Shown here piece after piece: positions 1-64,000 of a stretch of 64,000 bases of DNA. A model generated the notes under the pieces. The model saw only the letters and a list, made by a program, of their open reading frames with translations, was not told where the DNA came from and searched no databases. How positions within the stretch are numbered: the stretch's first letter is position 1; the number at the start of each line of letters is the position of its first letter. The translations under genes were made by a program, and so were the position numbers. The DNA is from Candidatus Krumholzibacteriota bacterium (GTDB lineage Bacteria > Krumholzibacteriota > Krumholzibacteriia > Krumholzibacteriales > Krumholzibacteriaceae): NCBI GenBank assembly GCA_016932415.1, contig JAFGCX010000018.1, positions 62,001-126,000 on the forward strand, in the 5' to 3' direction.

Positions 1-2
1 CT

Positions 3-1877
3 CACGTGACCGCCGTGCTGAGAGGCAGGGGCGGCGTCATCTGGGCCGGAACGAAATCAGACGGGCTGATATCTCTCGGAAAGAAAAGAGCCGGTTCGAT
101 CACTTCGAAGAACGGGCTTCCCGAAGGGAGGGTATACGCCGTCACCGGAGACGGAGCGGGCGTCCTCTGGGTCGCGACGGAGAACAGGGGGGTCTGGAGG
201 ATAGAGGAAGGCGAGGCGACCGGTTATCTCGATGGAAAAAGCGGACTGGCGGGTAATATCGTCCGCGCCCTGATGATAGACAGATCAGGGAGGTTCTGGG
301 TGGGGACGCTCGACGCGGGGCTTACGATAATAACGGGTGACCGTTCTCCCGGGCCGGGGAGCGCCCCGGCGAGGACGATGCAATATATAGGAACCAGGGA
401 AGGACTTCTCTCCGAGAGGGTCACCTCTCTGCTGCAGGACAGGACAGGGACTGTCTGGGTGGGGACAGACGCGGGGCTCAACTATTTCAGCAGCGGAGTG
501 ATCGGGCGCCCGGGAAGCGCCGAGGCCCTGAAGGGCCAGAATATCCAGGTCCTCTATGAGGACGCGGAGGGGACAGTCTTCGCCGGGACGAGAAACGGAA
601 TATGGAGACTTTCCGGAGCGGTTTTTCAGAAAGAAGCTCCGGAAAAGGGGGCCGGGCGGATCGACGCGATCTCGCTCCTGGAGGACCACAGGGGAAGGCT
701 CTGGGCCGGGACGAACGGGGACGGCATCAGACTTCTCTCTGAAGATACGATCGCCGGGTGCAGATCGAGAGACGGCCTTCCGGGAGATTTCATCTATTCG
801 ATATCGGCGGCCGATTCGGGAAAACTCTGGATAAGCTGCGAGAACGGTGTTTTTTCCGTTTTCGCCGATTCTCTGGCCGATTGCGTCACTGGCCGAGGAA
901 GATTCCCTTCGTCCTTTCTCCTCGACGATACCGACGGGATGCCATCGAGCCGGTGCAGCGGCCTCTGCTCTCCGGCTGTCTTCGAAGGCGCCGGCGGCAT
1001 TTTTTATTATCCCACCTCCGGGGGGCTGGCGGTTATAGACGGCGCCATCGAGACAAGGCGCGGCGGCGGGCCCGACCTGCTGATAGAATCGATCATCGCC
1101 GACGGGGCGGAGATCAGCCACGGCAGTGGGCCGGGGCCGATCGTGCTGCCGGGGGGAACGAAAAGGATAGAGATCCGTTTTACAGCCTTCGATTACGCCG
1201 ATCCAGGCAAATTGAGGTTTCTATACAGGCTTGGCGGAGTCGACGGGGACAGAAAGATCGTCATGCCGGGCGAGCCGAGATCGGCGGTCTATAATGATCT
1301 CAGGCCGGGGAGGTACAGCTTTGATCTTTGGGTCATAGGCAACGGGGGCAAGTATGGAAAGATCGAATCACCGGTAGATTTTGAAATAGAGGCTCCGATC
1401 TACAGGCGGAGCTCTTTTATTATGATCAGCATTTCGGTCCTTCTGACAGCCGCCGCCCTTGTATATGTCGATCTCCAGCGAAGGAAAAGGAAGAAACAAA
1501 GGCTCAAATACAGTACCTCGTCGATCAACCCCGAGCGTATGGACGCGGCGCTCGACCGGCTTGTTATCCTGATGGAAGAGGAATCGATATACCTCGATCC
1601 CGACCTTACACTGAAAAAACTGGCGCAGCGCCTCGGGATACACTACAACCATCTATCGAGGATAATAAACGAGAGGTTCTCTGTCAGTTTCAGCAACTAT
1701 ATAAACAGGTACAGGATAGAAGAGGCGAAGAAAAGACTCGTTTCAGAGGAATATAGAAACAGGAATATCACAGAAATAATATATGACACGGGGTTTTATT
1801 CAAAATCGACTTTCAATACCGCTTTCAGGAAATTCACCGGGATGAGCCCATCCGAGTATAAAAAGAAAAATATCTGA
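3..1877 (+). CDS. Membrane-bound Reg_prop/Y_Y_Y sensor with AraC-type DNA-binding domain (5' partial)
   Basis: The frame is open to the left window edge, so the gene probably starts upstream; the first possible in-window start is GTG at 6 (623 residues). Residues about 1-340 hold repeated beta-propeller blades of the two-component-regulator type (WAGTKSDGL, WVGTLDAGL, WVGTDAGL, WAGTNGDGI). A Y_Y_Y-like Ig domain follows at about 390-465, then one membrane segment at about 472-490 and a basic RRKRKK stretch. An AraC-type helix-turn-helix domain sits at about 525-620 and ends FRKFTGMSPSEYKK. There is no histidine-kinase or receiver domain between sensor and HTH, so it would be a one-component membrane regulator. 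By family analogy the propeller faces the periplasm and senses a glycan or other polymer; the ligand is unknown. The next gene on the same strand is 150 bp away. Confidence 0.85.
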   Translation, partial: HVTAVLRGRGGVIWAGTKSDGLISLGKKRAGSITSKNGLPEGRVYAVTGDGAGVLWVATENRGVWRIEEGEATGYLDGKSGLAGNIVRALMIDRSGRFWVGTLDAGLTIITGDRSPGPGSAPARTMQYIGTREGLLSERVTSLLQDRTGTVWVGTDAGLNYFSSGVIGRPGSAEALKGQNIQVLYEDAEGTVFAGTRNGIWRLSGAVFQKEAPEKGAGRIDAISLLEDHRGRLWAGTNGDGIRLLSEDTIAGCRSRDGLPGDFIYSISAADSGKLWISCENGVFSVFADSLADCVTGRGRFPSSFLLDDTDGMPSSRCSGLCSPAVFEGAGGIFYYPTSGGLAVIDGAIETRRGGGPDLLIESIIADGAEISHGSGPGPIVLPGGTKRIEIRFTAFDYADPGKLRFLYRLGGVDGDRKIVMPGEPRSAVYNDLRPGRYSFDLWVIGNGGKYGKIESPVDFEIEAPIYRRSSFIMISISVLLTAAALVYVDLQRRKRKKQRLKYSTSSINPERMDAALDRLVILMEEESIYLDPDLTLKKLAQRLGIHYNHLSRIINERFSVSFSNYINRYRIEEAKKRLVSEEYRNRNITEIIYDTGFYSKSTFNTAFRKFTGMSPSEYKKKNI

Positions 1878-1956
1878 CCCGCCGCGTCCGGAATTGACAT
1901 TTCGAACGAAAAATCGGTTCGGGATTGCAACACCGGGCGACCGGAGAGCGCCGGAA

Positions 1957-1971
1957 CGCGTATTATACGCG
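1957..1971. promoter_or_regulatory. 15-bp perfect palindrome with a TATTAT core
   Basis: CGCGTATTATACGCG reads the same on both strands around its central base. It lies about 60 bp before the start of the DUF4097 gene and contains a -10-like TATTAT. I see no convincing -35 hexamer upstream. It could be an operator over a promoter, or chance. Confidence 0.25.
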
Positions 1972-2030
1972 ACAGGCAACCGGACCAGGCCGCCTAAAGC
2001 GGCCATAAACTTTCAGGAAAGGGGGACGGG

Positions 2031-3044
2031 ATGAAAAAGATTTTGGCGATATTCATCTCTGTCGCGTTCGTCGTTCTCGCTTCGAGCCTCGTTCAGGCCA
2101 GGGGCGGTGAAGAGGTACACAAGGAGTTCAAGGGAGTCAAGGAGATCGATATCGGCACGGTGAGCGGAAACGTGATTATAAAGGTCCACAAATCCGACGT
2201 AGTCCTTGTCGATCTGGTATATGAAGTCGACCAGGGGGATTTCGAATACGAATTCGATGAAAATGGGGACGAGCTCGAGATCAGGGAGGAATGGCATGGA
2301 AGGACCTCGAGCGGCCATGTCGTCTGGACCCTGACAGTCCCGAACGGGACCGACATAGAATTTTCGACCGCGTCCGGAGATTTTGAGGCTTCGGGACCTT
2401 TTGGAAGCGTAAAAGCCAGCACCGCTTCCGGTGATATCTATGTCGAGGATACGAAGGGGGACGTGAATGTATCGACGGCGAGCGGCGAAGTGACCCTTAA
2501 GAAGGCTTACGGGGGGAACAAGGTCTCCACGGCAAGCGGCAGCATCACGATCGAGAAATCGAACGAAAAATCAAAGCTCAGCACGGCGAGCGGAGATATA
2601 AACGCGACCGATATGGAAGGGACGCTCAGGCTCAGCACCGCCTCGGGAGATATCGAGGTATCGCGGTGCAGGGGAGCGTTCAAGCTCAGCTGCGCCAGCG
2701 GCACCATCATGGTGGAGAATGTGATCTTCGAGGGGGCGAGCAGTTTCTCGACCGCTTCCGGAGAGGTCGAAGTGATACTCGCCGAGAGCTGCGCTTATGA
2801 CCTTGAACTTTCGACAGCTTCGGGGGACGTCACTCTTGATTACAACGGCAACGAGGTAAAAGGTTATTTCGAGTTCGAAGCGAGAAAACGCAGGGGCCGG
2901 ATCAGCTGCCCCTTCGATTTTGACAACGAGGAAGAATTCGAGAGGCACGGAGAGGATTACGTGCGAAAGAGCTTTACCAGAAAGGGCGACGAGCCACAGG
3001 TCTTTATGAGCACAGCCTCTGGAAAAGTCACTCTGAAAAAGTAA
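2031..3044 (+). CDS. Secreted DUF4097-family beta-strand repeat protein
   Basis: This 337-residue protein has a clear signal peptide (MKKILAIFISVAFVVLASS, cleaved near VQA-RGG). The mature part carries ten copies of a short repeat built on STASGD/E-I/V (for example FSTASGDFEAS, LSTASGDINATD, MSTASGKVTLKK); one copy reads SCASGT. This pattern is typical of DUF4097, a right-handed beta-helix-like fold of unknown function, often exported. The start ATG is supported by an upstream AAAGGGGG. The gene stands alone and is followed by strong hairpins, so it is probably monocistronic. The role is not known; a surface or envelope structural protein is an inference. Confidence 0.88.
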   Translation: MKKILAIFISVAFVVLASSLVQARGGEEVHKEFKGVKEIDIGTVSGNVIIKVHKSDVVLVDLVYEVDQGDFEYEFDENGDELEIREEWHGRTSSGHVVWTLTVPNGTDIEFSTASGDFEASGPFGSVKASTASGDIYVEDTKGDVNVSTASGEVTLKKAYGGNKVSTASGSITIEKSNEKSKLSTASGDINATDMEGTLRLSTASGDIEVSRCRGAFKLSCASGTIMVENVIFEGASSFSTASGEVEVILAESCAYDLELSTASGDVTLDYNGNEVKGYFEFEARKRRGRISCPFDFDNEEEFERHGEDYVRKSFTRKGDEPQVFMSTASGKVTLKK

Positions 3045-3094
3045 AAGCCGTTCGGCAATGCGGGGACCATAAAGTTGCGGCTTTTACTCGCAGA

Positions 3095-3136
3095 AACGGG
3101 ATTACGCGATGGGGTTGCGTGATCCCGTTTTCTTTT
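3095..3136 (+). terminator. Rho-independent terminator after the DUF4097 gene
   Basis: AACGGGATTACGC pairs with GCGTGATCCCGTT (13 bp, one G-T pair, 9-nt loop) and is followed by TTCTTTT. A second hairpin just before it pairs TAAAAGCCG at 3042-3050, which includes the stop codon, with CGGCTTTTA at 3078-3086. The pair lies between convergent genes and may act in both directions. Confidence 0.75.
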
Positions 3137-3210
3137 GACCTGACGATCGTATTTCCCACTGCTCTCTCAAAGGTCGCCCGGCGGACCGGCGCTCTACTGC
3201 CTTTACTGGA

Positions 3211-4581
3211 TCAATTATCCAGCTTGCCGATGATATCTTCGGCAGCGAGGACTATATTGTTCGCCGCCGGATAGAACGACTGGTACGGTTGGGCAGAATA
3301 GCTGAGCAGGGCGAGGTCGTCGACTGTCGCTTCTTTCTGGATGGCGAAAGTGATCAGGTCTATTCTTCCGGTGACAGGCTCACCGCTTACCAGCTGTCCT
3401 CCTATGACCCGGCGCGTCTCTGAATCAACTACGAGTTTCGTCCTTATCTTTTTTACTCCCGGCATGATCGGAAACCGCGTTGTAAGCTCGCTGTAGCCGC
3501 AGACAGGTTCGATTCCCGCGGCTTTTGCCGCCGCTTCGGTAAGCCCTGTCCCCCCGGCAAAATAATCTCCGACCTTCGTTGCCGCGCCGTTATAGAATCC
3601 GGGGTAGCGGCGGCTACGGCCGAGGATGTTAAGCGCCGCAATCCTTGCCATCGGAACGGCGTTGGTGGCGAGTCTGCCCGGGACCGGATCGCCGGTGATC
3701 CCGCTGGTGAACTGCGCGCAGTCTCCCACGGCGAAGACACCGGGAATGTTCGTTTCCATCAGGGCGTTTACTATTATACCGCCGCTTCCCAGCTCGACGG
3801 GGCTGTCCTTGATGAGTGATAACTCCGGTTTCATTCCGGCGGCGAATATCACGAGGCCGTGAAGCCGGCTGTCAGGTTCGCCGGTGCAGTCGCCGGTCTG
3901 AACAAAATCGATCGTCTGGCCCTTGTCGAGGATCACCTTTTCTACGAAAGAGGTTCCTCGAAGCTCGACGACTTTTTCGTTCAGATGCAGGTGGATCCCC
4001 GCCGCTATCAGTTCTTCGCCAGGCTGTTCCGACATCTCGGGATCGAGAAGATTCGGGAGGATAGAACCGGCCATGTCGACCAGGTCGATTTCGGCGCCCC
4101 TCGCTTTCAGCGCGAGAGCGAGCTCTATGCCGATCGCGCCGGCCCCGACGACGACTATCCTTTTCAGGCCATCGCCTAGCATCTCCATGACAGCTCTCAG
4201 GTCGTTTTCAGTTTTAAACCCCATTACACCCTTCAGATCGCTGCCGGGAACAGGGGGGATGAATGGGGTGGCGCCGGTGGCGATGATGAGCTTATCCCAC
4301 CCGATCGATGTCGAATCGTCGAAAACGATCTTTTTTGCCGAGAAATTTATCGAGCTTGCCATCTTTCTGATCAGATCGGCTCCCGAGTCTGTGACGAGGC
4401 TGTCTTTTTTCAGCGTCTTGCCGCTTTCCATCAACCCCTCTATGACATAAGGCATCGCGCAGTAGATCATGCTGTGGTCTTCAGGGCGGATCACCGCCAT
4501 CTTCATAGATTTTCCAAGCATCTTCGCCAGGGTTATCCCGGCGGGGCCGCCTCCGATGACGACCAGGCCGTATTTTTTCAT
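3211..4581 (-). CDS. FAD/NAD(P)-dependent oxidoreductase, CoA-disulfide reductase / NADH oxidase family
   Basis: This 456-residue flavoprotein has an N-terminal FAD-binding motif GGGPAG (10-15), a single candidate redox cysteine at position 41 in IYCAMPY, an NAD(P)-binding GAGAIGIELA near 147-156, and a second FAD motif GVFAVGDCAQ near 285. A C-terminal dimerisation domain follows. The single Cys in an SxxxCxxPY-like context is what defines the CoA-disulfide reductase / NADH oxidase / polysulfide reductase group, as opposed to the CxxxxC disulfide reductases. There is no C-terminal rhodanese domain. Substrate (CoA disulfide, polysulfide or O2) cannot be told from sequence. It is divergent from the hybrid kinase gene and faces the terminator at 3095-3136. 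Confidence 0.85.
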   Translation of the reverse strand: MKKYGLVVIGGGPAGITLAKMLGKSMKMAVIRPEDHSMIYCAMPYVIEGLMESGKTLKKDSLVTDSGADLIRKMASSINFSAKKIVFDDSTSIGWDKLIIATGATPFIPPVPGSDLKGVMGFKTENDLRAVMEMLGDGLKRIVVVGAGAIGIELALALKARGAEIDLVDMAGSILPNLLDPEMSEQPGEELIAAGIHLHLNEKVVELRGTSFVEKVILDKGQTIDFVQTGDCTGEPDSRLHGLVIFAAGMKPELSLIKDSPVELGSGGIIVNALMETNIPGVFAVGDCAQFTSGITGDPVPGRLATNAVPMARIAALNILGRSRRYPGFYNGAATKVGDYFAGGTGLTEAAAKAAGIEPVCGYSELTTRFPIMPGVKKIRTKLVVDSETRRVIGGQLVSGEPVTGRIDLITFAIQKEATVDDLALLSYSAQPYQSFYPAANNIVLAAEDIIGKLDN

Positions 4582-4750
4582 CTCAACTCCTCGATCTTTG
4601 AATCTTCAAAATGCCTGTGCTTGACGCGACTCCACAATCCATGTCCAGTATGCAACTATTTTCCGCCGCTGTCAAAATGTCCGGCTCCAACGGGGATTTT
4701 TATTACAGCAAAGAATTATGTTGAATAATTTAAGACATAGTAATAACATC

Positions 4751-4850
4751 ATTGCGCGAAAGCGAGCTTCTTAACAGGGGAAAAGAGTATCTCTCAACGA
4801 GTAGGTGATCCCCACGGGATAAAGGCCGTGGGTAGTCGCGCCGTGCTTTC
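4751..4850 (+). ncRNA. Possible structured 5' leader upstream of the hybrid kinase
   Basis: The leader contains CGCGAAAGCG (3-bp stem with a GAAA tetraloop), AGAG-TAT-CTCT, and a perfect 7-bp hairpin CCCACGG/CCGTGGG at 4811-4832 with loop GATAAAGG. This is dense structure for a non-coding gap between divergent genes. It does not match riboswitch consensus sequences that I know, including GEMM, cobalamin, TPP and FMN. It could equally belong to the other strand or be chance. Confidence 0.2.
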
Positions 4851-4879
4851 CGATGTCGATCAATCGATGGAAAATTTTT

Positions 4880-6894
4880 ATGGCTGTGGAAAAAACCAAT
4901 AAAAAGATGGCGAAACTCGAGAAGGAGCTCAAGAGTCACGAGCAGATCGAGGCGAAGCTTAGAAAAAGCGAAGAACGTTTCGATTTCGCCCTGGCCGTGG
5001 CCAACGACGGGTTGTGGGACTGGAACGTTTCTACGGGTGTCGTCTATTACGACCAGCGTTATTACGCGATGGCAGGATATGAGGTGGACGAGTCCCCCAC
5101 CGGTTCGATGAGTTCGCCAAGCGCGTACATCCCGACGATATCGATCGCGTGGAGTCGGAAGCCAGCGACCACCTCGCCGGCAAGACGAATCTCTTTGATG
5201 TCGAGTTCAGGTTCCTGCGCGGCAACGGCTCCTATATGTGGATCCGGGGCAGGGGAAAGATACTTGAACGGGACAGTGAGGGCAAACCGATCCGGATGGT
5301 AGGGACGCATGCTGATATTACCGACAGGAAGATGGCGGAAGAGGCGCTGCGAAAAAGCGAGGAAAGATTCCGCCTTGCCGCCGAGTCGGCATCAGACCTC
5401 ATCTTCGAGTGGGAGACGAAGACAGGGAAATTGGACTGGTACGGCAATCTGGACCGGCATTTGAGCAGGGACAGGCATAAGCTGCCTTCGACTGTCGACG
5501 AATGGTTGGAGATGATACATCCCGATGACCGGGCCAAACTGGACAAGTCCGGGATGAGCAACCTGACAGCGACAGGACCTTCAGTCAAGGAGTACCGGAT
5601 AAAAGGTACCGACGGGTCATGGCTGCAATGCACGACTCGAAGCTCTCCCGTCCTCGACGATTCAGGCAAACCGTTGAGATGGATCGGCGTCTGTATTGAT
5701 GTGACCGATATTAAAAAAGCGGAAGAGGAGCGTCTCAACCTCGAAAGGCAGATACAGCACGCGCAGAAGCTCGAAAGCCTTGGCGTGCTGGCCGGCGGGA
5801 TCGCCCATGATTTCAACAATCTTCTGCTCGGGATACTGGGAAACGCCGACCTGGCCCTTTCCGAGCTGTCGCCGGTATCGCCGGCGAGAGAGAGCATAGC
5901 TTCGATCGAGACCGCCGCGATGCGCGCCGCCGAGCTTACCAAGCAGATGCTCGCCTATTCGGGAAAGGGCAGGTTCATAATTTCCGAAATCGATCTGAAC
6001 GAGATAATAGACGAGATGACGCACCTTCTCGACGTCTCGAAGGCGAAGAATGTCGTCATCAAATATAATTTTACCGATAACCTTCCCGCGATAAAGGCCG
6101 ACGCCACCCAGGTCCGCCAGGTCGTGATGAACCTTCTGACGAATGCTTCCGAAGCGATCGGGAAAAAGAGCGGAGTCGTATCGATCTCGACAGGGGCTAT
6201 GGAATGCGACCGGAGCTACCTCTCGGAGACCTACCTTGATGATGACCTGGAGGAGGGAGTATTTGCTTTTATCGAGGTGTCCGATACCGGTTGCGGAATG
6301 GATGATGATACGAAAAACAGGATATTCGATCCCTTCTTCACGACAAAGTTCACCGGCAGGGGACTGGGGATGGCGGCGATACTCGGTATCATCCGGGGGC
6401 ATAAGGGAGCGATCAAGATCTACAGCGAGCCAGGCAGGGGAACGACTGTCAAGGTGCTCTTTCCCGCTCTCGACCATCCCGCCCGGCAGGAAAAAACGGA
6501 AGATCAGGATAAGAAATGGAGATGCGAGGGGACGATCCTGATGGTGGACGACGAAGATGCGGTCCTCGCCGTGGGGAAAGCGATGCTCCGGAAGATCGGG
6601 ATGAACGTTCTGACAGCCGAAGATGGCGTCAAGGCCCTCGAACTGTTCAGGGAACACAGCGGTGAGATCGCCTGCGTCGTGCTGGACCTGACGATGCCGA
6701 GGATGAGCGGAGAGGAGACGTTCAGGGAACTGCGAAGGATAAAAAGCGACGTGAAGGTGATCATGTCGAGCGGCTACAACGAGCAGGATGTGGTGAACAG
6801 GTTCGCCGGCAAGGGACTCACCGGGTTCATTCAGAAACCGTACCGGCGCGAGGATCTTCTGAAAGTCCTCCGGAAGGTCATGGAAGATAATTGA
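4880..6894 (+). CDS. Hybrid sensor histidine kinase (PAS-PAS-HisKA-HATPase-REC), interrupted by a frameshift
   Basis: Two overlapping frames make one gene. The first (from ATG 4880; an in-frame ATG also lies at 4853) gives a short coiled coil and the first half of a PAS domain (RFDFALAVANDGLWDWNV). The second frame continues it from about 5104 (RVHPDDIDRVE, then VEFRFLRGNGSYMWIRG). The break falls in a run of five Cs near 5095-5099; six Cs would restore ESPHRFDEFAKRVHPDD. Then come a second PAS domain, the phospho-acceptor region GGIAHDFNN, HATPase motifs (DTGCGMD, GRGLGMAA) and a C-terminal receiver domain with CVVLDLTMPRMSG. There is no membrane segment, so it should be cytosolic. Either the strain carries a broken gene or the C run was miscalled. 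No partner gene is adjacent. Confidence 0.8.
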
Positions 6895-6929
6895 TTCCAG
6901 TCGATTAGGTAAATACCCCTACACATTCA

Positions 6930-6958
6930 TTGAAATACTTCCATTTTTATGCTATAAT
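6930..6958 (+). promoter_or_regulatory. Sigma-70-type promoter
   Basis: TTGAAA, 17-bp spacer, then a perfect TATAAT. It drives the secreted-protein gene at 7008, which also has a strong Shine-Dalgarno AAGGGGAG. Confidence 0.78.
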
Positions 6959-7007
6959 CGTTGTCTGATAAGAAAGATTATTGATTTTTTTTTAAGGGGA
7001 GAAGCTT

Positions 7008-7673
7008 ATGAACATTGCGAAGGTATTTTCACCAGGGCTCCTTTTTATTTTTGTCCTCATCTCGTTCAGCGCCGCTTCGGCCGAGGTCATGACAGAACAT
7101 TTCGAGACGGACGCGGAGATGCTCGAGTATCTCAGCGACACCATGTTCGTCGCCGAGGGGAGGATCGGAGACAGGGGAGGATACGCCACATTCGAGCTCG
7201 ATATCGGTAACGATACCGGAGCGCCCGCGCAGACGGCGCAGTACGACTGGATCAGCGGACAGCCCGAACCGTTCACCGTATCGTACGACGCAGTCACCCG
7301 ACAGGTGGCTTTCAGCCTGGGCGGAACGACTCTCTATTACACGACGGAGTACTTCGATTTCGACCAGATATTCGTCAGGACCAGGGCGACAAATGCCGAG
7401 ACATCCATTTTGATAGACGACATCGTCGTCGACGGCGAGGCGATCTCAGACCAGAGCTACGCCGACGGGAATGACGGGCTCGACATACTGTGGATCATAG
7501 GGGCGAACCTGAACGACGGCTTTCTGCTCTCCGGGACAGCGACCCTTTCATGGACAGGGACAGCTCCGACGAATTCCAGGCTGGCTTTCCAGGTCAAGGT
7601 CGGAAAGCTCGCGTTGATCGATACCGAAGAAGCGAGCTGGGGCGGGATCAAATCTGTCGTCAGGCAGCCGTAG
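7008..7673 (+). CDS. Secreted protein of unknown function
   Basis: This 221-residue protein has a signal peptide (hydrophobic segment FLLFIFVLIS-like, cleavage near ASA-EVM). The mature part is rich in acidic and small residues and looks all-beta. The architecture, a single beta domain of about 190 residues beginning with a short YATFELDIGNDTG strand pair, recalls the choice-of-anchor domains of exported proteins. No C-terminal anchor or sorting motif is present, and I cannot assign a family. It has its own promoter at 6930-6958 and is followed by the tRNA-Lys promoter, so it is probably monocistronic. Confidence 0.75.
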   Translation: MNIAKVFSPGLLFIFVLISFSAASAEVMTEHFETDAEMLEYLSDTMFVAEGRIGDRGGYATFELDIGNDTGAPAQTAQYDWISGQPEPFTVSYDAVTRQVAFSLGGTTLYYTTEYFDFDQIFVRTRATNAETSILIDDIVVDGEAISDQSYADGNDGLDILWIIGANLNDGFLLSGTATLSWTGTAPTNSRLAFQVKVGKLALIDTEEASWGGIKSVVRQP

Positions 7674-7725
7674 TCCGGCCGGAGACCGGGAAAGAGTCTT
7701 TGTCCACCGCAAAGGGTATTTTCTC

Positions 7726-7754
7726 TTGCATTTGAAGAGCTGGGTGTTTACATT
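7726..7754 (+). promoter_or_regulatory. Promoter of the tRNA-Lys gene
   Basis: TTGCAT, 17-bp spacer, TACATT, followed by the GC-rich discriminator AGGGGC. The mature tRNA 5' end lies about 31 nt after the -10 box. Confidence 0.65.
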
Positions 7755-7784
7755 AGGGGCACGAAAAATCAAATCCGAATGTGT

Positions 7785-7857
<73 letters not shown>

Positions 7858-7907
7858 CTTTTTATTTTATTAAATCACGAAATATTAAAGTGTAGTGAAT
7901 CTAGCTG

Positions 7908-7930
7908 TGACCTTTAGATGTCTATGAAAT
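7908..7930 (+). repeat. 23-bp upstream element, copy 1
   Basis: TGACCTTTAGATGTCTATGA and the next three bases match 12798-12820 at 21 of 23 positions. Partial similarity (A-TCCAA-AT) continues about 10 bp further. This copy lies about 130-150 bp before the LVIVD-repeat gene; the other lies at a similar distance before the next large low-GC surface-protein gene. Regulatory or mobile origin is unknown. Confidence 0.55.
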
Positions 7931-8058
7931 CATTTAAATTCCAAAATTTGTCTGTAGCGATGATTGATATTTATGTTATTATGTGCTCTCCGATCCATAA
8001 ATTTTGCAATACCAATATAAAGTTTTGAGGGATAATTCGACAGTGAGGAGAGTAGGCT

Positions 8059-9990
8059 ATGAGTAGTAAATCTGGAACACTCCAGGCCTTGCCCGCCGGA
8101 ATGGGTAAAGGGTCGTCCGCATGGCTAATGATGGTAGTAATGATTATTTTTCTTATGGCTTCCTGCAGCGACAACCCTCTCTCTCCTAACGGAAGTGGAG
8201 TCAATTGTATCAACTATGAGGGTTATCTGCATATTGCCGGCTTTTGTAAAACGCAAGGCGGTTGTCCCCGGAGTGTCACAGTTGCGGGAAATTATGCTTA
8301 TGTAGCCGATGAAACTGCCGGTCTTCAAGTGATAGATATAAGTGTTCCTGGATCACCAACTATCGTGGGATCTGTCGACACACCGGATCTCGCCCTGGGC
8401 GTGGCCGTCTTTGGCGACTATGCGTATATAGCCGATTATACTTCAGGTCTTCAGATAGTTGATATAAGCACGCCTGGGTCACCTGAGATCGTTGGATCGT
8501 TACACACTCCAAGCGGTGCCGAATGTGTTGCCATCCTGGGTGACTATGCCTATGTAGCGACTTGGCAGAGCGGTCTTCAGATAATAGACATTAGCCTGTC
8601 TGGATCACCCGAAACCGTGGGATCAATAAATACTCCCGGTTCAGCCAGGTGCGTTGTTGTCTCGGGAGACTATGCCTATGTAGCTGACTATGATGCTGGT
8701 CTTCAGATTATAGATATAACCACGCCCGGATATCCTGAAATCGTTGGATCGATCGACACTCCAGGCAATGCGCTGAACGTTGTTGTTTCGGGAGGCTACG
8801 CTTATGTGGCGGATGAGTATTATGGTCTTCAAGTAATAAATGTTAACACACCTGAATCACCTGAAATCGTGGGATCGGTAGACACGCCGGGCAGGGCCTA
8901 CGTTGTTACCGTCTCGGGAGAATATGCATATATAGCCGATTATACTTCAGGTCTTCAGATAGTTGATATAAGCGTGCCAGGGTCACCGGAGATCATGTAT
9001 TCAATTGACACAGGTATTGCAATGAGTGTTGTGGTCTCGGGAGATTACGCCTGCATAGCTGGTTCCGGATCTACTTTTCAGGTGTTGGATATATCCCCGA
9101 TTGAGTCTCCGCCGTTTGCCGGATCTTTCAATACGCCAGGGGAAGTTCGTTGCGTCGCTGTTTTAAGGGGGTATGCCTATGTGGGGGACGGGTATTCCGG
9201 TCTTGAGAAATTAGATATAAGCACACCTGCATCACCTTCGGTTGTCGGATCTATCGGTTTGTCGGGCTTCGTCTTTGATGTCGATATCTCAAATGGTTAT
9301 GCGTATGTAGCGGGGGGCTCTTCAGGTATTCACGTTATAGATATTTCGGAATCAGGATCACTGAGAATTGAGGAGTCTATCAATACGCCAGGTTCCGCCA
9401 GGTCCGTTGCCCTATCGGGAGACTATGCATATGTGGCGGATTTTAGTACAGGTCTTCAGATTATAGATATAAGCGAGGTGAGATCTCGTGGGATCGTGGG
9501 ATTTGTAGACACACCGCAAGATGCTTTAAGCGTAGCAGTATCGGGTAACTATGCCTATGTAGCAGATGGATCTTCAGGTCTTCAGATAATAGATGTAAGC
9601 ACGCCCGGGACCCCTGAGATTGTCGGATTTGTTGACACGCCAGGATATGCTATTGGTGTCTCAATATTCGGAAATTATGTCTATGTAGCGGATGGAGGCT
9701 TCGGCATTCAAATAATGGATATTACCAATCCTGGAGCACCAGTAATCGTGGGATCTATGGATACTCCGGAATATGCCTACTTTGTGGATGTTTTGGGAGA
9801 CTATGCCTATATTGCTGATGGACTATCCGGTATACAGGTAATAAATATCAGCACACCTGAATCACCTGAAATCGTGGGGTCTATCGACACGCCAGGTCGC
9901 GCTTTGAGTGTGTCAATTCTGGGAAACTATGGCTACGTGGCCGATCAGCATTCAGGCCTTCAGATGATAATCCGGCAGTGTGAACAATGA
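8059..9990 (+). CDS. LVIVD-repeat lipoprotein
   Basis: This 643-residue protein has a lipoprotein signal (FLMASCSDN; lipidated Cys near residue 37). From about residue 70 to the end there are 14 repeats of about 43 residues with the pattern GDYAYVADYTSGLQIVDIS, a Pro-Gly-SPEIVGS strand and DTPG. This is the LVIVD repeat, which folds as beta-propeller blades; known members are surface proteins of unknown binding partner. The last repeat breaks off at GLQMIIRQCEQ, and there is no sorting domain, so the C terminus may be truncated. Base composition is visibly lower in GC than the flanking genes. It sits just after tRNA-Lys. SD: GAGGAGAGTAG before the ATG. Confidence 0.9.
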   Translation: MSSKSGTLQALPAGMGKGSSAWLMMVVMIIFLMASCSDNPLSPNGSGVNCINYEGYLHIAGFCKTQGGCPRSVTVAGNYAYVADETAGLQVIDISVPGSPTIVGSVDTPDLALGVAVFGDYAYIADYTSGLQIVDISTPGSPEIVGSLHTPSGAECVAILGDYAYVATWQSGLQIIDISLSGSPETVGSINTPGSARCVVVSGDYAYVADYDAGLQIIDITTPGYPEIVGSIDTPGNALNVVVSGGYAYVADEYYGLQVINVNTPESPEIVGSVDTPGRAYVVTVSGEYAYIADYTSGLQIVDISVPGSPEIMYSIDTGIAMSVVVSGDYACIAGSGSTFQVLDISPIESPPFAGSFNTPGEVRCVAVLRGYAYVGDGYSGLEKLDISTPASPSVVGSIGLSGFVFDVDISNGYAYVAGGSSGIHVIDISESGSLRIEESINTPGSARSVALSGDYAYVADFSTGLQIIDISEVRSRGIVGFVDTPQDALSVAVSGNYAYVADGSSGLQIIDVSTPGTPEIVGFVDTPGYAIGVSIFGNYVYVADGGFGIQIMDITNPGAPVIVGSMDTPEYAYFVDVLGDYAYIADGLSGIQVINISTPESPEIVGSIDTPGRALSVSILGNYGYVADQHSGLQMIIRQCEQ

Positions 9991-10420
9991 GGATGCGAAT
10001 TTATCAGCAAGGAGAATTGCAGAGATATTTGAACAGATTCAGTGTTAGTAAGGAAATTATTAGGTAAACAAGGATTCTTGGATCCCGAGATCATTAATAA
10101 CGCTACTTCAGGCACAAGTGGCGAGATAGACCCCCGTGTTGCAGATATCGACACCTTTCCCGGCGTCCGGACGCATCGTCGGTCACATCATCACCCGAAA
10201 AAATGCCGGTCGTGGCGTCCCTAGTTATTTCCCGTTTTCACCTGTATTGCTGTCGTTGTCTCCCATAGTCCCCGGGCCATTTTTCGTGCTCGCGGCGGGG
10301 GCATGGAACTTGCGCAAATCCCCTTCTGGCAGTGCTGTTTTGGATAAATTTTCTCCGCGTGGTATCGCAAAATGCCGCCTTGATTTAACGGCGGCGGATC
10401 GTGCAGCAGAGGGAGAAACG
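9991..10420. other. 430-bp intergenic region without a supported gene
   Basis: The left part stays AT-rich like the LVIVD gene. It holds only a 24-codon frame from ATG 9993 with no recognisable family. The right part returns to high GC. An upstream extension of the next gene's frame runs through the right half, but it lacks a ribosome binding site and reads as low-complexity sequence. No promoter or terminator is convincing. It could be decayed C-terminal sequence of the LVIVD gene. Confidence 0.4.
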
Positions 10421-11662
10421 ATGAGTGGACAGGAAAAGGTATATGTCATAGATCCCGTGGATCAGAAAGCCGGCACCAAAGTACCTTCTTCGTCCGTGGA
10501 GGATGAAAAGGAACTTCCTGAGTACCTCCAGCCTTCCAGGAAAAACAGGGGCAAGGTTCGGAGAACGTCGCGGGCAAGGACAAAAGACAAGCAGTCGGGT
10601 GTTTCCCTGATCCTCTCGTACCTCGCCGGGCCGCTGTCTGTCCTGGCAACCGGCAGGGGGCGCAGGAGCAGGTTCTGGGCGGGACTTGCCGTCTTCAGCG
10701 TGGCCCTGACCGCAGGCGTCATGTTGATATGGGGGAAGCTCTCCTGCTGGTCCACGCGCGAATCTCCTCTTGGCGCGATTGTGATGCTCGTGGCGATAGC
10801 GGCGGTCATATCCGGCTTCTCCGCGTGGACCAGGGCAGTCGTCCTCGCCGGGAGCCACGAAGGCCCGAGGCTGAGGCGATCGCCCGACTGGATCAGGGGG
10901 CCCCTCGCCGCGGGGCTGTTCGGCTTCATCTGTCCCGGTATGGGCTTGTTCGCTATCGGGCGATCGAAACACGCGGTCGCGGCGCTGTGGATGGCCTGCG
11001 TTACAGTTATCTCCCTTCTCTTTCTCTCGAGAGTTGAATGGTTGTGGAATTTCAACGCGTATGCCGGAGTATTTGCCGTGAGGCAGGATACGCTGGAATA
11101 CATATTGACAGGCATAAGCGCGGCGACTGCACTGGGCGGGCTGGCGTGGATCGTGCAGGCGCTGAACGGAGCGCGCCTGGCAGGGCGTGCCTCGAACCGG
11201 AAAACCGGTTCGCGCAGAGACTGGGCTGCGGCGGCGCTTCTTCTTTCCATAATTGCCTTACTGGCTTTTTCCAGACCTGCCGTGGTCGCCGAGGCGCTCG
11301 ACAGGGGCGCTGCAGCCGCCAGCAGCAAGGGCATGAGAATCATCCCTCTTCACCTCTCGCTGGCCGCGATCCGTCTCGATCCGTCGCGTCCGGGTTATGT
11401 CATCAGGGCGATCGGGCTTTACGAGGACTCAGGAGATCAGGCGAGGGCCGACGCGATGCGCCGCGATCTCATGGACCGGCTCGAGGCATCAGTGCCGTTT
11501 ATGGAATATGAGGGGGTCGTGATATCGAAAAACGGGGCTTTGTACAAAGCGCTGACCAATTCCGCTCCGCAAGGTCTCCAGGCCGCCGAAGGGCCGGGTA
11601 CAAGGGCTATTCCTGCCGAGCTTCTGATACTCGACTGGGGGATCAGCCGGGCGATCCCCTGA
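10421..11662 (+). CDS. Polytopic membrane protein of unknown function
   Basis: I start this 413-residue protein at ATG 10421 because GGGAGAA lies just upstream; the frame is open further left without a ribosome binding site. Residues 1-60 are charged and cytosolic. About five hydrophobic segments follow between 65 and 290 (for example FSVALTAGVMLIW, AIVMLVAIAAVISGF, AALWMACVTVISLLFL, and a last one near AALLLSIIALLAF). The C-terminal 110 residues are soluble and helical, with a TPR-like pair of helices around PSRPGYVIRAIGLYEDSGD. I do not recognise a family. An inverted repeat CCTGACA-GA-TGTCAGG overlaps the stop codon. Confidence 0.7.
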   Translation: MSGQEKVYVIDPVDQKAGTKVPSSSVEDEKELPEYLQPSRKNRGKVRRTSRARTKDKQSGVSLILSYLAGPLSVLATGRGRRSRFWAGLAVFSVALTAGVMLIWGKLSCWSTRESPLGAIVMLVAIAAVISGFSAWTRAVVLAGSHEGPRLRRSPDWIRGPLAAGLFGFICPGMGLFAIGRSKHAVAALWMACVTVISLLFLSRVEWLWNFNAYAGVFAVRQDTLEYILTGISAATALGGLAWIVQALNGARLAGRASNRKTGSRRDWAAAALLLSIIALLAFSRPAVVAEALDRGAAAASSKGMRIIPLHLSLAAIRLDPSRPGYVIRAIGLYEDSGDQARADAMRRDLMDRLEASVPFMEYEGVVISKNGALYKALTNSAPQGLQAAEGPGTRAIPAELLILDWGISRAIP

Positions 11663-11728
11663 CAGATGTCAGGATCGATATAATTGGTCTATTTGAGATG
11701 ATGAACGACCTGGGGCGATACAATTTTC

Positions 11729-11757
11729 TTGCATCCCGGAATTTAGGGTGATATTTT
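11729..11757 (+). promoter_or_regulatory. Sigma-70-type promoter
   Basis: TTGCAT, 17-bp spacer, TATTTT, 80 bp upstream of the lipoprotein gene at 11837. Confidence 0.45.
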
Positions 11758-11836
11758 TAAAAAGACCCCATTATGTAATTGAACGCTCTTATGGTCAGCC
11801 GCCACTTTCCCTCGCTGGATAAGGAGGGATGCCGAT

Positions 11837-12751
11837 ATGAGAAGAACTGTGGGCTGTAGTATAGTCTTTTTCGCATTGCTGTTCGCTTTTGGCCTTTCAG
11901 GCTGCGGCGATGTGACACAGCCGATTGACGACGATCAGGCGATGATGACTGCCTGCAAAAGCGTTAAGCCAGTAGAGCAGGAACCCTACGTCGTAATCGA
12001 CACCTATCCCGGCTGGAATCCCACAGGAACTGTTACCATGCCGCCGATGTTCAGGCTCAGCTGGCACGCTGCGCTCGGGACCGGGGTTAAGAGGGTCAGG
12101 TACTTGTTTCATCAGGTTGAGGATCCGAGCGGCGCGTATAATCCTACATTCAATATTATCGAGGATCTGAATGCCAATCCGTCGAGGTACGAGGACCTCT
12201 GGTCCCGCTGGTTTGCATACCCGGCGGGAAACGGAATGGGTAGCGAGGTTCTGATCGGGGATGACGAAGAGATCGGCCTGAACAGGGAGTACGTCTTTGC
12301 CGTGCAGGCGATAGGTCCGGGGAAGAGTATCACTAATATCTTCACAAGGAACGTGAATGCGAGGATTTTCCTTGTCTCATTCGGGTCGAGGCTTCGAATC
12401 GATATATCGGAGTTGCACCTGGGAGACTATACAATACCGGCAAACGGGTATTTCCAGACGGTGGAGATAAAGTCGGGGACACCACTGAACTTCTCCTGGC
12501 AGGGGGACGCATCCTACTATGGCGGTGAGATCGCCGGATACCGTTACGGATGGGACATCACCTACCCTGATGATCCCTCACAGTGGGCCACGGCGGTTTC
12601 AATTGAAAACATCTCTGCACCGGAACGAGTTTTCTGGTCGGGCATCCATTTCCTATACGTGGAGGCGACAGATACATTCGGTTCGATTTCCATGGGCGGG
12701 ATCAAGCTCGTAGTCGTACCGGGAGAACAGATAATGTTCACGAAGGAATGA
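11837..12751 (+). CDS. Lipoprotein of unknown function
   Basis: This 304-residue protein has a textbook lipobox (FGLSGCGD, Cys at about 23). Two Ig-like or fibronectin-like halves are suggested by FRLSWHAALGTGVKRVRY and LNFSWQGDASYYGGEIAGY. That pattern is common in outer-membrane lipoproteins of FCB-group genomes that bind substrates or scaffold surface structures. No catalytic motif is visible. The ATG is preceded by AAGGAGGG. It lies between two other exported proteins and has its own likely promoter. Confidence 0.75.
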   Translation: MRRTVGCSIVFFALLFAFGLSGCGDVTQPIDDDQAMMTACKSVKPVEQEPYVVIDTYPGWNPTGTVTMPPMFRLSWHAALGTGVKRVRYLFHQVEDPSGAYNPTFNIIEDLNANPSRYEDLWSRWFAYPAGNGMGSEVLIGDDEEIGLNREYVFAVQAIGPGKSITNIFTRNVNARIFLVSFGSRLRIDISELHLGDYTIPANGYFQTVEIKSGTPLNFSWQGDASYYGGEIAGYRYGWDITYPDDPSQWATAVSIENISAPERVFWSGIHFLYVEATDTFGSISMGGIKLVVVPGEQIMFTKE

Positions 12752-12797
12752 CAGTCTCCTTCCGGGGCAAACATGAATATTGGCTGACTTGACTACA

Positions 12798-12820
12798 TGA
12801 CCTTGAGATGTCTACGAAAT
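12798..12820 (+). repeat. 23-bp upstream element, copy 2
   Basis: Matches 7908-7930 at 21 of 23 positions (differences at the 8th and 18th bases). It lies about 160 bp before the start of the surface-protein gene at 12977. Confidence 0.55.
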
Positions 12821-12976
12821 TGTGGGAAGTCCAATATAACCTTTTTTCAACATCAGCTCGAAAATACTTTATAAAGGCTAATCATGCTTTTATCTGTTTA
12901 ACTTGTACAGAGTGATCAATTTATTTACTTGCCCCGGTTAATTCTGATAGAATTATCGATATTGTCTAAGCATACA

Positions 12977-15900
12977 ATGAGATTTTCTGTTATGAGTAAA
13001 CACGGCAAAAAGCTTTTATTTAGCGCAGTTGCGGTCCTTGTCCTTGCGGGGAGGCTTAGCGGGGCATGGATTACAGACGGTGTCGAGGTGTGCACGGCCG
13101 AATTTCATCAGTTCGAACCAAAGATCACTACTGACGGTAATGGTGGTGCGATTGTCATTTGGGCCGACGTACGCGTAACTGGATCGTATGATGGGATCTA
13201 TGCGCAGAGGGTAGATGAGAACGGGAACCTTCTCTGGAATCGCGAAGGAATCGCGATAACTGTTACGGCTCAAGACGGCAGTAGCCACAGGATGGTTTCC
13301 GATAATGCCGGTGGCGCGATAACTGCATGGCTGCAATCATCAGATATCTATGCCCAGAGGATCGATGAGGATGGGAACCTTCTGTGGGAAACGGGGGGAG
13401 TGGTGGTCTGCGAGAATCCGGATCTCCAGTATAAGCTGGTCATGGTGGAGGATGGATACGGTGGTTCGATCATCACCTGGTGTGATAATCGGGACGGCGG
13501 CTACGCAATTTACGCCCAGCGTATCGATTCAGCCGGGAATACTCTCTGGACTGCCGGGGGTGTTAATGCTGGCCCCTACATCGTGGGAACCTATGACGAA
13601 AGTAATGCCACAACCGTTCTCACGGGCGACGGCGCAGGCGGCGCAATCATGGTCTGGTACAGGGAAACAGATGGCTTGATAAGAGATATAGTCGCGCAGA
13701 GGATTGATGCCGCAGGCAATCCTGTCTGGCAAGGCGGCATTCTCCTGAATCCCGATTCAGTCGTTCAGAGGCGGCTGGCTATCGTAACTGACGGTTCTGG
13801 AGGGGCGATAGTATCATGGGTGAACTATGAAGATGGCGAGTATGCTATCTATGCTCAGAGGCTTGACCCCGGTGGAAACGAATTATGGACCTCGGGTGGT
13901 GTCGAAATTTTTGGAGCAACCAGTTATGATTTTCCTCTCGCCGTCGAAGACGGCAGCGGTGGAGCCATTGTTATGGCTTCCAGCCGCCACTATCTTCAGC
14001 GAGTCGACAGAAACGGGGATCTTCTCTGGATTCCCGGCAGTGTTCAGATATATAGTGATAAATCTCTCGATATTGCGCCAGATGATGCGGGGGGCGCCAT
14101 AGTATCCTGGCGCAGATCGGTTTCGCCTTCAGGGTTCATCATCTTAGCTCAGCGGGTCGACGCTGGCGGCAATAAACATTGGCCGGAAGGTGGGCTCCAT
14201 ATCGCAGATCTTGATGAGGACTTTGGAGCCCAGGGTATGATCCCGGATGGTTCGGGAGGAGCGTACATCGTATATGGGGATTACAGATCTCCGGAATACC
14301 AATGGGAGAAGGTATTCGTTCAGAGAGCCGGTTTCGGAAGCAGCCTGGTCTTTCCATCGCTGGTCTTCCCTGTAACCACAGCCGGAGACACTTCCTCCGC
14401 CGAACTGGTCTTCAATAATCACCTCGGGAGTCCCCTCGTGCTTCGCGAAGCGCCCTGCTTGGCGGACGAGTTTTTCTATCAGCCGGAATTCGGTGACAGC
14501 CTTCATTCGGGCCTGACGGTACCGCCGGACTCATTTATCAGTGGCACCGTGTTCTTTAATCCCCTTTCAGGAGGGGATCATTTCAGAAATATATATTTCG
14601 AGGATGCTTCGAACGGTGACACCCTGGCATTGGTTACATTCAGCGGAACTGGCAGGCCGATCTCTTTCGAATGGACAAACGAGACAGATTATTCGAACCG
14701 TATTCTACAGGCCGGAGATACACTTGCCCTGAGTTTTGCCATGGCCGATCATGTAGAGGTCGATTCTCTGGTCCTGTATTATACTTCAGGCGGCATGCAG
14801 ACTCTGGAGAGCGCCAGGATGAATCTGGATCTCGATGATCCGTACAACGATCTTTACAGCGTGAAGATTCAGACGTCTGTCGGAGGTGCGAGGGGCCTGG
14901 AGTTTCAGGTCGGTGCTTATAACGGTGTCGTCGAGAGCCTTTACCCGTCAGCAGATGACCGGGAGTATTTTCGGTGTATTGTGGATAACCTTGCCTTCCC
15001 GGAACCGATTCCGGCCAGAACTTATTCGATGATCTCCATTCCGCTGGATGTACCTGAAAACACACTTCTTGGAATGCTGGGTGATGATTTAGGTAGCGTG
15101 GATCCTGTCAAATGGAGGATGTTCACATATGAACCGGGAAGCTCTGGTTATATCGAGATACCAAATGATACCATTTCAGCGATCGTTCAAGGACAGGCTT
15201 ACTGGGTGGTCGCCAGTGAATCGCTTCTGCTTGATACGGAGCCGCATGCCGGGGCATCAACGCCGACCGATGCGCCTTTCAGTTTCACACTCAAGCCCGG
15301 GTGGAATATGATCGGGAATCCGTTCATTTTCACAGTAAGCTGGGATTCTATTCTGTTAGGGGACTCGTATTCATCCAATCAGTTTGACGTGGAGGATCCT
15401 GTATGGTGGAATCCCTCATCGGGAGCTTATGAACTTGGAATTACATATCTCGAACCGTTCGAGGGATACTGGGTGATGAACAACGGTCCGGCAGTCGAGA
15501 TGAGTATTCCTGCTTCAGATGCATCTGACCTGTCGGCCTGGAGAGACCCGGCAATGGCCATGAACCGTTGCATCCCGGAAACAGGTTGGGGAATTTCTTT
15601 AATGGCGATTACTTGCGGTGCTGAGGACATGTCCAATTACTTGGGTGTTAACGCTTCGGCTCACGCAGGCTGGGACAGGTATGACTGTTCAGAACCTCCA
15701 CAGGCGCCCGGCCGCTGTATTTCCCTCTATTTTGTACGGCCAGGAAGAGAATGCGGTATAAAAAGATATGCTGTTGATATTCTTCCGCCCCCCGGTGCTG
15801 GATCAGAAGAACTTGTATCTAACAGGGAAAATGAAGATTTTGCCGGGTATGCGTGGCATTTCGATATTGCCAAGAACTTTTCATGTGATGCTGGCGGGGA

Positions 15901-16402
15901 TAAAATAATAATAGAATTCGATGGTATCAAGTCGATCCCGTCAGAATTCGAAGTTATCCTGGTGGACAGGTATTCAGGCAGCTCGATAAATCTCAGAACG
16001 AAGGATTCATATCATTTTGATATTGGTCAGCGGAGATTTATAGAAGAAGTCAGTGAAGCTCGCTTCATGATACTTGTTGGCAGTGATGACTTTATCAAAG
16101 AGCATGATACAACAGGCACACCTGAAGTACCTTGCTTATTCCAGAATTATCCCAATCCCTTCAATCCTGCTACAACAATAATGTACTATATACCTGAAAA
16201 TTGCACCGTCAGGCTTGAGATCTTCGACGTTGCCGGCAGACGGATAGCTGAATTGATCAATGTGTACAAGGATAAGGGGCAGTACTCGAAAGAATGGAAT
16301 GGAAAGGATCAAAATGGCAATCCTGTAAGCTCCGGAATCTATTTCTACAGGTTGAAAGCCGGAAAAGAGACGATATCGAAGAAGATGGTCCTGCTCCGGT
16401 AG
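12977..16402 (+). CDS. Large secreted surface protein with FlgD-like/T9SS-type C-terminal sorting domain
   Basis: From ATG 12977 (ATG 12992 is also possible; an upstream TTG would add residues before the signal) this gives 1141 residues. A signal peptide (LLFSAVAVLVLAG) leads into eight or more repeats of about 50 residues with the pattern GDGAGGAIMVWY..YAQRIDAAGNPVW, probably propeller blades. A middle Ig-like region (about 460-690) and a globular domain (about 690-1040, GWNMIGNPF) follow. The last 85 residues are a sorting domain with NYPNPFNPATT and end in GIYFYRLKAG...KKMVLLR. In Bacteroidota such domains direct secretion by the type IX system; whether that holds here is inference. GC is below that of its neighbours. 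A terminator overlaps the stop. Confidence 0.88.
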   Translation: MRFSVMSKHGKKLLFSAVAVLVLAGRLSGAWITDGVEVCTAEFHQFEPKITTDGNGGAIVIWADVRVTGSYDGIYAQRVDENGNLLWNREGIAITVTAQDGSSHRMVSDNAGGAITAWLQSSDIYAQRIDEDGNLLWETGGVVVCENPDLQYKLVMVEDGYGGSIITWCDNRDGGYAIYAQRIDSAGNTLWTAGGVNAGPYIVGTYDESNATTVLTGDGAGGAIMVWYRETDGLIRDIVAQRIDAAGNPVWQGGILLNPDSVVQRRLAIVTDGSGGAIVSWVNYEDGEYAIYAQRLDPGGNELWTSGGVEIFGATSYDFPLAVEDGSGGAIVMASSRHYLQRVDRNGDLLWIPGSVQIYSDKSLDIAPDDAGGAIVSWRRSVSPSGFIILAQRVDAGGNKHWPEGGLHIADLDEDFGAQGMIPDGSGGAYIVYGDYRSPEYQWEKVFVQRAGFGSSLVFPSLVFPVTTAGDTSSAELVFNNHLGSPLVLREAPCLADEFFYQPEFGDSLHSGLTVPPDSFISGTVFFNPLSGGDHFRNIYFEDASNGDTLALVTFSGTGRPISFEWTNETDYSNRILQAGDTLALSFAMADHVEVDSLVLYYTSGGMQTLESARMNLDLDDPYNDLYSVKIQTSVGGARGLEFQVGAYNGVVESLYPSADDREYFRCIVDNLAFPEPIPARTYSMISIPLDVPENTLLGMLGDDLGSVDPVKWRMFTYEPGSSGYIEIPNDTISAIVQGQAYWVVASESLLLDTEPHAGASTPTDAPFSFTLKPGWNMIGNPFIFTVSWDSILLGDSYSSNQFDVEDPVWWNPSSGAYELGITYLEPFEGYWVMNNGPAVEMSIPASDASDLSAWRDPAMAMNRCIPETGWGISLMAITCGAEDMSNYLGVNASAHAGWDRYDCSEPPQAPGRCISLYFVRPGRECGIKRYAVDILPPPGAGSEELVSNRENEDFAGYAWHFDIAKNFSCDAGGDKIIIEFDGIKSIPSEFEVILVDRYSGSSINLRTKDSYHFDIGQRRFIEEVSEARFMILVGSDDFIKEHDTTGTPEVPCLFQNYPNPFNPATTIMYYIPENCTVRLEIFDVAGRRIAELINVYKDKGQYSKEWNGKDQNGNPVSSGIYFYRLKAGKETISKKMVLLR

Positions 16403-16417
16403 GAGCTGTCTTTTTTT
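16393..16417 (+). terminator. Rho-independent terminator overlapping the stop codon
   Basis: GCTCC-GGTA-GGAGC hairpin followed within 4 nt by seven Ts. The TAG stop of the surface-protein gene begins in the hairpin loop. Confidence 0.7.
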
Positions 16418-16474
16418 GGTGATACCAGAGGATGCGGCCGGAAAATAATTCTATAACAACCAATAAAAAGGCTA

Positions 16475-16480
16475 TATAAT
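16475..16480 (+). promoter_or_regulatory. -10 box placed for a leaderless transcript
   Basis: A perfect TATAAT ends 6 bp before the ATG at 16487, which would place the transcription start at or next to the start codon. No Shine-Dalgarno sequence precedes the ATG. The -35 region (TATAAC at 16452-16457) is poor. Confidence 0.4.
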
Positions 16481-16486
16481 AGACCG

Positions 16487-19000
16487 ATGTTGTCCAGGAT
16501 AATATCAAAAGCGGTTCTTGTCACAGGGATAGCGCTCGTTCTCTTTGCCGCGCTTTTCTTTACGCAGGAATCGTACAGGGTCATCAAGCGCAAGTCTCTC
16601 GGCGATGTAAACACCGTGCTCACCGAGGGCCAGAACGGGAAGTTCATCTTCACCAGTATCGACTCGCTCGATTACCTCTCCCCGCCCTACCCCGCTATCG
16701 GAGATACGCTGATCCAGGTCGCCGACTCCCTCTCAGGCAGGGGAGAGCTCTCAAGGCTAAAGCTGAGCAGTCCTCCCGGACTGGAGATCCCGATCGTCTA
16801 CAAGAGCGGCGAGGACACTCTCAGAACAGTGATCAAAACGGTCAAAGTAACCGCTTTTTCGTATTCTCCGCTGGCAATACTTCACTTCCTGCGGGTCCTG
16901 ATCGCTTTCTCGTTCGCCGGCGTCGGGTTTTGGGCATTCATGAAACGGCCAGATTCCGGGGCGGTCAGGGCCCTGGCGATGTTCTGCTATTCGATGACCG
17001 CTTTCATGGTAGGCGCGGTCAACCTAGGGATGCACAGGATCCCGGCATTTACGATTCCCTGGATGGAGTATTTCTTTGATGCCATGGGGATAATCATCGT
17101 TTTCGTCGGCGCCTTCTGGCTGAACCTTCAGTTTCTCTTTCCGAAGCCGCGGCTCTTTGTACAGAAACATCCCCTTATCACCTATCTTCTGACATACGTT
17201 CCCATTATAACGATCCTGCTTCTTATGGCGTTAGATGCGATAAAAGGGGAGTTGATAATCGGCCTTCTCGTACTGGTTCAGATAGTTACCGGTTTCATCC
17301 TTCTGGCCCTGTACAGCAGAAAGACAAAGGACAACCTCGAGAAAAGGCAGACGCGCCTGGTCCTGTGGGGAACAGGTACGGGCGTTTTCCTGATACTCTT
17401 TCTGATGATCGTCGGCAACATCGCCAACGCCTGGTTCCGGTCGCAGTCGCAATACCTGCTGATGGGTATCATCATCTTCACTTTCCTCAGCCTTCTTCTT
17501 TCGCCCCTTTCCTTCGCCTATGCTTTCGGCCGCTACCGCCTTCTCGAGGTAGAAGGAAAAATAAAGAGGGGAACGCGCTACGCCATCGTCACCGGGCTCC
17601 TGCTGGCGGTCTTTTTCGCTCTTGTCTATTTTATCAGCGGGGCGCTTCTCTCGCGTATCAGGGTTGAAAGCCGTGCCATAGTGCCTCCTGTCGCCCTTCT
17701 TATGGCGATCGGATTCACGCCTGCCCAGAGAAGGGTCCAGCGGATGCTGGAAGACAGGATCTATCCGGAGAGAAACAGGCTAAGGCTGATACTGAGGGAT
17801 TTTCTCACGAATGCCATCCTCGTTCCGGACAAGGCCCAGTTCTGGCAGGGCCTCGAGGCGCGATTCAGAGAGGCGCTAAAGGTGACCGATGTCTATCCGG
17901 TCATCAGGGCCGGATCGGGTAAGCCGATGAGGCACTGGAGCGGCGAGGAGACGCCGTTCATGCCGGACAGCAGCTTCGGCCGGGGGCTGCTCGAGCTGAT
18001 GAACAGGCCGATGATGGTCGACGAGGCGATCGCCGCCGAAAAAATCGAACTGACCGCTGAAGAACTCAAGTGGATCATGGAAAAGCGCATCGCTCTCGTG
18101 CTGCCGCTGGTGACCCACGGGACGCTGATCGGGTTTCTGGCGGTCGGATCGAAGTCGGAGCAGAGCGATTTCAAAAGCGCCGATATGGAGCTGATCCAGT
18201 CGCTCTCTTCGCAGGTAGCTATAGCGACTGAAAATATCATGCTTCTCGAAGAGAATATCGAAAAAAACAGGCTGGAAAACGAGCTGAACATCGCCAGAAA
18301 AGTACAGGAGGGGCTCCTGCCCCAGTCGCTTCCCGCGACTCCCGGGCTCGAAGTGGCCGGCAAGAGCGATTCATGCCTCGAGATAGCAGGAGACTACTAC
18401 GATGTCATCAATCTCGACGAGAACCTCACCGTGCTGGCAATAGGGGACGTCTCGGGCAAGGGAGCCGGAGCGGCGATGCTGATGTCCAACCTGCAGGCGT
18501 CGATAAGGACAGCCGTAAAGATAGGGAGCAACCTTAAGAATATCGTCGATCAGATCAACCACCTGATATACGAAAACACGCAGGCTCACCAGTTCATAAC
18601 ATTCTTCATCGGGATCTACGACAGGCGCACCTCTCTCTTCAGCTATGTCAACGCAGGGCACAACTCTCCATACGTCGTCTCCAGGGACGGGTCTGTAAAG
18701 CTTCTCGAGCAGGGGGGCCTGATCCTCGGCGCGGTGCCTGATTTCTCGTACGAGCTCGAACAGGTAAAGCTTGAGCAGGGGGACCTGGTATTTCTCTACA
18801 CCGACGGGCTGAGCGAAGCGACAGATCCCGACGGTGAGATGTTCGAGGAAGCGAGGATCGAGAAATTCATTGCCGCCAACAGGGATCTGCCACCAGGGCG
18901 CCTGCTCGAAGCTCTCGAGGTCGAAGCTGGGAGCTTTATCAGGGGCAACCCGATGAGCGACGACCTCACGCTGCTCGCCTTCAAAGTGCTCGAAGCGTAG
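16487..19000 (+). CDS. Membrane SpoIIE-type (PP2C) serine phosphatase with GAF domain
   Basis: This 837-residue protein has an N-terminal membrane anchor, an extracytoplasmic loop of about 100 residues with a PDZ-like pattern (LKLSSPPGLEIPIVYKSG), and about seven further membrane helices between 125 and 400. Cytosolic parts are a GAF-like domain (about 440-600, MEKRIALVLPLVTHGTLIGF) and a SpoIIE phosphatase domain (about 620-837). The phosphatase has LARKVQEGLLPQ-like linker residues (IARKVQEGLLPQ), the metal-ligand motif AGDYYDV and GDVSGKGAGAA, and a final MSDDLTLLAFKV. Such proteins usually dephosphorylate an anti-anti-sigma factor (RsbV type). No anti-sigma or STAS gene is in the window, so the partner is elsewhere or different. 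The nearest downstream genes are a small Cys protein and a Ser/Thr kinase. Confidence 0.88.
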   Translation: MLSRIISKAVLVTGIALVLFAALFFTQESYRVIKRKSLGDVNTVLTEGQNGKFIFTSIDSLDYLSPPYPAIGDTLIQVADSLSGRGELSRLKLSSPPGLEIPIVYKSGEDTLRTVIKTVKVTAFSYSPLAILHFLRVLIAFSFAGVGFWAFMKRPDSGAVRALAMFCYSMTAFMVGAVNLGMHRIPAFTIPWMEYFFDAMGIIIVFVGAFWLNLQFLFPKPRLFVQKHPLITYLLTYVPIITILLLMALDAIKGELIIGLLVLVQIVTGFILLALYSRKTKDNLEKRQTRLVLWGTGTGVFLILFLMIVGNIANAWFRSQSQYLLMGIIIFTFLSLLLSPLSFAYAFGRYRLLEVEGKIKRGTRYAIVTGLLLAVFFALVYFISGALLSRIRVESRAIVPPVALLMAIGFTPAQRRVQRMLEDRIYPERNRLRLILRDFLTNAILVPDKAQFWQGLEARFREALKVTDVYPVIRAGSGKPMRHWSGEETPFMPDSSFGRGLLELMNRPMMVDEAIAAEKIELTAEELKWIMEKRIALVLPLVTHGTLIGFLAVGSKSEQSDFKSADMELIQSLSSQVAIATENIMLLEENIEKNRLENELNIARKVQEGLLPQSLPATPGLEVAGKSDSCLEIAGDYYDVINLDENLTVLAIGDVSGKGAGAAMLMSNLQASIRTAVKIGSNLKNIVDQINHLIYENTQAHQFITFFIGIYDRRTSLFSYVNAGHNSPYVVSRDGSVKLLEQGGLILGAVPDFSYELEQVKLEQGDLVFLYTDGLSEATDPDGEMFEEARIEKFIAANRDLPPGRLLEALEVEAGSFIRGNPMSDDLTLLAFKVLEA

Positions 19001-19138
19001 AATCAGATGAAAAGTGCCGCGCAAAAAGCTGCGATTTACTGAAAAAAAGATCAAGCGATCGCGATAGACCGCCGATAATAATATGGTGAAGAGAGTAATA
19101 GGCCTCAGTAAAAAGTGCCGTTTGCCACTGGGAATTTT

Positions 19139-19390
19139 ATGATGACCGATTGCAAGAGAATTGAAATATGCCCTTTCTTCAACGCCAAGATGAAGAACAT
19201 GCCGGCAATGGCGGAACTTTACAGAAATGACTTCTGCCGTGGGGACTATTCGAAATGCGCCAGGTTAAAACTGCTAACAAGGAATATCCCTGTTCCCGAA
19301 GGACTCTCACCAAATAATATCATGAAAGCGGACAGACTGATCGAGGAGTATTCCCGGTCCGGAGTCGCTGCCAGATCTGAAAACGACTGA
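19139..19390 (+). CDS. Small four-cysteine protein of unknown function
   Basis: This is an 83-residue protein (or 82 from the second ATG at 19142). Counting from 19142, cysteines fall at 4, 10, 32 and 39 within MTDCKRIEICPFFN and DFCRGDYSKCAR, a spacing of C-x5-C-x21-C-x6-C. The pattern looks like a metal or iron-sulfur site, and the FCRGDYSKCAR block resembles small conserved proteins that I have seen near signalling genes, but I cannot name a family with certainty. The C-terminal 35 residues are less ordered. It lies alone on the plus strand between a SpoIIE phosphatase and a Ser/Thr kinase. The ribosome site is modest (GGGA). Confidence 0.65.
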   Translation: MMTDCKRIEICPFFNAKMKNMPAMAELYRNDFCRGDYSKCARLKLLTRNIPVPEGLSPNNIMKADRLIEEYSRSGVAARSEND

Positions 19391-19554
19391 ATAATCCCTT
19401 GCCAAATCCGTTTCTTCCGGGGTAACGTCATACCGGCGCGGTTATTATCACCTTATTTTATTGACGAAAAGTGCGGGGCCTCTGGGCTCTGTATATCGAT
19501 CGATGAAACCGCCCCGGCTTCTGGCAATAGAGAAAGGCGGGAGAGATACAGGCG

Positions 19555-21972
19555 ATGCTGGAAAGGACCATATCGCACTACCGGATCATCGATAATCTCG
19601 GAGCTGGAGGTATGGGCGTCGTGTATCGGGCCGAGGATCTCAACCTCAACAGGCATGTCGCCCTGAAGTTCCTTTCCCGTTCACTTTCCGGGGATGAAAA
19701 CGCGCGAAAACGCTTCTTTCATGAAGCGCGGGCCGCCTCGTCCCTCCAGCACCAGAATATCTGCACAGTCTATGAGATCGGAGAAGCTGAAGAGGAAATA
19801 TTCATCGCCATGGAACTCGTCGAGGGGCGTGATCTTGCTTCCATAATCGCCGAGGGGCCTCTGCCTCTTGATGAAGCTGCCCGGATCGCCGTCGATATCG
19901 CGAGAGGCCTCGTCGAAGCGCATGGCAAGGGTATAGTGCATCGCGACATAAAACCGTCCAACATAATCAGGTCGCGGCGGGGAGTGATAAAGATAACCGA
20001 TTTCGGCCTCGCAAGGTCGGAAGGTATGACGAGATTGACCAGGGAAGGAGGCGCGATCGGGACGGCGGCGTATATGTCTCCCGAGCAGGCCTGCGGCGCG
20101 GCGGTCGACGAGAGGACGGATATCTGGTCGCTCGGCGTCATCCTCTACGAGATGATATCGGGAAGAAGCCCCTTTGCCTCGGAGTATGAGCAGGCGACAG
20201 TCTTCTCGGTGATCAACGAGGAGCCCGCCGCTCTCAGCGGCGTCCGCAGCGGCGTACCGCTCGAACTCGAACGGATCGTATCAAAATGTATGGCAAAGAA
20301 TCCGAAAGAAAGGTACCAGCACGCCGATGACCTGATAGTAGACCTTCAGGAAGCGATCTGCAGGATGGAAAAGGGTGATTCCACGGGCAGGAGTGCCGGA
20401 AGGGGCGCGCCGGGGAAAAACGGGAAATCAAAATCGCCGCTCCCTCTTGTTTCGGTGGTCATTGCGGCGGCCGCCATTGCCGTTATCGCCGCGGCGTGGT
20501 ATTTCCTTCCAGGAAGACCTCTTTCGCGCGGGGGCGGAGGGAGTGATTCGAACGCCGGGCAGGTGCAGTGGCACAATTCTGTCGCTGTGCTTCCCTTTCG
20601 CGACCTCAGCAAAACGGGGGACCAGGAGTATTTTTGCGACGGGATGACAGATGCCGTCAACGACCGGCTTTCACGCTACAGGGAACTTAAGGTCATCGCG
20701 ACGGCGTCGATGATACGCTTTCGCGGAAGCATAAAGGATATCAAGGAGATCGGCAGGGAGCTGGGCGTTGAACATATCGTGGAGGGTTCGGTCCAGCGCG
20801 AGGGAGAGAGGATACGCGTCAGGGCCCAGCTTGTAAATGCCGAGAGCGGATTCCATCTCTGGTCGGACACCCTCGATGAGAGGCTGGAGAGCATTTTCGA
20901 CGTGCAGGACAGGATATCATCGATGATCGCAAAAGCGCTTGAGCTGACAATCTCCGGTGCCGCGGCCAGGGAGCCCGGATTTGCCGCCCCAGATATGGAG
21001 GCTTATGAATATTACATGAAGGGTATGCATTTTATAAAAAGCAAGTTCGTCATATCGTTCGCTGATGATGATTTCAGGGCGGGAGTGGAGATGTTCCATC
21101 GGGCTCTGGAGATAGATCCCGATTTCACAATGGCATATTACGGCCTCGCCTGGGCATACGAACATCATTACATGGTTACCGAGGATCCACGCGACCGCGA
21201 GTATGTGATCGATGTCTGCGTGAAAGGGTGCGCCTTCGATCCCGGTTCGGCCCAGATGGCGGCGCTGAAAGGATACGTCCTTTACGCGATCGAAAAAAAC
21301 CGCGATGAGGGATTCGGGTTTCTCACCCGCGCCCTCGAACTTAATCCCAACCTCGGAGAGGTGAACTTTCTTGCCGGCACCTGTCTCCTCTACCACGGCC
21401 TTTACGAGCAGGCGATCCCATATCTCGCGCGAGCCCTTGAACTTGACCCGTATTACTTCTGGACGCCGTACAAGCTAGGCGTCTGCTATCTCGAACTTGG
21501 CGACTACGAAAAATCGGCGCGTTATTTCGATAATTATTTTGAGATGGCGCCGGTGCCGCTTGTTTTCCCCAGCCGTTATATCGCCCTGAACGTCAAGATG
21601 GGAGATCTTGAAAGGGTGCGCGAGCTGATCGAACTGACGGAATCGAAGCATCCCGATTACGCCTACCTGCCTTATTGCAGGGCGATCTTCAGAGCGGCCC
21701 TGGGAGAAAAGGAAGAAGCTCTTGCCATCTTCGCAAACTCCGAGGTCTACGCTCTTCTCGGAATGAAGACCGAGGCGCTGGGCGCGCTCGATACGGAGAT
21801 ACGAGGCACAAGGGAATACCCGTATATCTTTTACCTCGATCTCCTGAACGATCCATTTTACGACAATCTCCACGGCGACAGGCGGTACCAGGCCCTGCTG
21901 GATAGGGAAAAGAAGCTCAACGAGCTTGCGATGAAGCGGTATTCCTCCTTCAACGCGCGAGACCTTCCCTGA
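19555..21972 (+). CDS. Transmembrane Ser/Thr protein kinase with TolB/FlgO-like and TPR domains
   Basis: This 805-residue protein begins with a complete Hanks-type kinase domain (about 8-270): glycine loop GAGGMGVVYRA, VALKF lysine, catalytic HRDIKPSN, DFGLA, and GTAAYMSPEQ in the activation segment. A single membrane helix (about 302-320, VVIAAAAIAVIAAAWYFL) follows. The outer part has a TolB/FlgO-like domain (about 342-475, VAVLPFRDLS, GMTDAVNDRLS, VEHIVEGSVQ) and then five or more TPR units (about 490-790). This kinase-TM-TolB-TPR layout is common in Acidobacteria and FCB genomes; substrates are generally unknown. SD: GGGAGAG. No cognate PP2C gene of the PppA type is adjacent, though a SpoIIE phosphatase lies 0.6 kb upstream. 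Confidence 0.9.
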   Translation: MLERTISHYRIIDNLGAGGMGVVYRAEDLNLNRHVALKFLSRSLSGDENARKRFFHEARAASSLQHQNICTVYEIGEAEEEIFIAMELVEGRDLASIIAEGPLPLDEAARIAVDIARGLVEAHGKGIVHRDIKPSNIIRSRRGVIKITDFGLARSEGMTRLTREGGAIGTAAYMSPEQACGAAVDERTDIWSLGVILYEMISGRSPFASEYEQATVFSVINEEPAALSGVRSGVPLELERIVSKCMAKNPKERYQHADDLIVDLQEAICRMEKGDSTGRSAGRGAPGKNGKSKSPLPLVSVVIAAAAIAVIAAAWYFLPGRPLSRGGGGSDSNAGQVQWHNSVAVLPFRDLSKTGDQEYFCDGMTDAVNDRLSRYRELKVIATASMIRFRGSIKDIKEIGRELGVEHIVEGSVQREGERIRVRAQLVNAESGFHLWSDTLDERLESIFDVQDRISSMIAKALELTISGAAAREPGFAAPDMEAYEYYMKGMHFIKSKFVISFADDDFRAGVEMFHRALEIDPDFTMAYYGLAWAYEHHYMVTEDPRDREYVIDVCVKGCAFDPGSAQMAALKGYVLYAIEKNRDEGFGFLTRALELNPNLGEVNFLAGTCLLYHGLYEQAIPYLARALELDPYYFWTPYKLGVCYLELGDYEKSARYFDNYFEMAPVPLVFPSRYIALNVKMGDLERVRELIELTESKHPDYAYLPYCRAIFRAALGEKEEALAIFANSEVYALLGMKTEALGALDTEIRGTREYPYIFYLDLLNDPFYDNLHGDRRYQALLDREKKLNELAMKRYSSFNARDLP

Positions 21973-22160
21973 GGTCCAATCACGCCGGGCTAAATCGTGC
22001 CGGGGCGATCCCGGCGCGCCATAAAGGAATCATTTAAGATTTTTCCGGAACCTGCGGTTAATATATTTGTATACAGGGGGAGAGGTGTTGCGCGCGAAAG
22101 GCCGGCGCCATATATTTCGACGGTGATTACAACGACCTGGAAACGAAAGATCAGCGCCAC

Positions 22161-22586
22161 ATGAGAGATAAAATAAAAAAAAGACAGATCGCGTTTTTAT
22201 CGCTGATGCTGATCGGTAACTGGTTCATCTGGGGGATTTACTGCCCGTCCTGCCTCGAGACAAACACGGGCGAAGGCCTCCACGGCCGGTTCTGCCTGGA
22301 AGCCGCCGAAGAGGACCACTCCGATATCCACCAGGAGTGCTGCCGCCACGACCATGAGGACCATCCGCACCAGGCGATGGACTCGGTGAAATCCCACGAT
22401 CACCAGAAACTTGTTTTCACCCTGCCCGGCAGGTCATGGACAGGCGAGGACCCTCTCGTCGCGGTCTCGATCGCCGGCAGGACTGCCGATGATTTTCAGT
22501 TTGTAGAATCAAGACTCTCCCGGGCGCCGGAAGATACGGCCTGTCTGCGTCTTGATTCGCTCCAGTCTGTCGTCATGCTCGCTTGA
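22161..22586 (+). CDS. His/Cys-rich exported protein upstream of metal-efflux operon
   Basis: This 141-residue protein has an N-terminal hydrophobic segment (IAFLSLMLIGNWFIWGIY), then a CPSC motif and a histidine- and cysteine-rich stretch (HSDIHQECCRHDHEDHPHQ) at about 53-75. The rest is unremarkable. Such residues suggest metal binding in the periplasm. Position, directly before a CzcCBA-type efflux operon on the same strand with a 94-bp gap, supports a metal-related role. No family is recognised. The start codon lacks a strong Shine-Dalgarno sequence, so the exact start is uncertain. Confidence 0.6.
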   Translation: MRDKIKKRQIAFLSLMLIGNWFIWGIYCPSCLETNTGEGLHGRFCLEAAEEDHSDIHQECCRHDHEDHPHQAMDSVKSHDHQKLVFTLPGRSWTGEDPLVAVSIAGRTADDFQFVESRLSRAPEDTACLRLDSLQSVVMLA

Positions 22587-22680
22587 ATCGCTCCCCGCTT
22601 AATTAATATTCCAGATTAAAAAAGTTCAATTGGACCGGTCCGCGGCGTCATCAAGCGCGGGGCCGATCTGTAAAATTTAA

Positions 22681-24078
22681 ATGTTCAGGATGATAATCAT
22701 GTCAAGAAAACTTCTTTCGGTCTTTCTGGCCCTGTCGATCCTGCCGTTTGCGAGCTGCGGGAAAAGCGCCGGGGCGATCAGGCTGCCCGAGCCGAGGCCG
22801 CTGGGCAACGAGTTCGAACTCTATCAGCCCCCTGAAAAGAGTGTTGTTTCGGAAGAAAGTGTTATCGAGGAGCCGGACGGTCCTCTGACCCTGCGCGGCG
22901 CGCTGGCCCTTGCTCTGATGCGCAACCCGGGGCTCAAGGCGTATTCATGGAAGGTCCGCGAATCGGAGGCGATGCGGCTCGAGGCATCATTGAGACCGAA
23001 TCCGGAGCTCGGTATCGAGGTCGAGGATGCCGGAGGCACGGGAGCGAAAAGGGAGTTCGACGGCGCGATATATACGATCCAGCTGAGCAGGCTCATCGAG
23101 CTCGGAGGAAAAAGGGGGAAACGGGAGAAACTCGCTTCGCTGGGCAGCGAGGTCGCCGGCTGGGATTACGAGGCGCAAAGGCTCCGCGTTTTTACAGATG
23201 TGACCAGGGCTTTCATCGATCTTCTATCGGCGCAGCAGAAGTTTGAATTTACCGGTGAACTGGTACGGCTGTCCGGCGAGCTGTTGAAGACGGTGGAAAA
23301 GCGGGTCGATTCGGGAAAGGATTCCCCGCTGGAGAAGACGAGGGCGGAAGTGACTCATTCCAATATCATGATCGAAGATCAGCGCTCGGCGAGAGAGCTT
23401 GACCTTTGCCGCAGAAACCTTTCGCTGATGTGGGGAGTGGCCGACCCGGTCTTTTCAAGGGCGGCGGGAGATCTTGAGCATATCGAACCCCTGCCCCCCG
23501 GGGCGGAATTTGCCGCGTTTCTAAAAGATAATCCCGAAATCGCGAGGGCCTCGGCAGAGGTCGAGAGGCAGAAAGCCGCCCTGGATCTCGAGAAGAAGGG
23601 AGCTTTTCCCGACATCACCGTGAGCGGGGGAATGCAGAGATTCAGCGAGACGGGGGATAATCTTGTCGTTTTCGGGATATCGATTCCGTTCCCGATCTCC
23701 AACAGAAACCAGGCGGGAAAAGAGCTTGCCGGGTATCGCCTGGCCGGCGCGAAAGAGATCCGCGCCGCCGAAGAGGCAAGAGTGCGCTCTGATCTGACAA
23801 GCGCCTCCAGCGATCTTTCAGGCGCGTACGCCGAAGCTGTTGAACTGAGGGACAACGTGCTTCGAGGAGCCCGGAGCGTGTTCGACGCGTCCCTTACCAG
23901 TTACAGGGAAGGAAAGCTCGATTACCTGCACCTTCTCGACGCGCAGAGGACTCTTTTCCAGGTAAGGACCCGTTATATAGAGTCCCTGGCTCAATATCAC
24001 AAGGCGAAAGCCGATCTCGAGCGGCTGATCGGACGCCCGGTCGAGGATCTGTTTCAATCAAAAAGCGAGGATGAATAA
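22681..24078 (+). CDS. CzcC-type outer-membrane efflux lipoprotein (TolC family)
   Basis: This 465-residue protein starts at ATG 22681, or at ATG 22699. A lipoprotein signal ends FASCGKS. The remainder has the two long coiled-coil halves of the outer-membrane efflux family: the first repeat around ALALALMRNPGLKAYSWKV and the second around DNPEIARASAEVERQKAALDLEKKGAFPDITVSGG. It forms the outer-membrane channel of the tripartite metal pump. Its TAA stop overlaps the next ATG by one base (TAATG), which indicates translational coupling. A GGACCGGTCC palindrome at 22632-22641 lies just upstream and could be an operator. Confidence 0.88.
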   Translation: MFRMIIMSRKLLSVFLALSILPFASCGKSAGAIRLPEPRPLGNEFELYQPPEKSVVSEESVIEEPDGPLTLRGALALALMRNPGLKAYSWKVRESEAMRLEASLRPNPELGIEVEDAGGTGAKREFDGAIYTIQLSRLIELGGKRGKREKLASLGSEVAGWDYEAQRLRVFTDVTRAFIDLLSAQQKFEFTGELVRLSGELLKTVEKRVDSGKDSPLEKTRAEVTHSNIMIEDQRSARELDLCRRNLSLMWGVADPVFSRAAGDLEHIEPLPPGAEFAAFLKDNPEIARASAEVERQKAALDLEKKGAFPDITVSGGMQRFSETGDNLVVFGISIPFPISNRNQAGKELAGYRLAGAKEIRAAEEARVRSDLTSASSDLSGAYAEAVELRDNVLRGARSVFDASLTSYREGKLDYLHLLDAQRTLFQVRTRYIESLAQYHKAKADLERLIGRPVEDLFQSKSEDE

Positions 24079-25409
24079 TGAGGTTCTGGAAATTCGCCCT
24101 TCTGGCGACAGGATTGTTGATGCTGATAATAGTCGGTACGCAGATGATCCCGAGATCCGGGCCGCCTGACAGGCATGACCATCAGCAGGTCGAAGATCCG
24201 CATCGGGAAGAGGCGGTGGACGATCACAGCGGGCATGGCCACGAGGCGGCCGAAGAGGGCCATGAGCATACTGCCGCGATCGAACCGCCTGGCGAAGATC
24301 CGCGTCTGGAAGAGGCCGGCTCGCACGATCACGGCGCCGAAAGGGTCGTTCACATATCGGACGAAGATATGGCGAGGTTCGGGATCGAGACGCAGATCGT
24401 ATCGGGCGGAGAAATCGAGATGAGCAGGACTGTTCCCGGCGAGATCGTCATCAACTCGGACAGGATGGCCCATATCGTTCCGCGCATGCCCGGGATAGTG
24501 ACATCGGTCCGGGCAGGTCTCGGCGACCGGGTCGATAAGGGGCAGGTCCTCGCCACGGTGGGGAGCGGCGCGCTTGCCGACGCGAAGGCGTCGTACCTTG
24601 CGTCGATCGAACAGTTGGGCCTGGCCGAGGCTGTATATATCCGCGAACAAAAGCTTCGAGAGGAGAATATCTCTTCGGAGCAGGAATACCTCGACGCGAG
24701 GAAGGCCCTGGCCGAGGCGAAGATAGCGACGCGAAGCGCCGGGCAGAAACTCCGCGCCCTCGGATTCGACAGCGAGTATCTCAGCCGGCTTGAGTCTGAA
24801 CCGGCCGAGATGTTTACCGTTTTCAAGATAACCGCGCCTTTCAGCGGGACTGTCATCAAAAGACATATAACGCTCGGAGAGGCGTTGAGCGCCGAAGAGG
24901 ATATTTTTATAATCGCCGACCTTGACACTGTCTGGGCCGATCTTCAAATACAGCAGGGCGACGCGGGAGTGATAGATGCCGGCCAGGAGGTGGACATCAG
25001 ATCGAGATCGGGAGACGATGTCATCAGAGGAGTGATCAGCTACATCGATCCGGTGATAAACGAAAATACCAGGACAGCGCTGGCAAGGGTGATCCTCGAC
25101 AACCGTTCGGGAAAGCTCAGGCCCGGCACTTTCATCACGGCGGATATTCTGATAGCGAGCCGATTCGCCGGCGTGCTTGTAGCGAAAAACACCGTGCAGA
25201 GCGTTGACGACGTGCCTTGCGTCTTCGTCAGGGAAGATGGCCTCTTCGAACTCAGGCCGGTCAGGACCGGGCGATCGAACGACCTGCATATCGAGATCCT
25301 CTCCGGCCTTCTCGCCGGGGAAGCGGTCGCGACGAAAAACAACTTCCGGCTCAAGGCGGAGATCGAAAAGGGAGAAGGGGACCCTTCGTGCATTGGTCAT
25401 GAGCATTAA
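24078..25409 (+). CDS. CzcB-type periplasmic adaptor (membrane fusion protein) with His-rich N-terminus
   Basis: This 443-residue protein has an N-terminal membrane anchor (FALLATGLLMLIIVG), then an acidic histidine-rich segment (about 32-90) containing RHDHQQVEDPH, DDHSGHGHEAAEEGHEH and HDHGAE. The adaptor core follows: lipoyl-like halves (VRAGLGDRVDKGQVLATV and FSGTVIKRHITLGEALSAEE) around a coiled coil of about 80 residues, a beta-barrel domain, and a membrane-proximal domain. It links the inner-membrane RND pump to the outer-membrane channel. The His-rich segment is typical of divalent-metal systems. The protein ends CIGHEH, 21 bp before the pump gene. Confidence 0.9.
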   Translation: MRFWKFALLATGLLMLIIVGTQMIPRSGPPDRHDHQQVEDPHREEAVDDHSGHGHEAAEEGHEHTAAIEPPGEDPRLEEAGSHDHGAERVVHISDEDMARFGIETQIVSGGEIEMSRTVPGEIVINSDRMAHIVPRMPGIVTSVRAGLGDRVDKGQVLATVGSGALADAKASYLASIEQLGLAEAVYIREQKLREENISSEQEYLDARKALAEAKIATRSAGQKLRALGFDSEYLSRLESEPAEMFTVFKITAPFSGTVIKRHITLGEALSAEEDIFIIADLDTVWADLQIQQGDAGVIDAGQEVDIRSRSGDDVIRGVISYIDPVINENTRTALARVILDNRSGKLRPGTFITADILIASRFAGVLVAKNTVQSVDDVPCVFVREDGLFELRPVRTGRSNDLHIEILSGLLAGEAVATKNNFRLKAEIEKGEGDPSCIGHEH

Positions 25410-25430
25410 ACCTGATGGAGAAATAACGGA

Positions 25431-28400
25431 ATGATCACAAAATCAATACAGATGGCGCTCAGGCACAAGTGGCTCGTCGTGACGGGGTTTATCGGGGTCT
25501 GCCTTGCCGGGGCGATATCCCTGGCAAATATGCCGATCGACGCTTTTCCCGATATAAGCCCGAACCTCGTCCAGGTATTCGCCGAACTTGAGGGTATGGC
25601 GCCGGAAGAGGTCGAACAGTTCGTGACAAGGCCGGTCGAAGTGGCGATGAGGGGGATACCGGGGGTGAGGAAGATCCGTTCGATATCCTCTCTCGGGCTC
25701 TCCACCGTCAATATCTATTTCGAAGATGATGTCGACATCTACCTCGCGCGGCAGCTCGTCTCGGAAAGGATCAAGGAGGCGCAGGAAGGTATCCCAGGTG
25801 GGGTCAATATGCCGCACGGGATCGAGATGGGAGCTGTGGCAAGCGGGATGGGGCATATCCTCGCCTATTATCTCGAAGCGGAAAAGACCGGCCTCACCGA
25901 GCAGCGCACCCTGCAGGACTGGGTGATCAAACGCGATCTTCAGACCGTGCCGGGAGTGGCGAAGATCATCAGCCAGGGGGGATACGAAAGGCAGTACCAG
26001 ATCAGGGTCTCGCCGGATCTTCTACTCGAATACGGCCTCACGATCGACGATATCGTAAGCGCGATCAGGGAAAACAATCTCAATCTCGGCGCCGGGATAA
26101 TCGAAAAAGGCTCGGAAGAGCTGGTGGTCAGGACGATCGGCATGATCGAGACGGTCGCTGATATAGAGAACACGGTGGTCTGCGCGCGGGATGGATCGCC
26201 GATATATATAAAGAACGTAGCCACCGTCGAATTCGGCGAGGCGTTCAGAAGAGGGGTCGGGATCCTCAACGGCGGGAAGGAGATCGTCACGGGAAGCGTC
26301 TACAAGCTGCACGGAGCGAATTCGTTCGAAGTGATCGACCGCCTGAAAAAGAGGATCGACGAGATAAACTCCACCCTTCCCGGCGGCGTACGGATGGAGA
26401 TCTTTTACGATCAGTCGGCCCTTGTCAGCAACAGCATCAATACCGTCAGAAACTCTCTCGCCCTGGGCCTGGTGCTGGTATGCCTCGTCTCCTTTCTTTT
26501 TCTTGGGGATTTCCGTAACGCACTTATAGTCCTCTGCTCCCTTCCATTTTCCACGCTCTTCGCCTTCATCCTGATGAAACAGGCGGCTATCCCCGGCGAC
26601 CTGATCTCATTCGGAGGGATCGCGATCGCGCTGGGGATGATCGTCGACGCGACGATCATCATCGTTGAGAAGATATATTCGACTTTCGGAGATACGGCGA
26701 AGGGATCGCCGATAGAGAGCAGCATCCTCGCCGCGGCAGGCGAAGTGGGCCGCCCGATATTTTTCGCGATCGTAATAATCATAACAGTCTTTCTTCCGAT
26801 CTTCACGCTGGGCGAAGTCGAGGGAAAGATGTTCAGGCCGCTCGCGTTCGCCGTATCGACCACGATGGTCGGGTCGCTGATATACGCCCTTGTAATCGCT
26901 CCGGTCTTTTACCAGATGCTGCACGGGAAGAGGCATGGGGTGAAGAAGGGAAGGGAAGTTCCCGCCGCTCTTATCGATCGTTACAGATCGATACTGCTCT
27001 ATTCGCTCGAGCGCAGGAAGCTCGTCGTGACTGTCATAAGCGTCCTCGTCGCGGCCGGTATAATCGTCTTCAGCCTACTGGGAAGGGAATTCGTGCCGAC
27101 GCTGCAGGAGGGGTCGGTGCAGGTCCTCGCCTATATGAACCCGAACATCTCCCTTGAGGAGATAGAAGCGGCGACCGGAGAGATATCGCGCGATATCATG
27201 AGTTTTCCGGAGGTAAGGAATGTCATAGCCGATATAGGGTATGGAGAAGTCGGGCCGCATATGCACCATACCAACTACGCCTGCATGACGGTGACTCTCA
27301 GGCCGAAGAACAAGTGGAAAACGAGCCGGAACCAGGAAGAGCTGGTCGAAAGGATAGACCAGAGGCTCAGCGGATATCCGGGAGTGTCTTTCAGTTTTTC
27401 GCAGCCGATCAAGCATGAGGTCGACGGTCTCGTCGGCGGTTCAGGTTCGACGGTGGTAGCGAAACTCTTCGGCCACGACATGTCTCTTCTGAGGGAAAAA
27501 GCTGCCGAGATCGTCTCGGCACTTGGCGATGTCGAGGGAGTGGCCGACATGAGGATCGAACAGGTCGACGGCCAGACGCAGCTCCAGATCGAGATGGACA
27601 GGGCCCGGATCGCCAGGCATGGCCTGAGCAGCCTGGATGTGCAGCTTGCCGTTCAGAGAGCTCTTGCCGGCGAGGAGGCGGGAAAGGTATTCGAGGGCGA
27701 GAAGATCTTCGCGATCACGGTGAGATACGAAGAGGACTACCGCGGGGATATCGGCGATATCGAGGAGCTTCTTCTCCGGACGCCGGCCGGATACAACGTC
27801 CCTTTGAAGGAACTCGCCCGGATCGAGGCGGTGACAGGCCTGAGGCAGATATCGAGGGAGGATACGAGGCGTTATATCTCGATCCAGTGCAACGTGCGCG
27901 GCCGAGACGCGGGAAGTTTCGTTCGCGACGCGCAGAAGGCCGTGGATGCGGGAGTCAGCATCCCGGCCGGGTACATGCTCGCCTGGGGCGGCCAGTTCGA
28001 ACTTCAGCAGGCGGCGAACAGAAGGCTCGGCCTTATCATCCCGCTGACCCTGCTTCTTGTCCTGATGATGCTATACGGCCTTTTCAATTCATTCAGCGAC
28101 GTCCTTCTGATAATGCTCAATATTCCGCTCGCCCTTGTCGGGGGAGTATTCGCCCTTCTTCTGTTCAGGGAGAATGTAAGCATTCCTTCGTCGATAGGAT
28201 TCATAGCCCTGTTCGGGATCGCGCTCACTGACGGGCTCGTTCTCGTCTCGCGTTTCGACCACCTGAGGAAAAAGGGGATGGAGCTGAGAGAGGCGGTGAT
28301 CACCGGGTGCATGTCAAAACTGCGGCCGGTCCTTATGACGACTATAACGACGGCGCTCGGCCTTATGCCTCTTGTGATCGCGTCAGGCACCGGTTCGGAG

Positions 28401-28556
28401 ATACAGAGGCCGCTTGCCGTCGTCGTCATCGGAGGACTCGTCTCTTCGACGATCCTCACGCTGATCGTCCTGCCGACTCTTTATGAGTGGGTCACGCGGA
28501 GAAGAGGTGCGGGCGCGAAAGACAGGAGAAATAACAGATCTGGGATGGCAGGATAA
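25431..28556 (+). CDS. Heavy-metal efflux RND pump, CzcA/CusA family
   Basis: This 1041-residue inner-membrane proton/metal antiporter has the family N-terminus (MADIDAFPDISP-like: MPIDAFPDISPNLVQVF), 12 membrane helices and two large periplasmic loops. In TM4 the proton-relay segment reads GGIAIALGMIVDATIIIVEK. It keeps the Asp of VDA and the downstream Glu but has Ala where CzcA has the first Asp of DFG. This is closer to the CusA (GGIAIAxGAMVDA) form than to CzcA (GALDFGxxVDG). A Met/His cluster (VGPHMHHTNYACM) lies in the second periplasmic half. The metal cannot be assigned: the adaptor is His-rich, as for Zn/Co/Cd, while TM4 is Cu/Ag-like. Confidence 0.92.
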   Translation: MITKSIQMALRHKWLVVTGFIGVCLAGAISLANMPIDAFPDISPNLVQVFAELEGMAPEEVEQFVTRPVEVAMRGIPGVRKIRSISSLGLSTVNIYFEDDVDIYLARQLVSERIKEAQEGIPGGVNMPHGIEMGAVASGMGHILAYYLEAEKTGLTEQRTLQDWVIKRDLQTVPGVAKIISQGGYERQYQIRVSPDLLLEYGLTIDDIVSAIRENNLNLGAGIIEKGSEELVVRTIGMIETVADIENTVVCARDGSPIYIKNVATVEFGEAFRRGVGILNGGKEIVTGSVYKLHGANSFEVIDRLKKRIDEINSTLPGGVRMEIFYDQSALVSNSINTVRNSLALGLVLVCLVSFLFLGDFRNALIVLCSLPFSTLFAFILMKQAAIPGDLISFGGIAIALGMIVDATIIIVEKIYSTFGDTAKGSPIESSILAAAGEVGRPIFFAIVIIITVFLPIFTLGEVEGKMFRPLAFAVSTTMVGSLIYALVIAPVFYQMLHGKRHGVKKGREVPAALIDRYRSILLYSLERRKLVVTVISVLVAAGIIVFSLLGREFVPTLQEGSVQVLAYMNPNISLEEIEAATGEISRDIMSFPEVRNVIADIGYGEVGPHMHHTNYACMTVTLRPKNKWKTSRNQEELVERIDQRLSGYPGVSFSFSQPIKHEVDGLVGGSGSTVVAKLFGHDMSLLREKAAEIVSALGDVEGVADMRIEQVDGQTQLQIEMDRARIARHGLSSLDVQLAVQRALAGEEAGKVFEGEKIFAITVRYEEDYRGDIGDIEELLLRTPAGYNVPLKELARIEAVTGLRQISREDTRRYISIQCNVRGRDAGSFVRDAQKAVDAGVSIPAGYMLAWGGQFELQQAANRRLGLIIPLTLLLVLMMLYGLFNSFSDVLLIMLNIPLALVGGVFALLLFRENVSIPSSIGFIALFGIALTDGLVLVSRFDHLRKKGMELREAVITGCMSKLRPVLMTTITTALGLMPLVIASGTGSEIQRPLAVVVIGGLVSSTILTLIVLPTLYEWVTRRRGAGAKDRRNNRSGMAG

Positions 28557-28666
28557 TTGAAGGCGTCATGGGGTGTTATCCTTATTCGGCTAAGGCCGCA
28601 CGTGCGTATATTAGCTTAACTTCCCTGTAATTAATCGTTTACCGCCCCGCTGCCCGTACTGTGCCA

Positions 28667-28695
28667 TTGACAAAAACCTCCATTTATGGTAAGAT
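28667..28695 (+). promoter_or_regulatory. Sigma-70-type promoter
   Basis: A perfect TTGACA, 17-bp spacer, TAAGAT, about 120 bp upstream of the surface-protein gene at 28818. Confidence 0.7.
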
Positions 28696-28817
28696 TCTGC
28701 TTTATCAGGCTTTTTGGATAAATCATCCTGGCTGTATTTCCGGGGGGGAAGTGCGGTCAGAGCAAGACATCCTCTTCATTTTGAAGCGGGCAACTTTGGC
28801 ATCGGAGGGTACGCACC

Positions 28818-31037
28818 ATGAAAGCTGTGTCAAAACTCCTGTTTTTTGTTCTCTGTCTCTCCCTGATCCTTCCACTTTCATCAGAGGCAGCCACTGTCAT
28901 AATGAATGACAACGGGTTTCTCTATGTCGTCGGAGATTTTCCATATATGGAACCTGGCGACCTTCTTGGTGGAGTGGGCTTTATAAGCTCCACAGTGCCG
29001 GAGATCAATGTCGATCTGCTGTCCAGCGAGATGACATGGAGCATCAGTTCGATGGTCGTGACGGAACAGTTCGTCGTCGGATCAAGGATTTATACCAATT
29101 TTACCGGCGGCGCGGTAAAGATCGCCGTCGACCCATCGATGAACGGGTCATACGAGCTCGATCCCGATATCAGCGCAATACCCACTACCTTCGAGGATGG
29201 AGAGATCTTCCTGTCCGGGACGATAACTTCCGCTTATATGTCGTATGATCTCACCTATCAGAACGGAGCCCTGGTCACCCTTGTAAATTTCACCAACGGT
29301 ACGGGGTTGGCCGAACTTGAAGAACCGAATGGAAATATTGTCGAGTTCACTTTCGGCCCGGACGATCCCAATATCCCCGACGGTTTCTCTCTCCAGGCGA
29401 TCGGCCAGATAAGCGCGCCCGCTCTCTGCACGGTGGGGGGTAACGTAAGTTTCATATACAATCCGGCTACCTGCCAGAAGTGCCTTGGTATAACAAGGCT
29501 TGCCCTTGAATACAGTGGCAGTGGAGATCTTTCTTCCGTCGTGTTGACCGGCGGCGTGCAGTATGAAGTGTTCGGCAATCTGCTGGTGCTTACTCCCTGC
29601 GAGTTCGACGAATATCTCCCCGGAAACACGAAGATAAGCATCGGGTGCGAGGATACCGATATCCACACATCTTGTTCGAGGCCTATCCAGGTCGGTAATG
29701 TCATCGATGATTTTACGGTGACGGACGTTCAAAAGGTGATCATCCCCTGCGAGGACGCGAACTGCGATGGTATAGTCAAACTCGTCCTTGAATATATAGG
29801 CACAGGTGATCCTTCAACGGTAACCGTGTCCGATGGCGCTGTCGCCACTGTCGAGGGAAATATCATCACGATAACGGCGACCGAAGCGCAGCTGCACGGG
29901 AACACGACGATCGCGGTCGGATGCGATGCGGTCACGATTCACACGTCATGCTCGCAGCCTCTTGAAGAGGGTTTTGTCTTCGAAGATTTTGTGGTCCTCG
30001 ATGTCGAAGAATTTTTCTGCCCGGGCGGTGACGATTATTCGGCTACGAGCGGGCCGGTCGTTGGCGTCACGGTTGATATCGTTGACGGCGAAGGAAACAC
30101 CCATTCGACTCTGACAGATGAGTCGGGCAACTATCACTTCTTCGACGTCGCGACCGATTCGATAGCTGTCAGCGTCATAGTGCCTCTCGGGTACTATCCG
30201 GAATCGCCGACTGAAGTCGATATCGTCTGCCAGCCAGGCGATCACGCCGTCGTCGATTTTCTGTTCGAACGCCTCGCGACCCAGGACTGCCCCCGGAGCA
30301 CCGGATTCTGGAAACACCAGATCACATGCGCTCTGCAGGGCAAGCAGAAGGGCGTCCAGGTCCCGGCCGATTTGCTCCTTGAATATTTCGTGACGATCCA
30401 TTCAAGATTCGACCAGTACTTCGAGATATTCATTCCTGTCGTGACCCTTGAGGATTTCAGCAGCATCTTCTCGCTGAAAAAACCGACGATGTACGAGAAA
30501 GCGCGCAAGGAATTCGCCGGCCTGCTTCTCAACGTCGTCTCGGGAAGGCTGAGTTCATGGCAGTTCATCAGCACGGATCAGGCAACGGTAAGCCAGGCGA
30601 TAACTTTCATTTCGCAGCTCCTCGTCGATGATAATCCGTCGAATGACGAGCTGGCGAAGGATATCGCAGAGATGCTCAACCATGACGAGATCGTAGCGGC
30701 GGGCCTGATCCCTCTCGATATCGACTACATAGCCTATCGCAGAGGGAACGATACGCCGGGCGCCGTCACGAACGTCTCGAATTTCCCCAACCCGTTCAAC
30801 CCGATGACTACTATCAGCTACGAGATCGAGAACCAGGCTCCAGTGACGATAGCGGTATATAACGTCGCCGGACAGAGGATCAAGACGCTCGTTTCGAACA
30901 TCGTCCAGAGCGGATTCAACACGGTCCAGTGGGACGGCAGAGACAGCAATGGCGATCATCTCTCGTCGGGGATCTATTTTTACAGCATCAAGGCGGGGAA
31001 TGAAACAGTAACGAGAAGAATGGTACTTCTCAGATAA
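28818..31037 (+). CDS. Multidomain secreted surface protein with C-terminal sorting domain
   Basis: This 739-residue protein has a signal peptide (LLFFVLCLSLILPLSS). Residues about 25-205 form a domain related to the whole next gene (PTTFEDGEIFLSGTI, FTNGTGLAEL). Two tandem repeats of about 85 residues follow (LALEYSGSGD...IHTSCSRPIQVG and LVLEYIGTGD...IHTSCSQPLEEG). Then come a carboxypeptidase-regulatory/SdrD-like beta-sandwich (about 405-475, TLTDESGNYHFFDV), a CPRSTGFWKHQ domain, and a FlgD-like/T9SS-type sorting domain with NFPNPFNPMTT and the end RRMVLLR. It is probably displayed on the cell surface; its ligand is unknown. It has its own promoter and is followed by a GC-rich hairpin. 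Confidence 0.88.
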   Translation: MKAVSKLLFFVLCLSLILPLSSEAATVIMNDNGFLYVVGDFPYMEPGDLLGGVGFISSTVPEINVDLLSSEMTWSISSMVVTEQFVVGSRIYTNFTGGAVKIAVDPSMNGSYELDPDISAIPTTFEDGEIFLSGTITSAYMSYDLTYQNGALVTLVNFTNGTGLAELEEPNGNIVEFTFGPDDPNIPDGFSLQAIGQISAPALCTVGGNVSFIYNPATCQKCLGITRLALEYSGSGDLSSVVLTGGVQYEVFGNLLVLTPCEFDEYLPGNTKISIGCEDTDIHTSCSRPIQVGNVIDDFTVTDVQKVIIPCEDANCDGIVKLVLEYIGTGDPSTVTVSDGAVATVEGNIITITATEAQLHGNTTIAVGCDAVTIHTSCSQPLEEGFVFEDFVVLDVEEFFCPGGDDYSATSGPVVGVTVDIVDGEGNTHSTLTDESGNYHFFDVATDSIAVSVIVPLGYYPESPTEVDIVCQPGDHAVVDFLFERLATQDCPRSTGFWKHQITCALQGKQKGVQVPADLLLEYFVTIHSRFDQYFEIFIPVVTLEDFSSIFSLKKPTMYEKARKEFAGLLLNVVSGRLSSWQFISTDQATVSQAITFISQLLVDDNPSNDELAKDIAEMLNHDEIVAAGLIPLDIDYIAYRRGNDTPGAVTNVSNFPNPFNPMTTISYEIENQAPVTIAVYNVAGQRIKTLVSNIVQSGFNTVQWDGRDSNGDHLSSGIYFYSIKAGNETVTRRMVLLR

Positions 31038-31053
31038 CCTGAAAGATCAACAA

Positions 31054-31089
31054 GCCGGGCCTGGATGCCAGGCAAGCGCCAGGCCCGGC
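31054..31089 (+). terminator. GC-rich intergenic hairpin (terminator or attenuator)
   Basis: GCCGGGCCTGG pairs perfectly with CCAGGCCCGGC (11 bp, 14-nt loop). The nearest T run (GTTTTTAAGG) starts about 9 nt later, so termination may be partial. Confidence 0.4.
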
Positions 31090-31129
31090 GCAGCAAAAGT
31101 TTTTAAGGGGAGAACGCAAGGAGGACTTG

Positions 31130-31777
31130 ATGGGTAAAATGCTTATGTTTCTGTGCGTGGGCCTGTTGCTCGTTCCGAACGTCACGCTGGCCCAGGAACA
31201 GATCGAGGCTTATGGAGCCGACTATTTTACGGCGCCGGAACAGGTCGGGACGGTCGTGACCTTCGTATCGATGCTCGAACCGCCTGTCGGTTTCGATTAT
31301 CCGTTCACCGTCGATTTCGCGAACAATGAATACACGATGTATTGCCAGACTTCGATCACGAATATCGCGTCATCGATGTTCGCTATCGATATCTCGTACG
31401 CCGATGCCGAATTCATCATCTACGAAGACCCGTCCGGAGACGGCGATTACGGAACCAATCCACCCAACGCGGTATCTCCATCCTCGTTTCAGAACGGTAC
31501 GGTTATACTTGTCGGGACGATCTCGAATTTCCTGAGGACCGACGATCCGTTCGGATTTCTGCCACCGGTGCTGGTGGCTGACTGCGTCTTCACCGGAGGG
31601 ACAAAGCTCGCGGAGCTGCCCGCCCCCGACTCCTGGACGATGCATGGGGGATTGTCATCGAGTCCGCCACCGGTCGGATACAGGCATACTTCGACGATGA
31701 AGATATTTTTTACCGGCGTCGTTGGATCGGATAACACCTCGTGGGGAGAAATAAAGGATCTTTCCGGAGAGAAATAA
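31130..31777 (+). CDS. Secreted protein related to the N-terminal domain of the upstream surface protein
   Basis: I start at ATG 31130, behind AAGGAGG. The 215-residue product has a signal peptide (LMFLCVGLLLVPNVTLA, cleaved before QEQ). The mature domain shares a pattern with residues about 25-205 of the protein from 28818: SSFQNGTVILVGTI against TTFEDGEIFLSGTI, and FTGGTKLAEL against FTNGTGLAEL. The two genes probably arose by duplication of this domain. There is no membrane anchor or sorting domain. It is separated by 9 bp from the phosphodiesterase gene and likely co-transcribed with it. Confidence 0.78.
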   Translation: MGKMLMFLCVGLLLVPNVTLAQEQIEAYGADYFTAPEQVGTVVTFVSMLEPPVGFDYPFTVDFANNEYTMYCQTSITNIASSMFAIDISYADAEFIIYEDPSGDGDYGTNPPNAVSPSSFQNGTVILVGTISNFLRTDDPFGFLPPVLVADCVFTGGTKLAELPAPDSWTMHGGLSSSPPPVGYRHTSTMKIFFTGVVGSDNTSWGEIKDLSGEK

Positions 31778-31786
31778 CAGGGGTTG

Positions 31787-33424
31787 ATGGAGGAAATGAC
31801 GGTTCGGAGATTCCTTGCGTCGATCTTCCTGCTTCTTTCGGCAGTGGTATGCTCCGGCAGTGACTGTCTTTCCGGCCGTCCCTTTATCAATGCCCCGGCG
31901 GCGGAGCCGTTTTCATATATCATCCACATCAGTATCGACGGCCTGCGGCCGGACGCTGTGACTTCGCTCGGACCTCTCGGCGCTCCGAACCTCTTTCGCT
32001 TGCGGGTCGAGGGCGCGCTGACCGATAACGCGCGGACAGATTATGACGTCACCGTGACCCTTCCAAATCATATCTGCATGCTGACAGGCAGGGCGGTCCT
32101 TGGGCCTGAGGGGCATGGAGTGGATTTCAACTATGACGATGGCAGTACGGTGGCCGAAACGCACGGCACATATGTCGCCAGCGTCTTCGATGTGGTAAGC
32201 GATCATGGCCTGAAAGCCGCCCTCTACGCCAGCAAGGACAAATTCGCCCTGATCGACAGAAGCTGGAACGGGGTAAATGGAGCAGAAGATACCGTCGGTG
32301 CCGATGACGGCCGCGACAAGATAGACAGGTATATCTACCAGCTCGATATCTCCGCTCTGACCGATTCGGTACTTTCATCTCTTGAGACGGGGGGCCATCG
32401 GTACAACTTCATTCATTACGGAGATCCCGATGCCGCCGGTCATTCGTCCGGCTGGAAAAGCATCGAGTATCTCGATGCCGTCCAGGCTGTCGACTCGCAG
32501 ATCGGCAGGATCTTTGACCTGCTCGATGCCGATCCCCTTTTCCAGGGAAATACCGCTGTCATAATCACATCCGATCATGGGGGGCTTGGGTACGATCACA
32601 GCGACCCGGCGATCAGCGACGATTATACCGTACCGGTCTATGTATGGGGCCCGGGGATCCCCGCCGGCGTCGATCTGTACACGCTGAATATCTCCAGCCG
32701 TGAGGATCCGGGGTCGGCAAGGCCCGATTACGAGGCTGTTCCGCAGCCGCTGAGGAATTCAGGCACAGGCAACCTCGCGCTTCATCTTCTCGGCCTTCCA
32801 CCAGTCCCCGGTTCCTCGGTCAACGCGGAACAGGACCTCGCCACCAGTCCGGCCGGAGAAGACCTTCCCGCCGTCATGATCACGAGCCCGGTTAACGGGG
32901 CTGTATATTCGCCTCTCGATACAGCCGTCTTCGAGGTGGACGCTTCGGCGGTCTCCGGGGGAATCGCGAAAGTCGAATTTTTCGCGAACTGGGAGAAGCT
33001 CGGAGAGGATCTTTCATTCCCCTATCGATTCGAGTGGAATGGAGTCCCTCTCGGCGAGTACCGGATAACAGCCAGGGCGGTGAAGGAGAATGGTATCGCC
33101 TCCAGCAATGGAATCAGGATCGAGGTCTTCGATCCGTATACCGGTGACGACAGCGATCCTCTCCCGAAAGCGCCGGTCGCCGTTTATCCCAATCCTTTCA
33201 GATCTTTGGCAAGGATAGAATACACGATTGAGAGTCCCGCCGTTGTGAGTCTCTCCGTTTACGACCTGGCCGGGCGCCGGGTAAGGTATCACTCGCTGGG
33301 CCCGCGCGGGAAGGGAAGGCACAGCGCCTTTTTCAATGCTTCAACGCTTGGGCCAGGTGTGTATTTTTTCCGGCTGAAGATCGGCGCGGGAGTCGAAACC
33401 GGCAAATTGATGATCATCAGATAG
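31787..33424 (+). CDS. Secreted type I phosphodiesterase / alkaline-phosphatase-superfamily protein with sorting domain
   Basis: Start candidates are ATG 31787 and ATG 31796. The 545-residue protein has a signal peptide (FLASIFLLLSAVVCSG). The catalytic domain (about 40-345) shows the superfamily metal ligands and nucleophile: HISIDGLRPDA, nucleophile Thr in VTVTLPNHICMLTGR, HYGDPDAAGHSSGW, and IITSDHGGLGYDHSD. This resembles NPP-type phosphodiesterases. A bacterial Ig-like domain follows (about 355-445, VMITSPVNGAVYSPLDTAVFEV), then a short sorting domain (VAVYPNPFRSLARIEY ... KLMIIR). The substrate is unknown; extracellular nucleotide or phospholipid breakdown is possible. The order after a surface protein suggests exported nutrient acquisition. 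Confidence 0.87.
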   Translation: MEEMTVRRFLASIFLLLSAVVCSGSDCLSGRPFINAPAAEPFSYIIHISIDGLRPDAVTSLGPLGAPNLFRLRVEGALTDNARTDYDVTVTLPNHICMLTGRAVLGPEGHGVDFNYDDGSTVAETHGTYVASVFDVVSDHGLKAALYASKDKFALIDRSWNGVNGAEDTVGADDGRDKIDRYIYQLDISALTDSVLSSLETGGHRYNFIHYGDPDAAGHSSGWKSIEYLDAVQAVDSQIGRIFDLLDADPLFQGNTAVIITSDHGGLGYDHSDPAISDDYTVPVYVWGPGIPAGVDLYTLNISSREDPGSARPDYEAVPQPLRNSGTGNLALHLLGLPPVPGSSVNAEQDLATSPAGEDLPAVMITSPVNGAVYSPLDTAVFEVDASAVSGGIAKVEFFANWEKLGEDLSFPYRFEWNGVPLGEYRITARAVKENGIASSNGIRIEVFDPYTGDDSDPLPKAPVAVYPNPFRSLARIEYTIESPAVVSLSVYDLAGRRVRYHSLGPRGKGRHSAFFNASTLGPGVYFFRLKIGAGVETGKLMIIR

Positions 33425-33477
33425 CCTCATGCAGGCCGGGAAAGGGCCTAAAGCCACTGCTGACCGGCACTTGCCAT

Positions 33478-33507
33478 TTGATATGGACAAAATATCATTT
33501 TTAGAAT
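33478..33507 (+). promoter_or_regulatory. Probable promoter of the rubredoxin-rubrerythrin pair
   Basis: TTGATA, 18-bp spacer, TAGAAT, 26 bp upstream of the rubredoxin start. Confidence 0.4.
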
Positions 33508-33532
33508 AAATTAGGATGAAAAGGAGGCAATG

Positions 33533-33691
33533 ATGAAAAAATGGAGATGTACGATCTGCGATTATATTTATGATCCCGAGATCGGCGATCCTGATGCCGG
33601 CATTGATCCAGGCACATCATTCGAGGATATTCCGGATAGCTGGGTATGTCCGGAATGCGGTGTAGGCAAAGATATGTTCGAGAAAGTCTGA
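33533..33691 (+). CDS. Rubredoxin
   Basis: This 52-residue protein has both iron-binding knuckles, [12 protein letters not shown] (CxxC at 6 and 9) and [14 protein letters not shown] (CxxC at 39 and 42). It also has the conserved [11 protein letters not shown] and the aromatic Tyr and Trp residues of the fold. The length is normal for the family. Start ATG 33533 is preferred over ATG 33530 because AAGGAGG lies 5 nt upstream. It is a one-electron carrier, cytosolic. The next gene, 40 bp on, encodes a diiron ferritin-like protein, so it probably donates electrons for peroxide or oxygen reduction. Confidence 0.95.
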
Positions 33692-33731
33692 TCGAGGTTG
33701 AATAGCACAATTCAGGTCAAGGAGGATATAA

Positions 33732-34223
33732 ATGGGAATCACTTTCAACGCGGATGAAGTATTCGAGATGGGAATGGATATCGAGAAGAACGGCGAAGCC
33801 TATTACAAAAAGGCCGCCGAACTGGCCAAGGACCCGAAGGTGAAAAAGGTCTTTGAATACCTTGCTAAAGAGGAAAAATCCCATTGGGAGATATTCAAGA
33901 AACTTCGCGACACGCTGGGCGGCGACTCAGCCACTCCTACGGTCATGGACCCGGAAGGAGTAAACAACCTTTATCTTGAAGCGCTCGTCAAATCGCGTCT
34001 TTTCTCCAACGAGAAAGAGGCCGAACAGGTCGCCGAAAAAGCTGCTGACGCTATCGACGCGCTCAATGCGGCGTTGATCTTTGAAAAGGATACGATCCTG
34101 TTCTTCTCCACTATGAAATCAATGACGAGGGCTGACCTTGGCTCCGAAAAGATCAACCTTCTCATCGCCGAGGAACAGAAACATATAATCAGGATATCCG
34201 AGGAGATCAAAAAGCTCTCGTAA
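33732..34223 (+). CDS. Rubrerythrin-like (ferritin-fold) diiron protein
   Basis: This 163-residue four-helix-bundle protein has the ligand pattern of the ferritin/rubrerythrin superfamily: EKNGEAYYKKAAE, EEKSHWEIF (ExxH), FEKDTILFFSTM, and EEQKHIIRI (ExxH). Unlike classical rubrerythrin it has no C-terminal rubredoxin domain; a separate rubredoxin gene lies directly upstream with the same orientation. The two are likely co-transcribed as a peroxide or oxygen defence pair, typical of anaerobes and microaerophiles. SD: AAGGAGG before the ATG. A strong terminator follows. Confidence 0.9.
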   Translation: MGITFNADEVFEMGMDIEKNGEAYYKKAAELAKDPKVKKVFEYLAKEEKSHWEIFKKLRDTLGGDSATPTVMDPEGVNNLYLEALVKSRLFSNEKEAEQVAEKAADAIDALNAALIFEKDTILFFSTMKSMTRADLGSEKINLLIAEEQKHIIRISEEIKKLS

Positions 34224-34310
34224 GATCGAGAGATCGATCTTACGCGCGGGTCCACGGCCAGAGAGGCCCGGGTGGCCCGCGGCCAATTCTTGCCGGCAGT
34301 ATCATGGAAA

Positions 34311-34345
34311 GTCGCCGCCGGATGACCGGCGGCGACGATCTTTTT
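34311..34345 (+). terminator. Rho-independent terminator after the rubrerythrin-like gene
   Basis: GTCGCCGCCGG-ATGA-CCGGCGGCGAC is a perfect 11-bp stem, followed by GATCTTTTT. It ends only 8 bp before the next start codon. Confidence 0.82.
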
Positions 34346-34353
34346 AAGACCAG

Positions 34354-35514
34354 ATGAAGAATAAGCAGAAATCCGGTCTCAGCAAGGTGGTGACGATATC
34401 ACTGGCGCATCTTGCCCATGATATCCCGACAGCTTTTCTCGCCCCGATCCTCCCGGTTCTGATAGAAAAATTCTCTATGAGCGTCTTCATGGCGGGTCTC
34501 CTTGATATATTCAGGCGGCTGCCATCGCTCGCCAACCCCTTTCTCGGGCTTCTTGCCGACAGGATCCGCATAAGATACCTGATCATAGTGACTCCCGGCC
34601 TTACGGCGGTCCTTATGAGCCTTATCGGGATAGCACCGGGATACGTATTTCTTGCCGTGCTGATGCTGCTGTCGGGAGTCAGTTCCTCGATCTTTCACGT
34701 GACGGCCCCGGTGATGATGAAGAATGTCTCGGCGGGAAAGATAGGGCGGGGGATGAGTTATTACATGCTCGGCGGCGAACTGGCCAGGACACTTGGGCCA
34801 CTTGTGATACTCGGCGCTGTCTCGCTATGGGGGATGGAGGGGACGTACAGGCTCGTCCCATTCGGCCTGCTCGCTTCGTTGATCCTTTACTTCATGCTGA
34901 AAGATGTCTCGATCGAGAAAGGCCCGAAGGAAAAAGGAGACGGAGGAGCGCGGAAGGTGCTCGCCGGTCTTGTGCCTTTCTTTATTTCGGTCACGGGGAT
35001 ATTCCTCTGCCGGGCTGCGATGAAAGCGGCGCTGACTATCTACCTGCCTACCTACCTGACTTCACGGGGAGCTTCGCTCTGGGTCGCGGGGATATCCCTT
35101 TCGATACTCCAGTTTTCCGGCGCCGGAGGGACGTTTCTTGCCGGCATCATATCTGACAGGATCGGCAGGAAAAAGACGCTCCTTATCATATCGGCGGTCA
35201 ATCCGTTCCTCATGTGGATGTTCATGACGCTTGACGACAGGTTCGCGATCCCCATCCTGGTCCTGACCGGGCTTTTTCTTTTTGCCAGCGGACCGGTGCT
35301 GCTGGCTCTGGTCCATGACATCGATTCGAAAAGGATGTCGTTTATAAACGGGATATACATGATGCTGAATTTCCTTCTAAGTTCGCTGATGATCCTCGTC
35401 GTCGGAATCGCCGCCGACAGAATCGGCCTTGAACTAACATTCAGGATATCGGCGTTTGTCGCGGCGGGATCGGTTCCCTTCGTGATCTGGCTGAGACCCC
35501 ACAGGGCAAGCTGA
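34354..35514 (+). CDS. MFS transporter, fosmidomycin-resistance (Fsr)-like
   Basis: This 386-residue protein has about 12 membrane helices. The N-terminus (LAHLAHDIPTAFLAPILPVLIEKFSMSV) and HVTAPVMMKNVSAGKIGRGMS are typical of the Fsr-like branch of the major facilitator superfamily. The loop between TM2 and TM3 (LGLLADRIRIRY) and the loop ISDRIGRKKTLL carry the usual MFS acidic/basic signature. The natural substrate is unknown; sugar-phosphate-like compounds or drugs are possible. The ATG follows the terminator hairpin by 8 bp and has no clear Shine-Dalgarno sequence, so expression may depend on read-through or a leaderless start. Confidence 0.87.
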   Translation: MKNKQKSGLSKVVTISLAHLAHDIPTAFLAPILPVLIEKFSMSVFMAGLLDIFRRLPSLANPFLGLLADRIRIRYLIIVTPGLTAVLMSLIGIAPGYVFLAVLMLLSGVSSSIFHVTAPVMMKNVSAGKIGRGMSYYMLGGELARTLGPLVILGAVSLWGMEGTYRLVPFGLLASLILYFMLKDVSIEKGPKEKGDGGARKVLAGLVPFFISVTGIFLCRAAMKAALTIYLPTYLTSRGASLWVAGISLSILQFSGAGGTFLAGIISDRIGRKKTLLIISAVNPFLMWMFMTLDDRFAIPILVLTGLFLFASGPVLLALVHDIDSKRMSFINGIYMMLNFLLSSLMILVVGIAADRIGLELTFRISAFVAAGSVPFVIWLRPHRAS

Positions 35515-35611
35515 AGGGAAGAGGATCTTTTCCGGCTCTCTCAACAGCTGCCGGTGTTATAATAGAAAAAGGTTGTCCGGTATTTTCTGGTTTATTTTCA
35601 GGAGGATTGTT

Positions 35612-36571
35612 TTGAGACTGTTTATCCCGTTCTTTTGCGTCTTTCTTCTGACTGCTGGATGTTCCAGGCATCAAGAGGGGCCGGGTGAGCTTGTCTTCAT
35701 CGAAGGCGGAAGTTTCATCATGGGGAACAGGTTCGAGATGGCCGACCAGGATGAAAAATTCCTCCACGAGGTGAGGCTCGGACCGTACTATTTCGGCCGG
35801 TGCGAGGTCAGCGTGGGGCAGTTCGCCGAGTTTGTCGAAGAGACGGGATATGTGACGACCGCTGAGAGGCTTCGCAACGCCTCTGTCTTTATCGGAAAGG
35901 CGATCCGAAGACCGGGGAACGCGAGCTGGAAGAGGCCATACTTCAAGCAGCATGACATGCATCCCGTCGTATGCGTCAGCTGGTGGGACGCCATAGCATA
36001 TTGCAACTGGAGAAGCGCCAGGGAAGGGCTCGCGCCGTGCTACGTTACAGGGCCTGATTCGACCGTTACGTGGGACAGGGAAGCTGACGGGTACAGGCTT
36101 CCTACCGAAGCTGAATGGGAATATGCCGCGAGGAGCAGGGGCAGGGATATCAAATATTCATGGGGCGACAGCATGCCGGTGATCGACGGCCGGCCGGCAG
36201 GCAATACGCGCGATGAAGCGGCGCACAGGCAGTGGGGGGTCGGAAGCTACTGGGAAGGATATGATGATGGTTACGCCTGGACGGCACCGGTCGACACATT
36301 CGCGCCCAATTTCTCCGGCATACACGGGATCAGCGGAAATGTCTACGAATGGTGCTGGGACTGGTATTCGGAAGAGTGGTACGAAAAAAGCCCGGTCGAA
36401 GATCCCATCGGTCCGACTGAAGGGACGATGCATGCCTGCAGGGACGCTGGTTTCGGATGCCCCATCTACCAGGAGGTCGTATCGTCGAGGGGCAAGGGAT
36501 ATCCTTATCTCGCTTTCAGCTGGGGTGGATTCAGGATAGCGAGGTCTTACCATGGAAAGACCGGGTCCTGA
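35612..36571 (+). CDS. SUMF1/FGE-fold lipoprotein, probably not an active formylglycine enzyme
   Basis: I start at TTG 35612, which has AGGAGG 6 nt upstream; the frame is open to 35573 without a ribosome site. The 319-residue product has a lipobox (FLLTAGCSR, Cys at 17). The rest is a full formylglycine-generating-enzyme/sulfatase-modifying-factor fold: FIEGGSFIMGN, HPVVCVSWWDAIAYCNW, YRLPTEAEWEYAAR, GISGNVYEWCWDWY and a final GGFRIAR. The region that in active enzymes carries the catalytic cysteine pair (a GGSxxCxxxxC context) reads YQEVVSSRGKGYPYLAFSWGG, so those cysteines appear to be missing. It may instead be a ligand-binding or structural lipoprotein. No sulfatase gene is nearby. Ten bases separate its end from the convergent clpB gene. 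Confidence 0.85.
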   Translation: MRLFIPFFCVFLLTAGCSRHQEGPGELVFIEGGSFIMGNRFEMADQDEKFLHEVRLGPYYFGRCEVSVGQFAEFVEETGYVTTAERLRNASVFIGKAIRRPGNASWKRPYFKQHDMHPVVCVSWWDAIAYCNWRSAREGLAPCYVTGPDSTVTWDREADGYRLPTEAEWEYAARSRGRDIKYSWGDSMPVIDGRPAGNTRDEAAHRQWGVGSYWEGYDDGYAWTAPVDTFAPNFSGIHGISGNVYEWCWDWYSEEWYEKSPVEDPIGPTEGTMHACRDAGFGCPIYQEVVSSRGKGYPYLAFSWGGFRIARSYHGKTGS

Positions 36572-36581
36572 CGACGGCAGG

Positions 36582-39176
36582 TCATTTCTTCGCCGTGAAT
36601 GTCGTCTCTCCGTCCTTCCAGCCGGCCAGAAGAACAGTTCCCGGTTCCATGGCGCTTTCCAGCAACATCTTCGAAAGCGGATCGAGGATCATCTTCTGGA
36701 TGAGCCTTTTAAGAGGCCGCGCTCCGAACTGCGGGTCATACCCTTTACGGGAAAGCTCTTCGATAAGTTCCGGTGATATATCCACCTCGATCCCGTTTTC
36801 TTTCAGCCTGCCGTTGACCCGTTCGATCTGCAGCCTGACGATATCTGCGATATCCTCGACAGAGAGAAAATCAAAGACGATTATCTCGTCAATCCTGTTG
36901 AGGAACTCGGGCCGGAAGAACTCTTTCAGCGCTGCGGTCATCTTTTCCCTGATCTCTTCCCTTCCCACAGATTCGCTTTCGGCGAGGTACCTGCTTCCGA
37001 GGTTCGAGGTCATTATGACGATCGTGTTTCTGAAATCGACAGTGTGCCCCTGCGAATCGGTAAGCCGTCCCTCGTCGAGAAGCTGCAACAGGACGTTGAA
37101 TACGTCGGGATGGGCTTTCTCTATTTCGTCGAAGAGGATCACCGAATAGGGATTTCTGCGCACCGCTTCGGTCAGGTATCCGCCCTCGTCATATCCGACA
37201 TATCCGGGAGGGGCTCCGAGAAGCCTCGAGACGGAGTGTTTTTCCATGAATTCAGACATGTCGATCCTGACGATCGCTTTTTCATCATCGAAGAGCTGCT
37301 GGGCGAGCGCCTTTGCCAGTTCGGTCTTGCCGACGCCGGTCGGACCGAGAAATATGAACGATCCAAGCGGCTGGTTCGGGTCGTGAAGCCCCGCCCTCGA
37401 GCGCCTGACGGCGTTGCTGACCGCTTCAATAGCCTTTTCCTGTCCGATCACTCTCAGGGAGAGTCTTTTTTCAAGATTGATTATCTTTTCTTTTTCCTCT
37501 TCGACCATCCTTGTGACGGGGATGCCGGTCCATTTGCTCACGATCGAGGCTATATCGTTCTCGGTCACTTCCTCGCGAATCAGCTGACTGCCTGATTCTT
37601 CAAGATTTTTGAACCTCTCTCCCGCCTTCTGCAGTTCTTTTTCGAGTCCCACGATCACGCCGTATCGTAGTTCGGCGACTTTTTCCAGGTCGCCGGCGCG
37701 CTCCGCAAGCTGCTCTTCCGTTCTCGCCCTGTCGAGCTTTTCCTGGACCTTGCGGGTCGCGTTGACGATCGATTTCTCATCTTCCCATCTCAGCTTTATC
37801 GCTGATCCCTTCTCCTTCAGGTCGGAGAGACGTTTGTTGATATCATCGAGTCTTTCTTTGACCGCGCTCTTTTTCTTTTCCTTTTCCAGCGCCTTCTTCT
37901 CGATCTCCAGCTGAGTGGCCTTCTCCTGGATCTCGGCAAGTTCGAGCGGGACGCTGTCCATCTCCATCCTCAGCCCCGATGCCGCTTCGTCGATAAGGTC
38001 GATAGCCTTGTCTGGCAGGAACCTCGATGTGATATACCTGTTCGAAAGGGTGGCAGCCGCTATGAGGGCCGAATCTATTATCCTCACTCCATGATGTACT
38101 TCGTACTTTTCCTTCAGCCCTCTCAGGATCGCTATAGTCTCGTCGACGCTCGGCTCGCTGATAAGGACATTCTGGAAGCGCCGTTCGAGAGCGGCGTCTT
38201 TCTCGATATATTTGCGGTATTCATCAAGAGTCGTGGCGCCGACGCAGCGCAATTCCCCTCGAGCGAGAGCCGGTTTTATCATGTTGGAGGCATCGACCGC
38301 TCCCTCGGCGGCGCCGGCGCCCACGAGGGTGTGCAGTTCATCAATGAAAAGTATGATGTTGCCGTCCGATTCTATAACTTCCTTCAGCACAGCCTTGAAA
38401 CGTTCCTCGAACTCGCCCCTGAACTTCGCGCCCGCTATCAGCGAGCCCATGTCGAGAGCGAGCAGTCTTTTGCCCTTGATATTCTCAGGCACTTCGCCGC
38501 CGGCTATCCTCGAGGCGAGCCCTTCCACAATCGCCGTCTTTCCCACGCCGGGTTCACCTATAAGAACGGGATTGTTCTTTGTCCGCCTGGACAGGACCTG
38601 GCTGACCCTTCTTATTTCTTCGTCTCTTCCGATCACCGGGTCGAGTTTTCCCTGCCGGGCAAGGCGTACCAGGTCGGTGGTGAAGCGCTCAAGAGCGCGG
38701 TAGGTGTTCTCGGCGTTCTGATCCTTCACGCTCTGAGTCCCCCTGACCGATTCAAGCGCCTTCATGAGGCTATCGCGGTCGACTCCGGCAGAAGAGAGGA
38801 TCCTCCCGGTCGTTCTTTTATCTGAGGTCATCGCGAGAAGAAGATGTTCGCTGCTGACATAGTCATCCTTCATCCTGTCCGCTTCAGTCATCGCGTCGCT
38901 GAAAAGTTCCTGGAGTTCGATCGACGGGCGCGGATCCGTGATCCCCTTCTCGACCTTCGGGCACGATGAGAGGGCGCTTGAGAGGGATGCCTGGAGCAGG
39001 GAGATATCGGCGCCGGTCTTCTTCAGGATCGGAATGACGATTCCGCCCTCCTGAGCCAGAAGGGCATCGAGAAGATGTACCGGTTCGACTTCGGTATTTC
39101 TTCTGTCGATAGCTGATTCGCCGGCCGCGACGAGTGCTTCCTGCGCTTTGACTGTAAATCTGTCCTGAATAGACAT
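36582..39176 (-). CDS. clpB: ATP-dependent disaggregase ClpB
   Basis: This 864-residue protein has the full ClpB layout: N-terminal Clp domain (1-145), first AAA+ domain with Walker [10 protein letters not shown] and Walker [13 protein letters not shown] (about 165-390), a long coiled-coil middle domain (about 400-530, rich in [10 protein letters not shown] and [12 protein letters not shown]), second AAA+ domain with GPTGVGKTE and [14 protein letters not shown] (about 560-760), and the C-terminal domain. The middle domain separates it from ClpA and ClpC. It rescues aggregated proteins together with DnaK. The start ATG has AAGGAG upstream and a likely promoter at 39244-39273. I see no CIRCE element. 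Confidence 0.97.
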
Positions 39177-39243
39177 GGCAACTCCTTTTTAAAGGCTGAA
39201 TCGCAGCATCTGTGCCAGTTTATTAAAAGTTACTTTAACACTC

Positions 39244-39273
39244 ATAATATAAACGGTTTAAACAGTGTTTCAA
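39244..39273 (-). promoter_or_regulatory. Probable clpB promoter
   Basis: On the minus strand, TTGAAA (39268-39273) is followed after 16 bp by TATATT or after 18 bp by TATTAT. The 5' leader would be about 65-70 nt. TTGAAA also fits the -35 of heat-shock sigma factors, but the -10 is housekeeping-like. Confidence 0.45.
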
Positions 39274-39424
39274 TAGCATTTCTTCTCGTTTCTGGCATCT
39301 GCGTGTGACATGTTGGCAGGCTATCCCTCTGTGATGAATGTCATCGTGGCAGTTGGCGTACAGTCTGGCAGATATATCTGTCTGTCCTGATCGTGCTCTG
39401 GGATGAATAACAGGCCGGTTTATC

Positions 39425-41134
39425 TCATTGACCCTCGTCTCCGAGGATCTCCGATATCTTTGTTGAAAGCTGCGTCATCAGGAAAGGCTTCTGGATAAAT
39501 CCGTCTATCCCGCTGTGTAGTATATCGCCCGCTCTTGAATCGAGTATGTACCCGCTCGAAAGAAGGGCCTTCAGTCCAGGGTCGATCGATTTCAGCTCGG
39601 AGAATACCTTTGCTCCGTCTATGATAGGCATCACCATATCAAGTATGACAAGGTCGATCTCCTTGAAGTTCTCCCTGTAAAACTCGATCGCTTTGAGGCC
39701 GTTTCTGAAGGGGAATATTTCAAAGCCAAGATGATCGAGCATATCTGTCGCTACTTTCAGGACAAGTTCGTCATCGTCGATGACGACTATCTTCCCTTTT
39801 TTTTCGGTCTTTTTCGGTCTTCCGATGGAGAATGAATCGGCGTGGCTTTTACCGCTGAGCGGAAGGTATACCTTTACCGATGTGCCGATATCTTCCTCGC
39901 TGTATATCTCTATCGAGCCATTGTGATCCCTGATGATCCCGTAGACTACGGCGAGTCCCATTCCCGAGGCTCCCGTTTTTTCCTTCGTGGTGAAAAAGGG
40001 GTCGAATACTCTTCCGATGATCCCCGCAGGTATCCCCGCCCCGGAATCTTCGAACGAAACCCGCAGATACCGCCCCGGAGAGAGATCGGAATGAAAAGAG
40101 CAGTAGATCTCATCGAGATCGATCGTCTCGGTAATGATGGAAAGCTCTCCGCCTTCGGGGATAGAATCTTTCGCGTTCTGAAGTATATTGAAAAATGCCT
40201 GTTCGAGCTGATCGGGGTCGCCGGTGATGTGAAAAGGTCTCGCGTCAAGCCTCGTGTTTATCCTTATCTTTCTGTCTTTTCTGCCGATCGCTTTCGTGAC
40301 TACGCGCCCCAGGATCATGTGTATATCGACCGACTCTACCTGGCGCATGTTTTTTCTCGAGTATGAGAGGAGCTGGTCGGAGATAGTCGCCGATCTGCTT
40401 ATCGATTTCCTGATCAGTTCAGCGCAGTCATATACTTCACTGTCGCCGGCGTGGTTTGACATCAGCAATTCAGTATATCCCAGAATCGTGGAAAGAAGGT
40501 TGTTGATATCATGAGCGAACGATCCCGCCAGCGCGCTGATCGCTTCGATCTTTTCCCTTTTTCTTATCTTTTGTTCGAGCATTATCCTGTCAGTGATATC
40601 AAGCGCGATCGCGTATATGATCTTTTCGCCCCCTGGCGCGCCGGCAAGGATCGCGCTTATTACGATATGCCCCGCATGGTCCGCGCCCTCGTGGACGATC
40701 TCTATATCGAAAGGCGATAATTCCCCCTTCTCGAGGACCTGCTTGAATTTTTCCTTGAAGAGCGACAGGTTGTCCCTGATGGAAGGAATCTGGAAAAGCT
40801 TTTTCCCCGAATATTCCTCGTTTTCGGTCCTGAGGAACTTTTTTGCCACCTTGTTCATCCTGATCACGGTCGCGTCAGTCTTTATGATAGCCATAGCTGC
40901 GGGGGAAGAATCGAAAAGAAGGGAGTTTTGTTCTCTGGTCTCTTGAAGAAGCCTGGCCAGTTCCTCCACCTTGACGGATTCTGCTGACGCTCTTTCCGAT
41001 TCAATGGAAAGGGCCTTCCGCGCGCTTCGCAATCTTCTATAGAGGATCGCCGCGAGGACCGCCACAGGAGGAAGAAGGACAGATAGAGCCAATGCCGCTA
41101 TTTTCCACGCCAAAGCAGTCTGCCCGGGCTCCAT
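39425..41134 (-). CDS. Membrane hybrid histidine kinase (TM-PAS-HisKA-HATPase-REC)
   Basis: This 569-residue protein has one N-terminal membrane helix (LALSVLLPPVAVLAAILYRRL), a coiled coil, a PAS domain (about 75-195, NSLLFDSSPAAMAIIKTDATV), and a kinase core. The core has the phospho-acceptor ALAGSFAHDINNLLSTILGY and ATPase motifs NILQNAKDSI, DSGAGIP and GASGMGLAVVYGI. The last 120 residues are a receiver domain with DLVILDMVMPIIDG. No output domain is present, so it must pass phosphate to another protein. It lies downstream of the dUTPase-fold gene and the sigma-54 activator on the same strand, with which it may form an operon. Confidence 0.9.
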   Translation of the reverse strand: MEPGQTALAWKIAALALSVLLPPVAVLAAILYRRLRSARKALSIESERASAESVKVEELARLLQETREQNSLLFDSSPAAMAIIKTDATVIRMNKVAKKFLRTENEEYSGKKLFQIPSIRDNLSLFKEKFKQVLEKGELSPFDIEIVHEGADHAGHIVISAILAGAPGGEKIIYAIALDITDRIMLEQKIRKREKIEAISALAGSFAHDINNLLSTILGYTELLMSNHAGDSEVYDCAELIRKSISRSATISDQLLSYSRKNMRQVESVDIHMILGRVVTKAIGRKDRKIRINTRLDARPFHITGDPDQLEQAFFNILQNAKDSIPEGGELSIITETIDLDEIYCSFHSDLSPGRYLRVSFEDSGAGIPAGIIGRVFDPFFTTKEKTGASGMGLAVVYGIIRDHNGSIEIYSEEDIGTSVKVYLPLSGKSHADSFSIGRPKKTEKKGKIVVIDDDELVLKVATDMLDHLGFEIFPFRNGLKAIEFYRENFKEIDLVILDMVMPIIDGAKVFSELKSIDPGLKALLSSGYILDSRAGDILHSGIDGFIQKPFLMTQLSTKISEILGDEGQ

Positions 41135-41204
41135 CTTGATATCACCCCCCCGTTAAGATGTCAGTTCAGACAACGGCCGGATCCTTGATTTTTCCGATAT
41201 GCTG

Positions 41205-41765
41205 TTATTTTCTTTTCCGGCGTCCGGCGCTCCCTATCTCCCTGATCTTCTTTTCCGATCTTCTCATATATCTTATCAATTCGTCATATCCCGTCATGCT
41301 GACCCTGTTGGACCTGAGCCCGCGAAGATCGAAAAATTCGATATAGGCGAGTGGCGAACTTCTGTCGTACCGGTTTTCCCTTCCCCTGAGATTGCTGAGG
41401 CCGAACCTGATCTCTTCGCCGCCGACCCCGTAATGGGGATCGAGTTTTCCAGCGGTGATGCTGAACCCCTTCTCAATCAGCCCCGACATCGGAATGAATC
41501 TGCCGACCATCCCGTCGGGAAGGATGATCTTTTCGCGGACGACGACCAGGGCATATTCACGCGGGGCGAAAATATAATCTTTTCCCGATCTTATCAGGTC
41601 GTGTTTTCCGGTCTCGTCGGATCCTTCTTTCCAGAAGATTATCTCCCTGGCTGTCAGGGGGTACTGGGTCAGTTGAAGGAGATTTTCATCGAACGGTTCG
41701 ATGGTGAGGATATTCTCTTTGACCAGATCCCTGATCATAAGATTCGTAAGGAGGTTTCCGTACAC
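41205..41765 (-). CDS. dUTPase/dCTP-deaminase-fold protein (atypical)
   Basis: This 186-residue protein starts at GTG 41765, supported by AGGAG 6 nt upstream. It has the trimeric dUTPase-like beta fold: YALVVVREKIILPDGMVGRFIPMSGLIEKG, then ITAGKLDPHYGVGGEEIRFGLSNL. The spacing and the KLDPHYG motif fit dCTP deaminase. Where E. coli dCTP deaminase has SSLARLG with a catalytic Arg, this protein has SGLIEKG. The usual C-terminal region is replaced by a basic RSEKKIREIGSAGRRKRK tail. It may be a diverged deaminase, a regulator, or a binding protein of nucleotide origin. It lies 24 bp after the sigma-54 activator gene. Confidence 0.7.
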   Translation of the reverse strand: MYGNLLTNLMIRDLVKENILTIEPFDENLLQLTQYPLTAREIIFWKEGSDETGKHDLIRSGKDYIFAPREYALVVVREKIILPDGMVGRFIPMSGLIEKGFSITAGKLDPHYGVGGEEIRFGLSNLRGRENRYDRSSPLAYIEFFDLRGLRSNRVSMTGYDELIRYMRRSEKKIREIGSAGRRKRK

Positions 41766-41789
41766 TTTATTCTCCTATCCAGCCGCCTC

Positions 41790-44285
41790 CTAGCGCAGGG
41801 TTTCGCCGATCCTGGCAAGGCGATGGATTCCAAGTCTGGTCATTCTTGATTCAAGCGTCGAAGGTTTCATTCCCAGTATGGCCGCCGCTCCGCTTCTGCC
41901 CCTGATCCTCCAGTTCGTCCGGTCGAGCGCGTCGAGGATGTGTCTTCTCTGCGCTTCATCAAGTGTTATGATCTTTTTGGTGTCTATTTCCGCTTCCTTC
42001 GGTATCCTGATCCTCAGGACAGGACCGCGGTTCCTGATTATGGCCCGTTCGATAACATTGCGCAGCTCCCTGACGTTGCCGGGCCACTGGTAGCCCTGCA
42101 TTTCTTCCATCGAATGCCTCGGGATGCTTTCTATCGATTTTCCCATGCGGTCGCTGAATTCACTTATAAAGTGCCATACCAGAAGGGGAATATCCCCTTT
42201 TCTTTCACGCAGAGGCGGGAGTACAAGGGGGAAGACATTCAGCCTGAAGAAGAGGTCGGCCCTGAATCTCCCTTCCTTGACCGCCTCGCCCAGGTCCCTG
42301 TTTGTCGCCGCTATGACCCTTATATCGAGCTTGACAGCCTCAGTCCCGCCGACTCTCGTAAGCTCAGACTCCTGCAGTATCCTCAGCAGCTTGGCCTGCG
42401 AACTCAACGTCAACTCGCCGATCTCGTCGAGGAAGATCGTCGACCGGTCTGCCGATTCGAAATATCCGGTCTTCTTCGAGAGAGCGCCGGTAAAAGAGCC
42501 TTTCTCATGGCCGAAGAGCTCGCTTTCGATAAGATTCGACGGGAGGGCGGCGCAGTTGACTGCTATAAATGGACGGTCTTTTCTCATGCTCATCTTGTGG
42601 ATCGCCCGCGCGACGAGCTCTTTTCCAGTGCCGGTCTCGCCCATAAGAAGCACCGTCGAGTCTGTCGCGGCGACCTGGGAGGCCTGCGACATGATTTTGA
42701 TGATCCCCGGGCTTTCGCCGATGACGTTGCCGTGGCCGAGGATCCTTACCTCGCGCCTGAGGATGACATTTTCCGCTTCGACATTTTCCTTAAGGTGTTT
42801 GATCTCAGAAAAGGCGTTCTTAAGCTGTTCCTCGGACAGTTTGCGAACCGTTATATCCCTGGCGAAAACGAAGAGTATCTCTTTTCCGTCTATCATCGTG
42901 TGCTGCATGCTCAATTCCACAGGGTATTTTTTACCATTCCTTGTCGTATGGAGAGATTCAACAAGGATGTTTTTTCTCTCCCGCAGATCCTCCCAGATCT
43001 CTTCGCGGCTGCCTTCGCTGAAGAATGGGTCGATCGCGGATATCTTCATCGTCATCAGTTTTTCTCTAGGATAGCCGAGGGTCCTGCAGGCGTGCTCATT
43101 GACGTATCCGAAACCCAGGTCGGGATTGATCCAGAATATCTCGTCTGTCGCCTGGTCGATCGCCGTCTGTATAAATCTCATCCTTGTCTCGGCCTTCTTT
43201 TTCTGGGATATATCCCTGCAGAACTTGAATATATATTTTTCTCCCCTGAACTCGACTGTATTTATCCTTACCTCGACCGGGTACAGCTCGCCCGATTTTT
43301 TTCTGTGTATTGTCTCGATACAGACTCCTTCATTTTTTTCAGCCTGCTGGAACAGGCCAGTCACTTCTTCTCTGTTGATACCGGGGTTGATATCGGTGAT
43401 CGACATCTTCAGGAGCTCGTCTCTTGAATACCCCAGAAACCTGCATGCCTGGTCGTTGGCGAATCCAAGGGTCATGTCCGGCCTTATCCAGTAGATCTCG
43501 TCGCCGGCAAGGTCCACGGCGGTCAGCGTCAGACGGATCATCTCTTCAGCCTCTATGCGGGCGGTGATATCCTTTATATTTCCCGTGATGACTATTCCGT
43601 CAGACTCGGTCCTCGTCTGGAAGGAACGAAGGTGGAACCAGTGCCATTTGCCATTGGCATCGTTGATCCTGAATATCTCGTTGACCGGGTTATCCTCGTC
43701 GCTTTCTTTGAGAGCCGACTCTACCGATATTCTGTCTTCGGGATGTATCAGCTCTATAAAGAGGAAGGGGTCCTCAAGCAATTCTACCAGGGGATATCCC
43801 AGGATAAGTTCGATCTGCCTTGAATATGAGAGAGCGCCACGCGTGCTGGACCATTCCAAAAATATATCGTGCGCGTTTTCGACCAGCATCTCGCACTGTT
43901 TCCTGCTTTCGCGCGCGGCCTGATCGGCTCCCCTCGACCGGTCGATCAGCTTCTGGAGTTCTGCCGCCTGATCGTCGAGCGCCATGGCCTTCTCGGATAA
44001 CCTGTCCTCAAGACCGGCGAATGATTCCTGCAATCTTTTCCGGGAAAGATACAGCGCCGTTATCAGGACAAGAGATGTGAGCAGTGTTGCCACAAGCATT
44101 ACAAGGTAGAAGAAATTGGCGGAGGCGGTCTTTTCTATCGGATGATCAGTATCCCCGGGGGCAGCCTGCGTGGCGGCGCGGCAGCCGGTTTCATTGCCGG
44201 AGACTGCATTTTCCGCTACAGCGAAAAGAATGATGAACAGAAAAATCATCAGGAGGAGAAAGACCTGATTCGAAAGTTTTCGCAT
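41790..44285 (-). CDS. Membrane-anchored sigma-54-dependent activator with three PAS domains
   Basis: This 831-residue protein has two N-terminal membrane segments ([15 protein letters not shown] and [20 protein letters not shown]) around a short outer loop. A coiled coil and three PAS domains with PAC motifs follow (about 125-250, 255-375, 380-495), then a sigma-54 AAA+ domain (about 520-745) with [14 protein letters not shown], the sigma-54-contact loop [16 protein letters not shown] and an arginine finger region. A Fis-type HTH ends the protein ([20 protein letters not shown]). There is no receiver domain, so PAS ligands or redox state should control it directly. Target promoters are not visible nearby. 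A membrane anchor on such an activator is uncommon. Confidence 0.9.
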
Positions 44286-44424
44286 TCCCGGCTGCCCTTG
44301 AGAAGTAGACGTCTTTCGGATGGTATTTAGGAATACATTTTACTATTATATATTATCAGTATACAATAGTATAATACCTTCAGCTATGATTATGAGTATT
44401 ATTATCTGCGGAGTTCTTCTTATG

Positions 44425-44802
44425 TCACCGGGCTGCTCCGGCGAGGCAATCCTGGAGTTTTTCCTGCCGGAACTGTACTCTCAGCGGTTCTGACCCCAGG
44501 TAGAGCAATCTCCTGCACGCACAGACGAGAGTCCATTTTCCGCGGTAGATCTCGACATTATTTCCGCAGGCGGGGCAGTCGATCCAGACAGATTTTCCCA
44601 TCGTATCCTCCTCGAGGGCAAGATCGGAATAGACGAGTGAATTATGAGCCGGGGTATTCTCCCTGTCCAGAAAGACAAGCCGTTCGGGGGAAGATCCGTT
44701 GGAAAGGAGGTGTCCGCAGCCGCAGACCAGGGTCCATTTGCCCTGATAATCCCTGTAGGTTCTTCCGCAGGCGGGACATCTTTTCAGTTCGGGGTCAACC
44801 AT
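44425..44802 (-). CDS. Double zinc-ribbon protein
   Basis: Start ATG 44802 follows GGAAGAG. The 125-residue protein carries two copies of one zinc-ribbon unit. Copy 1 (about 8-32) is CPACGRTYRDYQGKWTLVCG then CGHLL. Copy 2 (about 75-100) is CPACGNNVEIYRGKWTLVCA then CRRLLYLG. Each has CxxC ... CxC, suited to one zinc. A linker of about 40 residues joins them. The YxGKWTLVC core is unusually well conserved between copies, so both must be under selection. There is no catalytic domain; nucleic-acid or protein binding is possible. I do not recognise a named family. It is 140 bp from the sigma-54 activator gene. Confidence 0.75.
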   Translation of the reverse strand: MVDPELKRCPACGRTYRDYQGKWTLVCGCGHLLSNGSSPERLVFLDRENTPAHNSLVYSDLALEEDTMGKSVWIDCPACGNNVEIYRGKWTLVCACRRLLYLGSEPLRVQFRQEKLQDCLAGAAR

Positions 44803-45356
44803 CACTCTTCCATTGCCAAATAAAGTACAGACTGTCGTTATTTCAGTATGACCTTCTGGAAGGGGATCAGGGTGGCCGGATGTAAAAGTTTTTATGCTAA
44901 AGGCAGTCGATCATCCGTGATCTTTCTCCCTCGTCAGATATTGTTGTCTGCATCTTCCGTACCGGAAAATTTTTGTTTTTAACCGGGCATCCAACTCTTC
45001 AGCATCAATTGCGTTAGAGATATCATTGGGATATGGTGGAAAGAAAAATTTACGCGTCATCGCCCCCGATATTTCGTGTTTCCACGATTATTCGGCTCAG
45101 ATAGAGTCGTACCGGTTCTGTCGATCCCGAGCTGACCAGGTGAAAGGCCCGAGGCACCGTACGGTGTGGGATCGATACCTGCCCGCGTCGAGCCGCCCTT
45201 CTTGACACCTGACGGCAAATCAAATACGATAGGGATCCTGAAGACGTGCACAGGGCCGGGCTGCTCCGTCGATCCAGAGCGGACAGCACGTCCCGCCTGG
45301 CCTGCCGAACGCCATGATCGCGCCGGCAGACCGTGTAAGAATGACAGGAGGTAGTT
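44803..45356. other. 554-bp intergenic region between divergent genes
   Basis: No coding frame with a credible start and family lies here. It must hold the promoters of the zinc-ribbon gene (minus) and the transglutaminase gene (plus), but no hexamer pair is convincing. A small hairpin TTCCG-TAC-CGGAA followed by AATTTTTG lies near 44957-44975, and GATCA-TCCG-TGATC near 44909-44922. Neither is a confident terminator. Confidence 0.4.
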
Positions 45357-47408
45357 TTGTCAGCTGACGAATGGAAAAGGAATCTTCGAGCGGCGGCTGT
45401 TGTTGCCGCCATCATCATTGCCGTTCCGTTGGCCGGTCCACTGGCCGTACAGACCGGTCTTCCCCCGGGCGAGAGGCCGCCCGCGGATGTCTTTTCCCGG
45501 GTCGCCGATGCCGGAACAGCGGCTGATCATGGAAACGCGCCATACCTGGTTGTATATGATTCGGCGATCAACCGTATGAAACCCTCAGGCGTGACTTACG
45601 TGGAAAGCTATACCATAAGAAAGGTCCTGACCCCGGCAGGCCAGAGAAGCCAGTCTGTTCTGCGATGGAACTACGATCCGCAGAGCAGTTACGTCGAAAT
45701 AAGGGATGTCAATATAATCCGGGATGGACAGAAGATCCCGGTCGATCTATCGAATGTACACGACCTTCCCGCCCCGCAGTACGCGATCTACTGGAAAGAC
45801 AGGATCAAGACGCTGCAGCTGCCGAGGCTGAATATAAATGACGGGATCGAGATAAGGCTCTTCAGAAAAGGATTCACCTATGCCCTGCTGGAAGGGCGGA
45901 AGCCGGACGCGGACGCGGTTCCCGGAGATGAGAAATATATTCCCCCGATGCCGGGAGAGTATTTCGATATCGTCCTTTTTTCTGACGATGCTCCTGTCGT
46001 GGAGAAAAGGTATACGCTCGTCCTTCCATCGGACAAACGTCTCCATTCGCAGATATATAACGGCCCGCTCTATTCGAGCACATCGTTTGCCGGCGATACG
46101 ACAGAGTATACATGGTGGGGGCTCGATCTTCCCGCCACAGCCAGGGAGCCCCGCCAGCCTGACAGGAGCGATTTCGCGGCGAAGGTGGTCATGGCGACCG
46201 CCGAAAGCTGGGAAGCGAAAAGCCGGTGGTTTTTCGACGTCAACCGGGGCCAGTTCGAGGTGACCGAAGATATCAGGATGAAAGTCGACGAGATCCTCCG
46301 CGGCGCCGGGGTGGCGAAAGGCAGCGAGGAAGAAAGAGCGAAAGTGCTGCTCCACTGGGTCGCCCAGAATATCCGATACAGCGGGCAGACCATGGGCGAG
46401 GGGGAAGGATTCACCCTTCATCCGGGTTCGATGATATTCGAGCAGCGCCATGGCGTCTGCAAGGATATCGCCGGGATGCTGGTGACGATGATGAGAGCGG
46501 CGGGGATGAACTCTTTCGCCGCGATGACCATGGCGGGCAGCCGGATAGATGATCTGCCGGCTGATCAGTTCAACCACTGCGTCTGCGCCCTGAAAAAGGA
46601 GGATGGATCTTTCGAGATGTACGATCCGACCTGGGTGCCGAACAATAATAACATATGGTCCCTTCTCGAAGCGGAGCAACACTACCTGGTAGGGACTCCG
46701 GAAGGGGAAGACCTGTCGAGGATAGATTACAGCCCGCCGGAAGAGTCACCCCTGGTGATAGCCAACGACGCGAAGCTGGCCGCTGACGGGACTCTCGAGG
46801 GAAAGATCAGGCTTTCCGGTTCCGGCGCCCTGGACAGCCGCCTGCGCGGCATTATCGCCGGGAGCCGGAAAGATGAGATCGGCGGGACGCTTGCCCGGCT
46901 GCTGTCCCCCGTCAGTAACAGGGTCGAGATCCTGGGTTTCGAGTATCACCCGACCGATGATTTCAGTTCTGATATGTGGCTGACGATAAGTTACCGGATC
47001 GCGCGTTTCGCTCTTCCGGTCGATGGAGCCCTGGAGTTCAGAAGTCCGATGATGCAGATCGTTCTCAACAACGTCCGGCTCTTCAGGCCTTCCCTCACCG
47101 AGTGGGGAGATTCGAGGCAGACGGATGTCTTCCTCTATTATACCCAGCTGATCGACGGGACAGAAAGTATAAGGCTTCCGAAAGGTCTTGTCGTAAGAGA
47201 TCTTCCCGAATCTGATGTCGTGGACGAGGAGTACGCAAGTTTCAAAGGGACGAGCAGGATGGAAAAAGGAAGGCTGGTAATAACCCAGCGGGCAGAGATC
47301 AAAAGAAGACAGATACCTCCCGGCGGATACGCCGGGTTCAAAAAAGCTGTTGATGAAGCGAGGGAGTGGAGCGAAGTCTCGTTCCGCGCCGGGAAGGGAG
47401 GCAAGTGA
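45357..47408 (+). CDS. DUF3857-transglutaminase protein with intact catalytic triad
   Basis: This 683-residue protein starts at TTG 45357, with AGGAGG 5 nt upstream. An N-terminal hydrophobic segment (AAVVAAIIIAVPLAGPLAV) exports or anchors it. Residues about 60-260 are a DUF3857 beta domain (YESYTIRKVLTPAGQ), and 290-440 a transglutaminase-like core. The catalytic triad is visible: Cys368 in RHGVCKDIAG, His407 in QFNHCVCAL, Asp423 in MYDPTW. A DUF3858-like beta domain (about 470-680) ends the protein. These proteins act in the envelope as proteases or cross-linking enzymes; the substrate is unknown. Its TGA stop overlaps the ATG of the next gene, a paralogue (TGATG). Confidence 0.88.
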   Translation: MSADEWKRNLRAAAVVAAIIIAVPLAGPLAVQTGLPPGERPPADVFSRVADAGTAADHGNAPYLVVYDSAINRMKPSGVTYVESYTIRKVLTPAGQRSQSVLRWNYDPQSSYVEIRDVNIIRDGQKIPVDLSNVHDLPAPQYAIYWKDRIKTLQLPRLNINDGIEIRLFRKGFTYALLEGRKPDADAVPGDEKYIPPMPGEYFDIVLFSDDAPVVEKRYTLVLPSDKRLHSQIYNGPLYSSTSFAGDTTEYTWWGLDLPATAREPRQPDRSDFAAKVVMATAESWEAKSRWFFDVNRGQFEVTEDIRMKVDEILRGAGVAKGSEEERAKVLLHWVAQNIRYSGQTMGEGEGFTLHPGSMIFEQRHGVCKDIAGMLVTMMRAAGMNSFAAMTMAGSRIDDLPADQFNHCVCALKKEDGSFEMYDPTWVPNNNNIWSLLEAEQHYLVGTPEGEDLSRIDYSPPEESPLVIANDAKLAADGTLEGKIRLSGSGALDSRLRGIIAGSRKDEIGGTLARLLSPVSNRVEILGFEYHPTDDFSSDMWLTISYRIARFALPVDGALEFRSPMMQIVLNNVRLFRPSLTEWGDSRQTDVFLYYTQLIDGTESIRLPKGLVVRDLPESDVVDEEYASFKGTSRMEKGRLVITQRAEIKRRQIPPGGYAGFKKAVDEAREWSEVSFRAGKGGK

Positions 47409-49342
47409 TGAAGAGATCAATGACTGTTTCAGGAATATTAATAATCGTTTCCGCTCTTTTGTCTTTCTCTTCGAGTCTCCGGGCTGAAAAGATGGGGATC
47501 TCCGGTAGGCACGATCTCGATCAACTCTGGTCGAGGGCGCGAGAGATATTCGATCCTGCCGGGTTTGACGCGATAGTCCTCTTGGAAAGCGAAGGCGTGT
47601 CGCTGATGGAAAAGGGCGATCTGAAAAGAAAGATCCACAGAGTTGTGTGGATAAGCACAGGGGTAGCCATACATGAACACGCCGATCTGAGAATACCATA
47701 CAATTCGAACGGTTCATCGATGAAAGTCCTTAAGCTGAGGACCTGGCGCGGGGGAAGATGGTGGCCTGACGAAAAAAAGATAAGCGATACGGCAGTGGTG
47801 GAGACCGTTCCGCACGCCCTCGCCCTGGCTGATGATTATTCGACGGTCCGCGAGACCATGCTTCTGCACGATGGGATAGAGCTTCCATGTATACTCGAGA
47901 CGGAATATGAGATAACGGGCGCGGGGGAAGCAAATGATGGATGCGACGGTCTTTTCATATTCGCCCGGCGAGATCCGGTCGTGATGTCGGCATTCTCCCT
48001 CGATCTACCCCCTGGCGCGGGAGTCAGGTTCGCCACGGGCAATGGAACAGGCGATCCGGAGATCGCAGCGCTCGAAGGAGGCGGAAAAAGGTACCGGTGG
48101 ATGATGGAGGATCCGGGAAGGCTCTCCGCCTCGCTGGATGAGGATCATACTTCGTACGCGCCATACCTTGCCTGGTCGACCTGGAAGGACTGGAAAGCTC
48201 TCGCTTCAAAAATCATGGATTCGTTCAACGGAGCCGCTGATCCCGGCGCGTCGCTGGCCGATACCGCCGCGGCAAGGGCGAGATACGAACCGGGGACACT
48301 CTCGAAGATGAGAAAGATCGCTTCGCTTGTCGATGAGTTCACCACGAATATCGCCTACGACGCGAAGCTGTGGAGTTTTTCTCCGAGACCGGCGGTGCGG
48401 ACCTACGAGACGGCGTACGGACACTCCCTAGATCGGGCCGTGCTTGCCGCTTCGCTGATGAGAAGCATCGGGATCGAGGCATGGCCGTTCTACAGGTCGG
48501 CAGGGACGGGCGATATCGATATGACGGTGCCTGGACTGTCGCGTTTCGGCGATATCATGCTGATAGCCGGCGAAGGGGAAGTCACGGCGGTCTATGATCC
48601 CTCAACGGGAAGGGTCACCGGCAGGACGGGTATTTTGACGGGCCGGACGGTATTCATGTGTGGAGAGGATGGCGATACTCCCTCGCGTTTCAAACCGGTC
48701 CACGCCGGGAAGACCGGGCTGTTCGAACTTACACTTACCATCGACGCCGGTATGGACAAAGAAGCGAAGGGAAAGGGATATCTCAACGCCTCTAATATAC
48801 TGAGCCCTTACGACGATATGGCGGGGCTCGGCGGCCAGGCGCCCTCTTATCTCGGCAGGCTTGCCGGAGCGGTATTGCCGGGCGCTGAGACAGAATCATA
48901 TGACATCGAACTCTTTTCCGAACACGCAGTAAAGATCGGGTTCGATTTCAGCGGCGGAGTTTCCGAGGCGGGTGACGGCGGCAGGGTGAGCTTGATCGCC
49001 GGTGAGCCGGAAGGGGGTATCTTCTCGTTCCTGGGAAGAGACGTACATCTGTACCAGGAGAAAAGAGAATCTCCCGTCTGCCTTCCCTCAGGAATGGTCC
49101 AGAAGATATCGCTCGTGATAGAGACAGTAGGGAGGGAGGTCATCTATATTCCCGAAGAGGTCTCGATGGAGAATGAGGCGGGGAGTTTCCTGCTGACGGT
49201 GAGGAATGAAGAGGGCAGGCTCATCGTCGACCGGACCCTTTCCATTGATATAAAGACAGTCCCGGCCAGCATGTGGCCCAGGCTTCGGACTCTCCTTCTC
49301 GAATGGACAGATCAGGCGAACAGGACGGTGATATTGAAATAG
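47408..49342 (+). CDS. DUF3857-transglutaminase paralogue with degenerate active site
   Basis: Start ATG 47408 overlaps the previous stop. The 644-residue protein has a signal peptide (MTVSGILIIVSALLSFSSSLRA). It has the same order of domains as its neighbour: DUF3857-like region (about 60-230), transglutaminase-like core (about 280-400) and a C-terminal beta domain. The triad is broken. Where the neighbour has HGVCKD, this has YGHSLD (Ser340 for Cys); where it has FNHC, this has FGDI; only the YDP aspartate is kept. It is therefore probably not an enzyme of this type, and may bind the same substrate or regulate the active paralogue. Translational coupling suggests they work together. Confidence 0.82.
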   Translation: MKRSMTVSGILIIVSALLSFSSSLRAEKMGISGRHDLDQLWSRAREIFDPAGFDAIVLLESEGVSLMEKGDLKRKIHRVVWISTGVAIHEHADLRIPYNSNGSSMKVLKLRTWRGGRWWPDEKKISDTAVVETVPHALALADDYSTVRETMLLHDGIELPCILETEYEITGAGEANDGCDGLFIFARRDPVVMSAFSLDLPPGAGVRFATGNGTGDPEIAALEGGGKRYRWMMEDPGRLSASLDEDHTSYAPYLAWSTWKDWKALASKIMDSFNGAADPGASLADTAAARARYEPGTLSKMRKIASLVDEFTTNIAYDAKLWSFSPRPAVRTYETAYGHSLDRAVLAASLMRSIGIEAWPFYRSAGTGDIDMTVPGLSRFGDIMLIAGEGEVTAVYDPSTGRVTGRTGILTGRTVFMCGEDGDTPSRFKPVHAGKTGLFELTLTIDAGMDKEAKGKGYLNASNILSPYDDMAGLGGQAPSYLGRLAGAVLPGAETESYDIELFSEHAVKIGFDFSGGVSEAGDGGRVSLIAGEPEGGIFSFLGRDVHLYQEKRESPVCLPSGMVQKISLVIETVGREVIYIPEEVSMENEAGSFLLTVRNEEGRLIVDRTLSIDIKTVPASMWPRLRTLLLEWTDQANRTVILK

Positions 49343-49405
49343 AGAAGCGAGGCGGGCGAAGGGACCGGATCCCATCCGGCGGCGAGAAGTAAAAATGGAA
49401 TGAAC

Positions 49406-49444
49406 GAAAGGCTGGAAGGGCAGGAAAAGCTCTTTCAGCCTTTC
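49406..49444. terminator. Hairpin between convergent genes
   Basis: GAAAGGCTG pairs with CAGCCTTTC (9 bp plus a G-T pair) around a 20-nt loop that itself has AAGAGC/GCTCTT-like pairing; TCTTTC follows. The right arm overlaps the stop codon of the minus-strand gene. Confidence 0.4.
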
Positions 49445-50127
49445 TCTTTCAGGATCATTCTCGCGTCGGCGATGACGCACCTTGAACCGGAACAGATGAC
49501 CGGATTGAGATCGACAGAATCGATATAAGATTCGAGTTCCATCACTATATCTGAGAATTCGATCATCAGGGTGGTGAGAGCGCCGATATCTACCGGGTCG
49601 GATCCCCTGAAACCCCTGATCAACTGCTGTCCCTTTATGCCGGCGATCATCGATGAGACATCTTCTTCATTCAACGGCGCCATCCTTACCGCGGTATCTT
49701 TGTATATCTCTACTCCCACGCCGCCGATCCCCAACAGGATTACCGGGCCGAACTGGCTGTCTACCTTAGCTCCTATTATCAGTTCTATCCCCCTGGCCAT
49801 CTCGGCTACGACGGCGCCTGTGAAACCGGGGAGCAGGCTGAGGCGCTTGAATGTTGCGCGCAGCTTCTTTTCGGAGTCTATTCCGACGACGACTCCGCCG
49901 ACATCCGACTTGTGGATTATCTCGGGAGAGACGACTTTGGCGACAACGGGATATCCGTGTTTTTCAGCGAAGGCGACCGCTTCTTCTTCATTGACCGCCA
50001 TTGTGGATTCGGTGGTATCGAGTCCGCCGACACGAAGGATCTCCATTGCGTCCGGCTCTGTGATCCATCCGGCCTTTTTCGAGCGTTCCAATATGGGTTT
50101 TATTTTCTGGATCAACATGTCCTGCAC
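49435..50127 (-). CDS. ADP-forming acyl-CoA synthetase, ATP-grasp (beta) subunit
   Basis: This 230-residue ATP-grasp protein has the family motifs: KHGYPVVAKVVSPEIIHKSDVGGVVVGI, MARGIELIIGAKVDSQFGPVILLGIGGVGVEIYKD and a C-terminal SVDLNPVI. It matches the beta subunit of NDP-forming acetyl-CoA synthetase, which transfers phosphate between the alpha-subunit histidine and ADP. The reaction makes ATP from acyl-CoA in many fermenting archaea and bacteria. It overlaps the alpha-subunit gene by 16 bp, which indicates coupling. An alternative ATG lies at 50118. Confidence 0.9.
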   Translation of the reverse strand: MQDMLIQKIKPILERSKKAGWITEPDAMEILRVGGLDTTESTMAVNEEEAVAFAEKHGYPVVAKVVSPEIIHKSDVGGVVVGIDSEKKLRATFKRLSLLPGFTGAVVAEMARGIELIIGAKVDSQFGPVILLGIGGVGVEIYKDTAVRMAPLNEEDVSSMIAGIKGQQLIRGFRGSDPVDIGALTTLMIEFSDIVMELESYIDSVDLNPVICSGSRCVIADARMILKEKG

Positions 50128-51479
50128 CTTTTCATCGCCTCGACCATGAGTACCGCTCCTTCGATCGAGTGCGCCACAGGGACCCTGTTAAGCTGGAACC
50201 CCTCGATGATCATCTTGTATTTTTCCACGTGAGGGACGTACGCGATGATCGGTTTGTTCTCTTCCTGGGAAAGCTGGCCGAGCCTGGCGCCAACATCGGA
50301 CGTGACCTCGGGCAGATAGGGAAGAAGAAGCATCAGGATGCAATCTATATCGTCGTTTTTGGACAGTTCCCTCGCTGCGACCACGAAATCGTCGTCGCGG
50401 GCGCTACCTGTCAGATCGAGAGGATTACCGAGTGATGCTATCTTCTGAATGCTTCCAGAGAGATTTTTCCTTATCTCTTCCTGGACATCCTCGGCCAAAG
50501 AGGGGATCTCAAGGCCGCCCTGGCTGCAACGATCGACAGCGACTGCTCCATGACCCCCGCTCGCCGTTACGATCCCGGCCCTTCCCCTGATCGAAACGGG
50601 ATAACTGCTCAACCCCTCGCAGAATGAGAGCATCTCGTATTCATCGAGAGCTTCGACGATGCCGAACTGTCTCATGACAGAGGAAAAGACGGTGTAATCG
50701 CCGGCGATCGAAGCTGTGTGGCTTGAGACGGCGCGGGTTCCCGCTTCGCTCTTCCCCGCTTTCATTATGATTACCGGTTTGGGGCAGCGGCTTGCCGCGT
50801 GAGCGAATTCCCTTCCCTTGCCGGGGCTGAATCCCTCGACATAGAAGGCTATGACATCGGTCCTGTCGTCGCGGGCGAAGAACTTCAGAAGGTCTATCTC
50901 GTCGATCACCGCCTTGTTGCCGATACTGACGGCCCTGGAGAGCCCGATCCCCTGCCCGGCGAATTTGACCATCTGGTCGACGAGGATCCCCCCGCTCTGG
51001 CTGACGATCGCTATATTCCCGCTTTCAGGTCTTACCATCCGTTCGCTCGGCAGGAAAAAAGAATCGACGAAGTCAGGGGAGTAGATGCCGAGGCAGTTCG
51101 GACCGATAATCGGAAAGTCGGCTTCAGAAGCGATCCGGCGCAGTTCTTCGGTGAGATCGGTCCGGCCTGTCTCGTCGAAACCTCCGGAGATGACCGCCGC
51201 TCCCCCGACCCATTTATTGACGCAATCCTCGAGAACGGGAGGTACATGGTCGGCCCTCACCGCTATGACAGCGAAATCAATCTTTTCGGGGATGTCGCTG
51301 ATCTTCCTGTATATTTTCTCCTTGTAATATTCGCCACCCTTCGGATTGACGGCGAAGACCCTGACGGGATAACGGAAATAATTCTTGTTATATATGACGT
51401 TGGCCGGATGCCGGTCGTTAGTGAGCGATACTCCGACAACGGCCATCGTCTTCGGTTCAAACAGGGTCCGAAAATCCAA
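50112..51479 (-). CDS. ADP-forming acyl-CoA synthetase, CoA-binding (alpha) subunit
   Basis: This 455-residue protein starts at TTG 51479, with AAGGAGCGGAAGGA upstream. Domain 1 is a CoA-binding Rossmann fold (FEPKTMAVVGVSLTNDRHPANVIYNK), and domains 2 and 3 are succinyl-CoA-synthetase-like. The phospho-histidine is in RAVSSHTASIAGDY. Further family motifs are IIGPNCLGIYSP and AIVSQSGGILVDQ. With the beta subunit it converts acyl-CoA, ADP and phosphate to the acid, CoA and ATP. No acetyltransferase domain is fused, which argues against a protein acetylase. The substrate acyl group cannot be told. Confidence 0.92.
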   Translation of the reverse strand: MDFRTLFEPKTMAVVGVSLTNDRHPANVIYNKNYFRYPVRVFAVNPKGGEYYKEKIYRKISDIPEKIDFAVIAVRADHVPPVLEDCVNKWVGGAAVISGGFDETGRTDLTEELRRIASEADFPIIGPNCLGIYSPDFVDSFFLPSERMVRPESGNIAIVSQSGGILVDQMVKFAGQGIGLSRAVSIGNKAVIDEIDLLKFFARDDRTDVIAFYVEGFSPGKGREFAHAASRCPKPVIIMKAGKSEAGTRAVSSHTASIAGDYTVFSSVMRQFGIVEALDEYEMLSFCEGLSSYPVSIRGRAGIVTASGGHGAVAVDRCSQGGLEIPSLAEDVQEEIRKNLSGSIQKIASLGNPLDLTGSARDDDFVVAARELSKNDDIDCILMLLLPYLPEVTSDVGARLGQLSQEENKPIIAYVPHVEKYKMIIEGFQLNRVPVAHSIEGAVLMVEAMKRCRTC

Positions 51480-51517
51480 TTCCTTCCGCTCCTTATTAAA
51501 AGGTCTGTTGTTGAGGT

Positions 51518-51546
51518 ATCCTGCACCAGATAGATCGTGTTGTCAA
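51518..51546 (-). promoter_or_regulatory. Promoter of the acyl-CoA synthetase operon
   Basis: On the minus strand, a perfect TTGACA (51541-51546), 17-bp spacer, CAGGAT (51518-51523), about 35 bp before the TTG start. Confidence 0.5.
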
Positions 51547-51738
51547 GGAGGAGAATTTTCCGCGGGAAGCAGCGGAGGCGCCAGTGAACCGTGCTTGAAG
51601 CATGAGATCGATATCCGTGATCCTTCGCTAATGGCCCCTGCAGGGGCGAGTCCCCGAACGAGAAGGTAAATTATTATTGAGATAGTATCTTCGCCGGGCA
51701 GACGGTTCATTTTTATATCTTTAAACCCAATTCGACAC

Positions 51739-51767
51739 TTGATTCGATTTCAGAATTGGGATAGAGT
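51739..51767 (+). promoter_or_regulatory. Possible promoter of the PEGA-ATPase-kinase operon
   Basis: TTGATT, 17-bp spacer, TAGAGT; 57 bp before the ATG at 51824. Weak matches at both boxes. Confidence 0.33.
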
Positions 51768-51823
51768 CCTCGGAGTCGAGCGGACAATTAATTTATAATA
51801 ATCATGGCAGTCGGGGGAGTAGC

Positions 51824-52564
51824 ATGTTTAGTTTTTTTTCCAGGTCGCGGGATCTGACGAGAGCTTTGTCGATATTTCTTACCATGACATTTCTTTTTTC
51901 AATCGCTCCGGTCTGCGCCCAGGAACCGGAGGACAGGATATTCGCGATCTGGGAAGAGATAGGACTTCTGAGGGCAAGGGGCGATTATGGGAAGGCTGAA
52001 GAGATCCTCGAACAGGTCCTGATAGATTATGTCGACGACGAGTTTGTGCTGAGAAGAGCGTGGAACCTTCTTGTGCACACAAGGTTCAAGATGAATGATG
52101 ATGAAAGTGCCATGGAGACGGCGAGGATGGCGCTTGAGAGATTCCCGGATCTGACAGTGAATACGGCGATCCTGCCGGCCTCGATGAATGATACTTATGA
52201 CGAGCTTAGAAGTTCGATGTACGGTTCTCTCGAAGTGACCGGTCCGGAAGGAGCGGTGTTGTTCCTCGACGCCGATTCGCTCGGAACAGCTCCGGTTAAG
52301 TTCGAATATATCCGCACGGGAATGTACCTGCTGACAGCTTCAAAAAAAGGGTACCACTCCAGGGCGGATACGGTCAGGATCGATCCAAGCGAGACCCTGA
52401 CCTTCGGCATGACGCTCGACAGGAGAAAAGATACCAGGTGGTGGCTCTACAGGATAGTACCTGCCGCCGCGGCCGTCGCGCTGATAATATATCTGACGAG
52501 GCCTGATAATTCGAGCACGCCGGTCGAGCAGCCGCTTCCCTGGCCCCCTGATCCACCACAATAA
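51824..52564 (+). CDS. Exported TPR/PEGA-domain membrane protein
   Basis: This 246-residue protein has a signal peptide (SIFLTMTFLFSIAPVCA, cleaved before QEP). Residues about 30-110 are helical and TPR-like (GDYGKAEEILEQVL, DDESAMETARMALERFP). A PEGA domain follows (about 130-195, GSLEVTGPEGAVLFLDADSLGTAPVKFEYIRTG), then one membrane helix (IVPAAAAVALIIYL) and a short proline-rich tail. PEGA domains are found in envelope proteins linked to signalling and cell-wall contact. It is the first gene of a closely spaced plus-strand series; the next gene starts 25 bp on and also carries PEGA domains. Confidence 0.8.
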   Translation: MFSFFSRSRDLTRALSIFLTMTFLFSIAPVCAQEPEDRIFAIWEEIGLLRARGDYGKAEEILEQVLIDYVDDEFVLRRAWNLLVHTRFKMNDDESAMETARMALERFPDLTVNTAILPASMNDTYDELRSSMYGSLEVTGPEGAVLFLDADSLGTAPVKFEYIRTGMYLLTASKKGYHSRADTVRIDPSETLTFGMTLDRRKDTRWWLYRIVPAAAAVALIIYLTRPDNSSTPVEQPLPWPPDPPQ

Positions 52565-52589
52565 TACAGGCGGGAGATGAATAAAGAAG

Positions 52590-54776
52590 ATGGTTTCTGA
52601 CAGAGGATTCAGAACGATACCAAACCCGTATATTGTCGGCAATCCCATCGAAGACAAAAAAATGTTCTTCGGTCGGCTCGATGATTTCGAGTTCATAAGG
52701 AAAAAAGTCACCGCCAACCGGCAGGGCGGTATAATCGTACTCTGCGGATCGCGAAGGAGCGGCAAGACCTCTATCCTCTTCCAGATAAACCAGGGCAGGC
52801 TGGGTGATGATTTTCTTCCCGTATTGATAGATATGCAATCGGTCACGGTCCAGAGCGACAGGGAATTCCTCGAAATAATCGCGAGGGAGATAGACGCCGT
52901 CCTGGAAGGTTCCGGTTCGCTGGTAGACGAGGGATTTCAGTCGCGGCTTGAAGCGAATCCTCTTCTAGCCTTCAATGAGTTCACCGGGAGACTCAACGAG
53001 AAGATAGCCGGCAGGAACCTGATCCTGATGTTCGACGAGTATGAGCTTTTCGAGACGCATATCGAGCGCCAGCGATTCAGCAAGGATGTCCTCAATCTGA
53101 TGGCGTACTGGATGGAAAACAACGAAGGAGTCTATTTTCTCTTTACCGGCTCGGACAAGCTTGAAAAAAGGAATCCTGAATACTGGGAATCGTTTCTCGG
53201 TAAAGCCCTTCATCGAAGGATCAGTTTTCTCAGCCATGCCGACGCTCTGAGGCTGATCAGCGAACCGGTGAAAGATATCGTCAAATATGACAAGGGAGTC
53301 ACCGGGAAGATCTTCGAACTTACGGCGGGCCAGCCATTTTACACCCAGGTCATATGCCAGTCCCTGGTCGATCACCTCAACGAATCAGGCAAGAATACGG
53401 TCTCTGAAGAGGATATTGACGATGTGGTCGAGGAGATCATTGAGAATCCGCTACCCCAGATGATTTTTTCATGGAGTTCGATGACGCAGATCGAAAGGAT
53501 CGTTCTTTCGATCATAGCCGAGCTGAGCAAGGAAGATTCAGAGGTTGTCACTTCCGACGACATGCTCTCTTTTATCGAATCCGAGAAGATCGGATATAAT
53601 GTCGATCCAAACAAGCTCAGGGAAGCGGCGGAAAGACTTTTTCACCAGGATCATCTTTTCAAGGACCAGGATACCGAAGGTTATACTTTCAGGATGGACC
53701 TCTGGCGGCGCTGGACGATCCGGATGCATTCGATATGGCAGGTCCTTGATGAGATAACCGCCGATGGAGCTCAGCTCGAAGAAGGGATATTACCTGTCCG
53801 TAAAAGACTCAAAGCGGTAATAGTGACGGCTTTTTTTGCCGCGGCGGTCATTATCGCCGCTTCCGTGCTCTACAGTATCAACGTACGCGAACGCGGCAGG
53901 GTCGCCGGGCTCGCGGTCAGGCAGGATTCCACGCGGCTGTCCGTCGATACAGAACCTGCCGGAGCCCAGATATTCGTCGACAGGACTTTCGTCGGGCTCT
54001 CTCCCGTGCGCGAGACGGTTCCGGCGAAGAGGTCGGCGCTGAGAGTGACACTTGCAGGGTACAGGGAGTTTGAGGATTCAGTCGATCTTGAAAAGGATCT
54101 TCCTTATGAAAGAATGATCGATCTGGAAGAAGAGACAGGATCGATCATGATCAGTTCTTTTCCGGAAGGAGCAGAGGTCGTTCTTGACGGGAACAGGGTG
54201 GAGACTCGTACGCCGATAAGATTTGATTCTCTTTCGGTCAACGTCCTTCATAAATGCCGGGTGATGCTGCCCGGATATTATGTCCACGAATTCAACGGGA
54301 TCGAACTGACCGCCGATTCCGTCACTACACTTTTTCACAGGTTCAGCAGGATGCTTCATCCGCTTACGGTCATCTCCGAACCGGCGGGGGCGAAAATCCT
54401 GATAGACGGAGTCGAGCGCGGACATGCCCCCGTCAGTATTAGCCGTATTGAAGAAGGAGAGCATCTGCTTTCCGCTGTCCTTGAAGGTTACTATGACAAG
54501 AGCAGTCAGATAACAGTGCCGGTGGATGAAAACCAGGTAAGGATAGATCTGGTCCTTCTTCCGCCGGGAGACCTCGTGCTGGAGATACTTCCTTACGCCG
54601 AGCTCTGGATCGACGGGCAGCTGGTCGATAGCGACGCGGTCAATTACCGGGTCTCATTAAGGCCTGGCAGGCACGAGATCGAATTGCGGCATCCCGTCTT
54701 CGGAAATCTGAAGGAAACGGTTATCCTGGTCTCTGGCGAGACGCTGACGAGAACATTCAACCTGGAGCGGAAGTGA
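52590..54776 (+). CDS. Transmembrane AAA/STAND-type ATPase with four extracytoplasmic PEGA repeats
   Basis: This 728-residue protein starts with NPYIVGNPIEDKKMFFGRLDD, a typical lead into ORC/STAND-like ATPases. It has Walker A GSRRSGKTSIL (about 50-60) and Walker B LILMFDEYELFE (about 145-156), and a helical and winged-helix-like region to about 390. One membrane helix (VIVTAFFAAAVIIAASVLYSI, about 412-432) follows. The rest, outside the membrane, is four PEGA units (for example SVDTEPAGAQIFVDRTFVGLSP, split here by family: SVDTEPAGAQIFVD, SSFPEGAEVVLDG, SEPAGAKILIDG, LPYAELWIDG). It should pass an envelope signal to an ATPase inside. Its TGA overlaps the next ATG (TGATG), so it is coupled to the kinase-ATPase gene. 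Confidence 0.85.
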   Translation: MVSDRGFRTIPNPYIVGNPIEDKKMFFGRLDDFEFIRKKVTANRQGGIIVLCGSRRSGKTSILFQINQGRLGDDFLPVLIDMQSVTVQSDREFLEIIAREIDAVLEGSGSLVDEGFQSRLEANPLLAFNEFTGRLNEKIAGRNLILMFDEYELFETHIERQRFSKDVLNLMAYWMENNEGVYFLFTGSDKLEKRNPEYWESFLGKALHRRISFLSHADALRLISEPVKDIVKYDKGVTGKIFELTAGQPFYTQVICQSLVDHLNESGKNTVSEEDIDDVVEEIIENPLPQMIFSWSSMTQIERIVLSIIAELSKEDSEVVTSDDMLSFIESEKIGYNVDPNKLREAAERLFHQDHLFKDQDTEGYTFRMDLWRRWTIRMHSIWQVLDEITADGAQLEEGILPVRKRLKAVIVTAFFAAAVIIAASVLYSINVRERGRVAGLAVRQDSTRLSVDTEPAGAQIFVDRTFVGLSPVRETVPAKRSALRVTLAGYREFEDSVDLEKDLPYERMIDLEEETGSIMISSFPEGAEVVLDGNRVETRTPIRFDSLSVNVLHKCRVMLPGYYVHEFNGIELTADSVTTLFHRFSRMLHPLTVISEPAGAKILIDGVERGHAPVSISRIEEGEHLLSAVLEGYYDKSSQITVPVDENQVRIDLVLLPPGDLVLEILPYAELWIDGQLVDSDAVNYRVSLRPGRHEIELRHPVFGNLKETVILVSGETLTRTFNLERK

Positions 54777-56749
54777 TGATAGCGGGAGAAGTGATCTCCG
54801 GAAAATACCGTATCGTGAAAAAGATAGGTCAGGGCGGTTTCGCATCGGTCTATCTCGCATTCGATCTGAAGCTGGAAAGGGAAGTCGCGATAAAAGTCCT
54901 CTCCAGCGTCGAGGACAATAATCTTTTCCGCGAAAGGTTTTACCGCGAGTCGCAGGCCCTGGCCAAACTCAACCACCCGAATATTATCACCGTTTTCGAT
55001 TGCGGTGAACACAATGGGCATGAATTTCTCGTGATGGAGCTCGTCAACGGTCCTTCCCTTGAGACTCTCATATCCAAGATGACGCTTAAAATGCCGCAGG
55101 TATGCTCGATCGCCCTGCAGATCTGCGAAGCGATGCGATACGCCCATGACCAGGGATTCCTGCACAGGGACCTGACCCTGAAGAATATCATGCTCGATGA
55201 AGAGGAAACGGAAAATGCCAGGGTAAAGATACTCGATTTCGGACTGGTCAAACTCCTTTACTCCGATATAAAGACGACCGGAAACGCGATGATGGGGACT
55301 CCCGCTTTCATGGCGCCTGAACAGGTCGTCGGCAAGCCGGTAGACAACAGGATAGACATATGGGCTTTCGGGGTGGGGCTCTACAGGATAATCACGGGAG
55401 AGTTCCCGTTCAAGGGAGAGCATCCCGCCGCGCTTATGTATTCGATTGTCAATGACGCTGAACTGGAGATCCCTGCCACAGTTCCCCGGGGCTTGAAAAA
55501 ATTGATCAGCGACTGCCTCGCCAAAGACCCTGAAAAACGGCCTCTTGATTTCGGGGAGATCGCTTCCGCGCTCGAGGAGATCGATGCCGAACTGAGAGAC
55601 GGAGAGAGCAGACCCGGCACGGAGCTGGTCACGAATGTCGGATCGCTCGCCGAGCGAAACAGCAAGAGGAACCCGTATCTCAACCGTGTCATGATAAAAA
55701 GCCCGAATGATTTTTTCGGCCGCGAAAAAGAGATACGGAAAATATATTCACGCCTCGACGCGCCGCAACCCCAGTCGATATCGGTGGTCGGTGACCGCAG
55801 GATCGGCAAATCATCCCTGCTCAACCATATCCATAACAGGAAGAACCGCAAAAAATTCATGCAGAATTACGATTCTTCAATATTTGTCTATCTCGACTTT
55901 CAGAATACCGTCGACAATGACGTCTCCAAATTCATCGACCTGTTGTTCAACGTGTTCAGTTTTGAGACAGGCGATCAGACGAGATATACGGCGAGGCCAA
56001 AGACTCTCGATCAACTCAAGGACGTCATAGAGGAACTGCATGAAGAGGGCAAGCGGATCATAATAATGATGGATGAATTCGAATTGATCACGCGTAACGA
56101 GAATTTCGAGCAGGATTTTTTTTCATTTCTGCGCTCTCTCGCCAACACGTACAGGGTGGCGTATGTGACCTCATCGCGTGAAGAACTGCAGTTGATGTGT
56201 CACGACAAGGATATTTCGGATTCCCCTTTCTTCAATATCTTTTCGAATCTGCCCCTCAGGCCGTTCAGCCGTGAAGATGCCGACAAGCTTATCTCGATCC
56301 CGTCAAGACGCGAAGGCGTCCCACTCGAGGAATATTCGGAAAGGCTGCTCGACATGGCCGGACTCTTTCCATTTTATCTCCAGATAGCATGTTCCTCTCT
56401 CTTTGAATTCATAGTGGATAATCCTTCCGCCGATCCGGACTGGAAGGAAGTCCTCAGGGTATTCACTGAGGAGGCTCAACCGCATTACAACTTCATATGG
56501 GAGAGGTTCGATGATCCGGAAAGGGGAAATCTCGCCAGGATCGTCCAGGGGAAAATGATCGATAAAAAATTCAATTACGTGACTGAGAATCTTCTCAGGC
56601 GGGGTTATCTTGTCGAGGATGGCGGCGGGCTGAGATTATGCTCGAGTACCTTTGCCGATTTTGCGGCTGGCCGTTCAGGAGGGCAGTCGGGACAAGGTTT
56701 AAGATTCTCATCTATTCTCAGCCGGTTAAGGAAAAAGAATCCCGGTTGA
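54776..56749 (+). CDS. Ser/Thr protein kinase fused to a STAND-like ATPase
   Basis: Start ATG 54776 overlaps the previous stop (GTG 54773 is the alternative). The 657-residue protein has a Hanks kinase domain (about 8-270): GQGGFASVYLA, Lys40 in VAIK, catalytic loop HRDLTLKN (His130-Asn137), DFG with Asp154, and GTPAFMAPEQ. The usual Lys of HRDLKPxN is Thr here, while the catalytic Asp132 and Asn137 are kept. After a linker, NPYLNRVMIKSPNDFFGRE leads into an ATPase (about 300-640) with Walker A GDRRIGKSSLLNHI and Walker B IIIMMDEFELI. There is no membrane segment. The ATPase resembles that of the coupled upstream protein, so the two may form a mixed oligomer. Confidence 0.88.
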   Translation: MIAGEVISGKYRIVKKIGQGGFASVYLAFDLKLEREVAIKVLSSVEDNNLFRERFYRESQALAKLNHPNIITVFDCGEHNGHEFLVMELVNGPSLETLISKMTLKMPQVCSIALQICEAMRYAHDQGFLHRDLTLKNIMLDEEETENARVKILDFGLVKLLYSDIKTTGNAMMGTPAFMAPEQVVGKPVDNRIDIWAFGVGLYRIITGEFPFKGEHPAALMYSIVNDAELEIPATVPRGLKKLISDCLAKDPEKRPLDFGEIASALEEIDAELRDGESRPGTELVTNVGSLAERNSKRNPYLNRVMIKSPNDFFGREKEIRKIYSRLDAPQPQSISVVGDRRIGKSSLLNHIHNRKNRKKFMQNYDSSIFVYLDFQNTVDNDVSKFIDLLFNVFSFETGDQTRYTARPKTLDQLKDVIEELHEEGKRIIIMMDEFELITRNENFEQDFFSFLRSLANTYRVAYVTSSREELQLMCHDKDISDSPFFNIFSNLPLRPFSREDADKLISIPSRREGVPLEEYSERLLDMAGLFPFYLQIACSSLFEFIVDNPSADPDWKEVLRVFTEEAQPHYNFIWERFDDPERGNLARIVQGKMIDKKFNYVTENLLRRGYLVEDGGGLRLCSSTFADFAAGRSGGQSGQGLRFSSILSRLRKKNPG

Positions 56750-56919
56750 CCATCTGCCGCGCCGGCTTGAAAGTCCCGGTTTCCATCCTGGGAGAGAAGT
56801 ATGAGGGCCTTGGCCTGTCTTTACGCGATATCAGGAACCTTTCCGGCAAATTCCGCTGTTTTCACTTGCCATCTCAGGACGGGTAATGACAGGATGACGA
56901 GGAAAAGGGTGCTTCTGAA

Positions 56920-58419
56920 ATGAGAATCTGTTCGATCTCGCGATCGATGATATTTCTTCCGCTGATCGTCTCTCTCCTGGCGGGGTGCGGAAAGGGAAGG
57001 ATGACCGGCAGAGAACCGGCCGATCGCGAAGACTGTCTTGTCATCGAGGCCGTGAAAAAGCGCGCCGATTCTATAAGAGTGGCTCTCTTTGATAATATCG
57101 ATCCGGCAGACATCCCTTTTCCCCGCAACGGATCGGAACGCTTCCTCTTCGGTAATCTCTACGAATCCCTGATAAAGATCGATTGCCGGGGTCAGGTATC
57201 TCCATCCCTCGCCAGCAGGTGGGAAAGTACGGACAGGGGGAGATGCTGGCGATTCGAACTCGATAGAGAAGCTGTTTTCTGGAATGGAACTGCTGTCACC
57301 GCGAATGATGTGATCCGGTGCTGGGACCGCGATGAACTTAAATCGATGTTCGCCCTGGCAGGAATAGATTCCTTTTCAGCCGAAGGGGCGACGAAGATCA
57401 ATATATATTTGATGGAACGATCGACGGAGGTGCCGCGCGCTCTCGCTTCAGAGGCATTCTCCGTATACAGGCGTTCTCTTTTTTCGCGCTGGCCCCTCGG
57501 AACCGGAGACTTCAGAGTCGTCGAGAGAGCGCCAAAAACCCGCGAGTCTGATCAGAATCTTGCTATCCAGCCTGCTTTTTCCCGCCATGGACCTTTTATA
57601 GATATTTTAACGATACCTGTCGAAGAGGCGAGAGACATCCTTGAAAGTTCGATAGACCTTCTTGTCACAGGCGATCAGGAAACAATCGATTTCGCCGTGA
57701 AAAGAGGAAGTTTTATCACGGAAAGACTCCCGTGGAGTTCGACCTATATGCTCCTGTCGACATCGCGGGTGAGGGATATCAGGCTCGGCAGGAGAACAGA
57801 ACCGATCTCGCCCGGGCTGCGGGAAAACCTCGCGCATTTCGCCATAAGGTGCGAAGCACGGGCAAGCCGTCCGGGGGGATGGTGGGATCGTATGGGAGAT
57901 CGCCGTTCTCTGTCATCAGGAGTCAAATGGCCCCCGGTCTTTCTTGCCGGAGCCGATATTGATTCAGAGAGGCGAAGGATCGTATATGATATAAACGATG
58001 AGACTTCCAGGGATATAGCGGAGCGGCTCGTCGCCCTGGCAGGCGGCGATCCGGATATTTCAAATGATTCCCGCGATCTTTTATCTGTGATTCCCGATAT
58101 CGAAGGCAGGTACGCATCTGGTGTCCCGCTCAGAGCGGAAGGGCTGGCGCGTGAAGATCTCGACCGCAGTGTTCTCTCCGGCGATGATTTCGCTTACATT
58201 ATAAAAGTGGCGCGCAACAGCTTCGATCCATCTTTTCAGGCGGGGCTTTTCATGGAAAAGATCAACTGGGTTTCCGGCCTTGAAGGCAATTTTTCAAAAG
58301 CCCTGCTCACCCTTGCAGACACGAGGGAGACAGTCATAGCGAGAAAGGATGCCGCATCGATCTCCGTCGACTGGTCCGGCAGGATAATAATAATGGTGAA
58401 CAGGGGTGAACGAAGATGA
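56920..58419 (+). CDS. Orphan solute-binding lipoprotein, SBP_bac_5 (oligopeptide/nickel) family
   Basis: This 499-residue protein has a lipobox (VSLLAGCGKG, Cys at about 25). The body matches the family-5 solute-binding proteins of ABC importers: FLFGNLYESLIKID, VSPSLASRWES, FELDREAVFWNGTAVTANDV, and GTGDFRVVE. No permease or ATPase gene is nearby. Instead it sits 170 bp after the kinase-ATPase gene and 42 bp before a sensor kinase, which suggests a role in ligand sensing rather than import. The middle and C-terminal parts are diverged from transporters, and the ligand is unknown. Confidence 0.8.
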   Translation: MRICSISRSMIFLPLIVSLLAGCGKGRMTGREPADREDCLVIEAVKKRADSIRVALFDNIDPADIPFPRNGSERFLFGNLYESLIKIDCRGQVSPSLASRWESTDRGRCWRFELDREAVFWNGTAVTANDVIRCWDRDELKSMFALAGIDSFSAEGATKINIYLMERSTEVPRALASEAFSVYRRSLFSRWPLGTGDFRVVERAPKTRESDQNLAIQPAFSRHGPFIDILTIPVEEARDILESSIDLLVTGDQETIDFAVKRGSFITERLPWSSTYMLLSTSRVRDIRLGRRTEPISPGLRENLAHFAIRCEARASRPGGWWDRMGDRRSLSSGVKWPPVFLAGADIDSERRRIVYDINDETSRDIAERLVALAGGDPDISNDSRDLLSVIPDIEGRYASGVPLRAEGLAREDLDRSVLSGDDFAYIIKVARNSFDPSFQAGLFMEKINWVSGLEGNFSKALLTLADTRETVIARKDAASISVDWSGRIIIMVNRGERR

Positions 58420-58461
58420 CGGCCGGGATATTTCACGATAGTAATTAAAAGGTGAGTGAAG

Positions 58462-60198
58462 ATGAACTTCCGCCCCAGGTTGATAATAACATCCCTCCTG
58501 GCAGTCCTTCTTCCGATGATCGTCCTGGCTTTTTTCATCCGGGGCGAGATGACCAGGCGCATATCAGCGCAGTACCGGCGGCGCGTCGAGTCGATGACGG
58601 CGGTAATAGAGGAAGACCTCCGGAAGGAAAGCGACGATATAGGAAAAACGGTCGACGCACTTATGGAAAGTCTCGCCGACGACAACAGCTTCAGGAATGC
58701 CGCGGCGAGCCAGGACGCGCAATCGAGGCGTTATCTGATAGATCTCGCGGGAAATGTTATCGATCTGCCCGGCCTGTCGATGCTTCAGATACAGGACCGA
58801 TCAGGCAGGATAATAAGTTCGGGTCACTTCAGAAATGAATTCGACAGGATAGACAGGGATCTGCCCCTCCTCCTTTCCTCTGTAAAGGAAGGTCCGGTAC
58901 TTGCCGAGGCGCGAGCTCCCGACTCTCCTTTTCTCGTTCTCGCCAGGGTCGATTCGTTCGTGATATCCGGCAGATATTTCACCGTCTCGGCCGGCAGGCG
59001 AGTCGACCAGGAATTTCTCGGAAGGCTTTCAAGAGAGGATATGCTCGATATCGTTCTTCTCTGGCCTGGCGGGGCGATCGGTTCGGGAGATAAGGAAGAG
59101 GAAAAAGAAGGCACCAGCAATGCCGGCCCTGGCCGGGAGGAAGAAGGGCTCGAGGGGGCGACGGGGAGTCTCGATCTGCCGTTTATAGGCATTGATCGCG
59201 CCGGAGTCGGGGAAGCGTCGTTCAAGGTGACTCACCGGGTAGATGAACTCGTAGCCCTGAGAAGAAGCATGGACAGGTGGTTCACAATCGCCCTTCTCAG
59301 CGCGGCAGTCTTCTCGATCATCCTCGTCAGCTGGCTCTCTTCGAGAATAAGCAGGCCCCTGACGGAACTGGCCGAAAAGACGGCGCAGATAGACCTCGAA
59401 AAGCTCGATGTCGATTTTGATAGTCCCAGGCGAGATGAGATAGGAGCCCTGTCGAGGATGCTCATGGCTATGACAGAGAGGCTCCGTTCGAGCGCGGCGA
59501 GGATCAGGGATGCCGAGCACCGCGCCACGTTGGGCGAACTGGCCAGGCAGGTCAATCACGATATAAAAAACGGCCTCACCCCGATTAGGAATATCTTCCG
59601 GCACCTTTCGGAGATCGAGAAGAGCGATCCGGCAGGCATGCCGGGGATATTCAATGAGCGGCGCGCCGTCCTCGAATCGAGTATCGAGTATCTCGATGAT
59701 CTGGCGTCGAACTACGCCAGGCTCTCTCCATCGGCCAGTATCGGGATATGCGACGTCAATTCTGCGGTCATAAAAGTCGCCAGAGAGCTGCGAGCTTCAA
59801 GGCGGGCGGAAGTCCAGGTCGACCTCGCTGATGGCGCTTTCATCATGGGAGATGCTGTCGCTGTGAGACGCGTCGTGGAAAATCTCGCCGGGAACGCCGC
59901 GGACAGCCTTGAAGATAAGAGGGGAACGGTCTCGATAACAACCTCGATCATCAGCGGAAAGGGCGGCGATGAGAAGGTCCGCCTGAGTGTCAGCGACACG
60001 GGAAGCGGGATGACCGAGAAAGAGATGGCGGCTATTTTCAATGATTTTTATACTACAAAGGAGAGGGGAGTCGGGCTGGGGCTTTCGATAGTCAGACGAC
60101 TTGTCATCGATCTTGGCGGGTCGATAAATGTTGAAAGCGCCAGGGGAAAGGGGAGCCGGTTTGTCGTCGATATTCCACGGGCCGCACGGTCCTGCTGA
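58462..60198 (+). CDS. NtrY-like membrane sensor histidine kinase
   Basis: Start ATG 58462 is preferred over GTG 58456 because AAGGTGA lies about 6 nt before it. The 578-residue protein has a membrane helix (LIITSLLAVLLPMIVLAFFI), an extracytoplasmic sensor domain of about 230 residues, a second helix (FTIALLSAAVFSIILVSWL), a HAMP-like linker (SRPLTELAEKTAQID) and a kinase core. The core has LARQVNHDIKNGLTPIR as phospho-acceptor region and NLAGNAADSLEDK, DTGSGMTEKE and GVGLGLSIVRRL in the ATPase domain. The HDIKNxLTPI form is typical of NtrY/NtrB-type partners of sigma-54 regulators, and the NtrC-type regulator follows 12 bp downstream. Confidence 0.9.
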   Translation: MNFRPRLIITSLLAVLLPMIVLAFFIRGEMTRRISAQYRRRVESMTAVIEEDLRKESDDIGKTVDALMESLADDNSFRNAAASQDAQSRRYLIDLAGNVIDLPGLSMLQIQDRSGRIISSGHFRNEFDRIDRDLPLLLSSVKEGPVLAEARAPDSPFLVLARVDSFVISGRYFTVSAGRRVDQEFLGRLSREDMLDIVLLWPGGAIGSGDKEEEKEGTSNAGPGREEEGLEGATGSLDLPFIGIDRAGVGEASFKVTHRVDELVALRRSMDRWFTIALLSAAVFSIILVSWLSSRISRPLTELAEKTAQIDLEKLDVDFDSPRRDEIGALSRMLMAMTERLRSSAARIRDAEHRATLGELARQVNHDIKNGLTPIRNIFRHLSEIEKSDPAGMPGIFNERRAVLESSIEYLDDLASNYARLSPSASIGICDVNSAVIKVARELRASRRAEVQVDLADGAFIMGDAVAVRRVVENLAGNAADSLEDKRGTVSITTSIISGKGGDEKVRLSVSDTGSGMTEKEMAAIFNDFYTTKERGVGLGLSIVRRLVIDLGGSINVESARGKGSRFVVDIPRAARSC

Positions 60199-60210
60199 AA
60201 GTGAGGCGCC

Positions 60211-61560
60211 ATGTCACTTATCCTGGTAGTGGATGATCTTCTTAACCTCGCTCAGCAGTACGCCTATGACCTGAAAAGGGTCGGCGGATTCGACGTGATT
60301 ATCGCCACCGGCGGGGCGCAGGCTCTTGAGATGATCTCCGGCGAGGCGGTCGACTGCGTGATACTCGACCTCGAGATGCCTGGAGTGGACGGGTTCGAAG
60401 TGCTCCGGACGATGAAAGAACGACGGATAGGTATTCCTGTGATAGTCTACACCGGGACCGGCGATTTTGACAGGTGCGTAAAAGCGGTCAATCTCGGGGC
60501 GTACGGGTTTATCGACAAGTCGGAGTCGATGGAAAGAGTCGCGCTCGAGGTGAAGAATGCTCTCGAGAGGAACCGGCTCGAGGTCGAAGTAAAGTCGCTC
60601 AGGCAGGAAACCGGAAGAGGCACTCCGCTGACAGGCTCGAGCAGGGCGATGGAGGACCTCAGGGAGCAGATAGGGCGGATAGCCCCGTTCCCCGGCACCG
60701 TACTCGTCGTCGGGGAAAGCGGGACGGGAAAGGAACTCGTCGCGAGAGAACTGCACAGGCTCGGACCGGGAGAAAAGACTCCCTTTGTCGCCGTCAACAG
60801 CGCCGCTTTTCCGGAAAATCTCATTGAAAGCGAACTTTTCGGACATGAGCGTGGGGCTTTCACCGGGGCAAGCAGGTTGCACAGGGGAGCGTTCGAGCGG
60901 GCGACGGGAGGCACCCTATTCCTCGACGAGATAGGAGAACTTCCTCTTCCCGCCCAGGCGAAGCTTCTTCGGGTCCTGGAGGAAAAGAAGATAACGAGGA
61001 TCGGAGGCGAAAAGAGTATCGGCGTCGACGCGAGAGTCGTTACCGCGACGAACCGGGATCTTGAATCGCTCCAGGCGGAGGGGAGATTCAGGCAGGATCT
61101 TTACTATCGGCTCAATGTCCATATCCTGCGGATACCGCCGCTGCGGGAGCGCAAGTCGGATATTGCCGAACTGACAGACCATTTCCTGAGGAGTATCTGC
61201 TCTGGCTACGGTATCAGGGAGAAGAAGCTTGACGATGGGGTCCTCGATCTTCTTTCCCGGTACGACTGGAAACGGAACAATGTACGCGAATTGAGGAATA
61301 TTATCGAGAGGATGATAATAGCCTCCGATGCCGGCCTGATACAGATCGGCCACGTTCCGGCGGAAGTGGCGGGGAGAGGCCCGGCCGGGAAGGGGCCCCG
61401 GACTTTTCAGGAGATGAAATCGGAATCAGAGCGCCGGATAATCATTTCGGCCCTTGAGCGAAACGGCTGGCAGATCACGACTACCGCCGCCGAACTCGGC
61501 CTGGCAGATCACTCGAGCCTTCTCAAGATCATGAGACGGCATAATATCAAAAGAAAATAA
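60211..61560 (+). CDS. NtrC-family sigma-54-dependent response regulator
   Basis: This 449-residue protein has a receiver domain (1-120, phospho-acceptor Asp53 in VILDLEMPGVDG), a sigma-54 AAA+ domain (about 140-370) with [15 protein letters not shown], the sigma-54-contact loop GAFTGA, and [11 protein letters not shown] Fis-type HTH ends it (TTAAELGLADHSSLLKIMRR, about 420-445). Phosphorylation by the upstream sensor kinase should drive oligomerisation and activation of sigma-54 promoters. Directly after the stop codon are two matching palindromes and a -24/-12 promoter, which are the natural candidates for its binding sites and target. Confidence 0.95.
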   Translation: MSLILVVDDLLNLAQQYAYDLKRVGGFDVIIATGGAQALEMISGEAVDCVILDLEMPGVDGFEVLRTMKERRIGIPVIVYTGTGDFDRCVKAVNLGAYGFIDKSESMERVALEVKNALERNRLEVEVKSLRQETGRGTPLTGSSRAMEDLREQIGRIAPFPGTVLVVGESGTGKELVARELHRLGPGEKTPFVAVNSAAFPENLIESELFGHERGAFTGASRLHRGAFERATGGTLFLDEIGELPLPAQAKLLRVLEEKKITRIGGEKSIGVDARVVTATNRDLESLQAEGRFRQDLYYRLNVHILRIPPLRERKSDIAELTDHFLRSICSGYGIREKKLDDGVLDLLSRYDWKRNNVRELRNIIERMIIASDAGLIQIGHVPAEVAGRGPAGKGPRTFQEMKSESERRIIISALERNGWQITTTAAELGLADHSSLLKIMRRHNIKRK

Positions 61561-61562
61561 TC

Positions 61563-61614
61563 ATGTGTCCATGGGGACACATTTCTGTGATCAAATAAGT
61601 GTCCAAATGGACAC
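61563..61614 (+). promoter_or_regulatory. Tandem palindromic activator sites (putative NtrC-type UAS)
   Basis: Site 1 (61563-61582) is ATGTGTCC-ATGG-GGACACAT with perfect 8-bp arms. Site 2 (61599-61614) is GTGTCC-AAAT-GGACAC with perfect 6-bp arms. The shared form is GTGTCC-N4-GGACAC. Centres are 34 bp apart, about three helical turns, and site 2 ends about 97 bp before the -24 element. Neither is followed by a T run, so they are not terminators. Confidence 0.75.
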
Positions 61615-61710
61615 AAAAGGAGACGTCTTTTTCCCCGCCGCGATTTGCTTCGCTTTTCATCCATTTGTAAAATAACAAGATACGACTGGCATCAATTGCT
61701 TTCCCTTCGC

Positions 61711-61725
61711 TGGCCTTCCGCTTGC
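61711..61725 (+). promoter_or_regulatory. Sigma-54 (-24/-12) promoter
   Basis: TGGC (61711-61714), 7 bp, TTGC (61722-61725), which is the invariant core and spacing of sigma-54 promoters. The start of transcription would be near 61737, about 60 nt before the lipoprotein gene. Confidence 0.75.
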
Positions 61726-61795
61726 CCTGCTAAAGGTACAGGAACGGTCAAGGAGTCAACGCCCGGGAAGGGCAAAACCTGAAAGGAGGGTCACA

Positions 61796-62899
61796 ATGTT
61801 GAATACGTCTGGAAGAACGAGGAGAGCAGTAGCCGGCGTAGCATGCATCGTGATGCTTGTCATATCCATGGCGCTGTCAGGCTGTGGAAACGAGGAAGGA
61901 AAGAGCAGCAGGGGGATCAGGGTCGAAAGGATCACCAGGGATGATCCGGCGAAGAGGGCAACGGCTGAGCAGCCGGAAGTCGCCGCCATCGCGCCCGCGA
62001 TTGAAGAAGCAGAGCCGGAGGCGGAGAGAGTCAGCGCCGCTGACCGGGAAGTCTCCTATGAAGAAGCAGAGGAAGCGTATTTTGAAAAACGGTATGCCGA
62101 AGCGACTGAACTGTTCGGTTATTATACCGATCGCAAGAGCGAGAACCCGTGGGGATTTTTCATGCTGGGTCTATCGGCATGGAAGGCAAAAGATTACGAG
62201 ACGGCTGAACGGGGTTTTCAGACTGCCATCCGGCTCGATCCGAACCATGTAAAAAGCTGGCTTGGCATGAGCAGGGTCCTTCTTGATACGGGACGGCCTC
62301 TCGAGTCGCTCGAGACCACCGGCAGGGCGCTCGAGATCGACAGCGGATCGAACGACGCTTTCCGGCTTCAGGGAAGAGCCTGCCACCAGCTCGGCAGAAG
62401 CGAAGAGGCGATCGACGCCTACCGCCGGGCGATCGTCATCGATATCAATGACGCGTGGTCGATGAACAATCTTGCCCTGATACTTATCGAGGAAGGCAGG
62501 TTCGATGAGGCCCTCGCGCCGCTCGCCCGCGCTACCGAGCTCAGGGACGATATCGCAGTCTTTCAGAACAATCTCGGAATGGCGCTCGAGCACACCGGTC
62601 ATTTCAAAGCTGCCGCCGAAGCGTATGCCTCCGCGGTCAAGATCGATGAATCTTATGAAAAGGCTTATGAGAACCAGCTTCGCGTGGAAGGGGTCGTGGA
62701 GGATCCAGGCAGGGAAAGTATCGATCTAGTCTCTCTCGCCGCCTCTTTCGCCGAAAGTATCCCGGGCTGGGAGGTGGCAGGAGTGGAAGAAAGCGCTCCG
62801 GCAGCCGCGCTCACAGTACCGGAATCCGCCGCAACAGCGACGGGAAGCATAGCCTCGATAAACCCGGCCGATTCCATCGCGGGAGGGAATGACAGATAA
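61796..62899 (+). CDS. TPR-repeat lipoprotein, predicted sigma-54 target
   Basis: This 367-residue protein has a lipobox (ISMALSGCGNEE, Cys at about 28). A Glu/Ala-rich spacer is followed by five or six TPR units (about 85-305: AEEAYFEKRYAEATELFGYY, YETAERGFQTAIRLDPNHVK, GRSEEAIDAYRRAIVIDIND, FKAAAEAYASAVKIDES). An Ala/Ser-rich tail ends the protein. TPR lipoproteins usually scaffold outer-membrane or periplasmic complexes. The ATG has a very strong ribosome site (AAAGGAGGG). A -24/-12 promoter and paired palindromes lie upstream, so it should be strongly induced by the adjacent NtrC-type regulator. The gene ends at a hairpin, so it is probably a single-gene transcript. Confidence 0.85.
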   Translation: MLNTSGRTRRAVAGVACIVMLVISMALSGCGNEEGKSSRGIRVERITRDDPAKRATAEQPEVAAIAPAIEEAEPEAERVSAADREVSYEEAEEAYFEKRYAEATELFGYYTDRKSENPWGFFMLGLSAWKAKDYETAERGFQTAIRLDPNHVKSWLGMSRVLLDTGRPLESLETTGRALEIDSGSNDAFRLQGRACHQLGRSEEAIDAYRRAIVIDINDAWSMNNLALILIEEGRFDEALAPLARATELRDDIAVFQNNLGMALEHTGHFKAAAEAYASAVKIDESYEKAYENQLRVEGVVEDPGRESIDLVSLAASFAESIPGWEVAGVEESAPAAALTVPESAATATGSIASINPADSIAGGNDR

Positions 62900-62937
62900 G
62901 AACCAGGATCTCTGGTGTGGTGATGACGCGGGGATGG

Positions 62938-62977
62938 AAGGTCCCGCTCCGGAAAGCCCGGGGCGGGACCTTTGCTG
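62938..62977 (+). terminator. Terminator-like hairpin after the TPR lipoprotein gene
   Basis: AAGGTCCCGC pairs perfectly with GCGGGACCTT (10 bp); the loop can form a nested CCGG-AAAG-CCCGG stem. The following TTTGCTGTTG is only moderately T-rich. Confidence 0.5.
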
Positions 62978-63144
62978 TTGAAAAGAATAAAGTCTGATAG
63001 GCCTGATAATTCAATCAGCCGGGAGGACCCTGCCTTCAACTCTCCTTGATAATGACGCGGTTATATGAGAGAATACTCCCGTGGCTCCAGGGATGGGGCG
63101 ATGAGATCGATGAAGATCGAAAATACCTGCCGAAAGGAAAGAGT

Positions 63145-63651
63145 ATGGAAAAGAAAAGAGATCTTACTACCCTGGAAGTGCTGAGTATCGGAATAAAATC
63201 CGAGATCGACGCAGTCAAGCTCTACACGAAGATGAAAGATATGGTCGAGACCGATGATCTGAAGGAAAAGATGGATTTTCTCATCTCCCAGGAACAGAAG
63301 CATGAGCAGATCCTGACAGAGGTATACAGGAAAAAGTCACCCGATGTCGACCTGGCCCTCCCCAAAAACTCGATCGTCCCGATGATAGACGAAGTGCTTG
63401 GGAGGGAATCGACGCTGAAGGAACTCTTTCAGGTAGCGATGAAAGCGGAACAGCTCGCGCAGAAGTTCTACGCCGACCTCGCCGCGAAGACATCCGATTC
63501 AAACGCGAAATCGATCCTTCTCTACATGGCAAGCATGGAACAGAGCCACTACGCGATCCTCCAGGCCGAATTCGGCCAGATGGAGATGTTGAACACTGAA
63601 GACGCTACGAATTTCCTCGACAGTGAAGGCCTGATGTTCATGGGGCCATAG
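63145..63651 (+). CDS. Ferritin-like diiron protein (rubrerythrin family)
   Basis: I start at ATG 63145, which has AAGGAAAG upstream; the frame is open to ATG 63046, but that extension has no clear ribosome site or conserved features. The 168-residue product is a four-helix bundle with GIKSEIDAVKLYTKM, SQEQKHEQIL (ExxH), MKAEQLAQKFYADL and SMEQSHYAIL (ExxH), as in rubrerythrin-like proteins. It lacks a rubredoxin domain. It is diverged from the ferritin-like protein at 33732, which sits with a rubredoxin gene. A role in iron or peroxide handling is likely from the family. Confidence 0.82.
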   Translation: MEKKRDLTTLEVLSIGIKSEIDAVKLYTKMKDMVETDDLKEKMDFLISQEQKHEQILTEVYRKKSPDVDLALPKNSIVPMIDEVLGRESTLKELFQVAMKAEQLAQKFYADLAAKTSDSNAKSILLYMASMEQSHYAILQAEFGQMEMLNTEDATNFLDSEGLMFMGP

Positions 63652-63677
63652 GCCCCCCGCGTCGAATAGAGAGAGAT

Positions 63678-64000
63678 TTGCGTAAAAGAGTTTACGATCC
63701 AGATATCCCGGCCAATCTCGCTCCCGGTAAACCGGCCGATGAAGGCGATCTTATTATAAGTCGCAGGTACAGGCTTGTGTCCTCACTGTCCCCCTCCCGG
63801 GGCGGGCTCTTCCTTGATTTCGGCTGCGGCAACGGAGCCCAGACATTCCTTTTCGCGGAGGATTTTCCCCTCCTTGCCGGCGTCGATATAGGGATCAGCC
63901 ACCTTCGCCAGCTCAGGATCGAAGCGGAGAGGAAAGGTCTCGGGGGAAAAATCATTCCGATCCGCTACGATGGATACTCGATACCTCTTTCCGATTCATC
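63678..64000 (+). CDS. Class I SAM-dependent methyltransferase (3' partial)
   Basis: An open frame from TTG 63678 runs off the right edge (107 codons seen). Motif I is clear in GLFLDFGCGNGAQTFLF, followed by the acidic post-I motif AGVDIGISHLRQLRIEAE and, near the edge, IPIRYDGYSIPLSDSS, which fits motif II (the Methyltransf_11 pattern). The start codon is uncertain because the ribosome site (AGAGAGA) is weak. The substrate is not visible; the N-terminal YDPDIPANLAPGKPADEGDLIISRRYR suggests a small-molecule or glycan/lipid methyltransferase, but this is inference. Confidence 0.75.
   Translation, partial: MRKRVYDPDIPANLAPGKPADEGDLIISRRYRLVSSLSPSRGGLFLDFGCGNGAQTFLFAEDFPLLAGVDIGISHLRQLRIEAERKGLGGKIIPIRYDGYSIPLSDS

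Follow-up and report, generated by a model that had tools for sequence, protein, structure and literature searches.

Two adjacent genes, here called B and C, probably encode the halves of a modular transmembrane receptor: a pair of STAND/ORC-like ATPases would link a sensor on the outer side to a kinase or cyclase on the inner side. Together with a third gene, A, they lie in the window, the whole 64,000-nucleotide stretch of DNA that was analysed (genome G000, contig C18, positions 62001-126000); the contigs of relatives of G000 are titled Candidatus Krumholzibacteriota. All three open reading frames are on the + strand, A at 51824-52564 (246 aa), B at 52590-54776 (728 aa) and C at 54773-56749 (658 aa). 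The 25-bp gap between A and B and the stop/start overlap between B and C, both reported in the initial annotation, were borne out: the TGA stop of B (54774-54776) lies within GTGATG, where C starts at either GTG (54773) or ATG (54776), overlapping the stop of B. Likewise, the open reading frames and Pfam matches agreed with the architecture described there, namely a TPR-PEGA protein, an ATPase with a transmembrane helix and four PEGA domains, and a kinase-ATPase fusion.

Gene B, delineated from its open reading frame, Pfam, alignment and AlphaFold2, encodes the ATPase, the transmembrane helix and the PEGA domains in that order. The AlphaFold2 model (mean pLDDT 88.6) comprises an ATPase with a winged helix, a helix at residues 408-431 and beta-rich PEGA domains. 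Assigned from motifs, AlphaFold2 and Foldseek, the ORC/Cdc6-like ATPase with its winged helix (aa 10-392; 52617-53765) carries a Walker A motif, GSRRSGKTS, and a Walker B motif, LMFDEYE. The best matches of the model among solved structures were ORC/Cdc6 proteins and 2qen (Foldseek, TM-score 0.66 by target length), and 2fna was found weakly by the B profile. By AlphaFold2 and Foldseek, B is a STAND/ORC-like ATPase, with an ORC/Cdc6-type domain, a C-terminal winged helix and Walker A and B motifs. No Pfam or NCBIfam ATPase model matched B above cut-off, AAA and ATPase_2 appearing in Pfam below threshold only, and the four PEGA units were detected with E 9.7e-38 (53931-54131, 54138-54344, 54363-54557 and 54645-54773). 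Hydropathy revealed one hydrophobic helix, at residues 409-427, between the ATPase and the PEGA domains. The transmembrane helix (aa 408-431; 53811-53882) was assigned from hydropathy, AlphaFold2 and the positive-inside bias of the family, and the PEGA domains (53931-54773; Pfam, AlphaFold2) are predicted to lie outside the inner membrane, topology being called from hydropathy and charge.

Gene C (open reading frame, Pfam) encodes a soluble protein made up of a Hanks-type kinase and an nSTAND2 ATPase, with no predicted membrane helix throughout the core family. The kinase domain (aa 12-257; 54806-55543; Pfam Pkinase, E 6.5e-59) shows VAIK, HRDLTLKN, DFG and APE motifs in the motif alignment, and its closest solved folds are PknA and PknB. 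The ATPase (aa 297-640; 55661-56692), with Walker A GDRRIGKSS and Walker B IMMDEFE, belongs to nSTAND2 by its match to PF20702 (E 4.2e-44; 151 bits against a cut-off of 24) and also matches 2fna by sequence; these two matches place it among the STAND/ORC-like ATPases. Matches in PHROGs and NCBIfam were to generic kinase or weak ATPase models only. In the C kinases of the Krumholzibacteriota/Latescibacterota clade (window, L098 and L100-L103) the catalytic loop reads HRDL[TS]L[KR]N; the lysine of HRDxKPxN is absent and a K or R immediately precedes the N, as in tyrosine kinases. Outside this clade, HRD[ILV]K is found in nearly all C kinases.

Both ATPases had been described as beginning with NPY...FFGR and as sharing an R-[R/S]-x-GK[ST]S Walker A, and the alignments confirmed these features. 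We rejected the Walker A pattern as a family signature, since GxRRxGK[ST]S occurs widely among ATPase_2-type proteins, and tested homology by full profiles instead. Alignment of B with C by hhalign (probability 96.7%, E 3.7e-10) started at NPY and covered about 300 residues, so that the two ATPases are homologous and not members of unrelated families; B and C also matched each other in a whole-genome protein search of G000 (E 1.9e-9 and 5e-10). Walker A and B motifs are intact in both window proteins and in almost every full-length relative, and conserved arginines are present in both alignments. Though homologous to C, B gave no match to PF20702 even at E 0.05, and is hence not nSTAND2 by profile.

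A gene-neighbourhood check addressed whether the genes are rarely neighbours in relatives: B and C adjoin in all seven Krumholzibacteriota-group loci that show both, and the gene order recurs in related genera. Full-length B (>690 bits) was present in 7 of 58 related genomes, the window genome included, and the next gene was in each case C or, at a contig end, the first 124 residues of C. A precedes B in all seven except G036; in G006 and G047, where contigs end, it accompanies an incomplete B. The congeneric species G001, G009 and G008/G014 lack B and C in this 58-genome search, so the set comes and goes as a unit. In G042, a C remnant (L064:7593-9035), whose open reading frame starts inside the kinase domain and keeps only the final portion of it, with neither A nor B beside it, is a decayed copy.

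Gene A (open reading frame; Pfam TPR and one PEGA) encodes an exported protein with an N-terminal signal sequence, TPR, one PEGA domain (aa 139-200; 52238-52423; PF08308, E 3.8e-6), a C-terminal membrane helix and a proline tail (52499-52561), in which PLPxPPxPP is invariant across eight aligned A proteins. It is kept in seven relatives by alignment, but is restricted to the close clade and absent beside B-C in G036/L063. The three-gene unit originally proposed therefore holds for the B-C pair, which is constant, and not for A, which is not essential. As an exported protein, A is likely an extracytoplasmic partner that supplies or relays the signal in the Krumholzibacteriota/Latescibacterota clade. 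In Spirochaetales, an exported protein of about 305 residues is encoded between B and C (L113:10956-11873; equivalents in L107, L110 and L121); its N-terminal half is TPR-like and its C-terminal half beta-rich-looking, with no Pfam match in L113, and it is perhaps the counterpart of A. A possible beta-barrel was seen in the module neighbourhood in Calditrichota.

Directly 3' of C, six loci (G007, G017, G033, G002, G015 and L103) encode a giant exported protein of up to 1681 aa. It has about 13 FG-GAP repeats and gives weak ASH-like matches, and complete copies have a FlgD/T9SS-like tail. Strong homologues (>500 bits, a threshold set after the scores were seen) occur in 8 of the 58 genomes, all among the 11 with module genes (P 8.6e-8, or 7e-7 when a weaker homologue in G044 is counted). 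The giant is likely a fourth, extracytoplasmic partner in the Krumholzibacteriota/Latescibacterota clade. We do not regard it as a core member, since none was seen beside B-C outside the close clade and it is unlinked in the window genome, where its two full-length homologues (1657 and 1699 aa, 47-49% identical) map to other contigs, C4 (L147:3517-8490) and C7 (L148:5024-10123). The window also encodes a secreted protein of 1157 aa (12929-16402). Over its final ~550 residues it matches the giants' C-terminal region, and Pfam finds no FG-GAP repeats in it.

Upstream of A, about 345 bp separate the module from a divergent acyl-CoA synthetase-like gene (named from sequence alone), and a SBP_bac_5 gene on the same strand follows C at 56920. 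We considered whether the SBP_bac_5, histidine kinase and sigma54-regulator genes (56920-61560) belong to the module and decided against it, as they are not found 3' of C in the close relatives examined. Promoter and terminator scans gave results at about chance level. The window begins (3-1877) with part of a Reg_prop propeller protein, which also has Y_Y_Y and an AraC-type HTH.

The B-C pair also occurs in Latescibacterota, Acidobacteriota, Spirochaetales, Calditrichota and Desulfobacterales. The B profile, run against 84,980 species, picked up 48 loci, from Krumholzibacteriota, Latescibacterota, Eisenbacteria, Acidobacteriota/Blastocatellia, Spirochaetales, Calditrichota, Desulfobacterales and Myxococcales; more distant loci came from Beggiatoa-type bacteria, Chloroflexi (Aggregatilineales) and cyanobacteria. 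Most of the genomes are draft metagenome assemblies. Counting the window and L058, 40 loci carry a strong B; 30 of them also encode C, on the same strand, and a contig end cuts four of the other ten. Whole-genome searches of 28 of the scanned genomes found one strong B in each, with C near B in 21, elsewhere in five (one of these a fragment), weakly in G105 only, and not at all in G097. Among 247 evenly drawn Spirochaetota genomes only the seed genome was recovered, so the family is rare there, and a scan of viral contigs returned one weak fragment and no sign of phage carriage.

In order to assess co-occurrence, we searched an even draw of 396 Acidobacteriota genomes, taking scores >400 bits as strong. 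Strong B was found in 24 and strong C in 23, with both, one copy each, in 22 (hypergeometric P 9e-33). When the genomes previously found through B were left out, 16 had B, 16 had C and 15 had both (P 6e-25), and without the 13 linked-pair genomes the numbers were 11, 10 and 9 (P 1e-15), all of these P values being inflated by shared ancestry. In three of these nine, G446, G473 and G515, B and C share a contig at a distance of ~0.9-1.4 Mb. Co-occurrence in nine genomes in which the genes are unlinked indicates more than operon hitch-hiking. Furthermore, distances among B proteins parallel those among C proteins (28 pairs; Mantel r 0.78, 0 of 5000 permutations; 0.75 without the Krumholzibacteriota clade), a correlation that also reflects shared ancestry. 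The one-to-one pattern of B and C without linkage is the strongest evidence of a partnership.

Across the family, the domains at either end of the pair are exchanged. The outer part of B, named here from Pfam matches, is PEGA in Krumholzibacteriota, Latescibacterota, Eisenbacteria and Spirochaetales, a Reg_prop propeller with CarboxypepD_reg in L106, L109, L117, L118 and L119 and without it in L108 and L116, and Peripla_BP_6 in L124, L126, L129 and L134. In L128 and L131-L133 the outer part is a polytopic module of 5-10 membrane helices, and it is RHS-like above cut-off in L123, more weakly in L122 and by architecture alone in L120; none of these three RHS-like loci has an adjacent C. The sensor may stand on either side of the ATPase, with the membrane helix between the two. 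In 39 of the 40 strong B proteins, 7-59 residues separate this helix from the ATPase, and the mean K+R counts around it are 4.4 towards the ATPase and 1.9 towards the sensor. On the part of C, the kinase precedes the ATPase in the Krumholzibacteriota clade and follows it in Acidobacteriota, and other loci have a class III cyclase (L113), a kinase plus a cyclase (L114) or two kinases (L136). An extra stand-alone C-type ATPase is present in Spirochaetales and at one Calditrichota locus. The suggestion that the outer PEGA domains bind the wall or a polymer thus does not extend to the family, in which PEGA is one of several sensors.

Distant members (cyanobacteria, Chloroflexi, G030) have a B-like ATPase that lacks the adjacent single helix, or that is itself fused to TIR, EAD, TPR or WD40, so not every homologue is a receptor. 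G030 has three tandem pairs of B-like and C-like ATPases (L067:5842-15479 and L066:4127-6650), two of them with no predicted membrane helices. Two pairs consist of a kinase-ATPase followed by an ATPase-TPR or an ATPase-TPR-WD40, and the third of two bare ATPases adjoining a SBP_bac_5 gene; they are possibly cytosolic versions of the B-C pair. In L106, from an Acidobacteria MAG, B and C are separated (6663-8551) by genes for an EcoRV-type restriction endonuclease and a D12-class DNA methyltransferase.

In the receptor that we propose, B would be the sensor half, with PEGA outside the inner membrane, one helix and an ORC/STAND-like ATPase just inside, and C the output half, a soluble nSTAND2 ATPase joined to a Hanks-type kinase or, elsewhere, to a class III nucleotide cyclase or to both. 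A signal from outside would alter the nucleotide state or the oligomerisation of B, the ATPases of B and C would then assemble on the inner face, and the output domains of C would be brought together and so switched on. Hanks-type kinases and class III cyclases work as, or are activated by, dimers, and nucleotide-controlled assembly would therefore be the simplest step to serve all of the observed outputs. We infer the contact between B and C, the control of assembly from outside, the direction of signalling, the ligand and the kinase substrates.

Alternatively, the paired STAND ATPases could be a phage-defence device that recognises an invader and unleashes the kinase as its toxic effector. 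PMC8195603 treats nSTAND2 and paired STAND NTPases as conflict systems, the distribution of the module is patchy down to its absence from congeners, the C kinase resembles the PD-T4-6/Mad6 models, and restriction-modification genes separate B from C in L106. However, the PADLOC matches listed for C cover the kinase domain and are generic, B had one weak match (E 0.025), and no system-specific model was hit through the ATPase proteins and none convincingly through the PEGA part. Extracytoplasmic sensors, a usual single copy per genome, the lack of Pfam-recognisable defence genes among the genes flanking the module in the window, and outputs that are not nucleases but cyclases, and kinases whose catalytic motifs are intact, all speak against a defence role, which we consider unlikely.

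Marginally less probable still is a scaffold or secretion complex, in which A, B and the FG-GAP giant would form a surface structure, the ATPases powering or gating its assembly and the kinase regulating it. The T9SS-like tail of the giant beside C, the exported TPR-PEGA protein A, the 305-aa Spirochaetales protein and the possible Calditrichota beta-barrel fit such a structure, yet these partners are clade-specific whereas the sensor and output domains swap freely, and propeller and periplasmic-binding sensors with cyclase outputs point to signalling. That B and C are merely co-transcribed, as two unrelated and independent regulators, is highly improbable given their one-to-one presence in the nine unlinked Acidobacteriota genomes and their parallel divergence.

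The modular receptor has its nearest described relative in a mobile two-gene nSTAND2 operon, in which both proteins carry STAND modules predicted to form a toroidal hetero-multimer with a conserved arginine finger in each, and one partner, with eroded NTP motifs, most commonly carries GT4 or HEPN (Kaur, Iyer, Burroughs and Aravind, 2021; PMC8195603, Fig. 6C). By the profile match of C, the two are kin. As described in that paper's main text, the operon shares with B-C the two adjacent STAND NTPase genes and a variable output fused to one of them. In contrast, B and C both retain Walker A and B, the outputs are a kinase, a class III cyclase or both in place of GT4 or HEPN, and B is a putative transmembrane receptor with a variable outer sensor; the main text neither mentions PEGA nor describes a receptor form. 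The iSTAND MoxR-vWA ternary systems, in the account given in PMC7159879, combine an inactive STAND, PEGA after membrane segments, and MoxR and vWA partners; they resemble B-C in that membrane helices and wall-proximal PEGA domains accompany a STAND-related module, but Pfam found no MoxR or vWA in the nine + strand genes at 45357-62899.

PASTA-type receptor kinases (PknB/Stk1) likewise couple a Hanks-type kinase to outer, wall-binding-like repeats, but do so in a single membrane-spanning chain, whereas the C kinase is soluble, the PEGA repeats are on B, and the two would be coupled through the two ATPases only. Two-component and hybrid systems with Reg_prop sensors share swappable sensors and outputs on separate proteins, and Reg_prop itself (L106/L109/L117), but B-C has no histidine kinase or receiver and its core is a STAND/ORC-like ATPase pair. 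The ATPase_2-type archaeal ATPases 2qen and 2fna share the ATPase fold (2qen with B, 2fna with both by sequence) and lack a fused sensor or kinase; we know of no partner for them. The original statement that no system with this arrangement had been described stands for the receptor form, as a search of open-licence full texts found no paper on a PEGA/STAND/kinase receptor, but needs amending in that the nSTAND2 operon is kin. We are evenly divided on whether B-C constitutes a distinct class of transmembrane receptor, with an obligate pair of homologous STAND/ORC-like ATPases, nucleotide-controlled hetero-oligomerisation, exchangeable sensors and kinase or cyclase outputs, and a logic like that of two-component systems.

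STAND ATPases are known as switches inside the cell that act in immunity, in cell death and in transcription. If the proposed receptor is correct, a STAND pair acting in transmembrane signalling, with freely mixing sensor and output halves, would be a new bacterial wiring scheme. It would show how sensorless outputs, both soluble Hanks kinases and class III cyclases, can receive signals, and would offer a tractable two-protein system for STAND hetero-assembly with a defined outer input.
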